From NCBI GenBank assembly GCA_950097265.1, contig CATNDJ010000001.1, positions 1 through 64,000 of the forward strand: DNA of 64,000 nt, in the 5' to 3' direction. The stretch is from an uncultured Oscillibacter sp. Lineage in GTDB: Bacteria > Bacillota > Clostridia > Oscillospirales > Oscillospiraceae. This document shows positions 1 through 64,000 of the stretch, in pieces. Within the stretch, counting starts at the first letter, position 1, and each line of letters begins with the position of its first letter. Under the pieces are notes generated by a model. It had not been told where the DNA came from, ran no database searches, and was given only the letters and a program-made list of their open reading frames with translations. A program made the position numbers and the translations under genes.

Positions 1-406
1 CCTTGGAGTAGGAGGACACCGGCTTTTTCAGAAAGTCCGGCTTAAATTCCAGCGCATCCAGCAGTTCCCCCACATCCCGCCGCTGCTCCCTGGGATAGAA
101 CGAGGCAAAGTAGTTTAGGTTATCTACGGCGCTCAAATTGGCGTACAGATAGGGAAACTCAAAGAGTATGCCGATTTTCTGGAAAAATTCCGGGCCGTGA
201 ATGGCGGAAATATCCTGCCCGAACAGAGAAACCTTTCCGCCATGGCCCTTCAAAATCCCGGTCATAATTTTTTGGGTCGTGGACTTCCCGGAGCCGTTCG
301 GCCCCAGGAAACCGAAGATTTCTCCATCCTCCACGGTGAAGTCCAGACCGTGAAGAGCCTGCTTGTCTTTGCCGTAGGAGAACGTCAGGTTTTTAACCTC
401 TATCAC
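1..406 (-). CDS. ABC transporter ATP-binding protein (partial, 3' end outside window)
   Basis: This is the ATPase subunit of an exporter of the bacitracin/lantibiotic-resistance (BcrA-like) kind; the family assignment is inference from sequence and context. A Walker A motif, GPNGSGKST, is visible about 35 residues in, after a typical start (V/M-I-E-V-K-N-L-T-F-S-Y-G-K). About 135 residues lie in the window, so the signature and Walker B motifs are missing. The start is GTG at 406; an in-frame stop lies just upstream (413-415). It overlaps the stop of the small upstream membrane gene by 4 bases, so the two are translationally coupled. The two-component genes lie upstream on the same strand, as in peptide-antibiotic detoxification modules. 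The substrate cannot be read from this fragment. Confidence 0.85.
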   Translation of the reverse strand, partial: MIEVKNLTFSYGKDKQALHGLDFTVEDGEIFGFLGPNGSGKSTTQKIMTGILKGHGGKVSLFGQDISAIHGPEFFQKIGILFEFPYLYANLSAVDNLNYFASFYPREQRRDVGELLDALEFKPDFLKKPVSSYSK

Positions 407-552
407 TCGTCGTCACCCCGCTTTCCGCGCTGGCCGTTCTTCTCCTGCTGGCGCTTGCTCCACCACTTCATAAACTTGACCTTGAAAGGGATGGAGATAA
501 TCAGCGCCGCCGCGATCACCAGCCACCAGTACCACGCTAAACCTAAGAACAT
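403..552 (-). CDS. 49-aa single-span membrane peptide upstream of ABC ATPase
   Basis: A short gene with a strong ribosome binding site (AAGGAGG, 8 bases before the ATG) and a 4-base overlap with the ABC ATPase start. The peptide has one hydrophobic segment (about residues 3-22, rich in W, A, I and L) followed by a basic, polar tail (K, R, Q, ending GDDE). No family is recognised. Position and coupling suggest a small accessory membrane subunit or regulator of the transporter or the sensor kinase. That role is inference. Confidence 0.65.
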   Translation of the reverse strand: MFLGLAWYWWLVIAAALIISIPFKVKFMKWWSKRQQEKNGQRGKRGDDE

Positions 553-636
553 AAAAAACCCTCCTTATTTGTGATAAGGAGAGTTTAGAAAGGCGGTGTG
601 AAATTGGTGTGAGGTTGCTGTGAAATCCGTGTGAAA

Positions 637-1707
637 TTATTCTGCGGTGGGGATAGAGAAATAGAACCGCACCCCGTCCGATTGGTTTTCTGTCCCATAG
701 GGAAGGTTTTGCATAGACAGGATTTGCGCCACGATGGACAGCCCCAGGCCGGAGCCGCTATACTCTGCATTGCTGTCCCGGTAAAATTTTGTCCAGATTT
801 TCGGCAGGTCGCTTTCTGGAATGGATCTGCCCTGGTTGAAGATGGCGAAATGCAACGCCCCATTATCGAGTGTTACTTCCATCCGCAGGATGCCGCCTGG
901 GGATACATTTTTCTTAGCGTTGACAATCAAATTGCCTAAAACCTGCTCCATGCGCTTATGGTCTGTCCGAACAAAAACCTTTTGTTCTGGCAGTTCATAT
1001 TGCAGTTCAAAGTCAGCATCAGGCGTATCTATCAAGAGCCGCCCGGCCACTGTTTCCACCAACTCCACAAAGTCAAACCGGGTAATGTTTAATTGGGCCG
1101 CTCCGCTCTCCAAGGCAGATAAATCCAATAGCGTTACGATCAGATCGTTCATGCGCTCCACTTCGGAAACAATGACTTGGGCGTATTTCTGTTTTTTTGC
1201 ATCGTCCGTTTCATCCTGCAAGCCCTCAGCATAGGCCCGGATAATGCCCAGCGGGGTTTTCATTTCATGGGATAGGCTGTCCACCAGCTCTTTGCGCTCG
1301 GCAAGAAGAAGTCGCTCCTTTTCCACATCCTTTTCAAGCCGGGTGTTTGCATCCTCCAGCCGGACAAGGGCCTGTTGCAGATTTTCAGTCATTGTATTCA
1401 GGCTGGCGGACAATTCCCCAAATTCATCGCTTGAAACAAGGTCACAGGGGGCGGAAAAATCCAGCCCCGCCATACGCTTTGCGGAGGCATTCAGCTTGTC
1501 AATCGGTTTCGTGATAAAGCGGCCCATAAAAAGGTCGATACAGATGATTAGCAGAAAAACAAACCCCAGCCAGATTAGAAAAGAAGCATCTTCACTGACT
1601 GGCAGGCCGGTGGAGAGGGTGTAGGAAAAAATCAGCGCGACCCCTGCCAGCTTGGAGAGCATCAAAATCTTTTTCCGAACAGTACGGAGGGAAAACAGCT
1701 CTTTCAT
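637..1707 (-). CDS. Sensor histidine kinase (HAMP, HisKA, HATPase_c)
   Basis: A membrane sensor kinase of 356 residues. Two hydrophobic helices (about 16-34 and 43-62) enclose only a short loop, followed by a HAMP domain (about 60-112), a coiled coil, and a HisKA domain with phospho-acceptor His147 in SHEMKTP. The catalytic domain shows the N box (NLIVNA) and the G box (GSGLGLS). The tiny extracellular loop suggests sensing inside the membrane or through the neighbouring transporter, as in BceS-like kinases; this is inference. The start overlaps the response regulator stop (ATGA), so the two are co-translated. It should phosphorylate the adjacent OmpR-type regulator. Confidence 0.93.
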   Translation of the reverse strand: MKELFSLRTVRKKILMLSKLAGVALIFSYTLSTGLPVSEDASFLIWLGFVFLLIICIDLFMGRFITKPIDKLNASAKRMAGLDFSAPCDLVSSDEFGELSASLNTMTENLQQALVRLEDANTRLEKDVEKERLLLAERKELVDSLSHEMKTPLGIIRAYAEGLQDETDDAKKQKYAQVIVSEVERMNDLIVTLLDLSALESGAAQLNITRFDFVELVETVAGRLLIDTPDADFELQYELPEQKVFVRTDHKRMEQVLGNLIVNAKKNVSPGGILRMEVTLDNGALHFAIFNQGRSIPESDLPKIWTKFYRDSNAEYSGSGLGLSIVAQILSMQNLPYGTENQSDGVRFYFSIPTAE

Positions 1708-2372
1708 ACCGCCACCTCGAATTTATAGCCGGAGCGGATCAGCGTGACAATATGCCTGCCCTCGTCCCCCAGCTTTTGCCGCAGGGTCTTGATGTGGGTG
1801 TCCACGGTTCGGGTCGTTCCCTCGAAATCATAGCCCCAAACACGGTTCAAAAGCTGCTCCCGATTGAATATCTGCCCAGGGTTTGCCATCAGAAAGGCGA
1901 GCAGTTCATACTCCTTATGGGTCAAGGTGATCTCCTGGCCGTCCAGATAGACCTTGTGCGCATTGGGGTGGAGCATGATTTTCCCGGCTGTAATCGCTCC
2001 GGCAGAAGCGGGGGAGGAACGGCGCAGGAGGGCGTTCGCCTTTGCCAGCAGCACCTTGGGGCTGAAAGGCTTTGTCATATAGTCGTCCGCACCGTAATCA
2101 TAGCCTTTTAGCTTGTCGTCCTCCGCACTTTTGGCGGTGAGCATGATAATGGGCATATCACTCATTTCCCGAGCCATTTTGCAGACGGAGAAACCGTCCA
2201 GATGGGGCATCATCACATCCAGGATCATCAAATCCATAGGATGATTTTTCAGCGTGACAAGGGCATCTATGCCGTCGTCAGCGACAAAGCAGGTGTGGCC
2301 ACCTTTTCGCATATAGTCCGCGATAATGTCCTGCATGGCCTTTTCATCTTCAACAATCAGGATATTTGCCAT
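1704..2372 (-). CDS. OmpR-family response regulator
   Basis: A 222-residue regulator. The receiver domain (about 1-118) has the phospho-acceptor Asp52 in LDVMMPHLDG, the acidic pair at 9-10, and the conserved Thr (TAKS) and Lys (TKPF). The C-terminal winged helix (about 128-220) ends in the usual GYKF region, with RTVDTHIKTLRQKLG as recognition region. It overlaps the kinase start by 4 bases and follows a clear promoter. It probably controls the kinase, membrane peptide and ABC transporter downstream, for example in response to a cell-wall antibiotic. The signal is not readable. Confidence 0.94.
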   Translation of the reverse strand: MANILIVEDEKAMQDIIADYMRKGGHTCFVADDGIDALVTLKNHPMDLMILDVMMPHLDGFSVCKMAREMSDMPIIMLTAKSAEDDKLKGYDYGADDYMTKPFSPKVLLAKANALLRRSSPASAGAITAGKIMLHPNAHKVYLDGQEITLTHKEYELLAFLMANPGQIFNREQLLNRVWGYDFEGTTRTVDTHIKTLRQKLGDEGRHIVTLIRSGYKFEVAV

Positions 2373-2405
2373 AACAGTTTGCCATCCTCTCTCGGTTGTG
2401 GGACT

Positions 2406-2434
2406 ATTATATGAAATTGTCTGTCGAAAATCAA
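2406..2434 (-). promoter_or_regulatory. Promoter of the two-component/ABC operon
   Basis: Read on the minus strand: TTGATT (2434-2429), a 17-base spacer, then TATAAT (2411-2406). It lies about 35 bases upstream of the response regulator start. A consensus -10 with exact spacing makes this a sigma-A type promoter. Confidence 0.75.
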
Positions 2435-2528
2435 GGCAGAGGATATAAACTATAAAGTGAAGCAGAGAGAGTATAGCATCATTCCCAGGGGCGAATATGA
2501 ACTATACAATGTCTTTGGGTGATGTAAA

Positions 2529-2885
2529 ATGGCGAATGTCAAAGATTGCCCCGGATTTGAAACTTTCGGCGAAGATGTACGGGCTGGACGCGAGGCCCAG
2601 AGGATGGCTCGTAAGACATTGGCGGAAATGGTAAACATATCATCTCGCTATCTTGCCAATATCGAATTGGGAATCACTATCCCCAGCATTCCGGTTGTAC
2701 TGCAACTGATTCAGATTTGCCGTCTGCCAGCGGAACGCTACTTCAATCCCAGCCTGATTCGGGGAGACAGCGAACAGCGGCAGCGCACCAATCACAAGTT
2801 GCAGCTATGCCCGGAAAAATACTTACCAATCGTTGAAGCCACCATTGACGGAGCAATCAAAACGGATGAACGGGAGGACGCATAA
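2529..2885 (+). CDS. XRE-family helix-turn-helix regulator
   Basis: A 118-residue protein. Residues about 12-70 form a Cro/C1-type HTH (VRAGREAQRMARKTLAEMV, then SSRYLANIELGI and PVVLQLIQICRLP). The C-terminal tail is basic then acidic. Divergently oriented from the two-component operon across about 155 bases that hold the operon promoter, it is well placed to repress that promoter or its own. The ribosome binding site is weak (GGTGATG). It is probably a mobile-element regulator, and its target is inferred from position only. Confidence 0.85.
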   Translation: MANVKDCPGFETFGEDVRAGREAQRMARKTLAEMVNISSRYLANIELGITIPSIPVVLQLIQICRLPAERYFNPSLIRGDSEQRQRTNHKLQLCPEKYLPIVEATIDGAIKTDEREDA

Positions 2886-2911
2886 GCCGCGTTCTCCCGT
2901 TCTCGCACAAA

Positions 2912-3211
2912 TTACTTCTCGTGGCACTCCGCTTTAAGCCTGGTGCATTTTGCGTCAATTTCGGTCTGCTCCGCCGCAGTCAAATCACGTTCACTGTCGG
3001 TCAACTGTTCTTCCAGATATTCGGCGTATTTGCAGAGCAGAGCGTCCAACAGGATTTCCGGCGTTTCCATAATTTCAGCGGTGTACCACTGATTTTTCCG
3101 AGGTTCCCAGGCCATCAGCGTATAGCCGTGACTGGTGAGCACCACTTCATAGAGTGGGTCTTGCTGAAGGTAATCAGCGAAAACTGCAAGCACTTTTTCA
3201 AATGTCAGCAT
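2912..3211 (-). CDS. Hypothetical mobile-element protein, 99 aa
   Basis: Not recognised with certainty. A small soluble alpha/beta-looking protein with a Trp- and Tyr-rich middle and a Lys/Glu-rich helical C-terminus with two Cys residues. It follows tnpV on the same strand with a 12-base gap and so is probably co-transcribed with it. Such short genes commonly accompany tnpV in Clostridia elements. Confidence 0.6.
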   Translation of the reverse strand: MLTFEKVLAVFADYLQQDPLYEVVLTSHGYTLMAWEPRKNQWYTAEIMETPEILLDALLCKYAEYLEEQLTDSERDLTAAEQTEIDAKCTRLKAECHEK

Positions 3212-3223
3212 CAGTCCGCCCCC

Positions 3224-3583
3224 TCAAATATAGACCAGATCGGCCAGGATGATCTCGTCGGCCCGCGCCCGGCAGTTGTTGACCAGCCCTACCCACGCCA
3301 TCTGATCGCTGGCTTTCAATTCTTCGGTCACGCTAGCGGCTTTCATCAACTGCGGCAGGAGCGTGTCCATGCGCTGCTCCGCCATCCGTTCGACACCTTT
3401 CAGATGGTCGGCCAGCTTGCCGCTGTTCACCAGCACCATCCACAGTTTGGGCTTATGCTCCCGGAGGTAGTCGCGCCGAAGATCACCGTACTTGCCATAG
3501 AATACATCCTGCTCCGGTTCCTCGTCAAGTATCAGATCGGGGATATAGTAATCGCCAACTTTTGTATAGGTTAATTCTGCCAT
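3224..3583 (-). CDS. tnpV: TnpV family transposon protein
   Basis: A 119-residue protein with the TnpV pattern: MAELTYTKVGDYYIPDL at the start, KYGDLRRDYLREHKP in the middle, and the LMKAASVTEELKASDQMAWV block followed by a conserved N-x-C and acidic stretch. The start is fixed by a strong AAGGAGG (3590-3596) six bases before the ATG; a longer frame begins at 3604 but lacks such a site. TnpV proteins are carried by transposons and conjugative elements of Clostridia and their biochemical role is unknown. Immediately upstream the sequence runs into the truncated methyltransferase, so tnpV probably marks the edge of an inserted or rearranged block. Confidence 0.85.
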   Translation of the reverse strand: MAELTYTKVGDYYIPDLILDEEPEQDVFYGKYGDLRRDYLREHKPKLWMVLVNSGKLADHLKGVERMAEQRMDTLLPQLMKAASVTEELKASDQMAWVGLVNNCRARADEIILADLVYI

Positions 3584-3694
3584 AATGAACCTCCTTGTGT
3601 TCAAGTCCTATTGTCCTATTCTTTCCACGAAAAGTCCAGTTGATCGTGTCCCTGTTCGTGAATTTTGTTGGGCAACTGAACTCGTCACAAGGTA

Positions 3695-4114
3695 TTATGG
3701 CACATCCCCGTCCCCCTTCAGCTTCTTCAGCGTGTTTTCCCGGGAGCGGAACAGCGCCGCCACGTCCGCCATCTCCACGCCGCCGTCCCCCGTCATGTCC
3801 CGCACCTGGGTAACCTCCGCCAGATACGCCTCCCCCTCCTCGCCGGACACGTCGAAAAGGCTCAATTGCCGGTTGGCGATGGGGGACCCGGCGTAGCAGG
3901 TGGCGACGAGTTTTTTCAGCCCCAGGAAGTTGAAGTTCAGGGCGAAGTATTTGAAAAAGTTGCTTTCATAGGGATCGTCGCAGTTGCAGAGGACAGTTTT
4001 TCCCCGGAAGTGTTTCCGGTAATGCCGGAGCTCTTTTTCGATGTCGGTAAGCTGGGTGTAAAACTCGTCCTGCTTTGCCAGGTTCGCTTTGTTCAGACTC
4101 GCATTGCCCGCCAT
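3695..4114 (-). pseudogene. N-terminal fragment of an EcoRI-family adenine-specific DNA methyltransferase
   Basis: The 139 readable residues resemble the start of EcoRI-type adenine methyltransferases found in gut elements: KQDEFYTQLTDIEKELRHYR, then GKTVLCNCDDPYESNFFKYF and LGLKKLVATCY, ending LKKLKGDGD. Full-length relatives are roughly 330-350 residues, and the GDGD region there is followed by the NPPF catalytic motif. Here the frame stops after three more codons and no NPPF motif is present, so the enzyme cannot be active. The start at 4114 has GGGAG seven bases before the ATG; another in-frame ATG is at 4129. The break coincides with the tnpV side of the module, which points to insertion or deletion. 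Confidence 0.75.
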
Positions 4115-4183
4115 GGCGCATTCTCCCATATTTTGCTATGATGCACCAGTATACCACAGGCTTCGCCGCAAGACAAGAAAAAG

Positions 4184-4210
4184 GGCCGGGGAACACGCTC
4201 CCCGGCCCAG
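4184..4210 (-). terminator. Intrinsic terminator after the S1-like gene (locus A)
   Basis: On the minus strand a GC-rich stem (GGGCCGGGGA paired with TCCCCGGCCC, 6-base loop) is followed by TTTTTCTTG. It lies just past the stop at 4218 and ends the locus A transcript. Confidence 0.85.
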
Positions 4211-4217
4211 TCCTATA

Positions 4218-5654
4218 TCACCACTTGCTCAAAATCTTCCCATACATCTGCCTCTTTTCCAGGTCGTGCCGCTGGACCACCAGGATCACGGTGTCCCCCA
4301 CCAGGAAGTCTGAGTCCTCGTGCTGATAAGAATAGTTGCACATACAGACGGCGCCGTCGGGGAGGTTGCAGAACACGCCGCCGCCGTACTTCCCGGCGAT
4401 CACCGCCTGCCTCCTGCTGCCCGCCGGGTGGCGGAACTCCGCGCCCTCGAAGGGATTGGATTCCGTTTCCTTGACGGAGATCCGCAGGGCCTCCTTTTCC
4501 GGGTCGTAGCTCTTGACCACGCAGTCCAGTTCCTGACCGGGACGGTACTCGTTCCGCAGGTCCGGGATGGCGGTGTACCGCAGGTCCCGCTGGGTCATGC
4601 CGATGTCGTGCCCATAGCACTCCGCCAGGCACCGCCGGGGGCCGACGGACAGGAGACGGCACTTCAGCCGGGTCCCCTCCTGGCAGAGGGCGGGGCGGTG
4701 AGCAAAGAAATAGCGCTGGGACCTGGCCGCCAGCCGCCGGGAGCCGATGGCGAAACCGCTCTCCCGGTCCACCTTGATGATGATGAAGTCGATGGACGCG
4801 CCCACCATGTTCTGGAGCACGAAGTCCGGCCGTTCGTGGCCCGGCTCCCACATCTCCGAGGCGGGAATCACCACCCTGACTCGGTAGGGGATGACAATGG
4901 CGCAGTACATGGTCTGGCGCTCCACCTTTCCCGTTTCCCCGTTTCGGACACTGATGGAATGGGGGTCCACGCCGATGATCGTTCCGGTCAGGGCGCTGCG
5001 GCCCCGGTAGGAGGCGTAGATGGAGTTCCACTCCTGCCGCTCCTCGGCGGTCAGGTCCCGGTCCAGTTCGTTGAAGTTCAGACCGTAAAAGCTCTGACGG
5101 TCCGTTTTCGGGGGCGGGGCCTCGGCGGGGGAAGTTTCAGCCCCGGCGGGCACTCCGGGGGTCTCCGGGATCTCCGGCGAAGGGGCGGGCTCACCCTGCG
5201 AAACAGGGCCTACGCCATTTTCCTCCTCTGAACCGCCGGCAGTTTCCGGGGGAACCGTCGGTTCGGGCGGGACTTCTCCGGCCGGCAGTCCCTCCAGGGC
5301 TTCAACGGCGGCTTCACCGCTCTCAGGCGGGATATCGGGCGGAACGCCGGGAATCGTCTCTCCGTCCCCAGCGTCACCCGAGGGCAAACCCTCCGCCACC
5401 TCTCTAATGGGGCCGGGCGGGTTCCCCGGGGCGCCGCTCAGTTCTCCCAGGTCTTCAGGCAGACCGTCCGTGGGACTGCCATCCTCACTGGGCGCACCGG
5501 GCAGGCCCTCCGGGGGACCGCTCTCCGCACCGGGAACTTCGGGCGGGTCCTTTTGAAATTTACCTTCGCCAGTATCCGCCTCGCCTTCCGGCAGGCCCTG
5601 AACCTCCAGATTGGGCTCCTGTTCCTCGACAGGGACAGCTTTCTTTCTCGCCAT
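4218..5654 (-). CDS. S1-like RNA-binding protein with acidic Pro/Glu-rich N-terminus (locus A)
   Basis: A 478-residue protein. Residues 1-5 are basic (MARKK). About 10-190 form a low-complexity region rich in P, E, G and S. The folded part (about 200-478) contains OB/S1-like segments: a first around LTGTIIGVD...IPYRVRVVIPASEM, then FVLQNMVGASIDFIIIKVD, then a third ending YRPGQELDCVVKSYDPEKEALRISV. This order matches the paralogue at 30354-31988. No catalytic residues are evident. A strong AGGAGG precedes the start. It is the last gene of the locus A group. S1 folds bind single-stranded nucleic acid, so a role with transfer DNA or mRNA is plausible but unproven. Confidence 0.7.
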   Translation of the reverse strand: MARKKAVPVEEQEPNLEVQGLPEGEADTGEGKFQKDPPEVPGAESGPPEGLPGAPSEDGSPTDGLPEDLGELSGAPGNPPGPIREVAEGLPSGDAGDGETIPGVPPDIPPESGEAAVEALEGLPAGEVPPEPTVPPETAGGSEEENGVGPVSQGEPAPSPEIPETPGVPAGAETSPAEAPPPKTDRQSFYGLNFNELDRDLTAEERQEWNSIYASYRGRSALTGTIIGVDPHSISVRNGETGKVERQTMYCAIVIPYRVRVVIPASEMWEPGHERPDFVLQNMVGASIDFIIIKVDRESGFAIGSRRLAARSQRYFFAHRPALCQEGTRLKCRLLSVGPRRCLAECYGHDIGMTQRDLRYTAIPDLRNEYRPGQELDCVVKSYDPEKEALRISVKETESNPFEGAEFRHPAGSRRQAVIAGKYGGGVFCNLPDGAVCMCNYSYQHEDSDFLVGDTVILVVQRHDLEKRQMYGKILSKW

Positions 5655-5687
5655 GATAGGTACCTCCTATGTGTTGAATTTTATATT

Positions 5688-6218
5688 TCACGGCCCGTTG
5701 GAGCCATAAAACCGATGGGAGCCGTCCGTCTGTCGGGCGGCAAAGAAGTGTTTGGGCGGCAGGGTCAGGCTCTCTGGCGGCACACCGTTTTCCGTGATCC
5801 AGACCACCCGCTTCAGATGGACCAGCGTCTCCACTGTGGGTCGGATGGGCGCGGACAGCTCCGCCACGGTAAACAGGCGGAGGTCGTCCCCCCAGGAGAA
5901 ACGCAGGATGCCCGGGCGTTCCACCCGCGTCGTGAAGTCCTCCGGCCTCCCTTCCGCAAGCTCCAGCATTACGTCCACCGCCTCCAGACGGAGGGCGTCG
6001 GGCCGCGCGCCGGACAGGTGGACCATCTCACCTTCCAGGAAGATGCCGCCGTTTCCTGCCCGGAGCTGGCGCAGCATGGCGTCCAGGCGGGTGTCGGAAA
6101 TCTCCAGATGCTGAAACTTCCCCCGAACCAGAACGGCCAACTGCTGACGGCGGATGAAGCCCAGCTTGCGCAGGACCTCCAGGATGTATTTCTGCTGAAC
6201 AGATAAAAGCATGACCAT
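5688..6218 (-). CDS. Winged-helix-type protein (DUF5697-like), locus A
   Basis: A protein of about 176 residues. The N-terminal 60 residues read as a winged helix (LSVQQKYILEVLRKLGFIRR, then a recognition helix and a GGIFLEGEMVHL wing). The C-terminal half has the FTVAELSAPIR...LVHLKRVVWI pattern that aligns with the locus B gene at 36024-36545. Its ATG overlaps the initiator stop (TGATG), so it is translationally coupled to the replication gene. The name DUF5697 is from memory and less certain than the kinship to the locus B gene. A DNA-binding accessory role for replication or copy control is inference. Confidence 0.65.
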   Translation of the reverse strand: MVMLLSVQQKYILEVLRKLGFIRRQQLAVLVRGKFQHLEISDTRLDAMLRQLRAGNGGIFLEGEMVHLSGARPDALRLEAVDVMLELAEGRPEDFTTRVERPGILRFSWGDDLRLFTVAELSAPIRPTVETLVHLKRVVWITENGVPPESLTLPPKHFFAARQTDGSHRFYGSNGP

Positions 6219-7240
6219 CACCCCCTCGTTCCAGGCGGACCGCCTAGGCTGTTGAGATACGGGTCCACCAGCAGATCGCTCTCGCTTTCGGTGATGCAGT
6301 TGAAGATCGTGGCCATGACATAGGCCGTGGAGTTTTTGACCTTCCGCTCCAGATTGGACCGGAGCTTCCCCTCTGCCGTTTGCAGGATGATGCAGTCCAG
6401 CAAATGGAGCCGGGAGCGGACCCGGCTTTGCGGCAGGGTGGCATTGCCAATCCGAAAGCTGTCCGAGTAGAAGAGCCGCTCGACGGCGTTCTCAAACACC
6501 CGGGCCACCTCCGGCTCGAAGATTTGCAGCTCACAGGCGTCCAAAATCTCCTGGAGTTCTTCTTCGTCCGTCTGTCCGTCTCCGTGCGGGGGTCCTACGG
6601 ACTGACTGACGTAAATATCACTCCCTTCTTTCTGACTTTTTTCTTTATAACTTGGCCGCAGATTTGACGGTTCTGGACCCGCAGATTCCGCCGTTCTTGA
6701 ACCGCGGAATTGGCGGTTCTGGGATGGCGCTTTCGGCGGTTCTTGGGGCGCCGGAGCGGGTTCGGGGGCGGGTTTTCCACAATCAAGACCCGCAGAATCG
6801 GCGGTTCTTGCATCGCCGGACGGCTCCTCCGGGAGAAAGGGGGCGCTGGCATACTCCGGGTCGTCCTGGGGCTGGACGTGGGCAAGGTAGATCTGGTTGG
6901 CGTCGCCCCGGCCGCAGCGTTTCTCCCAAATCAAATCCCGTTCCGCCAGCGTTTGGAACGCCGCCGTCACCCGCTTCTCGCAAATGCGAAGTTCCTTCGC
7001 CAGCTCTTTCCGGGGGAAGATGACAAAGACCTCCCCTTGGTCGTTGGTCCAGCCGTTCCGGCGGGAGAGCTGGAAGCGGTTCAGGAGAAAGGTATAGGCC
7101 ACCTTGGCGTCCAGGCTGATATCGGCGTACCTGGGGTCCGAGAACAGCCAGCGGGGCATCTGCATGTGGTAAATATTCTGTACGTCCGTCTGCCGCATCA
7201 GCGGGAAGTTCGGACGCTCTTTCATCTCCGCGGCCCTCAT
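6218..7240 (-). CDS. Replication initiator-like protein (RepA_N N-terminus, DUF6017-type C-terminus), locus A
   Basis: A 340-residue protein. Residues about 10-120 match the RepA_N winged helix: a Y-H-M-Q-M-P-R-W-L-F opening, LDAKVAYTFLLNRF, then VFVIFPRKELAKELRICEKRVTAAFQTL and DLIWEKR. The middle (about 130-215) is Pro/Ala-rich and repetitive. The C-terminal 110 residues resemble the same part of the locus B protein at 43506-44402. The start at 7240 is chosen because AGGAGGTGA precedes it at normal spacing. RepA_N proteins initiate theta replication of plasmids and some integrative elements, usually at an origin inside their own gene; the repeats at 6661-6830 fit that. Confidence 0.8.
   Translation of the reverse strand: MRAAEMKERPNFPLMRQTDVQNIYHMQMPRWLFSDPRYADISLDAKVAYTFLLNRFQLSRRNGWTNDQGEVFVIFPRKELAKELRICEKRVTAAFQTLAERDLIWEKRCGRGDANQIYLAHVQPQDDPEYASAPFLPEEPSGDARTADSAGLDCGKPAPEPAPAPQEPPKAPSQNRQFRGSRTAESAGPEPSNLRPSYKEKSQKEGSDIYVSQSVGPPHGDGQTDEEELQEILDACELQIFEPEVARVFENAVERLFYSDSFRIGNATLPQSRVRSRLHLLDCIILQTAEGKLRSNLERKVKNSTAYVMATIFNCITESESDLLVDPYLNSLGGPPGTRG
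6661..6830. repeat. Imperfect direct repeats inside the initiator gene (candidate origin iterons, locus A)
   Basis: Read on the minus strand, copies of a 22-24 base unit of the form CAGAACCGYCAAATCTGCGG occur in the central part of the initiator gene. Three are nearly adjacent (about 6665-6725), a shorter one lies near 6730-6755 and another near 6785-6812. They encode the repeated protein motif RTA(D/E)SAG. RepA_N plasmid origins are known to lie in the middle of rep, so these are candidate initiator-binding iterons. Confidence 0.55.
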
Positions 7241-7268
7241 GAGGGTCACCTCCTGACAAAACAAAGTC

Positions 7269-7297
7269 TTGTGATTCTGATAAAGTTATGATAAAAT
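7269..7297 (+). promoter_or_regulatory. Promoter of the Phd/RelE toxin-antitoxin operon
   Basis: TTGTGA (7269-7274), a 17-base spacer, and TAAAAT (7292-7297), about 29 bases before the antitoxin ATG. It lies between the divergent initiator gene and the antitoxin gene, in an AT-rich stretch unlike its surroundings. Confidence 0.65.
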
Positions 7298-7325
7298 ACA
7301 GATACTCTAAAAAGAGGTGATTGCT

Positions 7326-7598
7326 ATGATGCACATTCGGCCCGTTTCCGATCTTCGGAACAAGTACCCGGAAATTGAAGAGACGGTTTTGAAAAGCGGA
7401 GAGCCGGTGTTCCTGACCAAAAACGGATACGGCTCCATGGTGCTGCTCAGCCTGGAACAGTACGCCGTCTTGACGGACGACGTGGAAATCGCCCTGGATG
7501 AGGCGGACCAGGCGGCGCGGCTTTCCGATACCCGCTATTCCGGCGAGGAGGTTTTCAGCCGCGTGAGGGGGCGTATCCGTGGACGGAAAGCGCTATGA
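7326..7598 (+). CDS. Phd/YefM-type antitoxin
   Basis: A 90-residue protein with the Phd/YefM fold signature: MMHIRPVSDLRNKYPEI, then PVFLTKNGYGSMVLLSLEQY. The C-terminal tail, which usually wraps the toxin, is acidic then basic. AAAGAGGTGA precedes the ATG at 7326; a GTG at 7317 would leave the site too close. It overlaps the toxin gene by 20 bases. It probably neutralises the RelE/ParE-like toxin and represses its own promoter at 7269-7297. The pair lies opposite to the conjugation genes and probably stabilises the element. Confidence 0.9.
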   Translation: MMHIRPVSDLRNKYPEIEETVLKSGEPVFLTKNGYGSMVLLSLEQYAVLTDDVEIALDEADQAARLSDTRYSGEEVFSRVRGRIRGRKAL

Positions 7599-7893
7599 GC
7601 TACGGATACTCCCGATCTTCGAGGAGGACTTGAACGAGATCGTGGATTACATCACGTTCCGGCTCCAGAACCCAATCGCCGCCGAACATCTGGTGGACGA
7701 TATTGAAGCCGCCATACAGGAGCGGCTGCATTGCGCGGAGTCCTTCGAGCCCTATCGCTCCGCCAAGGAACGGCAGTATCCTTATTACCGCATCCAGGTG
7801 TGGAACTTTACGATTTTTTATGTAGTCATTGGCAATGTCATGGAGGTCCGGCGAATCCTTTACAGCCGCCGGGACCTCGGTAAGATAATTTGA
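7579..7893 (+). CDS. RelE/ParE-family toxin
   Basis: A 104-residue RelE/ParE-superfamily toxin starting at GTG 7579, inside the end of the antitoxin gene. The family pattern is visible: YELRILPIFEEDLNEIVDYI, a helical pair with NPIAAEHLVDDIEAAI, then YPYYRIQVWNFTIFYVV and VMEVRRILYSRRDL. RelE relatives cleave mRNA on the ribosome, ParE relatives poison gyrase; the sequence alone does not decide between them. The Arg-Arg and Tyr near the C-terminus favour an RNase-like site, with low certainty. Confidence 0.88.
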   Translation: MDGKRYELRILPIFEEDLNEIVDYITFRLQNPIAAEHLVDDIEAAIQERLHCAESFEPYRSAKERQYPYYRIQVWNFTIFYVVIGNVMEVRRILYSRRDLGKII

Positions 7894-7895
7894 AA

Positions 7896-7932
7896 ATCAG
7901 CCCGCCGGGATTCACCGCCCCGGCGGGCTGTC
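7896..7932 (-). terminator. Terminator at the end of the VirD4 (locus A) transcript
   Basis: CAGCCCGCCGGG and CCCCGGCGGGCTG form a strong stem with a short loop. On the minus strand it is followed by ATTTTC. The stem includes the last codons of virD4 and could also slow transcription coming from the toxin gene on the other strand. Confidence 0.7.
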
Positions 7933-9999
7933 GTCATCTTCATCGTCGTTGTCCCGCACGGCCTTGATCTCCACCATGCCCAGGCCGCCGGGGGCTTCCT
8001 GTTTCATGTCGGGAAGGTCATAGGCGGGCAAATCGTCTGCATGAAGTTCTGGCTTTGGCGAGGTTTTCGGGGCCGGAGGCGGTGGGTCCTCTTTTTTCAA
8101 AACCGGTTCCGGCGTTGGCTCTGGCGGAGCCTTTGTCTTTTCTTCTTCCCGCCGCACCCACTCTGGGGTGTAGTCGATGACCTTGCAGGGCTTCAGCGTG
8201 TTATAGTCCGGCAGCTCCTCCGGGGCCAGCTTGTACAGCAGGGCGGGCTTGCGGCCCTGGAACAGGGCGATGCACTGGCTCCGGTCCAAACGGAGGATTT
8301 CATCCGGGAGCATCAGATCCCGCTGGGTATTGCTCCGGGTCTGGGAGTAGGGCCGGGTGGAGGTGTAGACCGGAGAAAACAGCGGCATGAGCGGCATCTG
8401 GTTATTGGTGACGGAGATCGTCACCTTGCCGCATTTTTTGGAGATGTACTCTGCCGAGGTCAGGTCGTTGCAGCCCATGTAGAGGGTCTGGTCGAAGGTA
8501 GCCAGCTGGTTCTCCCACTCCTTGCCGGGATATTTTTCCTGCCACTGGCTGAGGGACTGGACCACCACCTGGCAGCTCATGTTGAAGCCCCGGATACTGT
8601 TCAGGGAATCCGCGATGCCCTCCATGTAGCCGATGTTGCAGTATTCGTCCAGGCAGAAGTTCACCAGCACCGGCAGGCGGCCGTTCTTGCCATGAAGCCG
8701 GGCGTAGTCGGAGAGCCGGGGGAACGCCAGGGAGAAGAACAGGGAGCTGAGGAAGCGGTAGGCGCTGTCCTGGGCGGAAATGATGACGAAGTAGGCGCAG
8801 GGCTTCTGCCCCGGCAGCAGCAGGTCCACGTCATGGTTCCGGGTGATGGCGTCCACCAGCTTGTTCTGGAAGATGGCGAGACGGTTGCCAAGGCCGATGG
8901 CGATGTTGCCCCAGAGGTTTTCACGGGCCTTGAGGAACAGGCCATGATGGCCTTTTGCCGGGTGTTCCGGCGGCAGAGCGGCCAGGATGCGGTTGATTTC
9001 GTTGATGCTCTTGTTGGCCAGAAGCTGGTACACATCCCCCAGGCCCCGCTGCTCTATGGGCAGCAGATTCCCCTGGTCGTCTTTGAGGTTGCAGACATAG
9101 TGGATGAGGGCCATGAGCAGGTTCAGCTCCGCCCGGCTCCAGAAGTCGTCGGCCTCTTTCGCCCCGGAGGTGTTCTGGATGATGGTGTTGGCTACCGTCT
9201 GGACCAGCTGCGTTTCCTTCTCCAAAGAGTACAGACAGTTCCAGCCGTCCGAATGAGCCATGTCCAAGAAGTTCACGGCCTTGACGTAGTGGCTCTTTTC
9301 GATGAAGTACGGAGACAGCTTTTCAAACAGCTCCCCTTTCGGATCTGTCACAAAAACGGATTCTCCCCTCTGGGCACAGCCCAGGAGGAAGGGGATGATG
9401 AAGCCCCTGGACTTTCCGCTGCCAGGGGCTCCGATACAGAGCAGGTTGTTGTTGTCGCCGGGAACCATCCGGTGGGCGGCGTAAGAGGCGTACTTGTCCA
9501 GGTCGTCGGGCCGGGTCTTGATCTTTCCCAGCATCATGCCCTTGACTTCCCGCGCCGGGCCGATTTCCAAGAAAGCCGCCATTTCCTTTTTCGTCAGGAA
9601 GCCGGAGGACCCGTGGGTGGCGTCCGGGAGGATATCGAAGCCCCGAGGGTCGTGGGTGTACTTATAGCCGGAGAACCAGATGTAGCCCTTCCTCGTGATG
9701 AGGCAGATCAGGAGGACGATCACGGCGGTAACGCCCAGGCCGAAGGGGGTGAAAAGTACGAGCCAGTTCTTGAAGGGATTGACCACCCAGATGCTTTCTG
9801 GCGGTGTCTCACCGGGCGGGCAGAAGGTGGAGGCGGTCCCCAGCTTCAGAGAATTGAGGAACATCCCGTAGAAGTACCAGGCTGTCAGTCCCAGGGGAAT
9901 GTAGACGGAAAATTTCTTTTTGTGGCGGTCATACCAGGGGCCGCACTTTTGAGCGATCTTATCTTCCAGCTCTTCCAGAAGCTTTGAAGGGCGGCGCAT
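7912..9999 (-). CDS. VirD4/TraG-type conjugative coupling protein (locus A)
   Basis: A coupling ATPase of about 695 residues. Two N-terminal membrane helices (about 30-50 and 75-105) precede the ATPase domain, with Walker A GAPGSGKS near residue 190 and Walker B as CLDEYCNIGYMEG near 445. The C-terminal 90 residues are Pro/Glu-rich and end in a run of Asp. It should link the DNA-relaxase complex to the VirB4/VirB6 channel at the membrane. The ATG at 9999 has GGAAGGAG nine bases upstream; the ATG at 10008 sits directly on that site and is less likely. The winged-helix gene upstream overlaps its 5' end, the same arrangement as in locus B. Confidence 0.93.
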   Translation of the reverse strand: MRRPSKLLEELEDKIAQKCGPWYDRHKKKFSVYIPLGLTAWYFYGMFLNSLKLGTASTFCPPGETPPESIWVVNPFKNWLVLFTPFGLGVTAVIVLLICLITRKGYIWFSGYKYTHDPRGFDILPDATHGSSGFLTKKEMAAFLEIGPAREVKGMMLGKIKTRPDDLDKYASYAAHRMVPGDNNNLLCIGAPGSGKSRGFIIPFLLGCAQRGESVFVTDPKGELFEKLSPYFIEKSHYVKAVNFLDMAHSDGWNCLYSLEKETQLVQTVANTIIQNTSGAKEADDFWSRAELNLLMALIHYVCNLKDDQGNLLPIEQRGLGDVYQLLANKSINEINRILAALPPEHPAKGHHGLFLKARENLWGNIAIGLGNRLAIFQNKLVDAITRNHDVDLLLPGQKPCAYFVIISAQDSAYRFLSSLFFSLAFPRLSDYARLHGKNGRLPVLVNFCLDEYCNIGYMEGIADSLNSIRGFNMSCQVVVQSLSQWQEKYPGKEWENQLATFDQTLYMGCNDLTSAEYISKKCGKVTISVTNNQMPLMPLFSPVYTSTRPYSQTRSNTQRDLMLPDEILRLDRSQCIALFQGRKPALLYKLAPEELPDYNTLKPCKVIDYTPEWVRREEEKTKAPPEPTPEPVLKKEDPPPPAPKTSPKPELHADDLPAYDLPDMKQEAPGGLGMVEIKAVRDNDDEDDDSPPGR

Positions 10000-11071
10000 C
10001 AATGACATCTCCTTCCGCGGTCAGAAATTGTGTATGGGGCGGTTCGTAGGGAACGGGCGGCCTGCCCGTCACCTCGGCAATCGTCTCGCCGGTGAGGATG
10101 AATACCCGGGCCTGGCCGGTGTCCCGGTATCGGGGGAACAGGACGGCCTCGGCCTGGCCCTCCAGGGCGGCGAGGGCGATTTTCGGGTGTCCTTCCTGCC
10201 GGGCAATGGAAACGGCGGCGTCCAGACGGCGCAGGTCCATGTCCGCCGCCATGACGAAGGGCATCTCCCGAAAAGAAGCGTCCCAGGCGGGATTCTCCGA
10301 TGGTTGGTACTCCCTTTTCAGAGCGGCCTGGGTGAGCTTCCGGCGGTAGTCCGACACAGACATGATTTGAAGCTGGACGGCTCCGGTATCGTCGCAGGAG
10401 AGCAGATGGACCGGGAACTGCAAACAGTGGTAAGCCGCGCCGTAGGAAATGAGTTTGGTATCCGTCCTTGGCTCGGAGGCTTCCAGTTCCGCCAGGATAT
10501 CGCCATAGCTTTCTCCGGCAAAGAGAAACACCCGCCGGGCGTCCCGGAAGCGGGCGGTCTGGTTGGTAAAGGCGTTCAGTTCATCCGTCAGGGCCAGCTT
10601 GCCGATACCAGGACAAACGTAATGCGCGGCGCAGAGCAGGTCCCCCAGGTGGGCGATGGCCGCTATTCGGGTGCTGCCCCAGGGATTCGCGCCTCGGTCC
10701 CGTGTAAGCGCCGAGAGGAACAGGGATGGGGATTCCGCCAGCTCCGCCATTGTCGCGGCAAAGGGATTTACCTTCCCCTGGTATGCGGTCAGGACCATCC
10801 TGGACAGGCGAAGCCGCCGCTGGATGATGGGTTCCCGATAGGATGGGGAGATATTCGGTATCGCGCTGTCCCCGTAAATCGTTTTGAGCAGTAGGGCGCC
10901 GCCGGCGGCAAGCATGAGGGCGCCGCTTTTTTCGTGGCGCCGGACCAGTTTCAGGGCAATCAGGTTTTCGCATTCCGTTTCGCTCAGGAGCTTTCTCAAT
11001 TCCTTTGGAAGAATGTATTGGCACCAGCAGAGCAGGCGCAGCGCGTCGATCTCCCGTTCGCTGAACAGCAT
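9959..11071 (-). CDS. Winged-helix protein upstream of VirD4 (locus A)
   Basis: A 370-residue protein of unknown role. The first 70 residues look like a winged helix (LFSEREIDALRLLCWCQYIL, then LRKLLSETECENLIALKLVRR). The rest is a mixed domain with no catalytic motif I can name. The locus B gene at 34007-35149 has the same layout and the same position just before virD4, so I treat them as paralogues. The start at 11071 has a GAGGGGGCGG site; an open frame extends further upstream but without one. The 3' end overlaps virD4. Resemblance to replication-relaxation proteins is possible but weak. A plasmid-processing or regulatory role is inference. Confidence 0.65.
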   Translation of the reverse strand: MLFSEREIDALRLLCWCQYILPKELRKLLSETECENLIALKLVRRHEKSGALMLAAGGALLLKTIYGDSAIPNISPSYREPIIQRRLRLSRMVLTAYQGKVNPFAATMAELAESPSLFLSALTRDRGANPWGSTRIAAIAHLGDLLCAAHYVCPGIGKLALTDELNAFTNQTARFRDARRVFLFAGESYGDILAELEASEPRTDTKLISYGAAYHCLQFPVHLLSCDDTGAVQLQIMSVSDYRRKLTQAALKREYQPSENPAWDASFREMPFVMAADMDLRRLDAAVSIARQEGHPKIALAALEGQAEAVLFPRYRDTGQARVFILTGETIAEVTGRPPVPYEPPHTQFLTAEGDVIDAPPFKASGRAGR

Positions 11072-11138
11072 GACCGCCCCCTCATATTCTGCATACCTGA
11101 TAGGCGGTTTTTTGGAAGGTTCCGTTTTTGAAGATATC

Positions 11139-11462
11139 CTACGCCTCTGCGCAATAGACAGGCCCGCCGGGCAGGGCCGCTGCCCACGCCGGGTCCCACA
11201 CGCTCTCGGCATAACAGGTCACATTCTCCGGCACAGAGGACTGAATTTGGATGCTGTCATCTCCCAGATAGTCCCGGAGGGAGCGAAGCATCCGCTCTGT
11301 CTCGCCGCGATTTTCAATGAACAGATAATCGCCGGAAATATCCGTAAAGTGGATGACCTCGGGAGAATCGGGGATATCGCCGGTGGAAAGGCTGGACGTG
11401 CGGATGAGCAAAGCGGCCCCGCAAAGCAGGGACGCCAGCGCAACAATCAGAAAACGCCTCAT
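11139..11462 (-). CDS. Small secreted or membrane-anchored protein, 107 aa
   Basis: Starts at 11462 with an AAGAGG site. Residues 1-22 form a signal peptide or membrane anchor (MRRFLIVALASLLCGAALLI). The rest is a small soluble domain with two Cys residues (C-Y-A-E-S and the C-terminal YCAEA) that might form a disulphide outside the cell. No family is recognised. It lies between the RusA-like gene and the winged-helix gene, after a terminator, so it may begin a separate transcript leading to virD4. Confidence 0.55.
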   Translation of the reverse strand: MRRFLIVALASLLCGAALLIRTSSLSTGDIPDSPEVIHFTDISGDYLFIENRGETERMLRSLRDYLGDDSIQIQSSVPENVTCYAESVWDPAWAAALPGGPVYCAEA

Positions 11463-11511
11463 ATCATAACCTCTTTCGCATATCAAATTGGCTTTGCCGT
11501 TGTTCCTGCAT

Positions 11512-11604
11512 GGGCCGAAACCGCCCTTTCGCCGTTCCGGCGAAAGAACGATTTCGGCCCTTTCCGGGGCCTCTATGCAGCGCCATTCTGATGGCTCTGC
11601 ATAG
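11512..11604. repeat. Two large inverted repeats in a gene-free stretch
   Basis: First structure: arms GGGCCGAAA (11512-11520) and TTTCGGCCC (11552-11560) enclose a second perfect hairpin, CTTTCGCCG (11526-11534) with CGGCGAAAG (11538-11546). Second structure: CTATGCAG (11573-11580) pairs with CTGCATAG (11597-11604), with an inner CCAT/ATGG. Neither has a T run. They lie in the 289-base stretch 11463-11751, which holds no gene. Confidence 0.8.
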
Positions 11605-11642
11605 TAGTCAGCAAAACCATTATTTCCAGAACCACCGTCATA

Positions 11643-11674
11643 TAAAAAAGCCCGTGTTTGCAAAGGTTTCGGGC
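11643..11674 (-). terminator. Intrinsic terminator after the RusA-like gene (locus A)
   Basis: On the minus strand AGCCCG and CGGGCT form a stem with a longer loop, followed by TTTTTTATA. It should end the transcript running through virB4 and the RusA-like gene. Confidence 0.65.
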
Positions 11675-11677
11675 TAC

Positions 11678-11753
11678 AGACACCCATCAGATTTTTGATT
11701 TTGTGCGGATCTGGAAAAAAGCCGCAATTCTGACGGGTATCGGATGGGTGTCT
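11678..11753. repeat. Long-range 11-bp inverted repeat flanking the RusA-like gene end
   Basis: AGACACCCATC (11678-11688) and GATGGGTGTCT (11743-11753) are perfect complements separated by 54 bases, which themselves include a GCGG/CCGC hairpin. The right arm overlaps the stop codon of the RusA-like gene. Function unknown; an RNA fold or a protein-binding site is possible. Confidence 0.7.
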
Positions 11754-12429
11754 AACACCCCCATCCGCCCCCATAGAAGGCGGCGGCGCTGCTGTGGCTG
11801 GAGCGGGCGGCGAAGAAATCCGAGGTTTCCGCTACGTCCAGCAGGGTAATGTGGCAGACGTTCAATTCGCTCCTCTCGGACAGCATTGCCAGGGCTAAAG
11901 TGAACTGGTCGTCGTCCGGGACCAGCCTGCCTTTGATGGCGTTGGACACCGCTTTCCAGCCCTTGTTGTCCTGATCAAAGATGTGCCGTCCCTCTACGCC
12001 GCAATGCTCCTCAATGACCAGCAGGGCCCTCTGGAAAAACGGCGGTTCCCGTCCGCTGGCCTCGAAGTCGTCCAGCAGGCGGCGGATGGTGTCGCTGAGC
12101 CATTCCGACGGCTGGTAGCGGCAGTGGGGCAGCAGGGTATTGAGCTGGATATGGAGCCAGCCGCAGCCGAACCGCTCCACAAATCCGGCAGTTTCCATCC
12201 GGGGCAGGACCGGCCGCTTGCCGTAGCCGCCCGCGCCGGGGGCGTGCTTTTCGCACAGCCTCCGCAGCTCCAGGGCAGACCGCTCAAAGGTCCCGGAGGC
12301 TTCCTCCAGGGCCTTTTGCAGCTTCTCCGGGGAACCGCTGTCCGCCAAGGCGGCGAGGGCGCCGGTGGCGCTGAACGCCTCACCTACAAGCTGCTGCATC
12401 CTTGTAATATCTTCTTTCATATTGTTCAT
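11752..12429 (-). CDS. Mobile-element protein with RusA-like acidic motif (locus A)
   Basis: A 225-residue protein. The N-terminal 65 residues are helical. The C-terminal part contains FDQDNKGWKAVSNAI with D152 and D154, then PDDDQF with D172-D174. That spacing (D-x-D-N, then Asp 18-20 residues on) is that of RusA-type Holliday-junction endonucleases. The locus B paralogue at 35347-36027 keeps the same residues although the overall sequence is very different. I recall this group as an uncharacterised DUF (possibly DUF6100), but the number is uncertain. Its ATG overlaps the virB4 stop. Nuclease activity is inference. Confidence 0.65.
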   Translation of the reverse strand: MNNMKEDITRMQQLVGEAFSATGALAALADSGSPEKLQKALEEASGTFERSALELRRLCEKHAPGAGGYGKRPVLPRMETAGFVERFGCGWLHIQLNTLLPHCRYQPSEWLSDTIRRLLDDFEASGREPPFFQRALLVIEEHCGVEGRHIFDQDNKGWKAVSNAIKGRLVPDDDQFTLALAMLSERSELNVCHITLLDVAETSDFFAARSSHSSAAAFYGGGWGC

Positions 12430-14390
12430 TCTTCCGCCGCCTTTCTCCTGGCCCGCAGGTCCGTGGGGGATGTGGTGATCGCGTCGTACTCCTTCGCCGT
12501 GGCGTGGAACTGGATGGGAACATGGTTGTAGCCGATGCAGAGAAGGCCCTCGCCCCGGCGGAAGCGGGTGATCTGCCGGACTTCATCCTCCGAGAGGTTC
12601 AGCACGCCTTGAATCAGCCGGGCCTCCTGTTCCTCCATCTGCATCACCAGCTTGATCCGGCTGGAGTCCAGGATGCCCTTGCCGTACTTGCCGCCGTCCA
12701 GGCCGAACAGGTCCTGCATCCCCTGGGTGGAGGTGACGGCGATGCCGCCTAAGCCCCGGATGGTCTTCACCATCTCCTGGACGAAGCCCGCCGCCAGGGG
12801 GTTGGAGTTGGCCCCTACCAGGCTCCACAGCTCGTCCGCGATGAGGGCGGAGAGATCTTCTCGGGAGTCCATGATGAGGTCGTTTGCGATGTCCGTGGCC
12901 CAGAAGATGCCGGGCAGCAGCAGGTCGTCCGGCATCCCGGAGGTGTCCAGGACAATGTACTTGTTGTCCAGGTCGATGTCGTTCCGCTGTCCCATGGCGG
13001 AGGCGGAGCCGGTGACGTACCGGGCCAGGACTACGGAAAGATGCTTGGTTTCGGGATTGTCAGCCAGAACCTTGTACCAATCCGCGATGATGGGCATTTC
13101 CACAAAGGCCCCGGTTTCGTCGGTAATGGTGTCATTGTCGAAGGTAATCCCATACTGCCGGTAGCACTCCACCAGGGAGGAATCCAGGTAGTTTTTATCC
13201 TCGTCGCTGAGGTCCCGCTTCTGGAGGGAGTACCAGATAATGAGCCGGGAAATCTTGTCGGCCAGCACGGAATCATCCCGGGCCGCCATATCCCGGAGGC
13301 CCGCGTAGGAATCCAGGGAGCGGCGGCGAATCGCCATGATGTTGGGGCAGTCCCGGGAGGAGGGGGACATCCGCAGGTACAGCCCGCCCAGAAGTTCGCA
13401 GAGGGGACGGAACTCGTGGCCCTTCTTGGGTACGATGAAAATGACCCGCCGCCCCTGCTGCCGGAGGCGGCCGCCCAGGCACTGGAGGGTGAACGTCTTT
13501 CCCGCGCCGGAGGAACCGCCGATCCAGCAGTTGCCGTTGGTGTATTTATAATCATCATAGGGGTCCAGGAACACGGGAGAACGGTTATAGAGGTTCAGCC
13601 CCAGGAACACGCCGTTGCGGTCGCTGAGCTCGTAGGAGGCAAAGGGAAACGCCGCCGCCACGCCGGAGGTCAGGGCATTGCGCCGGGACTTCCGCTCCAC
13701 GTCCGGGTCCAAGGCCAGCAGCGGCAGAGCGGAGAGGAACGCCTGCTCGTTCTTGTAGTCGCAGCGCCGGGCGATCATGTCAATGGAAACGCAGAGCTTT
13801 TCCACCGCCGTCACCCGCTGCTCCAGGGTTTCCGGGTCGTCGGCCACCACCTCCAACAGCGTGTGCATGTAGTAGAAGTCCTCCCCCTGGCGGTTCATCA
13901 CGTCCTTCAGGTAAAGGCCGGAGCTGATGGCGCTGTCCAGTTCCTCGAAGTCCTTGCGGGTGTCCTCCACGTCCCGCATCCGGGAGCGGTTGACCATGGT
14001 GGTCTGTGCGATCTTGGAGAGAATCTTGTCCTTGGGCTGGCGCTTGAAGATAAAGCTGAGGTTCACGCCCTCCCCGGCCTCCACCAGAGGGGCCAACCAG
14101 CAGGAGCCGACAGTCGTGGCGTAGCCGTAGCCGGTGACATAGAGGTAAGCGTGGTACACGCCGTCCACCACGATATAGTCCCGGCTCTTGGTGTCTACCG
14201 TGGTAGGGGAGAGGATGTCCAGGATGGTGGTGGAGCCGGATTCCAGCTCGGTCAGGTCCGGCTTTTCCTCGCCCATCAGCAGGCGCTTGAGGGAAAACCT
14301 CTCCTGGCCGTTCTTTTTGGCGGCGGGCTTTTTCTTCTTCGCCTTGGGAGGCGGGGCTTTTGCGGGTTTCTTTTTCAAAAGGGGATTCAT
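12426..14390 (-). CDS. VirB4/TraE-like conjugation ATPase, C-terminal part with ATPase domain (locus A)
   Basis: A 654-residue protein. Residues 1-27 are basic and Pro-rich. The VirB4 domain follows, with a Y-H-A-Y-L-Y-V core strand, Walker A GGSSGAGKT (291-299) and Walker B ALIADELWSL near 525. It aligns with the second two thirds of the locus B PrgI-VirB4 fusion (36758-39658). The matching first part is a separate gene at 15176-15850, and the MntA/HepT pair lies between the two. VirB4 ATPases drive assembly and substrate transfer of type IV secretion channels at the inner face of the membrane. The basic leader is not found in the fused version, so the split may be old and functional. Confidence 0.93.
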   Translation of the reverse strand: MNPLLKKKPAKAPPPKAKKKKPAAKKNGQERFSLKRLLMGEEKPDLTELESGSTTILDILSPTTVDTKSRDYIVVDGVYHAYLYVTGYGYATTVGSCWLAPLVEAGEGVNLSFIFKRQPKDKILSKIAQTTMVNRSRMRDVEDTRKDFEELDSAISSGLYLKDVMNRQGEDFYYMHTLLEVVADDPETLEQRVTAVEKLCVSIDMIARRCDYKNEQAFLSALPLLALDPDVERKSRRNALTSGVAAAFPFASYELSDRNGVFLGLNLYNRSPVFLDPYDDYKYTNGNCWIGGSSGAGKTFTLQCLGGRLRQQGRRVIFIVPKKGHEFRPLCELLGGLYLRMSPSSRDCPNIMAIRRRSLDSYAGLRDMAARDDSVLADKISRLIIWYSLQKRDLSDEDKNYLDSSLVECYRQYGITFDNDTITDETGAFVEMPIIADWYKVLADNPETKHLSVVLARYVTGSASAMGQRNDIDLDNKYIVLDTSGMPDDLLLPGIFWATDIANDLIMDSREDLSALIADELWSLVGANSNPLAAGFVQEMVKTIRGLGGIAVTSTQGMQDLFGLDGGKYGKGILDSSRIKLVMQMEEQEARLIQGVLNLSEDEVRQITRFRRGEGLLCIGYNHVPIQFHATAKEYDAITTSPTDLRARRKAAEE

Positions 14391-14407
14391 ATACTCACAT
14401 CCTTGGC

Positions 14408-14435
14408 TTGAATTTGTGGAGAAAATGCGTATAAT
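14408..14435 (+). promoter_or_regulatory. Promoter of the MntA/HepT operon
   Basis: TTGAAT (14408-14413), a 16-base spacer, then TATAAT (14430-14435), 44 bases before the mntA ATG. The consensus -10 makes it convincing. Confidence 0.75.
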
Positions 14436-14479
14436 AGAGATATAGAAGGTTGCTGCTTTTCGGAAAGGAGGCCGGTCTT

Positions 14480-14803
14480 ATGGTTTATACTTTGGAAGAA
14501 ATCAGCCGCCGCGTGCGGCCTGTGGCGGAAAAGTACAAGTTGAAAGCCGTATATGTGTTCGGCTCCTATGCCCGGGGAGAGGCCCGGGAGGACAGCGATG
14601 TTGATTTGCTGGTGGACGACACTGATTCTGGTCTGTGCGGTTGGGACTATGGAGGACTGTACAACGATTTGGAAGATGCGCTGAAAAAAGAACTTGACAT
14701 GGTAACGGTGGGTGCCTTGGAACAGCCTGTTCGCCATAAAAGTGACATTCATTTCCGTGAAGCCGTCGAGAAAGAGAGGTTGGAAATCTATGCTGCCGCG
14801 TGA
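14480..14803 (+). CDS. mntA: MntA-type nucleotidyltransferase antitoxin
   Basis: A 107-residue minimal nucleotidyltransferase. The active-site motif GS-x10-D-x-D is complete (G28, S29, D40, D42) and a third acidic residue follows in the ELDMV strand. MntA antitoxins neutralise HepT by transferring AMP units to a tyrosine of the toxin. The ATG at 14480 has AAAGGAGG at good spacing; the open frame extends to 14450 without a site. It overlaps hepT by 14 bases. GC content is clearly lower than in the flanking virB4 pieces, so the pair was probably acquired separately. Confidence 0.9.
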   Translation: MVYTLEEISRRVRPVAEKYKLKAVYVFGSYARGEAREDSDVDLLVDDTDSGLCGWDYGGLYNDLEDALKKELDMVTVGALEQPVRHKSDIHFREAVEKERLEIYAAA

Positions 14804-15140
14804 TCGCCAGCGATTGGAAAAAATCAAGGAGTATTGCGTATCTATTGAGGAAAGTGTTTCCCGCCACGGCACATCGTTTGACGCATTCCAAGAAGATCAA
14901 GAATATCAGCACTCCGCCGCGTTCCGTGTTTTGCAAATTGGCGAATTAGTCGGCAAGCTGTCAGAGGACTATCGCAATGCGACAAAAAGCCGTATCCCGT
15001 GGACGCAAATTAAGGCATTACGAAATGTAGTTGTCCATGATTATGGCCGAGTTAATATTAAAGCCCTTTGGGATACCATTACGGTCAATATTCCAGAGTT
15101 AAATCAATTCTGCGGAGAGCAGATTGCTGAAGATGAATAA
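14790..15140 (+). CDS. hepT: HepT-like HEPN toxin
   Basis: A 116-residue HEPN-domain protein. The RNase motif R-x4-H-x-Y is complete (R78, H83, Y85 in RNVVVHDY), the tyrosine being the residue AMPylated by MntA in characterised pairs. An upstream helix carries the FRVLQIGELVGKLS pattern typical of HepT/DUF86. It starts at ATG 14790 inside the end of mntA. The pair is transcribed against the conjugation operon and sits exactly between the genes for the two VirB4 pieces. It probably acts as an addiction or defence module for the element. Confidence 0.9.
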   Translation: MLPRDRQRLEKIKEYCVSIEESVSRHGTSFDAFQEDQEYQHSAAFRVLQIGELVGKLSEDYRNATKSRIPWTQIKALRNVVVHDYGRVNIKALWDTITVNIPELNQFCGEQIAEDE

Positions 15141-15148
15141 GGCCCTTG

Positions 15149-15175
15149 GGACACCGCACCAGCGGTGTCCTTTTC
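15149..15175 (+). terminator. Terminator after hepT
   Basis: GGACACCGC (15149-15157), loop ACCA, GCGGTGTCC (15162-15170), then TTTTCC. It ends the toxin-antitoxin transcript just before the convergent virB4 N-part gene. Confidence 0.85.
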
Positions 15176-15850
15176 CTATTCCTCGTAAATCCCATGCACC
15201 GCCGTCGTCATGTCAAACACGCCCTCCGGCAGCTTCACCCGGCGGCTGGTGCGCTTGTTGATAATCTCGTACAGCAGCTTCAGGATAAAATCGTCCGTGT
15301 ACCGGGGCTCCAGCACTTCCAGTTCGCAGACATCCAGGTACCGCCGGGCCGTGTCCGCCTCCTCGTTCAGCCGCTGGATGATAGCGGCAACGCTGTGCCC
15401 CTTGGACTTCATGTGGGCCTCATACTGGAAGACCAGGAAGAAGCGGTGCCGGATGGCGTCGCTGGCTACCCCCTGTCCGATCTGGGCGATGTTGTCCTCG
15501 ATCATCTCCCGGCAGGATTCGTTCTCCTCCTGTTCGGCAAAACCCTTCATCCGCTCCACATAGTCGGCGGTGTCCGCCGGGAGGGTCCGGGCCTCCAGCT
15601 GGAGATTGTCCGGGGCGATTTTCAGCCAGGCGGCGTAGCTGGCGATGATGTTCTGGCGGTCATTGGCGGATTTGAGGTAGATATTGACCGGCAGCACCTC
15701 CAGGATCTTGATGAAACGATTGTCCCGGGTGACCACCACGCCGCCCCGGATGTTCTTGATGGGAAGCCACGCCTGGATGCTGTCCCGGTAGGCCCCGCCC
15801 CCGGCGGCGGCTTTTACGCCTCCGCCGAAAATCAGTTCTTTCACGTTCAT
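15176..15850 (-). CDS. VirB4 N-terminal part (separate gene), locus A
   Basis: A 224-residue protein. It matches the stretch of the locus B fusion between the PrgI part and the VirB4 core: YRDSIQAWLPIKNIRGGVVV, TRDNRFIKILEVLPVNIYL, then RQNIIASYAAWLKIAP and a region ending RRYLDVCELEVLEPRYTDDF. No Walker motifs, as expected for this end. Its ATG overlaps the PrgI stop. It would have to assemble with the C-part encoded at 12426-14390. Whether this is a natural two-subunit VirB4 or a broken gene cannot be settled here; both parts have intact frames and starts, which favours function. Confidence 0.8.
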   Translation of the reverse strand: MNVKELIFGGGVKAAAGGGAYRDSIQAWLPIKNIRGGVVVTRDNRFIKILEVLPVNIYLKSANDRQNIIASYAAWLKIAPDNLQLEARTLPADTADYVERMKGFAEQEENESCREMIEDNIAQIGQGVASDAIRHRFFLVFQYEAHMKSKGHSVAAIIQRLNEEADTARRYLDVCELEVLEPRYTDDFILKLLYEIINKRTSRRVKLPEGVFDMTTAVHGIYEE

Positions 15851-16155
15851 TTTTTCTTACACTCCCCTCGGTAGGTAATGAGCCGCCGCCCCTTCCGCCA
15901 GCGCCACCAGGAGCCCAGCCAGCGGGTGAGACTGTCGTCATTGATCCCAATGAGTCCGAAGCCTCCCACAGGCACCAGGACCGTCAGGGTGACGATGATC
16001 TTCGGCGTCATGGACAGCGGGACAAAGGCCAGGCACAGGTACAGGATGGGCAGGGTCAGGACGACCGCCTCAATGAGGTTTCGGAGCTCGAACAGGCCCA
16101 TGACCCGGCCCGCGTCGGTAAAGTTGGTAGGGATGTAATAGGTTTCATTGCTCAT
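15847..16155 (-). CDS. PrgI-family conjugation membrane protein (locus A)
   Basis: A 102-residue protein with two hydrophobic helices (about 27-46 and 51-73). It begins MSNETYYIPTNFTDAGRVMG, the same pattern as the first residues of the locus B fusion (YIIPPNFIEGGTLMG). PrgI proteins are small VirB3-like parts of Gram-positive type IV secretion channels, usually encoded just before VirB4. GGAGGAGG precedes the start, and the start region overlaps the end of the XRE gene. Confidence 0.85.
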   Translation of the reverse strand: MSNETYYIPTNFTDAGRVMGLFELRNLIEAVVLTLPILYLCLAFVPLSMTPKIIVTLTVLVPVGGFGLIGINDDSLTRWLGSWWRWRKGRRLITYRGECKKK

Positions 16156-16414
16156 TTGGATGTTCCTCCTCCCTGAGCAAGCGTCCCTTATGGTTCATGT
16201 AGTCTTCTTCCAAGGACCGCAGCTCCGCCTTTCGGGCAGCGATCACAAATTCTATGGCGGAGGACATCTGCGCCTCCAGTAAAGGCGTGGCGGCAATTTC
16301 GCCAAGCTCTACGCGGCTGACATACTGCTTGGAAAGCCCGGCGTGGGCGGCCAGCGCCGCCAGGGAAATATGATACCGATGCCGCAAGACCCGCAGATTG
16401 GTCTTGTTCTCCAT
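16145..16414 (-). CDS. Small XRE-type helix-turn-helix protein inside the conjugation operon
   Basis: An 89-residue protein with a clear HTH: LRVLRHRYHISLAALAAHAG, LSKQYVSRVELGEIA. A helical, charged tail follows. It is embedded between the NlpC/P60 and PrgI genes with a 3-base gap and an 11-base overlap, so it is made with the transfer apparatus. That placement would allow feedback repression of the operon; this is inference. It is the only gene in this stretch with no counterpart in locus B. Confidence 0.82.
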   Translation of the reverse strand: MENKTNLRVLRHRYHISLAALAAHAGLSKQYVSRVELGEIAATPLLEAQMSSAIEFVIAARKAELRSLEEDYMNHKGRLLREEEHPNEQ

Positions 16415-16417
16415 GGC

Positions 16418-17653
16418 TTACTCCTCTATGTAGTCGATAGACGGAACCTTGCACCAGCCCCGCCAGCCCCGGCCCTCCACCTTCGTCCGCACGACGCCGT
16501 ACTTGGTGCCCATGGCCTCGACGACGCAGCCGTTTCCGATATAGACGCCGATATGTCCGGGCTTCCAGACCGCCAGGCCCTTGATCTCCGGCATGGTGGA
16601 CATCTCCCCCTTTTCCGCGGCGGACTGGTACATCTGGTTCGCGCCGTAGTCCGGCATCCCGTTTGTCCCGCAGCGGATGGCCCCGCTGGAGGCGTCCAGC
16701 CAGCCATAACCTTTGATGAGTCCCACACAGTCCGCCGTCCGGCGGCCAAGCCAGTTGGCGCGGATGAAATCCTTGTACTTCCCCACGCCGTCCGGGTACT
16801 GCTTCAGCTTGTAGGCAAAGAGGGATTCCGTCAGGACGTTTCCGTAGGTGCCCCAAACGTAGCCCCAGTTGTTCTGCCACGCCTGGACCGCATAGGCGGT
16901 CAGGTCCAGGTTATTTTTCGTGCCGGGGCGGACAAAGCCGGAGGTGTCGATCCCGCTGCCGTGGCTTTCGCCGTGCTCAATATCGCCGTACCCTCCTTCA
17001 AAGGAGGTATCCCCCTCGTAGCTGGGGCGATAGCCCTCAAAATAGGAGCTGTACTTGCCAAGGGCGTCGCTGTCCCGCAGGACCTCGAACATAACTCCCG
17101 CCCAGGTCTTTGCCTGAAAATCAAAACCCAGGCGGTTCATGAGCTGGTCCGGGTCCGGTTTCTGGACCTTTATCTTTAAAACGGTAGTTGTGGCGTCGCC
17201 CTCCCCGGTCAGGAAATCCAGGGAGGGCGTGAGGACGAGATGGGCGGTGCAGAAGGAGCGGACATCCTCGCCGCTCATGGCTTCCAGGTCCTGTTGATGG
17301 GCGACGGAGTTGATGGCGATGAGCCAGAGCAGGTCCTCTTCCTCAAAATCGCTTGTGACCTCGATCTTATCTATGGTTGTTCCGTTTTGCTCGTATTCGG
17401 CGGCGATGCTGGTGACAATGGAATCCACCTGTGTCCCGTCGAAGTCCTCCAGGCTGGTGTAGACGCCGCCGATGGTCATGGCCCGTTCCGTCATGCGGGT
17501 GATGGCTTCTGTTTCAGAGCTGCCATAGCCGAAGAACATATTGGGCAGGGCGGTGAAGATCACCAGAGGGACCAGGAGCAGGGAAATGACAATGGCCGCC
17601 ACGGCCTTCACCAAAAACGGGATGTCTTTTCGCTTATCGTCTCGGCTTCCCAT
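16418..17653 (-). CDS. NlpC/P60-family cell-wall hydrolase of the conjugation system
   Basis: A 411-residue protein. An N-terminal membrane anchor (about 14-35) is followed by an extracellular stalk region (about 40-260) and an NlpC/P60 domain at the C-terminus. The catalytic Cys lies in TADCVGLIKGYGW (about 307) and the His in KPGHIGVYIGNG (about 367). Such enzymes cut peptide bonds in peptidoglycan and open the wall for the transfer channel (VirB1-like role). The gene overlaps the end of virB6 by 20 bases. Locus B has no equivalent, so this hydrolase might serve both systems. Confidence 0.9.
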   Translation of the reverse strand: MGSRDDKRKDIPFLVKAVAAIVISLLLVPLVIFTALPNMFFGYGSSETEAITRMTERAMTIGGVYTSLEDFDGTQVDSIVTSIAAEYEQNGTTIDKIEVTSDFEEEDLLWLIAINSVAHQQDLEAMSGEDVRSFCTAHLVLTPSLDFLTGEGDATTTVLKIKVQKPDPDQLMNRLGFDFQAKTWAGVMFEVLRDSDALGKYSSYFEGYRPSYEGDTSFEGGYGDIEHGESHGSGIDTSGFVRPGTKNNLDLTAYAVQAWQNNWGYVWGTYGNVLTESLFAYKLKQYPDGVGKYKDFIRANWLGRRTADCVGLIKGYGWLDASSGAIRCGTNGMPDYGANQMYQSAAEKGEMSTMPEIKGLAVWKPGHIGVYIGNGCVVEAMGTKYGVVRTKVEGRGWRGWCKVPSIDYIEE

Positions 17654-19583
17654 GCTCCGGCCCTCCTGTTTCCGACGTTCCAGGCGGCGCTTTTGTTGTC
17701 CGCGTCTGGTCGGTCTGCTCTTTCACTGTACCGGCGGGGCCGGGGCGGGCAGTAGGACCTCCGGCTTTTTTTACGGTCGATTCAACGGAAGAAGATAGCC
17801 GCTGTTCCTGCCGGGCCGTACTGGAGCCGCTTTGCTTCCGCGCGGAGGTTGCTTGCGTGGAAGAACCATCCCCCGTTCCTGCCGGACCGGGAATGTGCTT
17901 CCCGCCGGAATGACCCGCCGCCGTTCCAGCCGGGGGCTTTGCTTCTTTCTCCCGCCGGGTGGAACGGGAATCTGATTGCTGTCGTTCCTGAGCGGACGCG
18001 CCTTTGATGGTGGTTTCCACCCGCTTGCCGGACGACGCTCTGTTTGTGGATGTTTCCGCAGAAGGCACGGTTCCTGCCGGACCGGGAGAACCGCCTCTCC
18101 CAGCGCCGCCAGCGGACGCAGCCGTGGGCGGCCTGCGGATGGGATCGCCTCTGGTGTCGGTCTCCCCGCCGTCGTCAAAGTCGTCGGCAAGGACAGTCAC
18201 AGGACGGAGGCGGGCCGCGCCGTTTCTGCCAGGCCCCTTCAAGGTGTCACGCCCAGCGCCGCCGCCGAAACCACCGCCTCTTCCAAAGCTGCCGCCCGAG
18301 GTCCTGACGGACCTGCCCGCGCCGCCGCCAAAGGCTCCCGCAGTTCTGCCGCCGGAGGATGCCGGGCCGCTTTTTCCTTCGCCGCCGGAGACATAAGAAG
18401 CCGCCCGGCGCACGCCGGAGGGAACGGAGGACTGCCGGGAGGGCCCGTCCCTGCGGGGAGTTTGTGTTGCGGTACCTTTCGCCGGGTCTCCCACGCCGCC
18501 CGAGGAAACGGATTCTGTCTTTTGTTCCTGCGTCGTGGAAGATTGCCGTGTTGCTTCCCGCTGTGTATTGGAGTGGAAAGCCGCTCCAGCGACGCCAGAG
18601 GCCCCAGCCGCACCAGCAGAACCAGCGGCCCCGGCGGCTCCAGCAGCGGCGCCGATTCCTCCGGCCACCGCTCCGGCGGCTGCGCTGGCTCCGCCTGTTG
18701 CCGCCGCGCCGATGGTTTTCACAACCTTGGACGCCGCGCTGCGGAGTACCGTGTAGGCTAGAACGCTTCCGACCCCCTTGCCCTTGTCTCCCGTGATCGC
18801 CGGATTCAGGCCGATACGGGTGATGATTTCATCCGCCTTTTTCGCCACTTTTACGATGGTGATAATCAGGACCATCCAAGGGAATACGTCCAGGCCGCTG
18901 GGGATGGTGGACACCACGGACAGCAGCATCTTGAAAAACATCACGTTCGTCACCATCAGCAGGCACATACTGCCGAACATCCGGCACCAGCCTGTGAAGA
19001 TTTCCGACGTGCTTTTGCTGCCGCCCATGGAAAAAGCAAGCGGCGCTGTGATCGCCAGCACCGCCAGAATGACATAGCGCTCCGCCACTTCCAGAAGCAG
19101 CTTCAGCACCTTGAACATGATGATAATGTCGCAGATGATGACCAGCAGCCACGCGGCGCTGAGGGTCCCGAAAACCCCGCTGTCCACCAGATGCACGTCG
19201 ATCACGTCCGGGATCTCCAGCAGGGCCATGACGCGGGACGTGAGGTCCAGCCCGATTTCACAGATCTGCGGGCTTGCCAGCAGGAGGAAGGCGAACACGA
19301 AGGTCCGGGCAAACAGCATTTTGGGGTCCTCGCCCTCGAAGCCCAGGCCAGAAACCATGCTGCGGAGGGCCTGGAACACCAGATTCCCCAGCAGCAGCGC
19401 CCAGCCCACCGCCAGAAAGATCTGCATGATGTCCTCCACCACGGGGACGTGGGTTTTGATGTAGGCGAAGTCCAGGGTCATGATGTCCAGCAGCGACGAG
19501 AAGAAAAAGTTCCAGCACTCCAGAATCAGGCCGTAGACCCATTCAAAGAAGCCTTGAAAGATAAGTTCCAGCAGGATGAACAC
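17634..19583 (-). CDS. VirB6/TrbL-like channel protein with long Gly/Ser-rich tail (locus A)
   Basis: A 649-residue protein. Residues about 1-260 contain six or so membrane helices, including the block AERYVILAVLAITAPLAFSM and a downstream WCRMF that are also seen in the locus B protein (41389-42099). From about 290 on, the protein is a low-complexity tail rich in G, A, S, T and R. The start is GTG with an AGAAGGGG site very close to it. VirB6 proteins form the inner-membrane channel for DNA. In locus B the corresponding functions are in two genes. Confidence 0.85.
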   Translation of the reverse strand: MFILLELIFQGFFEWVYGLILECWNFFFSSLLDIMTLDFAYIKTHVPVVEDIMQIFLAVGWALLLGNLVFQALRSMVSGLGFEGEDPKMLFARTFVFAFLLLASPQICEIGLDLTSRVMALLEIPDVIDVHLVDSGVFGTLSAAWLLVIICDIIIMFKVLKLLLEVAERYVILAVLAITAPLAFSMGGSKSTSEIFTGWCRMFGSMCLLMVTNVMFFKMLLSVVSTIPSGLDVFPWMVLIITIVKVAKKADEIITRIGLNPAITGDKGKGVGSVLAYTVLRSAASKVVKTIGAAATGGASAAAGAVAGGIGAAAGAAGAAGSAGAAGASGVAGAAFHSNTQREATRQSSTTQEQKTESVSSGGVGDPAKGTATQTPRRDGPSRQSSVPSGVRRAASYVSGGEGKSGPASSGGRTAGAFGGGAGRSVRTSGGSFGRGGGFGGGAGRDTLKGPGRNGAARLRPVTVLADDFDDGGETDTRGDPIRRPPTAASAGGAGRGGSPGPAGTVPSAETSTNRASSGKRVETTIKGASAQERQQSDSRSTRREKEAKPPAGTAAGHSGGKHIPGPAGTGDGSSTQATSARKQSGSSTARQEQRLSSSVESTVKKAGGPTARPGPAGTVKEQTDQTRTTKAPPGTSETGGPEHGKPRR

Positions 19584-19610
19584 CCCCTTCTGCCGGAATG
19601 GTATGTTCCA

Positions 19611-19988
19611 TTAGCCCCCCGGCGTAAGAGTTGCCAGACCGGAGAACTTGGGGACGATGTAGGCGATGAATGCCCCGATGCCGTTGATGATGGCCCAGCA
19701 GATCCAGATGCGTTTGAGCCAGTCCCACGCCTGGTCTACCTTGTGCTGGTTGTTGGAGAGCTTCGCGCCAATGACCGCCACGGCGGACATGAGGCCGGCT
19801 AAAACGGTGCTGATCCCCGCGATCTGGGTGTACAGGTCGATGATGATGGTCTTTGCCACGGCAAACAGGTCCTCGACGGCATAGGCGGGGACAGTCAGAC
19901 AGGCGCAGATGATGACCAGCGTCAAGATCCGGCTGTAGTATCTGGGCAGCCGGGGACCGAGACGGTCCTGGAAAAAGTGATTTTTCAA
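19611..19988 (-). CDS. VirB2/TrbC-like pilin-type membrane protein (locus A)
   Basis: A 125-residue protein with a cleavable signal-like helix (RILTLVIICACLTVPAYA) and two further helices (about 50-75 and 90-115) separated by a W-D-W-L-K-R-I loop. The locus B protein at 42106-42486 has the same length, helices and W-L-K-R-I loop. The start is taken as TTG 19988 because AAAGGAGGG precedes it by 6 bases; upstream in-frame starts lack a site. It is the first structural gene of the locus A transfer operon. Confidence 0.75.
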   Translation of the reverse strand: MKNHFFQDRLGPRLPRYYSRILTLVIICACLTVPAYAVEDLFAVAKTIIIDLYTQIAGISTVLAGLMSAVAVIGAKLSNNQHKVDQAWDWLKRIWICWAIINGIGAFIAYIVPKFSGLATLTPGG

Positions 19989-20001
19989 GGGAGTCCCTCC
20001 T

Positions 20002-20574
20002 TTAATATAGCGTGTTTTCATAAACGGCGGCGTAGATACGGCCAACGCCCCAGCGGAAGCAGAGCAGGATATCCGGGTTGAAAGCGCCGCAGGCCCCGTC
20101 GATCATCATGGAGGCGGCCTGGGTCCAGAGGTACGCCGGTTTATAGGGCCGGGGATGGAGCAGGGCGTCAAAGGCGTCGGCCAGGCCCACCACCTGGACC
20201 CAGGGGGCGACGCGGCAGCCGGACAGCCCGTCCGGGTAGCCGCCGCCGTCCCAGCGCTCGTGGTGGTGGCGGCAGACATCGCAAATCAGGGAGAAGTCCT
20301 CCCGGGCGGAGAATGCCGGGTCCTCCGCCAAAAGGCGGCAGCCCTCAATGGTGTGGGTTTTCATGACGGCGAACTCCTCCGGCGTCAGCCGTCCCGGCTT
20401 ATCCAAAATCGTCGGGGGAATAGCCTGTTTCCCAATGTCGTGGAACAGGGCAAACTGGGAATAGTGGTCGATGTTCTGCGCCGTCATTCCGGGAATCGCG
20501 CCGCAGTCGGAGCAGATCAGCAGTAATTGTTTCGTCAGGTTTTGAAACTGTGCGCTGTGAGGTGTGTCATACAA
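20002..20574 (-). CDS. HD-GYP-type phosphohydrolase
   Basis: A protein of about 190 residues consisting of a single HD-GYP domain: the HDIGK metal motif, then VCRHHHERWDGGGYPDGLSG and QVVGLADAFDAL. HD-GYP enzymes hydrolyse cyclic di-GMP or related dinucleotides. There is no receiver or membrane domain. TTG 20574 has an AAAGGAGGG eight bases before it; an ATG at 20643 in the same frame has only a weak site. It sits directly upstream of virB2 with a 13-base gap and so probably shares its transcript. A link between a cyclic nucleotide and transfer is possible but not shown. Confidence 0.85.
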   Translation of the reverse strand: MYDTPHSAQFQNLTKQLLLICSDCGAIPGMTAQNIDHYSQFALFHDIGKQAIPPTILDKPGRLTPEEFAVMKTHTIEGCRLLAEDPAFSAREDFSLICDVCRHHHERWDGGGYPDGLSGCRVAPWVQVVGLADAFDALLHPRPYKPAYLWTQAASMMIDGACGAFNPDILLCFRWGVGRIYAAVYENTLY

Positions 20575-20711
20575 AGCGGGTCCCTCCTTTGTCAAGTCTG
20601 AATTGTCACGAAAAGTCCGCTTGTTTTTCTCTGTTTCCGTCATTGCTTTTCCAGAGGCAGCCAGCTACAATATCTAGCAGTTGCGAAAAAATAAGCGGAG
20701 GATGTTGTGTC

Positions 20712-20957
20712 ATGGAACTGAATTGCGATCCCTTGTGGGACGAGCGCGGGGAGCTGCGGCGGGGCTGCACGGTGCGGGAGGCCCTGGCCTGGCTGACGAG
20801 GCATGGCAGTCACAGCGCCGGGGAGAGCGTCTGCATCAACGGGGTCAGCTACAAGCTGGGCCGTCTGCTCTACGGACCAAACCGGCCGGAGGTTGCGGAC
20901 AAGCCTATCTCCCGGGTCTGCGACGGCTATTACCGGCAGTTGAATTTCAGCGTGTGA
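20712..20957 (+). CDS. Hypothetical protein, 81 aa
   Basis: Not recognised. ATG 20712 has GGAGG about 10 bases upstream. The peptide (MELNCDPLWDERGELRRGCT, then VREALAWLTRHG and a C-terminal YGPNRPEV...GYYRQLNFSV) looks like a compact alpha/beta domain without membrane parts. It is divergent from the HD-GYP gene and is followed by the TIGR04076 gene 14 bases on. It may be mobile-element cargo. Confidence 0.5.
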   Translation: MELNCDPLWDERGELRRGCTVREALAWLTRHGSHSAGESVCINGVSYKLGRLLYGPNRPEVADKPISRVCDGYYRQLNFSV

Positions 20958-20971
20958 GTTGAGGTATCAAA

Positions 20972-21319
20972 ATGAAAAAGGTAAAGATCACAATTCTGCA
21001 AACAACGTTTAACCAGGAACTGGCTGAAATATATGGTGCCAAGGGACTCGGCCCCTGCCCCATGATGAAAGAAGGGCAGGTTTTCTATGCCGATTACGCC
21101 AAACCGGACGGCTTTTGCGATGAGGCGTGGAAAGCCATCTACCAGTATGTCTTCGCCTTGGCCCACGGTGCGGGAAATGACAGGTTCTATTATGGAGACT
21201 GGATCAGGGTGCCCGGCGTCGCCATATATAGCTGCAACGATGGTTTACGCCCCGTCATTATGAAGCTGGAAGCCACTGATATGGATGCCAGTATAAACTA
21301 CACGCCTGTAGAGAGGTAA
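20972..21319 (+). CDS. TIGR04076-family small protein
   Basis: A 115-residue protein that matches the TIGR04076 pattern well: MKKVKITILQTTFNQELAEI, GLGPCPMMKEGQVF, then GFCDEAWKAIYQYVFALAHG and CNDGLRPVIMKLEA. The three Cys residues in these blocks are conserved in the family and might bind a metal. The function is unknown. Its GC content is lower than that of its neighbours, and it is a plain cargo gene here. Confidence 0.8.
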   Translation: MKKVKITILQTTFNQELAEIYGAKGLGPCPMMKEGQVFYADYAKPDGFCDEAWKAIYQYVFALAHGAGNDRFYYGDWIRVPGVAIYSCNDGLRPVIMKLEATDMDASINYTPVER

Positions 21320-21335
21320 CGCAAATTGGCTTTGC

Positions 21336-21366
21336 AGGGGCGGCCCCCGGATGGGGCCGCCCCTTT
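21336..21366. terminator. Bidirectional terminator between the TIGR04076 and adhesin genes
   Basis: GGGGCGGCCCC (21337-21347) and GGGGCCGCCCC (21353-21363) form a very stable stem. It is followed by TTT on the plus strand and lies within 10 bases of the adhesin stop on the minus strand. The convergent genes probably share it. Confidence 0.75.
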
Positions 21367-21370
21367 GCGC

Positions 21371-24300
21371 TTAATAGCCGGTCTTGGGGAGCTTGGGGGT
21401 AACGGTAGGCGTCAGCCTGCGGATCACCGTGACCCAGGTGCCCTGGGCCGTCTGCCAGGTGCCCTGGTACTTGCCTCCGGCGTCGGCCCGGTTGGTGAGC
21501 TGGTAGCCGTTGGCCGCTGTGCCGCTGACGGCGACGGTCAGTGTGGGATTGCTGGTGGACTGGAAGCCCACGGGGACCTTGCCGAAGTCGAAGTAGACGT
21601 CGGTAACCACTTCCCCGGCCTGTACCGGAATGGCGCTCAGGCTGAAGGAGTAGGCGCTGGTGGTGATCAGATTGGACGCCAGGACCTGATAGGTGCCGGA
21701 GTAGTTGGTCTTATACAGAATCCGGTAGTTCAGCCGGGCGCTGTAGGTGCCGGTGCTGATGACCATGGCCCGGGCGGCGTCGGTGGGAACGCGATCATGC
21801 CAGTAAAAATTCTCCAGAGGAACATTCGACGTGTTGGCAATCGTGAAATCGTAGCGCATCTGGCTCCCAGACAGCACCTCGGCATTGCCCCGCTTGGTGA
21901 TGGTGACACCGAGATTGGAGGGCTTGTCGTAGTCGCTGACCTTGATGATTTGGCCCGCATACTCCAGCGTTTCGTCAAACACCGTCTTGCTGAGCTGCCA
22001 GTAGGCCGGAGCCGTCACCTCTTTGATCTTGTAGCGGCCCAGGGGGAGCGGCTTGGAGGCGGCGATGCCCCGGGCATCCGTGGTGATGTAATCCACCACC
22101 TTGTTGCTGCGGGGGTCGCTGATCTCATAGACCGCGCCCTGGAGCGGTGTTCCTGCGGGAGTGCCCGTGACCTCGTTGTACTCGGCGGCGTACTTCATCA
22201 CCTGGATTTGCCCAGTGATGGGAGTGTTCTCCCACTCGATTTCAATGGTCTTGCCGGGCTGGACATAGATGGTCTTGTACTCCTTGTCCAGCTCGTAGCC
22301 GGGAGCGGCCTCCAGCTCACGGAGGTACAGGCGGCCCTTGCCCTGGACAGTCAGGTCGTCAATGTAGATGTAGCCTTCGTTGTCTGTCGCGTATTCTCCA
22401 ATGGGATTCTTGTTTTCATCATAAAGCAGGAATTTCACGTCATAAATCCCGTCTCCGGTGACGGAATTGATTTTGTGTATGATGATCCCGGAGAAGGGGG
22501 CGTTGGTCACGGTGAGGGTGGTAGTCTCATTGTCCTGGATGGTGAAATAATGGGGCGTGGCGTCGATCTTGAAGCCCTCGGCGGCCTTCAGCTCCACAGC
22601 GTAGTAGTCCCCGGCGTCCAGGTCCACATGGACCCGGCCGTTCTCTCCCGTAGTGACGGTCTCAATGAGAGCGCCGTCCATGCCCCGGATCTCAAAGGTG
22701 ACGCCGGGAATGCGCTTGGTTTCATCGCTGGCGCTGACCTTGATGAGCTCCAGGCCGCCCACGGTGGCGTTGTAGAAGGTGAGGATTTGCGCCTCGCCCT
22801 CCTTGATCTCAATGGACTTCGGCGTTCCGTCCAGCACGAACCCATCCACCGTCTTGATCTCGCGGGCCTTTACCGTGGTTCCCGGCTCAATGCCGCTGAG
22901 GACGATTTCGCCCGCCTTATCCGTATAATACACGCCGCCGTCCGGCCCAACATCGACCCCGGAGCCATCGACCACCTTGAACGCAACGCCGGAAAGCGGT
23001 TCGTTCTCTGTGCCCTCAATGAACTTCTGGATGATGAGGGTGGTTCCAGGCTGATTGTCAAAAATCAGGCCGTTTGCTACACCGGAGCGCACCACGATAT
23101 TTTTCGGCGTGGAATCCAGGATGTACCCCTTCGGCGCTTTCTGCTCAGAAACCATAACTGTTGCGTTGGGCCGCAGGCCGGAAACGGTCACGGTGCCGTC
23201 GGCTCCTGTGGTGTAAAGCCCGTTGTTGGGGCCAACCACATGGCCGTCGCTGTACTGGACCAGGAACTGTCCGCCGGAGAGCGGCTTATGAGTCACCGCG
23301 TCCCTTTTCAAAATCGTGAGGGTGCAGAGGGGATCGTCGTAAAAACGAAGGGTCTGCGTGTCCGCGGCGTTGACCACCACCGTCTGCGGAGTGGGGTCCT
23401 TCTGGTAAAAGTCCGGGGCCTTGTCCTCGGTCACCACCAGCGTTCCGGGCAGGACCTTGGAAATTACAATCTGTCCGTTCTGGTCCGTGGTATAAAGGCC
23501 GTTGGAACTGGTCAGGCCCTCGTTGTCCGGCAGCAGTTCGCCGTTGGCGTAGACAATTTTGAACCGCGCCCCGGCCAGCGGCTGTTTTGTGATCTTGTCA
23601 TATTTTTCGACCACGAGTCCACCCTTGGGCGTATTAGTCACGATGACCGTCTGGGTGTCTCCGTTGGGTCCAATCACAACATTGGTGCTGGGATTGTCGA
23701 TGACATAGCCCGCCGAGGCCTTGATCTCAGTCAAAATCAGCGCTCCGGGCGCGAGGTTGGATATCCGGATCTCGCCATTGGAATCCGTGGTAAAAATGCC
23801 ATTCTGCGTGAGTGTCGCGGTGCCGATCACGCCGTCCAGACCGACCTCGCAGCCCGCCGCCGTGGTCAAACGGAACTGAGCGCCGGGCAAGGGCTGGCCG
23901 CTGATCGAATCCCTTTTCTGGATAACCAATTTTCCCCGGGGCTGGTTTTTGAAGGTCAGGCTGACCGTCCGTCCCTCCTTGATCTGGATGGTCTGGGACT
24001 GGGTGTCGAGGATGAACCCGTCCGGGGCCCGGACCTCAGTCACGACAACGCTCTTTCCAGGTTTCAGCCCGGAAATCCGCACCTCGCCGTTTTCATCGCT
24101 CCGGTAGATACCGTTGGAATCACCGATGAGCGTTCCGTCCGCGTAGGTGACTTTGAACTCGGCGTCCTGGAGGGTGATGCTGGGGTTCACAGAGCAGACC
24201 TTGCGGATCAGGAGGTTTCCGTCCGAGGCGTTATCGAAACGCACGGTGACGACGCTCTGCTCTCCGCTGTCGGCCAGGTACACCGTCTCAGAGGAGTTGA

Positions 24301-27220
24301 TGATGGAGTACCCATCGGCGGGATCGACCTCTTCGACGATATAGGTCCCGCTTTCCAACCCGGTCCAGATGCAGGTGCCGTTCTTCCCCGTCACCTTCTG
24401 CCCGATGACCGTGCCCCCGGTGCCACTGGTTCCACCGAGGAAACGGAGCTGGAAGGTACACCCAGGCAGGGCCGCGTGGGACACACTGTCATATTTCTCG
24501 ACAATAATTGCGTTCAGGGGCTCGTTCTGGAAGGTAACGGTTTTGCTCTCGTTTCTGTGGAGAATAACGGTTTGTGTGGTGGGCTCCTTCATCTGGAAAC
24601 CGGGGGCCGGAGCCACCTCAGTGATGGTGTACTCACCAGGGTAGAGCTTTTTACCCTGCTCGTGGAGCTTGATCTCACCGTTGGCGTCCGTGAAGAGATA
24701 CCCATAGTCTGCGGAAGCGGGGGCGGCGGAGGCTTCGCCATTGGAAGTGTAGGTGACGTGGAATTTCGCGCCCTCAATCGGCGCTCCAGCGACACTATCC
24801 TCCTTAAAAATCGTGATCTGGGGCTCCTTGCGGTTGCGGAACACCAGTTCTTTTACATCGCCGGGGTTCAGGCTGATGGTCTGCACCCGGTCGGCGTCCT
24901 TATCCGGCAGATACCAGGGTGCCGGGACGGAAATCTCCGTAACCCGGTACGTTCCGGGAACAACGTATTTTGTCACCTTGCCGTCGGACCCGGTGGTCCA
25001 GTCGTCCTGATAGTCGCCGTTGATGGTCTCCACCCGCAGCACGGTGCCGGGGATGGGCTCCTTCGTGTCGGCGTCGATTTTCGAGAGGGTCAATTCGGGC
25101 TTTTTGAGATTCTGGAAAATGACCTCTTTTTCATCGCCGCCGTTAAGGGAGATGGTCTGCGTGGGCTCGTCGCTGATGTAGTAGGGCTCCGGGACAGATT
25201 GCTCCGTGATCTTATAGGAGCCAGGAACGACCCGCAGCTCTGCGGAACCGTTGGCCTCGGTAGTTACCTCGTGGCGATAATCTCCGTCGATGGCTTCCAG
25301 CAGGAAGACGGTGCCGGGGATTTTTTTGTTGGTGCCCTTCTCGATCTTCGAGATTTTGAGCAGGGGCTGTTTCAGGTTGTCAAAAATCAGCTCCTTGCTG
25401 TCTCCGGCCTCCAGCCAGATCGTCTGGGTGGGTTCGTCGCCGACGACCCAGGGGTCCGGGACGGACTTCTCCGTCACTTCATAGCTGTCCGAGGGGATGG
25501 CGGTCAGCGTGGCCTTGCCGTCCGGGCCAGTAGTTATGTCATTGTGGTAGCCAAGGTGGATGCCCTTGATTTCAAAGTGAGCCCCGGGGATCACATCCCC
25601 GGTCTTGGCGTCCCGCTTCAAGATCGTGAGGTTAGGCAGCTTCTTGTCCGCCGCCGAAACGGTGACGGTGCCACCGCCGTTGATGGTGGCTTGGTCAACG
25701 TGGGCAAACACCGGTTCCGTCAGCTTGGCGAAGGGGGACGGCGCGGAGACCTCAACGAAGGCATACATACCCTCAGTCACGTCCGTCACCGTGATGGAGC
25801 CATCTTCCTTGGTAGCCTCGGTGCCGATGATTTGCCCATCCCTCAAAACATTGAACACCGCACCAGGGAGGGGATTGTTGGAATCGTCCAGCTTCATGAG
25901 CTTGATTCTGACCTTGCTGTCATTCTCGAAGATGAGAGCCACATCGGACTTTCCATCCCACATAAAGGTCTGCCTGACCTTGGCGGGGTCCGGGCTGAGG
26001 CTATAATTCTCCGGCGGAGTGACCTCCTCCGCCACATAGCTTCCGACGGGCATGGTGTCCCAGGGCACGTCGGTGAGGTAGCCGCCCTCGCGGGACATGA
26101 AGGTGCCGGAGAAGTTATTGTCTACGCCGGTGATTTTGATGATAGCCCCGGCCAGACCCTTCGTCGGGTCGTCAGCGTCCACTTTGCGGATACTGCCCTC
26201 TCCGGTGATGGTCGTGCTGTCCCGGAAAGTAACCGTAACCGTGTTGCTGCCATTATTGGGAAGGGTAACATATTGCGGGGCCGTACTGTCGATCTCATAT
26301 CCGCCCGGGGGAGGTGCGGTCTCAGTCACGGCATACGTACCCGCGCTCAGCCCTTTCAGCCGATAGGTTCCATCGGGCCCCGTGATAACATCCTGAGAAA
26401 AGGTGCCGTTTTGGGACTCCACATGGAAACCGGCCCCGGCAAGAACCTTGCTCGGGTTGGAGGCGTCGATTTTTTTGACAATCAGGGTATATTCTTCCTC
26501 TTCAATGTTCTCGATGACCAAATCACCGAGAATGATCTTCTGCACAGAACCGGCTGGGTGAGAAGAGCTTCCCGCACCGGTAAAGGAGTATTCATAGACC
26601 TTACACTCGCCCCAAACTCCCTGGTTTCCCAAATCAAGGATAAACTTGGTTCGATCCCGGAAGGAGCTATCACCCTGCTTTTCGTCGATACTGGTGTAAT
26701 GGGTCCCCTCAAGGGTATTGTATACCGCCATGAGTTCCTCGGCGCAGGCCACCACGGGATCACTGATACTGCCCTGCTTATACCGCCAAATACATGCCTG
26801 GACCCAGGCGTTCATGTACCAACGGTACTCAGGCCCCCACACATTGTCCACACCAAGGGCCTTTGCTTCATCGGTAAATACGCCCTTGGAGTGACAGTAG
26901 TAGTAAGCCATCATGGTTTCCACCGTGGGGTCGGAGATGGCGGTCTTATGCCCCCAGCTTTGTCCCTGGAGCGAAGTCCCCATTCCGCCGCCCTTCGTGC
27001 CGCAGAAGCCGGTGGTGATCTGATTCCCATTGGTAAAGTTCATTTCGTGGAGCGTGCAGCGCCCCAGGGCCGCCGACTGATACGCCACGCCGGAGTGTCC
27101 GAACTCCTTCAGCGTGATCGTATCCGCCGCCGCGAAGGCGGTGGTAGGGAGCAGCCCGAGAACACAGATCAGGGTCAACAGCATGGCCGTCAGACGCGTT
27201 CGCAAAGATTTCTGCTTCAT
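21371..27220 (-). CDS. Giant surface adhesin with thioester domain and 16 Cna_B-type repeats
   Basis: A 1949-residue surface protein. Residues 1-32 form a signal peptide ending A-F-A-A-A. A thioester-type domain follows (about 35-210), with a GFCGT Cys and VQACIW Gln that fit the Cys-Gln thioester pattern; this domain can bind host or cell surfaces covalently. Then come about 16 SpaA/Cna_B repeats of roughly 90-100 residues, each starting with a K-x-D-like strand and P-G-A-x-F-type segment, and a last DUF11-like domain. It ends PKLPKTGY and stops, so the LPxTG sorting motif lacks the usual hydrophobic segment and basic tail. Sortase and CAP genes lie upstream. It may aid mating contact or colonisation. 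Confidence 0.88.
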   Translation of the reverse strand: MKQKSLRTRLTAMLLTLICVLGLLPTTAFAAADTITLKEFGHSGVAYQSAALGRCTLHEMNFTNGNQITTGFCGTKGGGMGTSLQGQSWGHKTAISDPTVETMMAYYYCHSKGVFTDEAKALGVDNVWGPEYRWYMNAWVQACIWRYKQGSISDPVVACAEELMAVYNTLEGTHYTSIDEKQGDSSFRDRTKFILDLGNQGVWGECKVYEYSFTGAGSSSHPAGSVQKIILGDLVIENIEEEEYTLIVKKIDASNPSKVLAGAGFHVESQNGTFSQDVITGPDGTYRLKGLSAGTYAVTETAPPPGGYEIDSTAPQYVTLPNNGSNTVTVTFRDSTTITGEGSIRKVDADDPTKGLAGAIIKITGVDNNFSGTFMSREGGYLTDVPWDTMPVGSYVAEEVTPPENYSLSPDPAKVRQTFMWDGKSDVALIFENDSKVRIKLMKLDDSNNPLPGAVFNVLRDGQIIGTEATKEDGSITVTDVTEGMYAFVEVSAPSPFAKLTEPVFAHVDQATINGGGTVTVSAADKKLPNLTILKRDAKTGDVIPGAHFEIKGIHLGYHNDITTGPDGKATLTAIPSDSYEVTEKSVPDPWVVGDEPTQTIWLEAGDSKELIFDNLKQPLLKISKIEKGTNKKIPGTVFLLEAIDGDYRHEVTTEANGSAELRVVPGSYKITEQSVPEPYYISDEPTQTISLNGGDEKEVIFQNLKKPELTLSKIDADTKEPIPGTVLRVETINGDYQDDWTTGSDGKVTKYVVPGTYRVTEISVPAPWYLPDKDADRVQTISLNPGDVKELVFRNRKEPQITIFKEDSVAGAPIEGAKFHVTYTSNGEASAAPASADYGYLFTDANGEIKLHEQGKKLYPGEYTITEVAPAPGFQMKEPTTQTVILHRNESKTVTFQNEPLNAIIVEKYDSVSHAALPGCTFQLRFLGGTSGTGGTVIGQKVTGKNGTCIWTGLESGTYIVEEVDPADGYSIINSSETVYLADSGEQSVVTVRFDNASDGNLLIRKVCSVNPSITLQDAEFKVTYADGTLIGDSNGIYRSDENGEVRISGLKPGKSVVVTEVRAPDGFILDTQSQTIQIKEGRTVSLTFKNQPRGKLVIQKRDSISGQPLPGAQFRLTTAAGCEVGLDGVIGTATLTQNGIFTTDSNGEIRISNLAPGALILTEIKASAGYVIDNPSTNVVIGPNGDTQTVIVTNTPKGGLVVEKYDKITKQPLAGARFKIVYANGELLPDNEGLTSSNGLYTTDQNGQIVISKVLPGTLVVTEDKAPDFYQKDPTPQTVVVNAADTQTLRFYDDPLCTLTILKRDAVTHKPLSGGQFLVQYSDGHVVGPNNGLYTTGADGTVTVSGLRPNATVMVSEQKAPKGYILDSTPKNIVVRSGVANGLIFDNQPGTTLIIQKFIEGTENEPLSGVAFKVVDGSGVDVGPDGGVYYTDKAGEIVLSGIEPGTTVKAREIKTVDGFVLDGTPKSIEIKEGEAQILTFYNATVGGLELIKVSASDETKRIPGVTFEIRGMDGALIETVTTGENGRVHVDLDAGDYYAVELKAAEGFKIDATPHYFTIQDNETTTLTVTNAPFSGIIIHKINSVTGDGIYDVKFLLYDENKNPIGEYATDNEGYIYIDDLTVQGKGRLYLRELEAAPGYELDKEYKTIYVQPGKTIEIEWENTPITGQIQVMKYAAEYNEVTGTPAGTPLQGAVYEISDPRSNKVVDYITTDARGIAASKPLPLGRYKIKEVTAPAYWQLSKTVFDETLEYAGQIIKVSDYDKPSNLGVTITKRGNAEVLSGSQMRYDFTIANTSNVPLENFYWHDRVPTDAARAMVISTGTYSARLNYRILYKTNYSGTYQVLASNLITTSAYSFSLSAIPVQAGEVVTDVYFDFGKVPVGFQSTSNPTLTVAVSGTAANGYQLTNRADAGGKYQGTWQTAQGTWVTVIRRLTPTVTPKLPKTGY

Positions 27221-27251
27221 TGAAACACTTCCTTTTCTGATTTTTTCAAAA

Positions 27252-27283
27252 GAGAAGCCCCTCGGATTGCTCCGAAGGGCTTT
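27252..27283 (-). terminator. Terminator between CAP gene and adhesin gene
   Basis: On the minus strand AAGCCCTTCGGA and TCCGAGGGGCTT form a stem with a GCAA loop, followed by CTCTTTTG. It lies between the CAP gene stop and the adhesin start, leaving only about 30 bases before the adhesin ATG. Confidence 0.75.
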
Positions 27284-27297
27284 GGCGATTCTAACGC

Positions 27298-28248
27298 TTA
27301 TTCGTAAGGATTGTGGGAGTTTGGGTCACCTACAGCCATGTAGCAGTAGGCCCTGCCCCCGGAAATCGTGACTCCGGTACCGACGCAGGTCACGTCCGCG
27401 TCCAGCATTGTCTGTAGATGCCCGGGCGAATTAACCCAACTGGTGACCGCCTGCTGGGCAATATTCGGAGAATCCTCTGCACCAAATACAGAGAGATTGA
27501 AGCAAGCGCCGTGAGGCCATCCATAGCGGAGGAGGGCCTTGTGATCATAAGGACGATGCTCTATAACGCATTGCGCGGATACATCCTGCGCTGTGTTCAT
27601 CAGGGCTTCGTTTACAGGCAGCTCCGACCTGCCATTTTCCCGGCGCACCTGATTGATAAACTGGACCATTTCCTGCCGGATTTCCATATTGGCAGAGAGA
27701 TCAATGGGATCCGAAGGATTCACTGTCAAAGCGAGATGCCCGCTCCTTCCAGTCTGGCCTGTCACCGAAATCACAACCGTTCCAGGAGCTTTTGCGGAGA
27801 TAACCCAATGCCCGGATACCATTTCGACATCGGCGATGGATGAATCGCTGGAGCTGACAGAATAGGCTTCATCGGAGTTTACCACCAGCATACTGCGGTC
27901 TCCGGCTTTCAGCGCATTCCCCTTATAGCTGCTCACTTGGATCGCCTGGAGCGGCTCACTTTGAGGAATATTCTTTTCCGGAGCCTCCCCGGTGTAGGGT
28001 GCGCTGCTGTCCACCTGGACGCCGTTCTGGTAGTAGACATTGAAGCCGACTTCCCGCCCAATGTCCCGAAGTTTGACATAGTTGTTGCCATTGATGTTAT
28101 ACGCCGTCATGCTCACCTGCCGGCCATCCACAAAAATCGGGGACCAGGACGGCTGGGCCACAATGCCGGCGGCAACCACCGGAGCGTTGCCAAACAGAGC
28201 CGCGCCAAGAATCATCCCGAACAATAGGGTGAAAACTTTCCGCTTCAT
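27298..28248 (-). CDS. Secreted CAP-domain protein with stalk-protein-like and Ig-like regions
   Basis: A 316-residue secreted protein. A signal peptide (1-27) is followed by a copper-amine-oxidase-N-like segment (about 35-80, with IFVDGRQVSMTAYNINGNNY and VKLRDIGREVGF), a BIG2-type Ig-like domain (about 100-178) and a CAP/SCP domain (about 185-316) with FINQVRRENG, AQCVIEHRPYDH and SWVNSPGHLQTML. The His residues in the last two blocks fit the CAP cavity. CAP proteins occur widely in secreted bacterial proteins with no agreed activity. It has its own promoter and terminator and is probably cargo serving cell-surface functions together with the adhesin. Confidence 0.88.
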   Translation of the reverse strand: MKRKVFTLLFGMILGAALFGNAPVVAAGIVAQPSWSPIFVDGRQVSMTAYNINGNNYVKLRDIGREVGFNVYYQNGVQVDSSAPYTGEAPEKNIPQSEPLQAIQVSSYKGNALKAGDRSMLVVNSDEAYSVSSSDSSIADVEMVSGHWVISAKAPGTVVISVTGQTGRSGHLALTVNPSDPIDLSANMEIRQEMVQFINQVRRENGRSELPVNEALMNTAQDVSAQCVIEHRPYDHKALLRYGWPHGACFNLSVFGAEDSPNIAQQAVTSWVNSPGHLQTMLDADVTCVGTGVTISGGRAYCYMAVGDPNSHNPYE

Positions 28249-28298
28249 AATTTACCTCCATTCCGTTCACTACAGTTGCATCTGTGATTCTATTTATA

Positions 28299-28327
28299 GT
28301 TATACGGAAATGGATAGCGTTTTTCAA
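28299..28327 (-). promoter_or_regulatory. Promoter of the CAP gene
   Basis: Read on the minus strand: TTGAAA (28327-28322), a 17-base spacer, TATAAC (28304-28299), about 50 bases before the CAP start codon. The start has a GGAGGT site. Confidence 0.75.
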
Positions 28328-28370
28328 CAACAGGGGGGACCCCGATTCAAAATTTTCCGGGCTGCCATGT

Positions 28371-29216
28371 CTACTTCACCTCCACAGCCTGCACGCAGAC
28401 GCGGCTCTCCGGGTGATCGGCCAGACAGGTGGTGATGGTAATACGGTTGTCCGAAGTGGCCTGGAGATAGCTCCAATCGTCATTGCTGATGGTGGTCACG
28501 GTTTCCACCGCATAGGTCCTTGTACCCAAGAGGGTGGTATAGGTAATGGTATCACCCTTTTTCAGATTCTTGATAGAACCGATGGTGTATTTGGCGCCCC
28601 GGTTATGCCCACACACCGAAACATTGCCATTCCAGGCAGAGGTGGAGCTGTAATGCCCCAGGCCTTTCTTCATACTGGCGTTGGTTTCGCCCTCCCAGAC
28701 CTTCATGTTGATGTCCAGGGAGGGAATCTTGACCGTTCCGATGCTGCCGTCACTCCGCTTCATATCCTCCACGCTGGTGTAGGCAGGTTTCTGCGGAGTT
28801 GTGGGCTGGCTGACCGAGGTGGGGGGCAGAAACGTTTCCGTGCCCCCGCCGGAACCGGCGGAGGAGCCAGCTTCCGTCAGCACCGTGATAGGACCGCCGC
28901 CGCTGACGCCATAGCCGCCCCCGGCAGTTCCGTCACTGGTAGCGACCGCCCCCTGGAGACCGGGCAGAATCGTCCGCTCCATTACGCCGGTCTGGGTGGT
29001 ACTGAATCGGCCGTACTCCAGCTCGGGGATCTGGAAGTCCACCACGTTTTTCCCACCATAGTTGTACTGGGAACCGTAGACATCCTCATAGGACCCGCTC
29101 TTGTAGAAGTCCTGGGGCGCGGTGGTGCTGAAATTGTAATCCATTGCCTGGGCGCTGACCATAAGCGCGGAAAACGCCGCGGCAGTCAGCAGAATCTTAG
29201 ACAGGAAATGCTTCAA
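28371..29216 (-). CDS. Sortase (class D-like) with signal peptide
   Basis: A 281-residue sortase. Residues 1-24 form a signal peptide or anchor, about 25-145 a Gly/Ser-rich linker, and the C-terminal 135 residues the sortase barrel. The catalytic residues are present: His204 (CGHNRG), Cys264 (TITTCLAD) and Arg272. TTG 29216 is the start, with GAAGGAGGAGG before it, overlapping the upstream stop (TTGA). It lies next to the CAP and adhesin genes and is the last gene of the locus B transcript. The adhesin, ending in LPKTGY, is the obvious candidate substrate, although its missing tail makes this uncertain. Confidence 0.9.
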   Translation of the reverse strand: MKHFLSKILLTAAAFSALMVSAQAMDYNFSTTAPQDFYKSGSYEDVYGSQYNYGGKNVVDFQIPELEYGRFSTTQTGVMERTILPGLQGAVATSDGTAGGGYGVSGGGPITVLTEAGSSAGSGGGTETFLPPTSVSQPTTPQKPAYTSVEDMKRSDGSIGTVKIPSLDINMKVWEGETNASMKKGLGHYSSTSAWNGNVSVCGHNRGAKYTIGSIKNLKKGDTITYTTLLGTRTYAVETVTTISNDDWSYLQATSDNRITITTCLADHPESRVCVQAVEVK

Positions 29217-30343
29217 GTGACCTCCTCCTTCTCTTTTGTAAGATCAAATTCTCGCCAGTCCCCAGGCCGGTCCTGGAGAACGGTGTAGGTACAGCAGGCC
29301 GTGCGGTGACGAACGGTGAAGTTCTGTCCCAGCAGTTTCTTTGCCAGGGGGCGCTTGATCTCCACCGCAACGATGCCCTCCGGGTAGGGCTCCAGATCAC
29401 TGATGTCGATTTCCGGCTTTTCCGGTTCAACCCGGTACTTGGCAACCAGCCGATAGTCCCGGGGCCTGTCGCCGGGAACATACACATACACGTTTTTCCT
29501 CCGCTGGAACAGAAAAACGCCCAGCCCCGCTAACAGCAAAAGCGGAATGAGACAGAGGACTGCCGTGATGATCCGCCGGGGCGTTGCGGCCGCCGCCGAA
29601 CCGGAAATTGCTGCGGGCGTGGTCTCCTCCCCGACATAGACTACTGTATAGGTGATGCTGTCCACGCCGGAGGCTGTCACTTCGCCCTTGTATTCCGCCG
29701 TAGTGACATAGCCAGTTGCGACCTTGCTGCTGGTGGAGGCGGAGTAAGTAGCCACCGCCTGATAGGAGGCCGGGGCCAAGGTATCGCCCACCAAGTCGGT
29801 CCCCGTAACCTGCCAGGTAACGCCGGAGAGTTTAAGCGTCATCCCGTTTTTCACAGTGGTTGCGGGAACATAGGACATATCGTTTCGGTCCACCGGACCA
29901 ATTGTCTTGGTAGCGGTGACGGTGCCATACTGCGTGGTATAGTCCGCCGCCACAGTGGAAATCGTTGTATGATCCAGGGCCAGTTCACCGGAATACTCCC
30001 CATCGTCATAGGGGACGCTGGGGGCCAGCTCCGCCAGGATTTTGTCCAGGTTATTGCTGGCGGTTTCCACCGTGACCGTTTCCGTCACGGATTTGCTCTC
30101 CAGGAAAGCGTGTTCGTCTTTCGTGGTGAAGGCCCAGGTATAGGTAAAGCCGTCGTAGTCAAACGACGGCTCCTTCAATGTCTCCGGGTCTTTCTCCGGC
30201 GGCAGAACATAGGTCTTCACAATGCGCTGCTGCCCGTTCAGATTTTCCACCACCAGATTGTCCGGGACCTCTGCGGCGAGGGCGCTGGTAGTCATGGCAA
30301 AGGCCAGAACCAGCGCCAGCACCAGAGATTTCAGATGCTTCAT
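29213..30343 (-). CDS. Secreted single-span membrane protein of locus B
   Basis: A 376-residue protein. A signal peptide (1-23, ending A-L-A-A) is followed by an extracellular beta-rich region (about 24-260) with many Thr/Val/Tyr strands, a membrane helix (about 270-292), a basic stop-transfer (FQRRKN) and a cytoplasmic tail of about 85 residues. No known domain recognised. AAAGGAG precedes the ATG at 30343; a longer frame lacks a site. It overlaps the sortase start. It may be a structural or sensor part of the transfer apparatus, or a surface component processed with the sortase; both are inference. Confidence 0.7.
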   Translation of the reverse strand: MKHLKSLVLALVLAFAMTTSALAAEVPDNLVVENLNGQQRIVKTYVLPPEKDPETLKEPSFDYDGFTYTWAFTTKDEHAFLESKSVTETVTVETASNNLDKILAELAPSVPYDDGEYSGELALDHTTISTVAADYTTQYGTVTATKTIGPVDRNDMSYVPATTVKNGMTLKLSGVTWQVTGTDLVGDTLAPASYQAVATYSASTSSKVATGYVTTAEYKGEVTASGVDSITYTVVYVGEETTPAAISGSAAAATPRRIITAVLCLIPLLLLAGLGVFLFQRRKNVYVYVPGDRPRDYRLVAKYRVEPEKPEIDISDLEPYPEGIVAVEIKRPLAKKLLGQNFTVRHRTACCTYTVLQDRPGDWREFDLTKEKEEVT

Positions 30344-30353
30344 AGGCGCTCCT

Positions 30354-31988
30354 TTACAGATTTTGTTTGATGATCCGGGTAATGCTTCCGACCGCCACGC
30401 CCTGCTCTTCATCCAGCCGGGTGACGGCGAAGCTGACGTCATCCCCCTTGCCGGGGGTACGACGGTCATAGCAGGAGTGAGCGATGGCGTTGACGCCGTT
30501 GTTGAGGCGGACATACAGCACGCCGCCCCGCACATCGGTGACACGGCCAGCGTACCGGCCCTGCCGCACACACTTCTTCAGGTCGTCTGCGGCGGTGGAG
30601 GCAGAGGTGCTGCGCACATCAGCGGTGATGGACAGATCCTCCACCGTGGTGCCGGTGATCTTCTGTACCCGGACCAGGATGCGGTCGCCCACATGGTAGT
30701 GCTCGGCGGCGTCGCCCACCCAGGCGCGGGACAGGCCCCGGGCCAGGATGGCGCACTCCACACCGAACACCTCCACCCGGACCACCTTCTCGGCCACCGC
30801 CACCACCCGGGCCTGTACCACCCGGCCCTCATAGATCATGGGCTCGCCCCGCTCGTCTTTATCCAGGTAGAACGTCTGGCGCTTGCGGTACATGGCGTCC
30901 TTGCGGCTGGCGACCACGCTGCGGCTCTTGTTCTCGTGACCCTTCACGATGAAGTCGATCTCGGAACCCAGCCGGGCGGTGAGGATGCCCCGCATACGGG
31001 ACATCAGCTCCTGGAACTCCGCGCCGGAGGGGACGCGGCCGGTGAACAGCATCATCTCCTTAACGGGGATCGCCACCCGGAAGCCCTTGTAGTTGACCAC
31101 GGCAACGGTCAGGCCGGATTCCGTCCGCTCCACGCCGTCCAGGGTGCCAGTGAGGATGCGCCGGGTCCAGTGGGCGTTCTGGATCTCATGCCAGATGATG
31201 GCCTCCTGTTCCTCCGCCGTCTGTACCTCGTCTCTGGCCTCAATGGTCAGCACCCGGTCACGGCGGGAGTCAGCGGCGGCGGTGGTGGCAGCGGCGCTCT
31301 CCGTGTGGCGGGACCGGCCTCTGGGACGCCGGGGCAGGGCAGACTCGCTCATACCGTCCTCCACTCCATCGGGAACGGCGGTAGGTACAGGGCCGCCGGA
31401 CGGTTCCTCGCCGGGGGGCGGGTCCAGCGTCAGAGGCTCATCAGCATCGGCCCCGCCCTGGCCCGTCTCACCCAGCTCCTGGAGCAGCGCCCCGTACTCG
31501 GGATCGTCACTCTCCGGCCCCGGCTCCTCCTGGGGCGGCTGGGAACCGGCGGCGTCACCTGTATCGGGGAAGGGGTCCTCCTCACCTGCGGGGAAATTGG
31601 GGGGCATATCGCCCCACTGCGTACCATCAGACGGGGGCCCGTCAGCGTTGAGGGCCTCACCGGACGCGCTGTCGCCGGGCTGGGCCTCACCGTCAGGGGG
31701 CATGTCTCCGGGCTGGGCCTCACCATCAGAGGGCATATCGCCGGGCTGGGCCTCACCATCAGAGGGCATATCGCCGGGCGGCTCCTCACCAGCGGGGGGA
31801 TCGGCGGGCAGACCATCGGACGGGGCATCCCCATCGGCGGGGATGCTCTCTCCCTCCTCACTGGGGGCGGCGTCCGGGAGGGGACAGGACTCCGGGAGCT
31901 GGCCGGCGCTCTCCTCTCCGCCGGTCTCGGCGGCGGTCAGGGCCTCCACAGGCTGTTCGTCAGGGACCACAGTTTTCTTTCTGGGCAT
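30354..31988 (-). CDS. S1-like RNA-binding protein with acidic repetitive N-terminus (locus B)
   Basis: A 544-residue paralogue of the locus A gene at 4218-5654. It begins MPRKK; about 10-225 form a Pro/Glu/Asp/Gly-rich region that includes three 11-residue repeats of the form DGEAQPGDMPS. The folded part (about 240-544) has OB/S1-like strands: TGTLDGVERTESGLTVAVVN, YEGRVVQARVVAVAEKVVRV, then GRYAGRVTDVRGGVLYVRL and a final NGVNAIAHSCYDRRTPGKGD. AAAAGGAGG precedes the start. In this locus it lies directly downstream of virD4, so the link to the coupling protein is closer than in locus A. A nucleic-acid-binding role in transfer is inference. Confidence 0.72.
   Translation of the reverse strand: MPRKKTVVPDEQPVEALTAAETGGEESAGQLPESCPLPDAAPSEEGESIPADGDAPSDGLPADPPAGEEPPGDMPSDGEAQPGDMPSDGEAQPGDMPPDGEAQPGDSASGEALNADGPPSDGTQWGDMPPNFPAGEEDPFPDTGDAAGSQPPQEEPGPESDDPEYGALLQELGETGQGGADADEPLTLDPPPGEEPSGGPVPTAVPDGVEDGMSESALPRRPRGRSRHTESAAATTAAADSRRDRVLTIEARDEVQTAEEQEAIIWHEIQNAHWTRRILTGTLDGVERTESGLTVAVVNYKGFRVAIPVKEMMLFTGRVPSGAEFQELMSRMRGILTARLGSEIDFIVKGHENKSRSVVASRKDAMYRKRQTFYLDKDERGEPMIYEGRVVQARVVAVAEKVVRVEVFGVECAILARGLSRAWVGDAAEHYHVGDRILVRVQKITGTTVEDLSITADVRSTSASTAADDLKKCVRQGRYAGRVTDVRGGVLYVRLNNGVNAIAHSCYDRRTPGKGDDVSFAVTRLDEEQGVAVGSITRIIKQNL
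31678..31776. repeat. Three tandem 33-bp repeats in the S1-like gene (locus B)
   Basis: Units at 31678-31710, 31711-31743 and 31744-31776. Units 2 and 3 are identical over 33 bases and unit 1 differs at a few positions. They encode DGEAQPGDMPS-type repeats. Near-identity shows a recent expansion. Confidence 0.92.
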
Positions 31989-31994
31989 AAATTG

Positions 31995-33920
31995 TTACTC
32001 CTCCTTTTTCGGTTTTGATAAAATGGAATCTTTGGTTGCGGTGACCACCCGCTGCCCTGACTTCTGAACCGGCTTTGCGGCAGAGCGTCTGGGCGGGGGC
32101 GGCGGCGGGGACACCGGCTCCTCGGCCGGTTCTCCGGGGGGCTCGGCTGGTATGGGCGGCACCAGGGGTTCTGTCTTCGCCGATGCGGGCGGCTTTGCCG
32201 GCGGCGCCTTTTTGGCCGGGGCTTTCGGGCGCGGCGGTTTCGACTTGGCCGAAATAGGAGCCGCCTGCTCCTTCTTGCGGCCTTCGGCCTGCCAGTCGGG
32301 GATGTGGGAGGCGGCCTTGCTCGGGTGCAGCTTCTTGGATTCCGGGTGCTTGGAATAGTCGTACTTATCAACCTCCAATACTTTTTTGCCCCGGAGGATT
32401 ACCAGGGCGCGGTCTATGTCCATGCGCAGCACTTCATCCATGGTCATCAGCTTGCGCTTGCCTACGCCGCTGGTCTCCCGGTACTCCGGCGTATAGTTGG
32501 AGATGCGCCAGGTGCCCAGCTGCTTGGCCTTGCTGGTGACGGCAATACTGGCCTCGCCGGTGCGGTCGGAAATGAACTGCGCGGTCAGGGCGTCGGTACA
32601 GCCGAGAAACAAGGTGATGTCGCAGTTGCCCAGGATCTCCTGCCACTGGTTGTAGGGATAGCGGTTTTGGAGACCGGCGAGATTCTGGAACACGCAGGAC
32701 ATGGAGATGTTCCGGGAACGGATGACGCTGATTTTCCGGGACAGGTCGGGGATGACCCCGCAGGCGCACAGCTCCTCGCCCAGCACATGGACGGGAACAG
32801 GGAGCGCCCCGCCGGGACAGTTTTGGTCAGCGTACCGCACCAGCTTGATGAAAATGAATGACAGAAACAGCGAGGACAGGAAATCAAAGGTGCTATCCTG
32901 GTCGCTGGTGATGCAGTAGTAGGCGCAGGGCTGTTTGCCCGGCAGCTCCAGGTCGATTTCATCAAAGCCGGTGATGTTTCGGATGTCCTGATTTTGGAAC
33001 ACCTGGAGCCGGGAGCCCAAACCGATGATGACGCCGCCACGGACACTTTCACTGGACTGCTTGAAAATGCTGTAGGGGGCCTTGGCCGGGTGGGAGATAG
33101 GGAGCACGTCGAACAGAGCGTTCAATTCTTTTTCGCTGCTTGTGGCGAGGAGCTGATAGACCTCCCCAATGTTGCGTCGGTCCTCCGGGTAGCCCCGTTC
33201 CACATAAAGTACCAGGGCCTTCAACAGATTCATTTCAGCGTTGTCCCAGAAATGGTCTCCCTGCCCGTTGCCGGTGTTTTTAATGATGACGTCGCAGAAA
33301 AGCTGGGCCATCAGCTCCTGGCCCTCGATTTCGGACAGGCAGTTCCAGGAATCGGAGGCGGCGGGGGTCACCAGATTGAACACCTTCACCGTGTACCCCT
33401 GATCCCGGAGGTAGGCGCTGCTTTTTTCGTAGAGCTCTGATTTGGGATCACAGATAATGAGGCTGGACCTCCGGGCGGCACTTTGCAGGATCATATTCAT
33501 GCAAAAGGCCCTTGTTTTCTTTGATCCGCTGGCCCCGTACACCGCCAGATTACCATTGAACCGGGTCTTATCCGGGACGCAGATCACTTCGCCGTCTATC
33601 TCACCCAGGATGATGCCGTGGTGCTTGCGGATATTGGGAACCAGGTCCAGCACACCCTTCAGCTCCTTTCTGGTCATAAAGCCCGCCGTGCCGTAGGTGC
33701 CCTTGTTGGAGTAGATCAGATTGCGCTCCTGGTCGTATGCGCCGGTTTCGCTGTACCCCATCCGCATGACCATGAAAATCAGCACACCCAGCGCCGCTAT
33801 GCAGCCACCCACCCCGTACAGGCCGTAGGGCCAGCGGAACACGGCGGCGATACAGGCAAAGAAGCCGGAATCGGGAAACTCCGGCGAGGTGCCGAAGGTC
33901 CCGCCCGCCGCCTGCCACAC
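31995..33920 (-). CDS. VirD4/TraG-type coupling protein (locus B), start uncertain
   Basis: At least 641 residues. The ATPase region aligns with locus A virD4, including HHGIILGEIDG, SDSWNCLSEIEGQELM and a FLSSLFLSF block. The Walker A equivalent is GASGSKKT (about 128), with Lys where the P-loop normally has Gly. The Walker B region reads VLGEELCACGVIPDL, with Glu in place of the usual Asp. The first conventional start is GTG 33920, but the frame stays open to 34043 and codes for an obvious membrane helix (LAIIIPIALGALLYGGGYIA) before it, with GAGAGGAG at 34037-34044. The true start may be a rare codon near 34023-34031. The upstream gene overlaps. The Pro/Lys-rich tail spans about 540-641. 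Confidence 0.88.
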   Translation of the reverse strand: MWQAAGGTFGTSPEFPDSGFFACIAAVFRWPYGLYGVGGCIAALGVLIFMVMRMGYSETGAYDQERNLIYSNKGTYGTAGFMTRKELKGVLDLVPNIRKHHGIILGEIDGEVICVPDKTRFNGNLAVYGASGSKKTRAFCMNMILQSAARRSSLIICDPKSELYEKSSAYLRDQGYTVKVFNLVTPAASDSWNCLSEIEGQELMAQLFCDVIIKNTGNGQGDHFWDNAEMNLLKALVLYVERGYPEDRRNIGEVYQLLATSSEKELNALFDVLPISHPAKAPYSIFKQSSESVRGGVIIGLGSRLQVFQNQDIRNITGFDEIDLELPGKQPCAYYCITSDQDSTFDFLSSLFLSFIFIKLVRYADQNCPGGALPVPVHVLGEELCACGVIPDLSRKISVIRSRNISMSCVFQNLAGLQNRYPYNQWQEILGNCDITLFLGCTDALTAQFISDRTGEASIAVTSKAKQLGTWRISNYTPEYRETSGVGKRKLMTMDEVLRMDIDRALVILRGKKVLEVDKYDYSKHPESKKLHPSKAASHIPDWQAEGRKKEQAAPISAKSKPPRPKAPAKKAPPAKPPASAKTEPLVPPIPAEPPGEPAEEPVSPPPPPPRRSAAKPVQKSGQRVVTATKDSILSKPKKEE

Positions 33921-34006
33921 ATCGTAGTTATAAAGGAATTGAGCGATGTAGCCGCCCCCGTAGAGCAGAGCACCCAGGGCGATGGGGATAATGATAGCCA
34001 GCTTGA

Positions 34007-35149
34007 TCAGTTGTTTTCGGGAGATAGGAACACACTCCTCTCATACGCTTCAAAGTCGATACACTGGATGTCAACGTCCGGGCAGCAGACCTGACGCATG
34101 GCTTCCGCCTGGAAATCAAAGCAGAACAGCGTACCCGGCCAGTCCATTTTCTCCAGGGCGGCGTTGAACCGATAGATGCGGGGCATATCGCAGGTGTAGC
34201 CAAACAGTACCGCCGCCTCACCGTCTATGGCGTCGTTCTCAATCACCCAGCCGGGGCGGGGCGGCTTGAAGCCCTTTTGTAAAATGCCGTCCAGAACCGC
34301 CTTTTCGCCGGGGTCACACAGCAGTTGAAGGATGACCTCGCCGTGATGGTCGCTGGGCAGATAGCAGAACGGCTCAAACTCGCGGCTCAGAACAAAGCAG
34401 CTGTGGCGCTTATCCACGCCCACGCCCATCAGAGGGGCCATCTGCCCCATGTCCGAGGCAAATATAATGGCTGCTTGTTTGGCCTGTTTGAGTTGGGCCG
34501 GGAGCCGGGTCTGACAAAGCTCCATCTCCAGCAGGGCCTTGAGCCGCAGTTCTGCCTTGTCCTCCCACTTCATCTGACTGGAGCCAGTGTTGTAAATGGT
34601 GAACAAGCTGCCGCCCGCCAGCAGAACGCCCGTCGAGCGGGAGCCGCGGACTTTAACGGCCTGTGCGCCCAAGTCCTTGACCTCTCTGGAGCTGTAATAA
34701 GCGGGCCGGTCAAGGGGCGTCAGGTCATCGTGCGGCGTGGGGCTGAACAGCGCCGGCTTTTCCCAAGGCAGAACAGACACATCCGCATTGAGCATTGTCA
34801 CCAGCACCTCGGCCATCCGGTGCAGGCGCAGACGGCGGGTGATTTCCGATTTGAGCTGATTGGTCTCGGTACTGCCGGAGAGATAGGGCAGAAATTGATC
34901 CGGCCAGCACTCCACCAGCAGCCGTTTTGCGGCGGCGGTCAGTCGAAGGCCACGAACGCCATTGCGGTAGAATGTCCGCAGAAGATTGTCCCGTTTGAGC
35001 CGTTTGACCGCATACTCCTTGTAGGTGTCAGAAGCTGGGAGACGGCTGACCAGGGCGGCGGGCAGTTCGCCGGACAGAGCGGTGAGAGCCAGAACCAGGC
35101 CGGGAAATGTGTCCAGGGCGGGCAGCACCCGCCCATCCGCTTCCGACAT
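34007..35149 (-). CDS. Winged-helix protein upstream of VirD4 (locus B)
   Basis: A 380-residue paralogue in position of the locus A gene at 9959-11071. The N-terminal 80 residues read as a winged helix (LVLALTALSGELPAALV, then YKEYAVKRLKRDNLLRTFY and RGLRLTAAAKRLL). A mixed domain follows with IIFASDMGQMAPLMG in the middle and a C-terminal LFGYTCDMPRIYRFNAAL. No catalytic motif is recognised. A strong GGAAGGAGG precedes the ATG. The 3' end overlaps the 5' end of virD4, as in locus A, which suggests that the two products act together. Confidence 0.65.
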   Translation of the reverse strand: MSEADGRVLPALDTFPGLVLALTALSGELPAALVSRLPASDTYKEYAVKRLKRDNLLRTFYRNGVRGLRLTAAAKRLLVECWPDQFLPYLSGSTETNQLKSEITRRLRLHRMAEVLVTMLNADVSVLPWEKPALFSPTPHDDLTPLDRPAYYSSREVKDLGAQAVKVRGSRSTGVLLAGGSLFTIYNTGSSQMKWEDKAELRLKALLEMELCQTRLPAQLKQAKQAAIIFASDMGQMAPLMGVGVDKRHSCFVLSREFEPFCYLPSDHHGEVILQLLCDPGEKAVLDGILQKGFKPPRPGWVIENDAIDGEAAVLFGYTCDMPRIYRFNAALEKMDWPGTLFCFDFQAEAMRQVCCPDVDIQCIDFEAYERSVFLSPENN

Positions 35150-35177
35150 GATTTCCGCCTCCTTCCCATGATTTTTT

Positions 35178-35317
35178 TACCGAGGGGGCTACAGCTTCGG
35201 TATTTTTTCGCTGACCCGGCATGGAAAAAACCGCTGATTTTCAGGGATTCCCGGGCCGTAAAGCCATATCCCGTTTCTCAGCCTCAAAAAAAGCCAAAAT
35301 GGGATATGACCTTTTTT
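35178..35317 (+). terminator. Two plus-strand hairpins with T runs between minus-strand genes
   Basis: Hairpin 1: TACCGA (35178-35183) with TCGGTA (35197-35202), followed by TTTTTT. Hairpin 2: CATATCCCGTTT (35265-35276) with AAATGGGATATG (35297-35308), 12 pairs with one G-U, followed by ACCTTTTTT. Both have their T run on the plus strand, opposite to all genes here. They would stop antisense transcription or end a small plus-strand RNA. The 197-base gap 35150-35346 holds nothing else I can support. Confidence 0.5.
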
Positions 35318-35346
35318 CGGAAAATGAAACTTTTTGGGCAGGTTTT

Positions 35347-36027
35347 CTATGACCCCTTCGGGCCGTCCTGGAGTTGTACCCCCCGCTCCGCCAGCCATGT
35401 TGGGAAGCGGGGCGTGTCCATGATGAACATACGGGTACAGTCCGTCTCGCCCAGCTCCGTGGTATGGTAGACGTCGCAGAGCAGTCCGCCGTCATCGGTC
35501 AAAAGCCAGGCCCCCACCGCGTCCAGGTACTGCTTAATCTCCAGATTGTCATAGTCCCGCACCCGGCGCTCCGGGAGGTCACGGCAGTAGGTGTGAGAAA
35601 AGCACACAACGCAGTGCCGGAACCGCCGGACAGTATGGCTTTTGACGTATTGCTCCAGCGCCGCGGTGAGCGGGTCGATCAGGTACTCCGTGCTCTGAGA
35701 CTGCCTGCGCTTGGGGAGCAGACAGGGCAGGGTAATCTCAAAAATGCCGCCCCGCTGCTGGATGTCGATACCCTGCATGGCGGCAGCGGAGGTCAGATAT
35801 TCGCTCTTTTTCACGTTTGTGCTGGCATAGAGCAGATGGCGCAGCCGGCAGGTGATGGTCTCCGCCCGCAGAGCCGCGTCGGTGGACAGCACCTCGTAGT
35901 TGTCCGGGTAACGCTGGATGTCTGTGGTATTCATGGCATACAGTGCGCTGTTCAGGCGCTGTATGTCATCTAAAATGGATGTAATCCGCTGAGAAATAAC
36001 GCTTCGGGTCAAGGTGCTTGGACTCAC
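35347..36027 (-). CDS. Mobile-element protein with RusA-like acidic motif (locus B)
   Basis: A 226-residue counterpart of the locus A protein at 11752-12429. The C-terminal half carries VRDYDNLEIKQYLDAV with D158, D160 and N161, then LTDDGGL with D178 and D179. This is the RusA pattern D-x-D-N...L-D-A...D-D with the catalytic spacing of that family. The N-terminal half is helical, with an I-F-E-I-T-L-P-C-L-L strand before the motif. The start is uncertain: GTG 36027 lies on the GGAAGGAG site, TTG 36012 is a little far from it. The gene overlaps its upstream neighbour. Confidence 0.65.
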   Translation of the reverse strand: MSPSTLTRSVISQRITSILDDIQRLNSALYAMNTTDIQRYPDNYEVLSTDAALRAETITCRLRHLLYASTNVKKSEYLTSAAAMQGIDIQQRGGIFEITLPCLLPKRRQSQSTEYLIDPLTAALEQYVKSHTVRRFRHCVVCFSHTYCRDLPERRVRDYDNLEIKQYLDAVGAWLLTDDGGLLCDVYHTTELGETDCTRMFIMDTPRFPTWLAERGVQLQDGPKGS

Positions 36028-36545
36028 TCCTTCCGATAATATTCCACGTCCCCCTCCAGGGACACGGTGCAGTAACCGTTGACATTAGGGATTTGCAGTG
36101 CCTCGATCTGCTCTGCGGAATCAACAATCACCAGATAGCGGGAGGGCTGTTCTCCAGAGTTCTTCAAGGCCTGGGTTACAAGGACCTCCCGTCCCTGGGC
36201 GATATAGACGATCTCGTAAACCTCGCTGTCAGCGAAGAAGATAATCTTTGCGGGAAAATCGCCAATCGAGTGGTACTCCACCTGCCCAATGAAGTCCGCA
36301 AGGACCCAGACGGCGGCAAACAGAGTCCAGTCCACATTCCCCATGTTGTCCGGCGCGGCGCAGTAATAAGGCTCCTCCCACCAGATGCGGCCCTGCTTCA
36401 CAAGGTACGTCAGCAGATTCCTGATCTTATCATCCTTGCCGGGGTGGAGCCGAAGAAGCTGCTTTTCCGTTAAAATCTGGTACATGGAGATGTCCCGCAA
36501 GAGGGCGGCGGCCTCCCTTTCATAGATCTGTGCGCGTGTTTTCAT
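36024..36545 (-). CDS. Winged-helix-type protein (DUF5697-like), locus B
   Basis: A 173-residue protein. The first 65 residues form a winged helix (MKTRAQIYEREAAALLRDIS, then ILTEKQLLRLHPGKDDKIRN and LVKQGRIWW). The C-terminal part (FPAKIIFFADSEVYEIVYIA) matches the locus A gene at 5688-6218 in order and pattern. AGAGGTGA precedes the ATG. The gene lies directly downstream of the 11-bp-period repeat array, so it could bind that array or be controlled by it; this is inference. Confidence 0.65.
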   Translation of the reverse strand: MKTRAQIYEREAAALLRDISMYQILTEKQLLRLHPGKDDKIRNLLTYLVKQGRIWWEEPYYCAAPDNMGNVDWTLFAAVWVLADFIGQVEYHSIGDFPAKIIFFADSEVYEIVYIAQGREVLVTQALKNSGEQPSRYLVIVDSAEQIEALQIPNVNGYCTVSLEGDVEYYRKE

Positions 36546-36565
36546 GGATGTTCACCTCTGCTGTG

Positions 36566-36760
36566 CGTATTATCGCCGTATTACAGACGTATTGCTTGGC
36601 TTGCTTTAGGTGCCAGTTTTGGCCTTGTGCGTGTTATTTCAGCATTATTTCCGCATTAAAAATCCGCTTCCGTATTAACGCCGTATTATTGACGTATTAT
36701 TTTTGTCCATCATTCATGGTTCGGTTTTATGCGTATAAATGCCGTATTATCTCCGCATTA
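36566..36760. repeat. Iteron-like array: four triplets of CGTATTA at 11-bp spacing
   Basis: Heptamers matching CGTATTA (variants CGTGTTA, AGCATTA, CGCATTA, CGTATAA, CGTATTG) start at 36566, 36577, 36588; 36630, 36641, 36652; 36671, 36682, 36693; and 36732, 36743, 36754. Within every triplet the spacing is exactly 11 bases, about one DNA turn. Five copies besides the first two in triplet 1 are exact or differ by one base. The last copy contains the virB4 stop codon. The array fills the 212-base gap between virB4 and the winged-helix gene. It looks like a set of sites for a cooperatively bound protein: an origin, oriT or operator. Confidence 0.9.
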
Positions 36761-39658
36761 GGCACTCTGCTGACCGGATTTGTCCAGCAGTTCCTGAAGC
36801 TCCCGGCGGTCGGTAGTGATAAGCTCCTTCTCCATCTGACTACACTTGATTTCCACCGTCACGTTATTGTTGTTGGTGCTAATCAGGCCGCTGCCCCGCT
36901 CGAAGTGGGTGATCTCCATAACCTCCGCTTCGGACAGGTGCAGGATGGACTGGACACGCCGGGCCTCCTCTTCCTCCAGATTGAGCAAGATTTTCGTCTT
37001 GGCGTTGTTGATGATGCCCTTGCCGTACTTGCCGTCCTCCAGCGCAAAGAAGTCGTTGATGTCCTGGGTAGCGCAGATGGCAGAGCCGCCGTAGCCTCGG
37101 ATGATCTTGAAAATCTCCAGCACAAACTCGGCGGCCAGACGGTTGCTGTTGGCCCCAATGAGCTGCCAGCACTCGTCAATGTAAATGGCCTTTTCCTCGG
37201 TGCGGTTCTCTTTGGCCTTGTCCCAGACAAAATCAAGCGCCACGAACATCCCCTCCGTCAGCAGGTCGCCGGTCAGTTCGGAGATGTCCAGCACCGTGTA
37301 CTTGTTGTCCAGAGACACGTTGGTGGGCTGGTTGAAGGTGCGGGCGGAGCCGTTGACCAGCCGGTTGATGATATTTGCCAGCCGCCTTGTCTCCTGGGAC
37401 TCCTTCAGCACCTCATACAAGTCCCCCAGCACCGGCATTGTCCGGTAGCGGCTGGGGTCGGTCGGGTCGTCCAGGGTGCTGTTCTCATGGGTGATGCCCA
37501 GTTTGGCATAGGTGCGGATCAGGGCGTCGTCCAAAAGCTGCCGCTCCTCATGGGTCATGTCGGGGATCAGCAGCGAGAAAAAGATATGGAGCCGCTGGAT
37601 TTTTGCCGCCAGCAGGGACTTCTCCACGCCTGGGCCGTCCAGCAGCTCGTCCACCGACTTGTCCACCTTGCGGATCTCCATGACATTGATGCAGTTTTTG
37701 GAGGCGGGAGAGATTTGGATGAACTCCCCGCCGATGTTGGAACAGGCCCGGTGGAACTCATGGCCCTTTAACGGGGCCACGATGAATACCTGGATGCCCT
37801 TCCGCCGCATACGGGTTGCCATCAGCTGCATAGTAAAGCTCTTGCCCGCGCCGCTGGTGCCCAGAATGGCGATATTGGCGTTTTTGTAGACCCGGGAATC
37901 GAAGATGTCCACGATGATCAGGGAGTTGTTGTGCTTGTTCACCCCCAGCAAAATGCCGTTGTCGTCGCACATCTCGTAGCTGGTGAAGGGGTAACAACTG
38001 GCCGCACCTAGGGTCAGCACGTTCCGTTTGGACCGCTCATAGAGGTGCTTTTCCAGAGCTACCAGCGGGAGTGAGGACAAAAAAGCCTGTTCCTGACAGA
38101 AGGAACAGGCCTGTACGTCCATATCCTGACTGAGTAGCAGCTTTTTCATCTCCGCGCACTTCCACTCCAGGTCCTCCACATTGTTGGCGGTGATGGTGAC
38201 CAGAAGGTTCAGATAATAGAAGTCCTCGTTGTTGCTCAGACCGTCTTTGAGGAGGTAGCCGCTGCGGATAGCTCCGTCCAGGTCGTCGAAGTCGGTGTTG
38301 GTATCGCTGGTCTCCTTGATCTTGCTGCGGTTGATGCGCAGCTGCTGGCCCAGCTTACGGATCATTCGGTCTTTGGGCTGCCGGGTCAGGAACATATCCA
38401 GGTCGATGCCGTCTCCAGCGTTCACCAGCAGACTGAGCCAGCCCGCTGGCACCTGGGTCTTGTAGCCGCCGGAGGGCACCAGCAGATAGGCGTAGTACAC
38501 GCCGTCAATGCAGATGTGCCGCCCGTGGGATAGATCGATGTGGTTGGGGGCGTAGAACTCATTCACCGGGATCTGGTCCACAGGTCGTCCGGCGGTTAGA
38601 TACTCGGCCACCACCTGCTTGGCCTTTTCCTCAAAGGGGCGCTCATTGCTTTCCTGGCGGCAGAGAACGTGGTACAGCACCTCCGCCGTGGCCTCGTTTT
38701 CGTCATCGTGGTTCAACACAACCGTATTTCCGCATTGGCGCAGGTAGTTGGCGGCGGTGCGGGCAGCGGTCTGGAGGGAGGCGATGGCCTCTTCCTCCTC
38801 CTGTCCTCGGCGCGTTCCGGGCAGCGGTTCATGCTCAAAAATCAAGAAAAACCGCCGGGTGATGGCCTCTCTGGAACCTAGTTGACGGATCAGCCGCAGG
38901 TAGTCCTCCTGGAGCATCCGGCAGTGGGGGTCGGTCTCCCGCTCCAGCTCCCGGCGCACCGCCTGCACATGGCGGTCAATGTCCGCCCGCTTGGTCAGCA
39001 CCTTGAACTGCACCTTTACCGGCGCGATTTTGAGGTAGCTGATAAAGGAGTAGATAATGCTGCGCTGCTCCTGGGCACTGCGCAGAAGGAAGTTGACCGG
39101 AACGACCTCCAGAATCTTCACATAGCGGCGGTCGCGGGTGTAGATGATACCGTGCTTGATGTTCTCCACCGGCACATAGTCCGCCAGCGGATTGAGGGGC
39201 TTTACTTCCGGGGCCAGGAAGGTTTTGAACCGATCCACTTTCCGGCCCTTCAAGTCTACCTCTACACGGTTCCGGCTCTTGGGTATCTCGCTGTCGTCTT
39301 CCTCCTTGGGGGCGCTGTGGCCCCAGCTGGGGAGCAGGCTCTTTTTCCCCCGGTCCGCGCCGTCCCTGTCCAGCGTCCGCCGGTTGCGGAGAAAGCTGAA
39401 AAATTGGAGAATGAACTCGGACAGGCTCCCGCCGCCAATGCCGATCAGGGCCACCAGCACCAGGGGCAGGGTGGTCAGGCACAGGACGATGATCCGGATG
39501 GTGAGGGAAAAGGGCAGTTTTAAGACCGGCACTCCTGTCAAAGCACCCAGGATGCCGGCCTCGATCACGTTGCGGGTCTTGAGCATCCCGCCCATCAGCG
39601 TACCGCCCTCAATAAAATTAGGGGGGATGATATAAACATCCCGTTCTTCTTGCCGCAT
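36758..39658 (-). CDS. PrgI-VirB4 fusion conjugation ATPase (locus B)
   Basis: A 966-residue protein. Residues about 1-105 correspond to PrgI: YIIPPNFIEGGTLMG at the start and two membrane helices near 28-75. A charged linker (about 95-150) leads into the VirB4 N-region (RDRRYVKILEVVPVNFLLRS, SFISYLKIAPVKVQF), then the core with Walker A GTSGAGKS near 600 and Walker B AIYIDECWQLIGAN near 830. In locus A these parts are three genes (15847-16155, 15176-15850, 12426-14390). The fusion implies that the PrgI part and the ATPase work in fixed proximity at the membrane. AAGGAGGG precedes the start. Confidence 0.94.
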   Translation of the reverse strand: MRQEERDVYIIPPNFIEGGTLMGGMLKTRNVIEAGILGALTGVPVLKLPFSLTIRIIVLCLTTLPLVLVALIGIGGGSLSEFILQFFSFLRNRRTLDRDGADRGKKSLLPSWGHSAPKEEDDSEIPKSRNRVEVDLKGRKVDRFKTFLAPEVKPLNPLADYVPVENIKHGIIYTRDRRYVKILEVVPVNFLLRSAQEQRSIIYSFISYLKIAPVKVQFKVLTKRADIDRHVQAVRRELERETDPHCRMLQEDYLRLIRQLGSREAITRRFFLIFEHEPLPGTRRGQEEEEAIASLQTAARTAANYLRQCGNTVVLNHDDENEATAEVLYHVLCRQESNERPFEEKAKQVVAEYLTAGRPVDQIPVNEFYAPNHIDLSHGRHICIDGVYYAYLLVPSGGYKTQVPAGWLSLLVNAGDGIDLDMFLTRQPKDRMIRKLGQQLRINRSKIKETSDTNTDFDDLDGAIRSGYLLKDGLSNNEDFYYLNLLVTITANNVEDLEWKCAEMKKLLLSQDMDVQACSFCQEQAFLSSLPLVALEKHLYERSKRNVLTLGAASCYPFTSYEMCDDNGILLGVNKHNNSLIIVDIFDSRVYKNANIAILGTSGAGKSFTMQLMATRMRRKGIQVFIVAPLKGHEFHRACSNIGGEFIQISPASKNCINVMEIRKVDKSVDELLDGPGVEKSLLAAKIQRLHIFFSLLIPDMTHEERQLLDDALIRTYAKLGITHENSTLDDPTDPSRYRTMPVLGDLYEVLKESQETRRLANIINRLVNGSARTFNQPTNVSLDNKYTVLDISELTGDLLTEGMFVALDFVWDKAKENRTEEKAIYIDECWQLIGANSNRLAAEFVLEIFKIIRGYGGSAICATQDINDFFALEDGKYGKGIINNAKTKILLNLEEEEARRVQSILHLSEAEVMEITHFERGSGLISTNNNNVTVEIKCSQMEKELITTDRRELQELLDKSGQQSA

Positions 39659-39667
39659 AGGCCCTCC

Positions 39668-41374
39668 TTATATCCGATCCTTGCGTCTGGGCGGGTCGGG
39701 AAGTTTTTTGATGATGCGCTCATGGTAGGCCACAGTATCGTCCGGGGCCATGTAGGGCTTGCGCTCCACGGCATCTTGGGCGTACTGCTTGTACCACTGC
39801 GTTCCGTCGGCAGAGACAATTTTGGTATAGTCACCAGAAGGAGCGGTGTATTGATCCACATGGTACATCGCAAAGGAAAGTCCTTCGCTCGCTCCCGATA
39901 CGGTTTCTACGCCGGTGATCCGGCCCCGGCCAATCTCCACATCGGAGTAGATAGGGGCGTCCCGGCTTCCAATGCCGGGAGAGGTATAGCCCATATACGA
40001 AGACAGAGACTGGGCCGCCATGTCGCCGGTAATACTGCCAGCCACCTCGCCGCGGGCCACAGAGCCAATCACATCATTGGCAAAGCTGCCGCCGGCGGCC
40101 AGGGAATGGGAGAATACCATGCCGCCCAGAGTGGGCCGTGCCCCCGCGCCAGCTTGAAAGCGGTTGGTATGCACCCGCTCACTGGAGGATGTGGTATGGA
40201 CCGTCTGGGAGGAGCGTTCCATGTGGGTCTCCGCACGCTGCTCGCCGCCGGAAACAACCGTATTTTCCCTGTGAACACTCCCCTCTGCGCCGCCAGCATA
40301 CACATTTTCGGTCTGCGGCGCATGGACGGTGTTCTCACCGCCGGTAATGACAATACCCTCTTGGGGCGGCACACTGTCAGCAGGAATACTCTCCGGCGGT
40401 GTAACCACAGTCTGCGGTACTGAATCGACAGGTATGCTCTCAGGCGGCGTACCCACAGTCTGCGGCGGGCCGGCCGGAGGAACAGGGGCTGGAGGCTCGC
40501 TGCCAGTGAGGACAACGCCCTCCTGGGGCGGTGTCCCGCCGGGTGCAAGGCTGGTAGGGGGCATATCTACCGCCTGCGGCATCTGGCTGGAGGGCGGAAC
40601 AGGGGCTGGGGGCTCGCTGCCGGTGAGGATGACCCCTTCCTGGGGAGGTGTCCCGCCGGGCATAGGGGCAATAGGCGGCACATTCTCCATAGGGACAGCC
40701 GGGGATGCGGTCACGTTGTCAGTTTGGATCACATCAGCCTGGGGCGGCGTTCCAACAGGAGTGCTGTTCTCGGTATGGATGGGGGAGCCGCCAGCATGTA
40801 CCTCGCTGTTGATATGGGTGTCCGCGTCCACCTGTGCGGCGGTCTGCGCGGCGCTAGCAGCACTGGAGGCTGCGGCCTGCCGCACCTGGTTTTGAGCGGT
40901 ATGGACAGCGGAGGTCTGGGTCGTGGCTGTTCTGACCGCGCTGTTGGTGATATGCCGGCCAGCCATACCGATCAGTCCGCCTTTGAAAAATCCTGCCATT
41001 CCAGAGGAACCGGACTTTCCTGCGGTACTGCCGGCGGCGGAACCGGTGCGGCCAGCACCAGCCCCACGCCCTCCTCCCGCAACCATTGTGACAGCCCTCA
41101 CGGCGATCATGGCCTCGGCCAGCATGGAACCGCCGGTGCGGCCCACGTTGACTCCCAGTGTCGCCATAAAGCTGTCGATCTTCTGCGAGACTTTCAGGAA
41201 CGCAACGGCGCACAGAAACCAGATCAGCACGTTGCCGGTGACCGCCTCCTTGCCGGACGACGCCACCTGGGCCTCCACCTCACTCTCCGTAATGGCAAGA
41301 GCCGGGACGCACAGCGCCGAAAGAACCAGCACCGTCAGGACCAGGATAGTCAAAATGCGTTTGAATTTCTTCAT
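39668..41374 (-). CDS. Secreted/membrane protein with VirB6-tail-like region (locus B)
   Basis: A 568-residue protein. A signal peptide (1-27) is followed by one membrane helix (about 48-65), a G/A/S-rich stretch (about 95-185), a Pro-rich repeat region (about 190-370) with several copies of GGTPPQEGV(I/V)LTGSE, and a C-terminal soluble part (about 440-568). The C-terminal region resembles the tails of Gram-positive VirB6/TrbL proteins and the gene follows virB6 directly, so I read it as the second half of a split VirB6. The start at 41374 has GGAAGGAGA; the longer frame to 41497 overlaps virB6 and lacks a site. Confidence 0.65.
   Translation of the reverse strand: MKKFKRILTILVLTVLVLSALCVPALAITESEVEAQVASSGKEAVTGNVLIWFLCAVAFLKVSQKIDSFMATLGVNVGRTGGSMLAEAMIAVRAVTMVAGGGRGAGAGRTGSAAGSTAGKSGSSGMAGFFKGGLIGMAGRHITNSAVRTATTQTSAVHTAQNQVRQAAASSAASAAQTAAQVDADTHINSEVHAGGSPIHTENSTPVGTPPQADVIQTDNVTASPAVPMENVPPIAPMPGGTPPQEGVILTGSEPPAPVPPSSQMPQAVDMPPTSLAPGGTPPQEGVVLTGSEPPAPVPPAGPPQTVGTPPESIPVDSVPQTVVTPPESIPADSVPPQEGIVITGGENTVHAPQTENVYAGGAEGSVHRENTVVSGGEQRAETHMERSSQTVHTTSSSERVHTNRFQAGAGARPTLGGMVFSHSLAAGGSFANDVIGSVARGEVAGSITGDMAAQSLSSYMGYTSPGIGSRDAPIYSDVEIGRGRITGVETVSGASEGLSFAMYHVDQYTAPSGDYTKIVSADGTQWYKQYAQDAVERKPYMAPDDTVAYHERIIKKLPDPPRRKDRI
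40480..40700. repeat. Internal repeats in the VirB6-tail-like gene
   Basis: Two long copies of about 100 bases (roughly 40481-40585 and 40596-40690) encode GGTPPQEGV-LTGSEPPAPVPP, with additional shorter copies at both sides. Within the gene they form a Pro-rich spacer of variable length. Confidence 0.75.
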
Positions 41375-41388
41375 AGGGTCTCCTTCCG

Positions 41389-42099
41389 TCAGAGTGAAAG
41401 CGGATTGGCAATGAACGCGCCCACCATGCTTACGAACAGCCGCAGGCACCAGGCGTTCATCAGAAGCAGAAAAATCTGCCCCGCAAACATCCTGCACCAG
41501 CTTTTGAAGATGTTGGATGTGGCCTGAGACACGCCCATGGCAAAGGCCACCGGCGCGGTGAACACCATGACGCCCAGCAGCACATACCGCTCCGCCGCCT
41601 CAAACAACAGTTTTAAGTAGTTCCATGCCAGAATGAGGAGCAGAATCAGCACGATCAGAGCCACAGCGCCGTTGGCACATACACCGATGATGGTCAGCAA
41701 GACGGAGTTGAAGTCCGCAAAGCTCAGGTTGGGGAGTGCGGAGGTCAGTATCCAGTCGTAGGGTGTACCGCCGATGTCCAGCGCCATGTCCACGATTTGG
41801 TCGGAGTAGTAGGCCAGGGCGATAAACAGGACGGAACGAATGCTCAGTTTTATTGGGTCCTCCGCCTCGCCGCCTCCGCCAATGCCGAAGTTCTTGAACA
41901 GGTTCCACACCCAAATCAAGAGGATCAGGCCGATTGCCAGAGCCACAAAGATGTCGTACATGGTTTCCGCAGCTGGAAAGTATCGCAGGAATATGCTCAT
42001 GTCGCAGCCCAGCGCGCCCAAAACTGATGTGTTGATCAAATCCAGGCCGTGCATGACTTGTTCCGCGATCCACTCTACAATGCCGTCTAAAATGCCCAT
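41389..42099 (-). CDS. VirB6/TrbL-like channel protein, membrane part (locus B)
   Basis: A 236-residue integral membrane protein with about six helices. The block AERYVLLGVMVFTAPVAFAM and the SWCRMF segment correspond to the membrane region of the locus A virB6 (17634-19583), so the two are paralogues. Unlike locus A, it stops right after the membrane part; the following gene at 39668-41374 supplies the tail-like part. No strong ribosome binding site is visible, and the ATG lies 6 bases past the virB2 stop, so it is probably translated by coupling. Confidence 0.85.
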   Translation of the reverse strand: MGILDGIVEWIAEQVMHGLDLINTSVLGALGCDMSIFLRYFPAAETMYDIFVALAIGLILLIWVWNLFKNFGIGGGGEAEDPIKLSIRSVLFIALAYYSDQIVDMALDIGGTPYDWILTSALPNLSFADFNSVLLTIIGVCANGAVALIVLILLLILAWNYLKLLFEAAERYVLLGVMVFTAPVAFAMGVSQATSNIFKSWCRMFAGQIFLLLMNAWCLRLFVSMVGAFIANPLSL

Positions 42100-42105
42100 G
42101 GACGG

Positions 42106-42486
42106 TTAGGGCGTCCACTGACCGCCGGCGAAGAAGGGGGTAATGTAGGACATGATGAAGCCCAGGGAGTTGAGGATGATCCAGGTGATGACGATGCGCT
42201 TCAGCCAGGCCCGGGATTCGTCCACCGTCCGGCCTGAGCGGGAGAAGTTCATCAGCAGCAGGGCCACAGCCGCCGTCACGATGGCCGCAATAGTGGAGAT
42301 GCCCAGGATCTGGGTGTAGACATCCTTCATCACCTCGCTGGCCTTCGTCCAGAGGGTATCCGCAGCCAGGGCAGGCTGGGCCAGCACCGTTGCCATAGAG
42401 GTTCCGAAGAAGCCCATATAGAGGATGCGTCCGTAGTTACGATGCTTTTTCTGCGGAGTTTCAGAGAGCGTGGTTTTTCGGTTCAA
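42106..42486 (-). CDS. VirB2/TrbC-like pilin-type membrane protein (locus B)
   Basis: A 126-residue protein with a signal-like helix (about 22-41, ending Q-P-A-L-A-A), then helices at about 58-78 and 95-118 and the W-L-K-R-I loop shared with the locus A protein at 19611-19988. TTG 42486 is the start, with AAAAAGGAGG nine bases before it. It is the first gene of the locus B transfer operon and is preceded by a leader with two terminators. Confidence 0.78.
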   Translation of the reverse strand: MNRKTTLSETPQKKHRNYGRILYMGFFGTSMATVLAQPALAADTLWTKASEVMKDVYTQILGISTIAAIVTAAVALLLMNFSRSGRTVDESRAWLKRIVITWIILNSLGFIMSYITPFFAGGQWTP

Positions 42487-42515
42487 TCAGTTACCTCCTT
42501 TTTGTCTCGGAAAAC

Positions 42516-42546
42516 GAAAACAGCGCCCATAAGCGTTGGGCGCTGT
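42516..42546 (-). terminator. Leader terminator B before virB2 (locus B)
   Basis: On the minus strand CAGCGCCCA and TGGGCGCTG form a 9-bp stem with a 7-base loop, followed by TTTTCGTTTT. It ends only about 30 bases before the virB2 start codon. Confidence 0.85.
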
Positions 42547-42564
42547 CCTTTGCGGCGGGAGCAT

Positions 42565-42588
42565 GAAAAAAGACGCCCATCGGCGTCC
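42565..42588 (-). terminator. Leader terminator A before virB2 (locus B)
   Basis: On the minus strand GACGCC and GGCGTC form a stem with a 4-base loop, followed by TTTTTT. A second 7-bp helix (GCGGGAG with CTCCCGC, 42588-42594 and 42555-42561) encloses stem and T run, an arrangement that allows alternative folds. Confidence 0.8.
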
Positions 42589-42632
42589 TCCCGCTGTCGT
42601 TTTCACTTTTGATTACAGTTTTGAGCATACTT

Positions 42633-42661
42633 AGTCTAACATATATAGATTCCCGTGTCAA
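42633..42661 (-). promoter_or_regulatory. Promoter of the virB operon leader (locus B)
   Basis: Read on the minus strand: TTGACA (42661-42656), a 17-base spacer, TAGACT (42638-42633). Transcription would start near 42626 and run about 140 bases through both leader terminators before virB2. Confidence 0.75.
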
Positions 42662-42723
42662 TTCCAAAGCCGTCCCAATTTCGTCCTAAAACTGTCCCAA
42701 TTTTGTACCACGGACAGGCAAAA

Positions 42724-43257
42724 TCAAATTTCCGCCTCCATATCAGGGAAAAAGTCGGCCAGCAGCGTCATACAGTCCTTGGAGGAATAGCCCCAGAGAA
42801 TGGAACTCAGGGCCGCTACCGCCTGCTCCCGCTTCCGGTAATAGGTTGTCCGGCCTATGTCCCGGATATGCGGACGGAGCTGTTCGATGATCTCATTCAC
42901 GTTGTCCAGCTGCTGCGGGGACAGGAAGGTATAGTACAGAAGCCAGTAGTAGGTCTCGCCGCTCTTGTGCCGGGTGCGGAGGATGTCCACCGCATTGTTG
43001 AGCAGCTTGAGCATCTGGTTACTGCGCTCAATGCACCGGGCATGGCTCTCGATCTTCGTGCCGCCCAAGTCGGCCCCAGCCAGATAGGCGGACTCCAGGA
43101 AGTCCTCAATGGTGCTGCCGAACTCGATCTCAAACTCCTTTTTCACCTGCTGGACGGACAGCTCCATGCTCCAGACCACATCCCGGTACTTTTTCAGTAG
43201 CCGCCAGGTGTCGTGGTAACGGGAATCCTCCGGCTTTTTCGCGTGTTTATTTGCCAT
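42724..43257 (-). CDS. Sigma-70 region 4-like regulator (ArpU/DUF1492 type)
   Basis: A 177-residue, mainly helical protein. The C-terminal part (about 115-160) reads as a sigma region 4-type helix-turn-helix (NVNEIIEQLRPHIRDIGRTT, then YYRKREQAVAALSSILWG). Such proteins regulate late operons of phages and mobile elements. The ATG at 43257 has AGGAGG 12 bases upstream; a TTG at 43269 is too close to it. It lies just upstream of the virB promoter and leader, so it is a good candidate activator or anti-terminator of the transfer genes. The link is inference from position. Confidence 0.7.
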   Translation of the reverse strand: MANKHAKKPEDSRYHDTWRLLKKYRDVVWSMELSVQQVKKEFEIEFGSTIEDFLESAYLAGADLGGTKIESHARCIERSNQMLKLLNNAVDILRTRHKSGETYYWLLYYTFLSPQQLDNVNEIIEQLRPHIRDIGRTTYYRKREQAVAALSSILWGYSSKDCMTLLADFFPDMEAEI

Positions 43258-43505
43258 TTTTAGGTTCAACCTCCTAAATTATTGTAGTCGTTTTACCGCA
43301 TATAACTATTTATGAGATCCACACTCGCAGACCATTACTAATTGTCGGCCCGAATAACTACCAGATACTAGATGTTTCCAACTCAATTCGGGTGGGCTTC
43401 CACTCACTGCCTACCATTTCGTCGTTGCAAAGTCCACTCAACTGCGAAAACTGCGTTCACCCTCTTCCTCTCCCTGCAAAATCATCCGATTTTATAGGGT
43501 TCCCA

Positions 43506-44402
43506 TTATCTCTCCGCCATATCGTGGGCAACGAGGGCAGTATAGTAGCTTCCTATGGTGTTGGGGGCATTGAACAGCACCGCCAGCAGGTATTTCTTGA
43601 TGTTGCGAATTTTCGTGGTGTTCTCCCGCATACAGTCCATGACGAACTCAATATGGTTGCTGTTTAGTTTCAGCAACTTGGCTTTTACCAGTTCGGCTGG
43701 GTAATCGTCACCGGCCACCCGGATTGTCTTTCGGGCTGTGCAAACAGTTTCCACCAGCAGCTCCACAATGCCGTCCAATTCCTCCAGGTCAATCTGCGAG
43801 TAGCGCAGGAGATGGTCGTACTCAATATTCTTCTTGATGATGTCCCGAAAAATCTCAACAGCGCTCTGCGTAGCCGCTTCTGTCCCTTTCCTTTCTGGCG
43901 GCGAAGCCGCAACAGCCCCAGCCGTTTCAGCGGGAGGGTGTGAAAGGGAGGGAAAGGAATGGGTACTTGATCGGTCAGTAATAGCTTGGTCTTTAGTTAC
44001 TCTATCTTTATTTAGTTGCGTTGGATTTACCGTTGCCGGTTTTACCGTTGCCGGGTTTTCCGTTGTCGGGTTTTCCGACAACGGTTTATCCGACGACGGC
44101 GACAAAAAAACAGGATGTTCGTGGATGATGTACTCGTTGCTGCTGAACTTGCCGCCCTTGTCCGTGGTCTGGTGGCGCTCGATGTACCCGGCCCGCTCCA
44201 ACTCATTGACGGCGGAACGAATGGCGTCTTTGCTCTCCCGGTTGATGTAGCACAGGCCGGACAGGGTATAGTCCCAATCCTCCGGAAGAGACAACATTTG
44301 TGATAATAGGCCCTTGGCTTTCAGAGACAGAGATTTGTCCCGCAGATGGAAATTTGCCATCACGGTATAGTCCTTGTTTTTCTCCACGCGGAATACCGGC
44401 AT
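43506..44402 (-). CDS. Replication initiator-like protein (winged helix plus DUF6017-type C-terminus), locus B
   Basis: A 298-residue protein. Residues 1-100 form a winged-helix domain: MPVFRVEKNKDYTVMANFHL, LSLKAKGLLSQMLSL, then ESKDAIRSAVNELERAGYIE. The middle (about 105-165) is Thr/Pro/Asn-rich and is encoded by tandem 15-base repeats. The C-terminal 110 residues resemble the C-terminus of the locus A initiator. AAAGGAG precedes the ATG at 44402. Such proteins are annotated as replication initiators or plasmid regulators in Clostridia elements. An intrinsic terminator lies 30 bases upstream, so expression must start within or pass through that terminator. Confidence 0.75.
   Translation of the reverse strand: MPVFRVEKNKDYTVMANFHLRDKSLSLKAKGLLSQMLSLPEDWDYTLSGLCYINRESKDAIRSAVNELERAGYIERHQTTDKGGKFSSNEYIIHEHPVFLSPSSDKPLSENPTTENPATVKPATVNPTQLNKDRVTKDQAITDRSSTHSFPSLSHPPAETAGAVAASPPERKGTEAATQSAVEIFRDIIKKNIEYDHLLRYSQIDLEELDGIVELLVETVCTARKTIRVAGDDYPAELVKAKLLKLNSNHIEFVMDCMRENTTKIRNIKKYLLAVLFNAPNTIGSYYTALVAHDMAER
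44021..44103. repeat. Tandem 15-bp repeats inside the initiator gene (candidate origin iterons, locus B)
   Basis: On the plus strand, units of the form CCGGTTTTACCGTTG follow each other: TTGGATTTACCGTTG, CCGGTTTTACCGTTG, CCGGGTTTTCCGTTG, then two diverged units containing TTTTCCGACAACGG and TTTATCCGACGACGG. The last two convert part of the unit into an inverted form (CGTTGTCGG next to CCGACAACG). They lie in the centre of the gene, as in locus A. Confidence 0.8.
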
Positions 44403-44430
44403 GACGCTCCGCTCCTTTCGATATGTAGGC

Positions 44431-44465
44431 AAGAAAAGAGCCGCAGATGTTCAAAATCTGCGGCT
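44431..44465 (-). terminator. Terminator at the element edge before the locus B initiator gene
   Basis: On the minus strand AGCCGCAGAT and ATCTGCGGCT form a 10-bp stem, followed by CTTTTCTT. It stops transcription coming from rlmD into the element. Confidence 0.85.
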
Positions 44466-44662
44466 CCTATGTGCCAGTGTTCTATTCAATTCTTTGTGTT
44501 CCCACACTCCACATCAATCACGATAGAAACGGTGATGTACTTCTCAATTCGCTTATTTCGGATTTTATCACCCTCTGTGTCAAAAACCACATGAGGCGCA
44601 AAGCATTGGAAACACAGGATTTCTACGAGTTTTCTTTTTGTAGTAATATTATCGTCTCCACG
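44466..44662. other. Probable element-chromosome junction at the rlmD 3' end
   Basis: The mobile region ends within the last codons of rlmD or just after its stop at 44623. RlmD is read as complete up to HVETIILLQ, which is the usual end of the family; the last five residues (K-E-N-S after Q) may come from the element. The rlmD (rumA) 3' end is a known insertion site of integrative elements in Firmicutes. The stretch 44486-44622 has no gene with a start, only an open frame reading DTEGDKIRNKRIEKYITV that may be a remnant. The second attachment copy would lie left of the window. Confidence 0.45.
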
Positions 44663-45993
44663 TGCCTCGTCCCTGGGAACATATCCACCGCCGCCGCCCG
44701 CAGGGCCCGGTAGCCCCGCTCCGCGAACAGCTTTACGTCCCGTCCCAGGGTCCCCGGGTCGCAGGACACGTACACGATGCGCTCCGGCCCCATGGCCGCC
44801 GCCGAGGCCACGACCTCCGGGCTGAGCCCCTTTCGGGGCGGGTCCACCGTAATGACGTCCGGCCGCAAGCCCTGAGCCTCCAGCATAGCCGCCGTGTCCG
44901 CCGCGTCTCCGCAGAAGAACTCCGCGTTTTTCACGCCGTTCCGCGCCGCGTTTTCCTCCGCGTCCCGGATGGCGGCGGGGACGATCTCCGCGCCGATGAC
45001 CCGCCTGGCCCGGCCCGCCAGGCACAGCGTAATGGTCCCCGCGCCGCAGTAAAGGTCCAGGGCCGTCTCCTCCCCCGTCAGGGCGGCGAACTCCAGGGCC
45101 TTGCCGTAGAGAACCTCCGCCTGGTCCCGGTTCACCTGGTAGAAGGAGGGAACCGACAGCTTGAACTCCAATCCGCAGAGGGTGTCCATCAAGAAATCCT
45201 GCCCCCAGAGGGTCCGGTAGCGGTCCCCCAGGATGACATTACCCTTTTTCGTGTTCACATTCAGCACCACGCCCAGGGTCTTTGGCGCGGCGGCCAGGAC
45301 CAGGGCGGCCAGCTCCGCCTCCCGGGGGACCTTCCGTCCGTTGACGACGACGCAGCAGAGGCTCTCTCCCCGGCGGTTGGTCCGCACGTAGACATGGCGG
45401 ATCAGCCCCCGGCCTGTGGCTTCGTCATAGGCCGGGACCTGATAGCGCCTCATCCAGCTCCCCACGGCCCGGGCCGTCCGGTCGCAGACCTCCGGCTGGA
45501 GCAGGCAGCGCTCCACCGGCACCACCCGGTGAGTCCGGGCCTGAAAAAAGCCGATCTCTCCCCCGGGGCCCACTGGGTACTGGCACTTGTTGCGGTAGTG
45601 GTCCGGGTTCCTGGCCCCCAGGATTTCCTCCACCCGGACGCCGGAACCCCCGATGCGGGTCAGGGCGTCCTGGACCCGCTGCCGCTTGGCCCAGAGCTCC
45701 TCCGCGTAGGAGAGGTGGCGGAAGTCACAGCCGCCGCATTTCCCGTAGTAAGGGCAGTCCGGGGCCGCCCGCTCCGGAGAGGGCGTGTGAATCTCCACAA
45801 TCTCCCCCAGGGCGTGGGTCTTCATCACCCGGGTGATTTTCAGGTCGATCCGCTCCCCCCGGACGGCCCGGGGCACGAAGACCACGGCGCCGTCCAGACG
45901 GACGACGCCATAGCCCTCGCTGGAATAGCCCTCTACCAGGGCGGTGTGGACCTGGCCGTTTTTCAAGTATTCCAAGGCGTTTACGACTCCCAC
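44623..45993 (-). CDS. rlmD: 23S rRNA (uracil-C5)-methyltransferase RlmD/RumA family
   Basis: A 456-residue RNA methyltransferase. An N-terminal TRAM domain (about 10-65) is followed by a Cys cluster that binds an iron-sulphur centre (C-P-Y-Y-G-K-C-G-G-C-D-F near 80-91, plus a later Cys) and a SAM-dependent domain with ALDLYCGAGTITL (near 300) and the catalytic region VTVDPPRKGL and VYVSCDPGTLGRD (nucleophile Cys in SCDP). It methylates uracil in 23S rRNA. The start is GTG 45993 overlapping the upstream stop; TTG 45975 is an alternative. The conserved C-terminal HVET motif lies at the element junction. Confidence 0.93.
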   Translation of the reverse strand: MGVVNALEYLKNGQVHTALVEGYSSEGYGVVRLDGAVVFVPRAVRGERIDLKITRVMKTHALGEIVEIHTPSPERAAPDCPYYGKCGGCDFRHLSYAEELWAKRQRVQDALTRIGGSGVRVEEILGARNPDHYRNKCQYPVGPGGEIGFFQARTHRVVPVERCLLQPEVCDRTARAVGSWMRRYQVPAYDEATGRGLIRHVYVRTNRRGESLCCVVVNGRKVPREAELAALVLAAAPKTLGVVLNVNTKKGNVILGDRYRTLWGQDFLMDTLCGLEFKLSVPSFYQVNRDQAEVLYGKALEFAALTGEETALDLYCGAGTITLCLAGRARRVIGAEIVPAAIRDAEENAARNGVKNAEFFCGDAADTAAMLEAQGLRPDVITVDPPRKGLSPEVVASAAAMGPERIVYVSCDPGTLGRDVKLFAERGYRALRAAAVDMFPGTRHVETIILLQKENS

Positions 45994-47582
45994 TTCTCAA
46001 GCAGCTGCCGCAGATCCGCCGCGTACTTGGCCAGGGACTTGTTGTCCCGGCCCTTGCTGCGCTTGATGAACTCGGTGAGCATGTTGCCCACGGACGCCAG
46101 GCGCTCGTAAGCCGGGGCGCTCTTGGAGCCGCTGGCCACCTTGACCTTCCGCTCGGGCAGGTAGCCCCGCTCCAGGATAACGCCCGCCGCCAGATCGTAA
46201 ACCTCCGTATACTGGGGGGCATGGGCGGAAATGCCCATGTTCTCCAGGGTCTGGGCGAAGTGGGGGGCCACCTCCCGGTCCCCGTGGACCACGAAGACGT
46301 GCTGGGGCTTGGGGTTCTGGAAACCGGAAATCCACTTCAGCAGGTGGTCCCGGTCCGCGTGGGAGCTGAGGCCCGTGAAGTTCTCCAAACGGGCCCGGAC
46401 GGTGATTTCCTCGCCGAAGAGCTTCACGCTCTCGGCCCCCTCCAGGAGCTGGCGGCCCAGGGTGCCCTCCCCTTGGAAGCCCACGAAGAGGACGGTGCAT
46501 TCCGGCCGCCAGAGGTTGTGCTTCAGATGGTGCCGGATGCGGCCCGCGTCGCACATGCCGGAGGCGGAGATGATGACTTTCGGGGTCCGGTCCTCGTTGA
46601 GGGCCTTGGACTCCTCGCTGGACTCCGTAGCGTGGAGGTTGGGGAAGCGGAACATGTTCTTGCCCTTGCGCACCAGCCAGACCGCGTCGTGATCCATATA
46701 GCCCCGCAGGTCCCCGTCGAAGATGGACGTGGCCTTCTTCGCCAGGGGAGAGTCGATGTACACCGGGAAGTCCGGGCAGGAGTTCACCATGTGCTGCTCC
46801 TTGATTTCCCGGATGAAGTAGAGAAGCTCCTGGGTCCGGCCCACGGCGAAGGAGGGGATGATGACGTTGCCCCCCCGGGCCATGGTCTCGTCGATGATGC
46901 GGGCCAGCTCGTCGGTGTAGCCCCAGCTCTCCGGGTGGTTCCGGTCGCCGTAGGTGGACTCCATCACCACGTAATCCGCCCCGGCCAGCTGCACCGGGTC
47001 CCGGATGACGGGCTGGTTGATGTTGCCGATGTCCCCGGAGAAGACAATGCTCTTTTTCACCCCGTTCTCCCGCAGGTCCATGGCCACGAAGGCAGAACCC
47101 AGCAGATGCCCCGCGTCGGTGAACTCGATATCCACCCCCTCGCAGAGGTTGATGAGCTCCCCGTACTCGCAGACGACCAGAAATTCCTTGACCCGCTCCG
47201 CGTCCGCCACGGTGTAGAGGGGCTCGGTCCGGGGAGCGCCGGAGCGCTCGCCCTTGCGGTTCTTCCACTCCGCGTCCTGCTCCTGGATGTGGGCGGAGTC
47301 CAGCAGCATAATCTCCAGCAGCTGGGCGGTCAGGCGGGTGGTGAGGATACGGCCCTGGAAGCCCTGCTTGATGAGCATGGGAATCCGGCCGGAGTGGTCG
47401 ATGTGGGCGTGGGTCACCAGCACGTAGTCAATGGTATTGGCGGCGAAGGGAAATTCGCCGTTGGAAACCTCGTCCCGGCCCTGCTGCAGGCCGCAGTCGA
47501 CGAGAATGCGCGTACCGTTGATCTCCAGACAGTGGCAACTTCCGGTGACGCATTGGTCAGCGCCGTAAAAGCTGAGCTTCAT
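45981..47582 (-). CDS. Beta-CASP metallo-beta-lactamase fold RNA nuclease
   Basis: A 533-residue protein. The metallo-beta-lactamase motifs are present: THAHIDHSGR (metal-binding H-x-H-x-D-H), DAGHLLGSAF, and FSGDIGN. The beta-CASP insert follows (about 195-385), with YVVMESTYGDRNHP, then VIISASGMCDAGRIRHHLKH and the final VFVVHGD. This is the CPSF73/KH-less RNase type found as a single domain protein in bacteria; it probably acts on RNA. The C-terminal 60 residues are an extra helical tail. It overlaps rlmD by 13 bases, suggesting co-expression. Confidence 0.88.
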   Translation of the reverse strand: MKLSFYGADQCVTGSCHCLEINGTRILVDCGLQQGRDEVSNGEFPFAANTIDYVLVTHAHIDHSGRIPMLIKQGFQGRILTTRLTAQLLEIMLLDSAHIQEQDAEWKNRKGERSGAPRTEPLYTVADAERVKEFLVVCEYGELINLCEGVDIEFTDAGHLLGSAFVAMDLRENGVKKSIVFSGDIGNINQPVIRDPVQLAGADYVVMESTYGDRNHPESWGYTDELARIIDETMARGGNVIIPSFAVGRTQELLYFIREIKEQHMVNSCPDFPVYIDSPLAKKATSIFDGDLRGYMDHDAVWLVRKGKNMFRFPNLHATESSEESKALNEDRTPKVIISASGMCDAGRIRHHLKHNLWRPECTVLFVGFQGEGTLGRQLLEGAESVKLFGEEITVRARLENFTGLSSHADRDHLLKWISGFQNPKPQHVFVVHGDREVAPHFAQTLENMGISAHAPQYTEVYDLAAGVILERGYLPERKVKVASGSKSAPAYERLASVGNMLTEFIKRSKGRDNKSLAKYAADLRQLLEKWES

Positions 47583-47846
47583 ATGGGGCCCTCCTTATCT
47601 CTTAGTACAAATCATTGTAACACATTTTGACGGAATATACAAGGAACAATCCGATGATTTTGCCCAGTTTAGAGAAAATGTCCAGGCCGTCCGGAGGGCA
47701 CCCTTTTTTTGTGAATTTTTTTCGGGAGCCCCCAATTTCCTTTGCATTCCAGGGAAAACTGTGGTAAGCTATGCTTGTTTTATTATGAAAACTTTTATGC
47801 CGTCTTCTTGGGCGGCGGAACAATAGAAAGGAAGTTTCAAACAATC

Positions 47847-50597
47847 ATGGGTCTGATTCAGAAGATTTTTGGCGACTACAGTTCCCGGGAGCTGAAGTCC
47901 ATTACCCCTATCGCAGACAAAATTGAGGCCATGGCCGACGAGTACAAAGCCATGAGCGACGCCCAGCTTCAGGCGAAAACCCAGGAGTTCAAGGACCGCC
48001 TTCAAAACGGCGAGACCCTGGACGACATCCTGCCCGAGGCCTTCGCAACCGTCCGGGAGGCGTCGGACCGGGTGCTGGGCCTCCGGCCCTACCGGGTGCA
48101 GCTGGTGGGCGGTATCGTGCTCCACCAGGGGCGCATCGCCGAGATGAAGACCGGTGAGGGCAAGACCCTGGTGGCCACCCTGCCCGCCTACCTCAACGCC
48201 CTGGCGGGAAAGGGCGTCCACATCGTCACGGTCAACGACTACCTGGCCAAGCGCGACTCCGAGTGGATGGGCAAGGTCCACCGCTTCCTGGGGCTCAAGG
48301 TGGGCCTCATCGTCCACGGCCTGACCTCCAAGCAGCGCCAGGAGGCTTACGCCGCCGACATCACCTATGGAACCAACAATGAAATGGGCTTTGACTACCT
48401 CCGGGACAACATGTGCATCTACTCCCAGGAGCTGGTCCAGCGGGGACACTCCTTCGCCATCGTGGACGAGGTGGACTCCATCCTGATCGACGAGGCCCGG
48501 ACCCCCCTCATCATCTCCGGCCAGGGCGAGAAGTCCACCCAGATGTACGACCTGACGGAAATGTTTGTCTCCAGGCTCAAAAAGCAGGTGGTGGTCCAGG
48601 TGGACAACAAGGAAGAAGAAGCCGCGGACATCGACGCGGACTACGTGGTGGACGAAAAGGCCAAAACGGCCACCCTCACCGCCCGGGGCATCGCCAAGGC
48701 GGAGGAGTATTTCCACGTGGAAAACCTCTCCGACCCCTCCAACTCCACGGTAAGCCACCACATCAACCAGGCCCTGAAGGCCCACGGCACCATGAAACGG
48801 GACATCGACTACGTGGTAAAAGACGGGGAAGTTATCATCGTGGACGAGTTCACCGGCCGTCTGATGTTCGGCCGCCGGTACTCCAACGGGCTCCACCAGG
48901 CCATCGAGGCCAAGGAGCACGTAAACGTCAACAGCGAAAACCGGACCCTGGCCACCATCACCTTCCAGAACTACTTCCGGCTCTACGACAAGCTCTCCGG
49001 CATGACCGGCACGGCCATGACGGAGCAGGAGGAATTCGGGACCATCTACAACCTGGACATCATCGAAATCCCCACCAACCGGCCCAACCAGCGGGACGAC
49101 CACCACGACGTGGTCTACAAGACCGAGGCCGGGAAGTTCCGGGCCGTCATCTCCCAAATCAAGGAGTGCCACGAAAAGGGCCAGCCCGTCCTGGTGGGCA
49201 CAGTGTCCATCGAGAAGAACGAGCTTTTGAGCAAACTCCTGGCCCGGGAGGGCATCAAGCACAACCTGCTGAACGCCAAGAACCACGAAAAGGAAGCGGA
49301 AATCGTGGCCCAGGCGGGCAAGCTGGGGGCCGTCACCGTGGCCACCAATATGGCGGGCCGCGGCACCGATATCATGCTGGGGGGCAACGCCGAGTACCTG
49401 GCCCGGGCGGACCTGACCAAGGCGGGCTACTCCGAGGAGGTCATCGTGGACGCCACGGGCTACGCCGACACGAGCGACCAGGAAATCCTGGAAGCCCGGA
49501 AGCTCTTTGCCGAAAAATTAGCCCAGCACAAAGCGGAAATTGCCGACGAGGCGGACCGGGTCCGGGAGGCCGGGGGATTGTTCATCATCGGCACGGAGCG
49601 TCACGAGTCCCGCCGGATTGACAACCAGCTCAGAGGCCGGGCGGGCCGCCAGGGAGACCCCGGCGAAACCCGGTTTTACATCTCCCTGGAGGACGACCTG
49701 ATGCGTCTTTTCGGCGGGGACCGGATCACCAACATGATGGAGCGGTTTGACCTGGATGAGGACACGCCCATCGAAAACAAAATGCTGACGAAAGCCATTG
49801 AAAACGCCCAGACCACCGTGGAGTCCCGGAACTTCCAGTCCCGGAAGTCCGTGCTGGAATATGACGACGTTATGAACAAGCAGCGGGAGCTGATTTACAG
49901 CCAGCGCCGCCAGGTTCTGGACGGCATGGACATCAAAGACACGGTGCTGAACATGATGCACACCTCTATCGGGAACCACGTCAGCCTGGCCTTCGGCGAA
50001 AAGCAGCATTTGGACGCCGCCGGATACCGGGAGATGCTCCGGGGACTGGAGGGCATGTACTTCGCCAAAGGCGCGGTGAGCATCCCCGAGGCCGAGGTGT
50101 CCCATAAGAGCCAGGAGGACTTTGACGAGGCCTTCATCGCCGCCGCCCAGAGCTTCTACGAGAACAAGGAGGCGGAAATTACCAGCCCCATCATGCGGGA
50201 GCTGGAACGGGTCGTCATGCTCCGGGTCGTCGACGAGTACTGGATGGACCACATCGACGCCATGGACGACCTGAAACAGGGTATCCGGCTCCAGTCTTAC
50301 GGCAATAACAACCCGGTAGACGTGTACAAGCGGGAGTCCCTGGACATGTTCGAGGAGATGATCGCCGCCATCCAGGACGAGACCGTCCGGCGGCTGTACT
50401 CCGTGCGGCTGAAGAAGGATGAGGAGGTCAAGCGGGAGCGGGTGGCCAAGGGCATGGTGGAAAACGTCGGCGGCGACGGCACCAAGCCGAAAAAGCAGCC
50501 CCTCAAGGTTGTGAAAATCGGGCGGAACGACCCCTGCCCCTGCGGCAGCGGGCTGAAGTGGAAAAAATGTACCTGCCCGGAGTATCACCAGAATTAA
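47847..50597 (+). CDS. secA: Preprotein translocase ATPase SecA
   Basis: A 916-residue motor of the Sec system, which pushes preproteins through SecYEG. The DEAD motor has MKTGEGKT (Walker A), [20 protein letters not shown] (Walker B region) and the second motor domain [13 protein letters not shown], plus [10 protein letters not shown]. The preprotein cross-linking domain, helical wing and the C-terminal zinc-binding SEC-C motif (C-P-C-G-S-G-x8-C) are present, so the protein is complete. The start at 47847 has AAAGGAAG upstream; the open frame extends 35 codons further without sense. The 264-base gap before it holds the divergent promoters, not resolved confidently. Confidence 0.97.
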
Positions 50598-50606
50598 GGA
50601 GGGCAA

Positions 50607-50873
50607 ATGGATAAGAAGGATGACAGTGTTCTTTTCCTGCTCCAGGATATCAAAGAACTCGTGTTTGGCATTGCGTTGATCCTGTTGGGCGGAATCTTGC
50701 TGTATGCTTCCATTCTGGACAGCGGCGCGGTTGAGCTGTTTGCGCTTCTGGGCCTCCCGGTGCTGGCCTATGGCGTGTTCCACATCTGGAACGGCTGGAC
50801 GAACCATAAGCCGGTTGAGAAAAACGGCGAAGGCCAAAAGAAAGAAGAACAGGGAGGCCCCCATGCCCTTTGA
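50607..50873 (+). CDS. Small membrane protein, 88 aa
   Basis: Two hydrophobic helices (about 16-36 and 40-60) followed by a polar, Lys/Glu-rich tail. No family recognised. It starts 9 bases after secA, with a GGAGGGC site that overlaps the spacing. The last codons overlap the start of pgeF by 11 bases, so the three genes are probably one operon. It looks like an inner-membrane helper with no assigned function. Confidence 0.7.
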   Translation: MDKKDDSVLFLLQDIKELVFGIALILLGGILLYASILDSGAVELFALLGLPVLAYGVFHIWNGWTNHKPVEKNGEGQKKEEQGGPHAL

Positions 50874-51687
50874 AACCCACGAACAAAACGGCCTGGTCTG
50901 GTTCACCGCCTCGAACTTAGGCGGCGTCCGGCATGGCTTTTCCACCCGCCTGGGGGGCGTCTCCCCCGCCCCCTGGGACAGCCTGAACCTCCGCCCCGGC
51001 ATGGGGGACGGGCGGGATGCCATGCTGGAAAATTACCGCCGCTTCTGCGCCGCCATCCGTGTGGACATGGATCGTACCGTCCTCTCCCGGCAGGTTCATG
51101 AGACGAACGTCCGGGCCTGTACGGAGGCCGACGCCGGGAAGGGCCTCTTCCGGGAGCGGGACTATGACAGCGCCGACGCGCTGGTGACGGATGTTCCGGG
51201 CTTGACGTTGTTCGTCTTTTCCGCCGACTGCGGGATCGTGCTCCTCCACGACCCGGACACCGGGGCCGTGGGGGCGGCCCACGCCGGGTGGCGGGGCTGC
51301 GCCGGGGGGATTGTGGAGAAGACGGTCCGGGAGATGGTCCGCCGTTATGGGTCCAGGCCGGAGCGGCTGCAAGCGGCCCTGGGGCCCTGCATCGGGCAGT
51401 GCTGCTTTGAAAGCGACGGGGACGTTCCCGCCGCCATGCGGGAAGCCCTGGGGAAGGACGCGGAGGCTTATCTGGAAAAACGGGGCCCCAAGTGGCATGT
51501 GGACCTGGAGGGGCTGAACCGCCAATGGCTGCTGCGGGCGGGCCTGCCGCGGGAGCGTATAGAGGCCTCCGGCCTCTGCACCGGCTGCCGCCCGGACCTG
51601 TTCTGGTCCCACCGGAAGCTGGGAGAGGCCCGGGGCGTTCAGTGCGCGGCAATTTCCGCCGGAATTACACAGGATCGGTTTTTATGA
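50863..51687 (+). CDS. pgeF: Peptidoglycan editing factor PgeF (DUF152/laccase-domain)
   Basis: A 274-residue member of the YfiH/PgeF family. Conserved blocks: FSTRLGGVSPAPWDSLNLRP, LSRQVHETNVR (metal His), DALVTDVPGLTLFVFSADCG (Cys-containing site), VGAAHAGWRGCAGGIV (metal His) and AALGPCIGQCCFE. The family removes wrongly incorporated residues from peptidoglycan precursors and has also been reported to deaminate purine nucleosides. AGGGAGG precedes the ATG at 50863. It overlaps the next gene (ATGA). Confidence 0.92.
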   Translation: MPFETHEQNGLVWFTASNLGGVRHGFSTRLGGVSPAPWDSLNLRPGMGDGRDAMLENYRRFCAAIRVDMDRTVLSRQVHETNVRACTEADAGKGLFRERDYDSADALVTDVPGLTLFVFSADCGIVLLHDPDTGAVGAAHAGWRGCAGGIVEKTVREMVRRYGSRPERLQAALGPCIGQCCFESDGDVPAAMREALGKDAEAYLEKRGPKWHVDLEGLNRQWLLRAGLPRERIEASGLCTGCRPDLFWSHRKLGEARGVQCAAISAGITQDRFL

Positions 51688-53213
51688 AACTTTCAAAAAT
51701 GATGGCCATCGCGCTGGCGATGGCCTGTCTGCTCACCGGCTGCTGGCAGGAGGAGCCGCCGGAAGAACCGGAAGCCGTACTTCCCTCCCTGGAGGAGGCG
51801 GAGCCGCCGGAGGAGGGCGGGCCCGCCCTGCCGGAGCGCTTCGCCCTGCCCTACATGCCCGGGCGGAGCCTGGACCCGGTGGACTGCGCCGACGGGATGC
51901 AGCAGGTGGCGGCGTCCCTGCTCTACGAGGGCCTGTTCCGCCTGGGCGGGAGCTTTGAGCCCCAGCTCTGCCTGTGCGTCAGCTACACCCACGACGAAAC
52001 CGCCGTCCGGTATACCTTCAACCTCCGCCCGGGGGTGGAGTTCTCCGACGGCACGCCCCTGACGGGCCGGGACGTGAAGGCTTCCCTGGACCGGGCCAGA
52101 GCCTCCGACCGCTACCGGAGCCGCTTGGCGGGCGTCTCTTCCATCAGCGCCTCTGAGGGCAGCGTGACCGTCTCCCTGAGCAGCCCCAACGCCGCCCTTC
52201 CCTCCCTGCTGGACGTGCCCATCGTGAAATCCGGGAGCCAGGACGGCCCCGCTCCTATCGGCACCGGCCCTTATTTTTACGCCGAGGAGGAAACCGGAGC
52301 CTACCTCATTGCCAACCAGTCCTGGTGGAAGGGGGAAAGCCAGCCGGTGGACCGGATCGCCCTGGTGGAGGCCCCGGACGACGACGCCATGCTCTACCGC
52401 TTCTCCTCCCATGAGGTCCAGCTGATCACGGCGGATCTCACTGGCGTGCTGGCGGTGAGCACCACCGGCAGCGTGGGCTGTGTGGACGCGGACACCGCCG
52501 TGCTCCAGTATGTGGGCTGCAACACGGCCCGGGCTCCCCTGGACAGCCCCTCTCTCCGCCGGGCCCTGTCGGCGGGAATCAACCGGGCGAATATTGCCGG
52601 CGCTTACCTCTCAGGCCACGGGAAGGCCGCGGCTTTCCCGGTGTCCCCGGCCTCGGCCCTGTACCCGGCGGCGCTGGAGGAGGCCTATTCCCCGGACGGC
52701 TTCTCCGCCGCCCTGGCGGAGAGCGGCTATGTCTCCGGGGCTCCCCTGGTCCTGCTGGTCAACGAGGAAAACGGCTTTAAGAAGGCTATCGCCGCCTACC
52801 TGGCGGAGAGCTGGACTGCCGGGGGCGTGCCGGTGGAAGTCCGGGTCCTGCCCTGGGAGGAGTACGCCGCCGCCCTGGCCGCGGGGGACTTCGACCTCTA
52901 TTACGGCGAGGCCCGCCTCACCGCCGACTGGGACCTGGGGAGCCTGCTGGAGCCCGGCGGGGCGCTGAACTACGGCCATTGGTCCCACCCCGACACCAGC
53001 CGCCTCCTGGCGGAGCTGGCCGGAGCCCAGGACCGGACGGCGGCTATGCGGGCCCTGTGCGTCCATCTGAAGGACCAGGCTCCCCTCCTGCCGGTGTGCT
53101 TCAAGTCCGTCTCCGTGCTGACCCAGGCGGGAGTAGCAGAGGGCCTCCAGCCCACGGCGGCGGAGCCCTTCTACAACCTGGGACAGTGCGTGATTCACCT
53201 GGAGGAAAAATAA
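51684..53213 (+). CDS. Peptide-type ABC transporter substrate-binding lipoprotein
   Basis: A 509-residue lipoprotein: signal peptide with lipobox L-L-T-G-C (Cys21 or so), then an acidic P/E linker. It belongs to the SBP_bac_5 family, with RSLDPVDCADGMQQVAASLLYEGLFR, LRPGVEFSDGTPLTGRDVKASL, PIGTGPYFYAEEETGAYL and the later LRRALSAGINR. It overlaps pgeF by 4 bases. No permease or ATPase gene is adjacent, so the partners are elsewhere. Peptides are the usual substrates, though the family also binds other compounds. Confidence 0.88.
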   Translation: MKLSKMMAIALAMACLLTGCWQEEPPEEPEAVLPSLEEAEPPEEGGPALPERFALPYMPGRSLDPVDCADGMQQVAASLLYEGLFRLGGSFEPQLCLCVSYTHDETAVRYTFNLRPGVEFSDGTPLTGRDVKASLDRARASDRYRSRLAGVSSISASEGSVTVSLSSPNAALPSLLDVPIVKSGSQDGPAPIGTGPYFYAEEETGAYLIANQSWWKGESQPVDRIALVEAPDDDAMLYRFSSHEVQLITADLTGVLAVSTTGSVGCVDADTAVLQYVGCNTARAPLDSPSLRRALSAGINRANIAGAYLSGHGKAAAFPVSPASALYPAALEEAYSPDGFSAALAESGYVSGAPLVLLVNEENGFKKAIAAYLAESWTAGGVPVEVRVLPWEEYAAALAAGDFDLYYGEARLTADWDLGSLLEPGGALNYGHWSHPDTSRLLAELAGAQDRTAAMRALCVHLKDQAPLLPVCFKSVSVLTQAGVAEGLQPTAAEPFYNLGQCVIHLEEK

Positions 53214-53219
53214 CAGCGA

Positions 53220-53247
53220 GGCCCCCGGCTTGCGCCGGGGGCCTTTT
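53220..53247 (+). terminator. Terminator of the secA-pgeF-lipoprotein operon
   Basis: GGCCCCCGGC (53220-53229), loop TTGC, GCCGGGGGCC (53234-53243), then TTTT, seven bases past the lipoprotein stop. Confidence 0.92.
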
Positions 53248-53263
53248 CCGGGAGACGGGCATG

Positions 53264-53294
53264 AAAAGACCGCCGCGCCTTTGGCGCGGCGGTC
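53264..53294 (-). terminator. Terminator of rpsU
   Basis: GACCGCCGCGCC and GGCGCGGCGGTC form a 12-bp stem with a 3-base loop, followed by TTTT on the minus strand, about 20 bases past the rpsU stop. Confidence 0.9.
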
Positions 53295-53313
53295 TCTCAG
53301 GACTCTTAAGCGC

Positions 53314-53496
53314 TTAGTAGTAACGCTTCTTGTTCTTGCGAGCGGCCTCAGATTTCTTGCGCCGCTTCACGCTGGGGCTCTCGTAGTGCTCCCGCTTCCG
53401 GACCTCGGCCAGAACGCCGGCCTTGGCGCAGCTGCGCTTGAAACGCTTCAGTGCGCTGTCGATGGATTCGTTTTCCTTGACGTGGATCTCAGACAT
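53314..53496 (-). CDS. rpsU: 30S ribosomal protein bS21
   Basis: A 60-residue basic protein with the bS21 pattern: [20 protein letters not shown], then R-S-C-A-K-A-G and the E[17 protein letters not shown] segment, ending in K-K-R-Y-Y. It belongs to the small ribosomal subunit and helps initiation. It is a monocistronic gene with its own terminator. Confidence 0.97.
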
Positions 53497-53747
53497 CTAT
53501 ATTTTCCCTCCCTCCGAGGTATCCGGCTATCTCCAGGATACTTTAAGGGCCATGTACTATGGCTTCAACATCGCTATTATACAGATTTGGAGGAAACTTG
53601 TCAAGAGCAATTCCAAAATCTCTGTTTCTTATAATCTGCCCGGAAACCGGGGCGGAAAAACAGGAAAATTTCCCCCGGGAAAGGGCCTGTATCCCGCCCG
53701 CGGCGCCGCTTTTAGCAAAAATGACGAAGAAAACGAAAAATTTTCTA

Positions 53748-53776
53748 TTGACAAACCGCCGGAAATCCTGTATCTT
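53748..53776 (+). promoter_or_regulatory. Promoter of the T-box/leu operon
   Basis: TTGACA (53748-53753), a 17-base spacer, TATCTT (53771-53776). The transcript would start near 53783 and run through the T-box leader. Confidence 0.7.
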
Positions 53777-53784
53777 ATAGCCCA

Positions 53785-54065
53785 ACAGCAAAGCAATGAA
53801 ACGCGACGACAGGGAGAAAGTTCTTTTCCGGACGCTTCAGAGAGCCGCCGGACGCTGCGAGGCGGCGCGAAGGGGAAGAACGTCACTGGCCCTCGAGCGG
53901 CTCCGCTGAGACCGGACGGGTTTAGGCGGAGACGGCCGGCCTCGTTATTGGCCGAAGCCTTGTTTGAGGCTGTGAGGGCCGTTGGGCAACCGGCGGCTAA
54001 ACCAGGGTGGTACCGCGTGTTGATTGACACGCCCCTGACTCGAAGGAGTCGGGGGCGTTTTCTTG
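53785..54065 (+). promoter_or_regulatory. T-box riboswitch upstream of leuA
   Basis: The T-box sequence AGGGTGGTACCGCG is at 54004-54017. A terminator follows, CGCCCCTGACTC with GAGTCGGGGGCG (54030-54057) and TTTTC. The upstream part holds a long stem I region; a candidate specifier CUC (Leu) lies in GGCCCTCGAG near 53890-53900. Uncharged tRNA-Leu should favour the antiterminator and turn on leuA-leuC-leuD-leuB. The leucine assignment rests on the downstream genes and on the candidate codon. No gene lies in 53497-54110. Confidence 0.93.
54030..54062 (+). terminator. T-box regulated terminator
   Basis: CGCCCCTGACTC (54030-54041), loop GAAG, GAGTCGGGGGCG (54046-54057), TTTTC. It competes with the antiterminator formed by the T-box sequence and lies 50 bases before leuA. 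Confidence 0.9.
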
Positions 54066-54110
54066 TCCCCTGACCAATTCAACGCCATATTCTGCAAGGA
54101 GGACACTGCT

Positions 54111-55796
54111 ATGAAACCCGGATTTGAAAAGTACATTCCCTTCCAGCCTCAGCCCATTCGGGGCCGCACCTGGCCGGACCGGAGGATTACCAGGGCCCCC
54201 GTCTGGTGCTCCGTGGACCTGCGGGACGGCAACCAGGCGCTGATCGACCCCATGAACCTGGCGGAAAAGCTGGAGTACTTCCACACGCTGGTGAACATCG
54301 GCGTAAAGGAAATTGAGATCGGCTTCCCTTCCGCCAGCGAGACGGAATATGAAATCTGCCGGGAACTCATTGAGGGCGGGCACATCCCCGACGACGTGAC
54401 GATCCAGGTGCTGGTCCAGGCCCGGGAACACCTCATTAAAAAGACCTTCGAGGCTATCCAGGGCGCGAAGAATGTCATTCTCCATTTCTACAACTCCACC
54501 TCCACCCTTCAGCGCAAGGTGGTCTTCCACATGGACTGCGACGACATCACCAAAATCGCCACCGACGCCGCGGACCTCATCTACGAGATGTCCCAGCCCC
54601 TGATCGAGCAGGGCATGAACCTCCGCTTCGAGTATTCCCCCGAGTCCTTCATGGGCACGGAGATGGACTACGCCGTGGAAATCTGTCAGGCGGTGCTGGA
54701 GCATCTCCACGCCACACCGGAAAAAAAGGTCATCTTAAACCTCCCCACCACGGTGGAGAACTGCATGCCCAATCAGTTCGCCGACATGCTGGAGTACTTC
54801 TGCCGGAAGATTCCCGGCCGGGACCGGGCCATTATTTCCCTTCATCCCCACAATGACCGGGGCTGCGGCGTGGCCACCACGGAGATGGGCCTGCTGGCCG
54901 GAGCCGACCGGGTAGAGGCCACCCTCTTCGGCAACGGGGAGCGCACCGGAAACGTGGACCTGGTGACCCTGGCCATGAACATGTACACCCAGGGCGTGGA
55001 CCCGGAGCTGGATTTCTCCAACATCAATAAAATCAAGGAGATGTTCGAGCGGTGCACCAAGATGCCCGTGGGCGACCGCCAGCCCTATGCGGGCAAGCTG
55101 GTCTTCACCGCCTTCTCCGGAAGCCATCAGGACGCCATCAACAAGGGCGTCCAGTATATGAAGAGTTCCGGGTCCGAATACTGGGAGATTCCCTATCTTC
55201 CCATCGACCCTGCCGACATGGGCCGGGAGTACGAGCCTATCATCCGCATCAACTCCCAGTCCGGCAAGGGCGGAGCGGCCTATATTATGGAGCACAACTT
55301 CGGCTTCGACCTGCCCAAGTCCATGCAGCCGGAGTTCGGCCACATCGTCCAGGTGGAGACGGACAAGGTGGGCAAGGAGATCGCCCCGGAGCGGATCAAC
55401 GAGCTGTTCCACCAGGAGTATGTGGACATCCGCCAGCCCTATCAGCTCCTCAAGCACGCCTTCCGGGAGACCGTGGACGCCGAGGGTCACTCCCACGTGG
55501 CCTTCCAGGGGACCCTCCGGCACACGGACACGGTGTTCGAGGTCTCCGGCGAGGGCAACGGCCCCATCGACGCCTTCTTCAACGCCATTCAAGGAGAGAA
55601 AATCGACCGCTTCACCTTCCTGGACTACGCCTCCCACGCCATCACCGACGGCTCCGACTCCCAGGGCGTGGCCTATATCCTGCTCCAGGACCGGCGCACC
55701 GGCAAGCAGTATTGGGGCGTGGGCCTGAGCCACAACATCAACCTGGCGCCTCTCCGGGCCATCCTCTCCGCCATCAACCGGGCCAAGCGGGCGTAA
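54111..55796 (+). CDS. leuA: 2-Isopropylmalate synthase (long LeuA2 form)
   Basis: A 561-residue enzyme that joins acetyl-CoA and 2-oxoisovalerate, the first step of leucine synthesis. The catalytic TIM barrel shows DLRDGNQALIDP (metal Asp), FPSASETEYE, FEYSPESFMG and the metal His pair in SLHPHNDRGCG. The C-terminal part (about 430-560) is the regulatory LeuA dimer domain that binds leucine. Both N-terminal KYIPFQP and overall length fit the LeuA2 type. AAGGAGG precedes the ATG at 54111. It follows the T-box leader and begins the leu operon. Confidence 0.95.
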   Translation: MKPGFEKYIPFQPQPIRGRTWPDRRITRAPVWCSVDLRDGNQALIDPMNLAEKLEYFHTLVNIGVKEIEIGFPSASETEYEICRELIEGGHIPDDVTIQVLVQAREHLIKKTFEAIQGAKNVILHFYNSTSTLQRKVVFHMDCDDITKIATDAADLIYEMSQPLIEQGMNLRFEYSPESFMGTEMDYAVEICQAVLEHLHATPEKKVILNLPTTVENCMPNQFADMLEYFCRKIPGRDRAIISLHPHNDRGCGVATTEMGLLAGADRVEATLFGNGERTGNVDLVTLAMNMYTQGVDPELDFSNINKIKEMFERCTKMPVGDRQPYAGKLVFTAFSGSHQDAINKGVQYMKSSGSEYWEIPYLPIDPADMGREYEPIIRINSQSGKGGAAYIMEHNFGFDLPKSMQPEFGHIVQVETDKVGKEIAPERINELFHQEYVDIRQPYQLLKHAFRETVDAEGHSHVAFQGTLRHTDTVFEVSGEGNGPIDAFFNAIQGEKIDRFTFLDYASHAITDGSDSQGVAYILLQDRRTGKQYWGVGLSHNINLAPLRAILSAINRAKRA

Positions 55797-55833
55797 GCGG
55801 ACATTCAAGAATTGATAAGGAGCGTGACAACAA

Positions 55834-57093
55834 ATGGGAATGACCATGACACAGAAAATCCTGGCGAAGCACGCGGGGCTTCCCTCCGTCCGGGCGGGAC
55901 AGCTCATCCAGGCCAAGCTGGACCTGGTGCTGGGCAACGACATCACCACCCCTGTGGCCGTCAACGAGTTCGAGGCGGCGGGCTTTGACCGGGTCTTTGA
56001 CAAGAGCAAAATCGCCCTGGTAATGGACCACTTCGCCCCTAACAAAGATATCAAGGCCGCCGCCCAGTGCAAGCAGTGCCGCGCTTTCGCCCGGCGGTTC
56101 GACATCGACCACTACTTCGACGTGGGTGAAATGGGCATCGAGCACGCCCTGCTCCCGGAAAAGGGCCTGGTGGCTCCCGGCGAGGCCGTCATCGGCGCGG
56201 ACTCCCACACCTGCACCTACGGGGCCCTGGGCGCCTTCTCCACCGGCGTGGGGTCCACGGACATGGGCGCGGCCATGGCGGCGGGAGAGACGTGGTTCAA
56301 GGTACCCTCCGCCATCAAGGTGAACCTCACCGGCAAGCTCCGCCCCTTCGTCTCCGGCAAGGACGTGATTCTGACCCTCATCGGCATGATCGGCGTGGAC
56401 GGGGCCCGTTATCAGTCCCTGGAGTTCGCCGGGCCCGGCGTGGCCGAGCTCAGCATTTACGACCGGCTGACCATCTCCAACATGGCCATCGAGGCCGGGG
56501 CGAAAAACGGTATCTTCCCCGTGGACGAGGTGACGAAAGCCTACGTGGAGGGCCGGGTAAACCGCCCCTGGACCGCCTATGAAGCCGACCCGGACGCGGA
56601 GTATGAGCGCACGGTGGACATCGACCTTTCCCAGGTGGACTGCACCGTGGCCTATCCCCACCTCCCCGAGAACGCCCACAGCGCCCGGGAGGGGAAGGAC
56701 GTCCGAATCGACCAGATTGTCATCGGCTCCTGCACCAACGGCCAGCTCCCCGACCTGGAGGCCGCCGCCGCCATTTTGAAGGGCCGTCATCTGGCCCGGG
56801 ACGTCCGGGGCATCGTCATCCCCGCCACGATGAACGTCTACCGGGAAGCTATGCGCCGGGGGCTTACCGACATTTTCCTGGACGCGGGCTGCATCGTTTC
56901 CACCCCCACCTGCGGGCCCTGCCTTGGCGGCTACATGGGCATCCTGGCGGCGGGAGAGCGCTGCGTCTCCACCACCAACCGGAACTTCGTGGGCCGCATG
57001 GGCCACGTGGACAGCGAGGTCTATCTCGCCTCCCCCGCCGTGGCCGCCGCGTCGGGCATCGCCGGGCACATCGCCCATCCTGAGGAGGTTTGA
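55834..57093 (+). CDS. leuC: 3-Isopropylmalate dehydratase large subunit
   Basis: A 419-residue aconitase-type protein. The iron-sulphur Cys ligands are visible in [14 protein letters not shown] and the later [13 protein letters not shown]. An early MDHFAPNKD and the [14 protein letters not shown] block complete the active site. The short form (about 420 residues) is typical of bacterial-archaeal LeuC2-type enzymes. It works as a complex with the LeuD subunit. The ATG follows leuA by 37 bases with AAGGAGCG before it. Confidence 0.95.
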
Positions 57094-57095
57094 AC

Positions 57096-57593
57096 ATGAA
57101 CGTACAGGGAACCGTCCATAAATACGGGGATCACGTGGATACCGACGTCATCATCCCCGCCCGCTATCTGAACACCCCGGACCACAAGGAACTGGCCGCC
57201 CACTGCATGGAGGACATCGACAAGGAGTTCATCCGCAAAGTAAAGCCCGGAGACGTCATGGTGGCCGGTGTGAACTTCGGCTGCGGCTCCTCCCGGGAGC
57301 ACGCCCCCATCGCCATCAAGGCCAGCGGAGTGAGCTGCGTCATCGCGGCCACCTTCGCCCGGATTTTCTACCGGAACGCCATCAACATCGGCCTGGCCAT
57401 CCTGGAGTGCCCCGCGGCCAGCACGGGCATCTCCGACGGGGACCAGGTGTCCGTGGACTTCGACACGGGAGTCATCACCAACGTCACCAAAAACGAGACC
57501 TACCAGGCGGAGCCCTTCCCCCCCTTCATCAAGGACATGATCGAAAAGGGCGGGCTCATGGCCTCCTTGAAGGCCGGAAAGGCGGACAAATGA
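57096..57593 (+). CDS. leuD: 3-Isopropylmalate dehydratase small subunit
   Basis: A 165-residue swivel subunit that partners LeuC. Family blocks: [35 protein letters not shown] and [27 protein letters not shown] precedes the ATG at 57096; a TTG at 57090 is too close to it. It begins three bases after leuC ends. Confidence 0.95.
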
Positions 57594-58660
57594 ACAAAAC
57601 CATTGCCGTCATCCGGGGCGACGGCATCGGCCCCGAGATTGTAAGCGAGGCCATGGGCGTGCTGGACGCCGTGGCGAAGAAATTCGGCCACTCCTTTATT
57701 TACAAGGAGGCCCCCATGGGAGGCTGCGCCATCGACGCCTTCGGCGTGCCCCTGCCGGACTCCAGTTTGGAAACCTGCCTCAGCTCCGACAGCGTGCTGC
57801 TGGGAGCGGTGGGCGGCCCCAAGTGGGACGCGCAGCCCTCCGCCAACCGCCCGGAGAGGGGCTTGCTAAAGCTCCGCTCTGCCATGGGCCTGTATACCAA
57901 CGTCCGGCCTGCCCGGATGTTCCAGGACCTCTCCGCCGCCTGCCCCCTCCGGGCGGACATCGCGGCCAGGGGCATTGACTTCGTAGTGGTCCGGGAGCTC
58001 ATCGGCGGCATGTACTTCGGTAAGCACACCACCTCCGAGGAGGGCGGCGAGCTGAAGGCCGTGGACGTGTGCTCCTACAGCGAGCACGAGGTCCGCCGGG
58101 TGGCGAAGGTGGCCTTCGACATGGCCCGGAAGCGCCGGGGCCGGGTGACCTCCATCGACAAGGCCAACGTACTGGACACCTCCCGCCTGTGGCGGAAGAC
58201 CGTGGATGAGGTGGCCAAGGACTATCCGGACGTGGAGCTGCTCCACATGTACGTGGACAACGCCGCCATGCAGATCGTCCGGGATCCCAGCCAGTTCGAC
58301 GTCATCGTGACGGAGAACCTCTTCGGGGACATTCTCTCCGACGAAGCCAGCCAGATCACCGGGTCCATCGGCATGATTCCCTCTTCCAGCATGGGCGAGG
58401 GCACTCGGGGCCTCTACGAGCCCATCCACGGCTCCGCCCCGGACATCGCCGGGCAGGACAAGGCCAACCCCATCGGCACCATCCTGGCGGCGGCCATGAT
58501 GCTGCGCTACAGCTTCGACATGGCCGCGGAGGCCGGCGCCGTGGAGGCCGCCGTGGACCGGACCCTGAAGGCGGGTTTCCGCTGCGGGGATATCATGAAC
58601 GAGGGCGGGAAACTCCTGGGCTGCAAGGCCATGGGGGCGGAAATCCGGGCCCGGATTTGA
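57590..58660 (+). CDS. leuB: 3-Isopropylmalate dehydrogenase
   Basis: A 356-residue NAD-dependent oxidative decarboxylase. Visible motifs: [11 protein letters not shown] at the start, the substrate-binding arginines in [29 protein letters not shown], and the metal- and NAD-site [20 protein letters not shown] and [21 protein letters not shown]. The ATG overlaps the leuD stop (ATGA). It is the last gene of the leu operon. Confidence 0.96.
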
Positions 58661-58675
58661 GCAGATAGAATCGAA

Positions 58676-58703
58676 GGGGGAGGCTTTTTAGCCTCCCCCT
58701 TTC
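58676..58703 (+). terminator. Terminator of the leu operon
   Basis: GGGGGAGGCT (58676-58685), loop TTTT, AGCCTCCCCC (58690-58699), TTT. The next gene is convergent and may share it. Confidence 0.9.
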
Positions 58704-58711
58704 GGGTTGTT

Positions 58712-59044
58712 TTATTCTTTCAGATTTTTCAGAGCCTCGGGGCTATCTGCGATAACCGCTCCAACAATCCGGCATTTTTCCAGGTCCGGGCAGTCCCCGC
58801 AGGTCGTCACGCCCCTTTTCAGGGCGCACCGGCGAACCTCGCACATCTGGTCGCAAAACACCGTTTTCAGCCCCTCAACACGGCAGCCCTGGCAGTTGAT
58901 ATGCTCCGGCAGGATGGGCGCGTTATTCAGCTCGGCCCATAATTTCGCAGTCTTCTCCCGCAGCGCCTGGTCGTCATGGAGGGTCGCCAGGTACGCGTCA
59001 CACTTTTCGCAGTCCAGCCCGCAGTATCCAATCATGTCTCTCAT
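58712..59044 (-). CDS. DUF3795 Cys-rich protein
   Basis: A 110-residue protein of the DUF3795 type: MRDMIGYCGLDCEKCDAYLA at the start, then C-Q-G-C, the C-D-Q-M-C region and C-G-D-C-P-D-L-E-K-C near the end. The many Cys pairs suggest metal or iron-sulphur binding; the function is unknown. AGGAGGT precedes the ATG at 59044. A frame to 59110 exists without a site. Confidence 0.85.
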   Translation of the reverse strand: MRDMIGYCGLDCEKCDAYLATLHDDQALREKTAKLWAELNNAPILPEHINCQGCRVEGLKTVFCDQMCEVRRCALKRGVTTCGDCPDLEKCRIVGAVIADSPEALKNLKE

Positions 59045-59143
59045 GGCTATGTACCTCCTAAAAATTTCAGTGCCATTTTGGATTATAGCACGGGCTCCGG
59101 GCCAATGCAATCAGGCCCCTGAGAAACCGCGAAGGTTTCCCCT

Positions 59144-59172
59144 TTGACAAAGGCCGACCTATTTGCTATGAT
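59144..59172 (+). promoter_or_regulatory. Promoter of thrC
   Basis: TTGACA (59144-59149), a 17-base spacer, TATGAT (59167-59172), 30 bases before the thrC start. Confidence 0.8.
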
Positions 59173-59202
59173 GGGACCATCATATGAGAGAGGAGCGGGA
59201 CC

Positions 59203-60450
59203 ATGCGAAATGTAAAATACGGAAAGTGCGTCCGCTGCGGCAAGACCTACGAGGCGAAGCCGGATCTGACCACTTGCAAGTGCGGGGGTATCCTGGACAT
59301 CGTCTATGACTACGGCTACATCAAATCCCGTCTGACCAAGGAGACCCTGGCAAACCGGGCGGAGCGGTCTATGTGGCGCTACCGGGAGCTGCTGCCCATT
59401 GAGGAGGCAACGGCCCCCACGCCCCTCCGGGTGGGCTGGTCCCCCCTCTACGAGGAGCCCCGGCTGGCGGAACAGCTGGGCCTGGGCCGCCTCTTTGTAA
59501 AGGACGACGGCCAAAACCCCACGGCCTCCCTGAAGGACCGGGCCAGCGCCATGGCCGTGGCCAAGGCCCGGGAGGCCGGGGCCAAGGTGATCGCCTGTTC
59601 CTCCACGGGAAACGCCGCCTCCTCTCTCGCGGGGAACGCGGCGGCGGCGGGGCTGTCCACCTACATCTTCGTCCCCTCCCGGGCCCCCAAGGGGAAGGTG
59701 GCCCAGCTCATGACCTTCGGGGCCACGGTGATTTCCGTTCAAGGGAGCTATGAGGAAACCTTCGAGCTCTCCAAGCAGGCCATTGACAAATGGGGCTGGT
59801 ACAACCGCAATGCGGCTATCAACCCCTACCTCTCCGAGGGCAAGAAGACCGTGGCCCTGGAAATCATGGAGCAGCTTCATTGGCAGGTCCCGGATTACAT
59901 CGCCATCTCCGTGGGAGACGGCTGCACCATCGCGGGGCTGTGGAAGGGCCTCAAAGACCTGTACGCCATCGGCTTCATCGACCGCCTGCCCCGCCTTCTC
60001 TCCGCCCAGGCGGCGGGCTGCTGCCCCCTAAACCGGGCTATTGAGACCAACACGCCCTGGGAGCCCATGGAGGAGAACACCCTGGCGGATTCCATCGCCG
60101 TGGGGGTGCCCCGGAACGCCGACAAGGCCCTCATGGCCATCCGGGAGTCCAAGGGCCTGACGGTGAACGTCACCGACGAGGAAATCATGGCCGCCCAGCA
60201 GCTCCTGGGCCGGACCTGCGGCGTCTTCGGAGAGCCCGCCGGGGTCACCGGCACGGCGGGGGTGAAGAAGCTCTGCGAGGCCGGGGTCATTGGAAAACAC
60301 GACACGGTGGTCTCCGTGGTGACGGGCAACGGATTGAAGGACGTGGCCAACGCCATCGCCGCCTGCGGGGAGCCCATCACGATCCCCTCCGACATGGACC
60401 GGCTGCTGGCGGCCTTCGCGGAAAAGGGCATCCGGGCGGAAGGAGCATGA
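59203..60450 (+). CDS. thrC: Threonine synthase
   Basis: A 415-residue PLP enzyme converting phosphohomoserine to threonine. The N-terminal 40 residues contain a zinc-ribbon-like C-V-R-C and C-K-C-G set. The PLP Lys is in NPTASLKDRAS, followed by STGNAASSLAGNAAAAGL and the phosphate loop SVGDGCTIAGLW. This matches the thermophile/plant-like ThrC class. The start has AGAGGAG. The stop overlaps the acetyltransferase start. Confidence 0.93.
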   Translation: MRNVKYGKCVRCGKTYEAKPDLTTCKCGGILDIVYDYGYIKSRLTKETLANRAERSMWRYRELLPIEEATAPTPLRVGWSPLYEEPRLAEQLGLGRLFVKDDGQNPTASLKDRASAMAVAKAREAGAKVIACSSTGNAASSLAGNAAAAGLSTYIFVPSRAPKGKVAQLMTFGATVISVQGSYEETFELSKQAIDKWGWYNRNAAINPYLSEGKKTVALEIMEQLHWQVPDYIAISVGDGCTIAGLWKGLKDLYAIGFIDRLPRLLSAQAAGCCPLNRAIETNTPWEPMEENTLADSIAVGVPRNADKALMAIRESKGLTVNVTDEEIMAAQQLLGRTCGVFGEPAGVTGTAGVKKLCEAGVIGKHDTVVSVVTGNGLKDVANAIAACGEPITIPSDMDRLLAAFAEKGIRAEGA

Positions 60451-60926
60451 CCCTCCGGCCCTACCGGCCCTCCGACCTGGAGGAAATCCTGGAGCTGTTT
60501 TATGAAACAGTCCATACGGTGAATGCCAAAGACTACACGCCTGAACAGCTGGACGCCTGGGCGGACGGCGCGCCGGATAGGGAGGAATGGGGGCGGACGC
60601 TCTTGGAGCACACCGCGTTTGTGGCGGTGGAAGACGGAAAAATCGCGGGCTTTGGGGATATCAGCGCCTCGGGCTATCTGGACCGGCTGTATGTCCACAG
60701 GGACTTCCAGCGCCGGGGCGTGGCCTCCGCCCTCTGCGCCGCCCTGGAAGGGGCGGTGGAGGCGGAATGCATCGTCACCCACGCCTCCATGACCGCCCGG
60801 CCGTTTTTCGAAAAGCGGGACTACCGGGTAATCCGGGAACGGCGGGTGGTCCGGCATGGAGTGTCTATGATGAATTACCGTATGGAGAAGCGGCATCCCT
60901 CCCCTGCACAAAACGCTTGTTACTGA
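60447..60926 (+). CDS. GNAT-family N-acetyltransferase
   Basis: A 159-residue GNAT enzyme. The opening MTLRPYRPSDLEEILELFYE, the AFVAVEDGKIAGFGDIS strand and LDRLYVHRDFQRRGVASALC (acetyl-CoA loop R-R-G-V-A) are characteristic. It is coupled to thrC by a 4-base overlap. The pattern is that of the YafP-like group; substrate unknown. Confidence 0.9.
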   Translation: MTLRPYRPSDLEEILELFYETVHTVNAKDYTPEQLDAWADGAPDREEWGRTLLEHTAFVAVEDGKIAGFGDISASGYLDRLYVHRDFQRRGVASALCAALEGAVEAECIVTHASMTARPFFEKRDYRVIRERRVVRHGVSMMNYRMEKRHPSPAQNACY

Positions 60927-60939
60927 GCAGAAAACGCCG

Positions 60940-60968
60940 TTGCCTCTCCGGCGGAATCGGCGTATGAT
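60940..60968 (+). promoter_or_regulatory. Promoter of alr
   Basis: TTGCCT (60940-60945), a 17-base spacer, TATGAT (60963-60968), 39 bases before the alr ATG. Confidence 0.7.
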
Positions 60969-61007
60969 AGGCTACGATACCGTATTCCGGAACAGGAGGG
61001 GATTCCC

Positions 61008-62183
61008 ATGAATACAGCCTTTGACGCTCATTGCTGGGCGGAGATCGACCTGGATGCCCTGGCGCACAACTTCCGCCTGATCCAGGAGAAGGCGGCCCCC
61101 GCGGCGGTCTGCGCCGTGGTGAAAGCCGACGCCTACGGCCACGGGGACCGGCTCGTGGCCCGTACTTTGGCGGAAGCCGGGGCGGCCTGGTTCGCCGTAT
61201 CCTCCCTGGCGGAGGCCCGGCACCTGCGCCGCAGCGGCATTGCACAGCCCATTTTGATCTTGGGCATGACCCGCCCGGAGTGCGCCCCGGCGCTGGCGGC
61301 AGAGCACGTCACCCAGGCGGTCTACAGCCCGGAATATGCCCACGCCTTGTCCCAGGCGGCGGAAACCGCCGGGGTGACGGTGGAGGGCCATTTGAAAATC
61401 GACACCGGCATGGGCCGCATCGGCTTTGGGGCCTGCCGGGACTTCGAGGGCGCGGTGTCCGGCCTCTTGGAGTGCCGGAGGCTGAAAGGCCTCTCCATTA
61501 CCGGCGCGTTCCAGCACTTCTCCGCGGCGGACTCCCTGACGGAGGACGACCGCCGCTACACCGAGAATCAGTACGCCCTCTTCCGCCGGGTGGTGGAGCG
61601 TCTGGAGGCGGCGGAACCCCTGGAGACCGTCCACTGCTCCAACTCGGCTGGGCTCACGGCCCACCCGGACTGGAGCTGCGGCATGGTCCGGGCCGGCGTG
61701 ATTCTCTACGGCCAGGACCCCAGCAGCCAGGTGACTTTCCCCGGCCTGAGGCCCGTCATGGCCCTGAAAACCGTGGTCAGCCAGGTAAAGGACCTGGCCC
61801 CCGGGGACTGCGTGGGTTATGGACGGACCTACACGGCGGACCGCGCCGTCCGGGCCGCTACCGTCTGCTGCGGCTACGCCGACGGCTACCCCCGGTGCCT
61901 GTCCAACCTGGGCTTGGCCTCCATCCACGGAAAACCCGCCCCGGTCATCGGCCGGGTGAGCATGGACCAGATCGTCCTGGACGCCTCCGCCGTTCCCGGG
62001 GTCTCCGCCGGGGACGAGGCCACCCTCTTGGGCCCCTCCCCCGCCGACGGCTTCGCCCAGGCGGCGGAAAAGGCGGGGACCATTTCCTACGAGCTCCTCT
62101 GCGCTGTGGCCCGCCGGGTGCCCCGGATCTACCTCCGGGGCGGCGAGGCCGCGGAAGTGCTGGACTACCTGGACAGAGAGTAA
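61008..62183 (+). CDS. alr: Alanine racemase
   Basis: A 391-residue PLP enzyme making D-alanine for the cell wall. The PLP Lys is in VVKADAYGHG near residue 40, the catalytic Tyr in the GYGRTYT region near 270, and the barrel/dimer blocks HLKIDTGMGRIGF, HCSNSAGL and VRAGVILYG are present. The start has AGGAGGGG. It stands alone between a GNAT gene and the TM1266 operon. Confidence 0.95.
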   Translation: MNTAFDAHCWAEIDLDALAHNFRLIQEKAAPAAVCAVVKADAYGHGDRLVARTLAEAGAAWFAVSSLAEARHLRRSGIAQPILILGMTRPECAPALAAEHVTQAVYSPEYAHALSQAAETAGVTVEGHLKIDTGMGRIGFGACRDFEGAVSGLLECRRLKGLSITGAFQHFSAADSLTEDDRRYTENQYALFRRVVERLEAAEPLETVHCSNSAGLTAHPDWSCGMVRAGVILYGQDPSSQVTFPGLRPVMALKTVVSQVKDLAPGDCVGYGRTYTADRAVRAATVCCGYADGYPRCLSNLGLASIHGKPAPVIGRVSMDQIVLDASAVPGVSAGDEATLLGPSPADGFAQAAEKAGTISYELLCAVARRVPRIYLRGGEAAEVLDYLDRE

Positions 62184-62193
62184 AGAAGCGGGC

Positions 62194-62222
62194 TTGACGG
62201 CCGGCCTCTTCTGTGCTATCAT
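62194..62222 (+). promoter_or_regulatory. Promoter of the TM1266-like/ABC importer operon
   Basis: TTGACG (62194-62199), a 17-base spacer, TATCAT (62217-62222). The transcript would begin near 62229, some 200 bases before the first gene. Confidence 0.75.
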
Positions 62223-62228
62223 CTTTTC

Positions 62229-62429
62229 CAGCCCGTCCCCGGGAAGCGGTTTCTGACCGGAGGACTTGAATTTTATATCTGTCGGTCTGGCGGCAAGGCA
62301 GTTTCCGAGCCGTAAGAGGAGAGAGCATCGGACACGGGGTTTCCCCGGGTCTTGTTAAGCTGCGGCTTCACGGCCCCTCTGCCTCACCGGCGGAGGGGCT
62401 TTTATTTTTCCGCGAAGGAGGGAAGCTAT
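62229..62429 (+). promoter_or_regulatory. Structured leader with intrinsic terminator (riboswitch candidate, class unknown)
   Basis: About 200 untranslated bases between a good promoter and the TM1266-like gene. They contain a GACCG/CGGTC pairing (near 62256-62291), a GGGG/CCCC hairpin (near 62336-62346) and the terminator at 62373-62409, which ends about 20 bases before the ATG. I could not match the sequence to TPP, SAM, cobalamin, T-box, guanidine or Moco patterns from memory. Confidence 0.5.
62373..62409 (+). terminator. Leader terminator before the TM1266-like gene
   Basis: GCCCCTCTGCC (62373-62383), loop TCACC, GGCGGAGGGGC (62389-62399), then TTTTTATTTTT. Placed directly before the ribosome binding site of the gene, it suits regulated termination. 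Confidence 0.9.
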
Positions 62430-62681
62430 ATGGAAACCCGCGTCGCCGTCCTGGCGGTCATCGTCCGGGAGGCGGACTCCGTGGCGGCGCTGAACGCCCT
62501 GCTGCACCAATACGAAAGCGCCGTCATCGGCCGGATGGGCATTCCCTGCCGGGAACGGGGCATCCGGCTCATCAGCGTGGCCCTGGACGCTCCCGCGGAC
62601 GTGATTTCCGCCCTGTCGGGAAAAACCGGCCGTCTGCCCGGCGTAACGGCCAAGACCGTGTACGCGCCTGAGAATGCCTGA
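62430..62681 (+). CDS. TM1266-like iron-only hydrogenase system regulator
   Basis: An 83-residue NikR/ACT-like protein matching the TM1266 family: METRVAVLAVIVREADSVAA, then LNALLHQYESAVIGRMGIP and RGIRLISVALDAPADVISAL with SGKTGRLPGV and KTVYA. Such proteins are found near [FeFe]-hydrogenase genes or upstream of NitT/TauT-type importers; the ligand is unknown. GAAGGAGG precedes the ATG at 62430, 21 bases after the leader terminator. Confidence 0.88.
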   Translation: METRVAVLAVIVREADSVAALNALLHQYESAVIGRMGIPCRERGIRLISVALDAPADVISALSGKTGRLPGVTAKTVYAPENA

Positions 62682-62710
62682 AGAGAAACACATCACGGGA
62701 GGAAACGACT

Positions 62711-63766
62711 ATGAAAGCCATGAAGACCCTGGCCCTTGTTTTGACCCTGCTGCTGGCCCTCTCCGCCTGCGGCGTCATCACCAGCGACGACGGCCCCACC
62801 CAGGTGGTGGGTAATCCCGCCCCGGCGGAGGAGGCCGCCAATCAGCCCGCCCAGGAAGAACCGAAAGACGATGAGCAGCCCGTTGAGGATGCTTCCCTCC
62901 GGGTGGGCGCCCTGAAGGGCCCCACCGCCATGGGGCTGATCCGCATGATCTCCGATGATGGGGTCAACAGCTACACCCTGGCGGGCTCGGCCGACGAGCT
63001 GACCCCCAAGCTCATCAAGGGAGACCTGGATATCGCCTGCGTCCCCGCCAACCTGGCGGCGGTCCTCTATCACAAAACCGACGGCCAGGTCGTCACCCTG
63101 GCCGTCAACACCCTGGGGGTCCTCTACATCGTGGAGAACGGCGGGGAGACGGTGCAGTCCATGGCGGACCTGAAGGGCAGGACCCTCGTGGCCGCCGGAA
63201 AGGGGTCTACGCCGGAATACGGCCTCCGCTATCTCCTGGAACAAAGCGGCCTGGACCCGGACAAGGACGTGACCGTCGACTGGAAGAGCGAGCACGCCGA
63301 GTGCGTCGCCGCCCTGGCGGCGGGAACGGCGGACCTGGCCCTGCTGCCCCAGCCCTTCGTCACCGTGGCCCAGGAGAAGCTGGAAAACCTGCGGACGGCC
63401 CTGGACCTGACGGCGGAGTGGGACGCTCTGGACAACGGCTCCGCCATGATTACCGGCGTGGCCGTGGCCCGGCGGGACCTGGTGGAGCAGCGCCCGGAGC
63501 TGGTGGACGTGTTCCTGAGAGTGTATGCCGCTTCCGTGGACTGGGTAAACGCTAACCCCAAGGAAGCCGGGGAGCTCATCGCATCCAACGGCATCATTGA
63601 GAGCCCGGCCATTGCGGAAAAGGCCCTGCCCCACTGCAATATCGTCTGTCTCACCGGGGAGGAGATGAAAGAAAAGCTCTCCGGCTATCTGTCCGTGCTG
63701 GCGGAGGCGAATCCCCAGTCCGTGGGCGGCGCGCTGCCGGCCGGCGATTTCTACTATGGCGGCTAA
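62711..63766 (+). CDS. ABC transporter substrate-binding lipoprotein (NitT/TauT type)
   Basis: A 351-residue lipoprotein: lipobox L-S-A-C at about residue 20, an acidic linker (about 25-60), then an NMT1/SsuA-like fold with RVGALKGPTAMGLIRMI, GDLDIACVPANLAAVLY, LGVLYIVE, the ligand-loop LKGRTLVAAGKGSTPEYGLR and GTADLALLPQPFV. The start has GGGAGG. It overlaps the permease gene by 11 bases. Substrates of this group include sulphonates, nitrate and thiamine precursors; this one cannot be assigned. Confidence 0.9.
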   Translation: MKAMKTLALVLTLLLALSACGVITSDDGPTQVVGNPAPAEEAANQPAQEEPKDDEQPVEDASLRVGALKGPTAMGLIRMISDDGVNSYTLAGSADELTPKLIKGDLDIACVPANLAAVLYHKTDGQVVTLAVNTLGVLYIVENGGETVQSMADLKGRTLVAAGKGSTPEYGLRYLLEQSGLDPDKDVTVDWKSEHAECVAALAAGTADLALLPQPFVTVAQEKLENLRTALDLTAEWDALDNGSAMITGVAVARRDLVEQRPELVDVFLRVYAASVDWVNANPKEAGELIASNGIIESPAIAEKALPHCNIVCLTGEEMKEKLSGYLSVLAEANPQSVGGALPAGDFYYGG

Positions 63767-64000
63767 GCTCCGCCCCTGGTCTGTGGCCCTCTGGCTGCTG
63801 GCCTGGCAGGGCGGAAGCCTGGCCCTGAGGGCGGCGGTTCCCCACGGGGCGCTGCTGCTGGCCTCGCCGGTCCAGGCGGCCCTCCGGCTCTTGGAGCTGC
63901 TGCCCTCCCCCGCCTTCTGGCAGGCGGTGGGAAACTCGTCGGCCCGCATCTTCGGGGGCTTCCTGCTCTCCTGTACCCTGGCCGTTCTGCTGGCGGCGCT
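63756..64000 (+). CDS. ABC transporter permease (partial, cut by window end)
   Basis: The first 81 codons of a NitT/TauT-type permease. One hydrophobic helix (WSVALWLLAWQGGSLALRAA) is followed by S-P-V-Q-A-A-L-R-L-L-E-L-L-P and an N-S-S-A-R-I-F-G-G-F-L-L segment before the next helix; this fits the SsuC/TauC N-terminal layout. It starts inside the end of the binding-protein gene, which confirms the operon. The EAA loop lies outside the window. Confidence 0.88.
   Translation, partial: MAAKLRPWSVALWLLAWQGGSLALRAAVPHGALLLASPVQAALRLLELLPSPAFWQAVGNSSARIFGGFLLSCTLAVLLAA

Follow-up and report, generated by a model that had tools for sequence, protein, structure and literature searches.

The window, by which we mean the whole 64-kb stretch of DNA that was analysed, contains two separate sets of T4SS genes (637–20643, locus A, and 27298–44432, locus B), each with VirB4-type, VirD4-type, S1-domain and initiator-type genes. 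The T4SS locus at 21371–44432, like its relatives, also has sortase, SpaA-type and CAP genes. On the minus strand of locus B, the gene for a PrgI/VirB4-type T4SS ATPase (36758–39658; CD1110-like, below the NCBIfam cut-off) lies upstream of a gene that encodes a DUF5697 protein of 173 aa (36024–36545; PF18954, E = 2e-47). The DUF6100 gene (35347–36027) comes next on the same strand and is followed by genes for a 380-aa protein, a VirD4-type coupling protein and an S1-domain protein. From this order we infer that the T4SS gene cluster forms one operon. An identical order appears in the annotation of pMM35_02 (L150), a 142-kb plasmid of Vescimonas fastidiosa, where the gene at the place of the VirB4-type gene is annotated as a PrgI family protein and the plasmid record is typed as non-mobilizable.

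The intercistronic gap on the minus strand, from the stop codon of the VirB4-type gene to the ribosome-binding site of DUF5697, is filled by an array of short repeats, as the preliminary description had stated. Twelve CGTATTA-type heptamers (plus strand reading; TAATRCG on the coding, minus strand) lie at 36566–36760 in four triplets, and the step within every triplet is exactly 11 bp. The exact heptamer occurs in six of the twelve; five others deviate at a single base, and AGCATTA at 36641 deviates at two. On the minus strand, the proximal triplet (36566–36594; heptamers starting at 36566, 36577 and 36588) ends with its innermost heptamer just 5' of the DUF5697 Shine-Dalgarno, AGAGGTGA as read from the sequence, which is contained in the leader between the array and the start codon (36546–36565; ATG at 36545). 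The second triplet (36630–36658; starts at 36630, 36641 and 36652) is the most degenerate, and in the third (36671–36699; starts at 36671, 36682 and 36693) all three heptamers are exact. The outermost heptamer of the distal triplet (36732–36760; starts at 36732, 36743 and 36754) includes the TAA stop codon of the VirB4-type gene (36758–36760). The duplex TAATACGCATTA represents a candidate site for DUF5697.

This regularity exceeds chance, in agreement with the earlier claim. The self-identity at lag 11, the one lag for which the whole window was ranked, reached its maximum of 0.455 at the array (200-nt stretches, every 20 nt), and the lag-11 score of the gap was attained by none of 200 dinucleotide shuffles. 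A strict triplet pattern matched twice in the genome of origin (2.49 Mb, 139 contigs), both times in the array, and the reversed-pattern control gave no match. A loose two-heptamer pattern allowing up to three mismatches gave 10 matches in this genome, 8 of them in the array, versus 5.1 expected; 5 of 100 shuffles gave as many, and this count is weak evidence on its own.

Other direct repeats with a similar period were observed elsewhere in these clusters. A promoter-like element, TTGACA-17-TAGACT, is located at the T4SS gene start (42633–42700, minus strand), and it is preceded by four TTGGGAC-type heptamers, two of them exact, with 11-bp spacing. A tag-anchored region with TTGG-type repeats, some degenerate, was present in 11 of the 23 relatives' records examined. 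This TTGG-type array looks like an activator site, with a binder other than that of the main array. In addition, L077, L079, L080, L085, L087 and L090 carry other direct-repeat arrays with a period of about 11 bp, of the sequence types TTGTAGA, TTGTCAA, ATGGTGT, TTACGCC and TTAGCA, about 7–9.5 kb upstream of DUF5697; these are possibly integrase arm sites or promoter arrays.

Of 400 genomes from the same family, 30 had a match to DUF5697; at the level of the order it was 30 of 394, and at that of the class 10 of 391. From 72 loci, 71 of which have DUF5697, 53 were kept after the removal of near-identical copies, the window being L001. The upstream gap could be compared in the 32 of these 53 whose upstream frame had 100 aa or more and whose gap measured 60–240 nt, a set in which some near-relatives remain and in which the gaps of L021, L025 and L042 began at a wrong-frame stop, that of L021 being corrected later. 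A 7-nt near-repeat at lag 11 occurred once or more in 24 of the 32 gaps, the window included, and the runner-up lags, 22 and 30, appeared in 14 gaps each. Thirteen gaps, the window and 12 others, were picked by eye from the 32 for the motif, with L028 omitted because it nearly duplicates L006. In these same 13 gaps, a weight matrix derived from them detected 90 sites, versus 2.0 in mononucleotide shuffles. With the true L021 gap, there were 92 sites separated by 79 steps, of which 54 were exactly 11 bp and none was 10 or 12 bp. The site opened by the upstream stop codon keeps its TRCG core intact in 9 of the 13 gaps and is degenerate in the other 4, and the distance from the last heptamer to the start codon was 15–32 nt in all 13.

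Across the wider collection, the presence of sites was counted in 52 of the 53 loci, L052 having no upstream sequence. ATRCG cores amounted to 3.7 per 220 nt upstream of DUF5697, versus 0.5, 1.0 and 1.2 in three control stretches, and at least two cores were present in 28 of the 52 loci, versus 7, 9 and 16 in these controls. Sites kept directly upstream of DUF5697, as would be expected of an autoregulatory operator, were detected in 25 of the 40 strong DUF5697 loci by a strict test that demanded a lag-11 ATRCG pair or a palindrome. The 15 loci that failed this test include L003, L034 and L035, where a RACGCC variant occurs at lag 11, L004 and L005, with single copies of this variant, and L012, with unpaired cores; the RACGCC-variant sites are found in both orientations. 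A clear array was absent from nine of the 40 (L025, L040, L041, L042, L045, L049, L050, L056 and L059), including L025, whose DUF5697 is 51% identical to the window protein. Since these nine strong loci do without a clear array, it is not essential to such clusters. Palindromes are also part of the pattern: in several relatives TAATRCGYATTA is the final site of a cluster, with the reverse sites three bases after the forward ones, and the distant DUF5697 genes of L013 and L044 (26% identical) carry the palindrome ATRCGYAT at steps of 22, 21 and 21 bp and of 20, 31, 31, 21 and 23 bp, respectively. In a divergent DUF5697 clade (L014 and L068), 17-bp inverted repeats with ACG cores were seen by eye instead of direct repeats. 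The preliminary description had set beforehand, as the first half of the outcome that would speak against it, that relatives sharing the flanking genes would lack the phased heptamers; many of these relatives have kept them.

The sites accompany the 5' end of DUF5697. In L031 and L053 another gene lies between VirB4 and DUF5697; the sites of L031 are placed directly before DUF5697, with none in the first 60 nt downstream of the VirB4 stop, and the palindromes of L053 are likewise before DUF5697, with none in the 90 nt after VirB4. A frame that is not VirB4 precedes DUF5697 in L004, where a variant site is present, and also in L049, where the array is absent. Among 33 lag-11 WATRCG pairs in 24 records (511,859 bases, some near-copies), 30 were located within −300 to +60 of a DUF5697 frame. 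A strict three-site pattern matched 18 times in 11 of 400 genomes; 11 of these matches, in 6 genomes, adjoin DUF5697, which leaves 7 in 5 genomes, against 3 for a reversed control. One of these 7 is a clear five-site TAATRCG array in G213 (L103/L117, contig 19, near 25460), found at a contig end with no DUF5697 in view, upstream of a gene named by eye as a tyrosine recombinase; a weak array in G078 is situated where a coding frame ends. A general link with tyrosine recombinases, suggested by these two arrays, was dropped, as the recombinase relatives L122 and L123 have no paired sites.

The spacing between clusters also follows the DNA helix. The steps longer than 11 bp (18–19, 22, 29–32, 39–42, 52 and 62–63 bp) cluster near whole helical turns; when near-duplicates were removed, L009 and L010 also being dropped, and with the L021 gap uncorrected, the phasing of these long steps gave R = 0.76 at 10.75 bp (p = 0.0003, period searched from 10 to 11.5, n = 18). 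Length changes between close relatives keep to this period: relative to the window, L009 has gained a unit of 11 bp, and in L010 one spacer is 11 bp shorter. Invariant positions make up 68 of 84 in the sites, 20 of 32 in the 4-nt linkers and 24 of 68 in the spacers between clusters. Palindrome steps of 82 bp in L058 and 37 bp in L053 are out of phase. The site spacing, phase-locked in most array-bearing relatives, supports the earlier suggestion that one protein array would occupy a single face of the DNA.

The protein encoded directly after the array is predicted to have a DNA-binding fold, as had been proposed. An AlphaFold model built with 37 sequences (pLDDT 91, pTM 0.86) shows in its N-terminal part a helix at residues 4–22, a strand at 24–26, helices at 27–33 and 38–50, and two wing strands. 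The model therefore predicts a winged helix (residues about 4–62) joined to an alpha/beta, nuclease-like domain that resembles PD-(D/E)XK folds. Foldseek provided modest support for this fold. The one match below E 0.001 was VC1899 (E = 3e-4, TM 0.32 of the query), which, like AddAB and Ecl18kI, we take to be a member of the PD-(D/E)XK fold, and the name given to the second domain depends on that assumption. The winged-helix matches (the Rpa2 domain, the Z-alpha domain and IclR regulators) covered the first part of the protein with probabilities up to 1.00 and E above 0.04. A sequence profile matched HpaR, a MarR-type regulator, weakly (E = 0.047), and a search against viral models returned two matches at E ≤ 0.001, both phage proteins without known function. 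The winged helix, which represents 37% of the length, contains 9 of the 18 columns that separate the site classes; site class and DUF5697 sequence thus co-vary no more than loosely, which counts against DUF5697 as the binder. No paper on DUF5697 was found in the open-access literature searched.

Taken together, these results make it very probable that the array serves a protein as a docking strip. DUF5697 is the most likely candidate and would control the expression of its own gene. A cooperative one-face operator for DUF5697 itself, situated within the operon, is the reading to which we give slightly more than even weight. Monomers or dimers of the winged-helix protein would align head-to-tail on one DNA face, one per helical turn, in bound clusters of two to four that would be mostly in helical phase with each other; the most likely binder is encoded by the gene immediately after the array. 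No sigma-70-like promoter was detected in 35900–37100, and in 25 of the 32 gaps examined no promoter scored better than those in shuffles (lowest p 0.26, L011). With no promoter found in the gap, a classical promoter operator is not indicated; this absence could alternatively be a sign that the array has no regulatory function. From its position in the middle of the operon, the occupied array would hinder the elongating RNA polymerase as a roadblock or close off the Shine-Dalgarno region. In this way, DUF5697 would limit its own synthesis and perhaps also that of DUF6100, the VirD4-type coupling protein and the S1 protein. A hairpin followed by T residues at the junction in 13 of 32 relatives, among them L050, L005, L034 and L007, a count made without a shuffle control, fits the idea of a control point there.

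The uncharacterised DUF5697 family gains from this, along with a predicted fold, a proposed DNA target with a base-level consensus and a possible role in regulating a T4SS operon that occurs in gut Clostridia. The natural variants, with changed heptamers, 11-bp length changes or lost arrays, make cooperativity and specificity directly testable.

The operator might be served by another protein. Some other product of the element, such as the 380-aa protein encoded two genes downstream or a 181-aa protein, or a host factor, could bind the array and regulate the junction, which we regard as possible, though doubtful. Several further proteins of the element have no family assignment, the G213 array has no DUF5697 in view, and the different, TTGG-type 11-bp heptamer array ahead of the T4SS operon promoter implies that a second array-binding protein probably exists. 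However, where VirB4 is displaced, as in L031 and L053, the sites stay at the 5' end of DUF5697, and the same core accompanies DUF5697 proteins that are as little as 26% identical, both of which argue against a different binder. With DUF5697 in that role, the array might still serve another end: by analogy with TubR on tubC, a winged-helix filament on blocks of direct repeats could form a centromere-like or transfer-docking site, perhaps with autorepression as well. We consider this unlikely. The arrangement is similar, with a winged-helix protein whose own gene is preceded by blocks of direct repeats, and the locus is also present on the 142-kb plasmid pMM35_02; against it, no tubulin-like match was obtained among the 39 window proteins scanned, and in some relatives the array is reduced to one or two palindromes or is absent. 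A bolder form, in which the DUF5697 filament would constitute the centromere-like or docking site of Gram-positive T4SS elements without an obvious relaxase, marking their DNA for VirB4/VirD4 with autoregulation as a mere by-product, seems to us decidedly unlikely; if true, it would bear on how such elements recognise DNA.

Besides the operator of a transfer regulator, which of its three suggestions fits best, the preliminary description had offered an initiator-bound origin and an oriT, and these are less likely. AATRCG repeats with an 11-bp period inside the genes of viral contigs (L130–L149) had seemed to favour an iteron origin, about ten of the 14 covering viral frames (20 contigs) resembling replication proteins when judged by eye without a family search. 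This phage match is unspecific, as the 20 viral stretches compare with 9 and 48 for permuted motifs and 17 for a 10-bp version, and the lead was rejected after these three control scans gave comparable counts. Iterons are expected in or beside an initiator gene, and the DUF6017/HTH_36 gene is about 7 kb from the array. Iteron-like repeats occur within both of the initiator-type genes found in the window, with 23-bp-spaced candidates (6656–6745, in the stretch 6656–6810) in the RepA_N gene of locus A and 15-bp candidates (44023–44067) in the DUF6017/HTH_36 gene (43506–44432) of locus B, which makes an initiator-bound origin at the array less likely. As for an oriT, a search of 14 genomes, several of them fragmented, that covered the same-contig sequence up to 50 kb from DUF5697 found no PF03432 relaxase above the cut-off, with one sub-cut-off match 14 kb from DUF5697 in G275, and no PF02486. 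This lack of a nearby relaxase match of either family, together with the relatives that have no array, makes an oriT less likely; one of them, L082, has none before DUF5697 and none elsewhere in the 20 kb scanned. Such absences weigh more heavily on an obligatory origin or oriT than on a regulatory site, and we regard an iteron origin or an oriT/relaxosome site as very improbable. Least of all would we expect an RNA role, in which the repeats would form a leader controlling the translation of DUF5697. The proximal site is near the Shine-Dalgarno at a short distance from the start codon in all 13 motif-class gaps, the leader has a slightly more stable fold than its shuffles (z = −2.3, 2 of 200 shuffles as good), and the hairpins with T residues described above would suit this possibility. 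On the other hand, the phase-locking, the 11-bp length changes, the palindromes and the occurrence of RACGCC sites in both orientations point to duplex DNA, and no Rfam match at gathering scores was obtained in 28000–45000.

The claim that no site of this form had been described is not supported, since SARP operators (PMC5930380) and PHO boxes (PMC3131613) have heptamers with 4-nt spacers. As presented in two reports (PMC5930380; PMC10936776), the SARP operators of PimR and AfsR consist of three heptameric direct repeats with 4-nt spacers, hence an 11-bp period, and cooperative monomers are thought to bind one DNA face. The array shares the heptameric direct repeats with 4-nt spacers; it differs in having four triplets, a different heptamer and a position between two genes of the same strand, where no promoter of the kind expected next to SARP sites was detected. 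The BTAD/SARP domain (PF03704) had no match in the genome of origin (91.5% complete), while 6 of 14 control genomes had one, and for this missing match a SARP was ruled out as the binder. The binders of the OmpR/PhoB family are winged-helix proteins, and their sites share the 7-4-7 spacing. The PHO box is described in PMC3131613 as two 7-nt direct repeats with a 4-nt spacer. The array differs from its CTGTCAT sequence, no recognisable promoter follows, and the predicted binder matches DUF5697 rather than Response_reg or Trans_reg_C. Trans_reg_C had no match among the scanned proteins of locus B; its sole match among the window proteins scanned is in locus A (1704–2372).

By arrangement, the nearest parallel is the type III partition system TubR-tubC, as outlined in PMC5016525. 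Here too a protein with a predicted winged-helix fold is encoded directly downstream of blocks of direct repeats. In contrast to TubR-tubC, DUF5697 has an additional nuclease-like domain, the array lies inside a T4SS gene cluster, and a partner GTPase of the TubZ kind was not seen in the scan for tubulin-like Pfam families, which covered 39 window proteins and a part of the small frames. For the proposed effect on transcription, the LacI roadblock offers a comparison, in which, according to PMC4132739, read-through is reduced by a protein that sits on the DNA within a transcribed region; the present case would differ in being a natural array of multiple sites, and its effect is the one proposed above. 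No printed description of a phased array before DUF5697 was found in the open-access literature searched. Thus, the form of the site, a heptamer with a 4-nt spacer, has already been described in known systems, and what is new is a variant array tied to the unstudied DUF5697 family.
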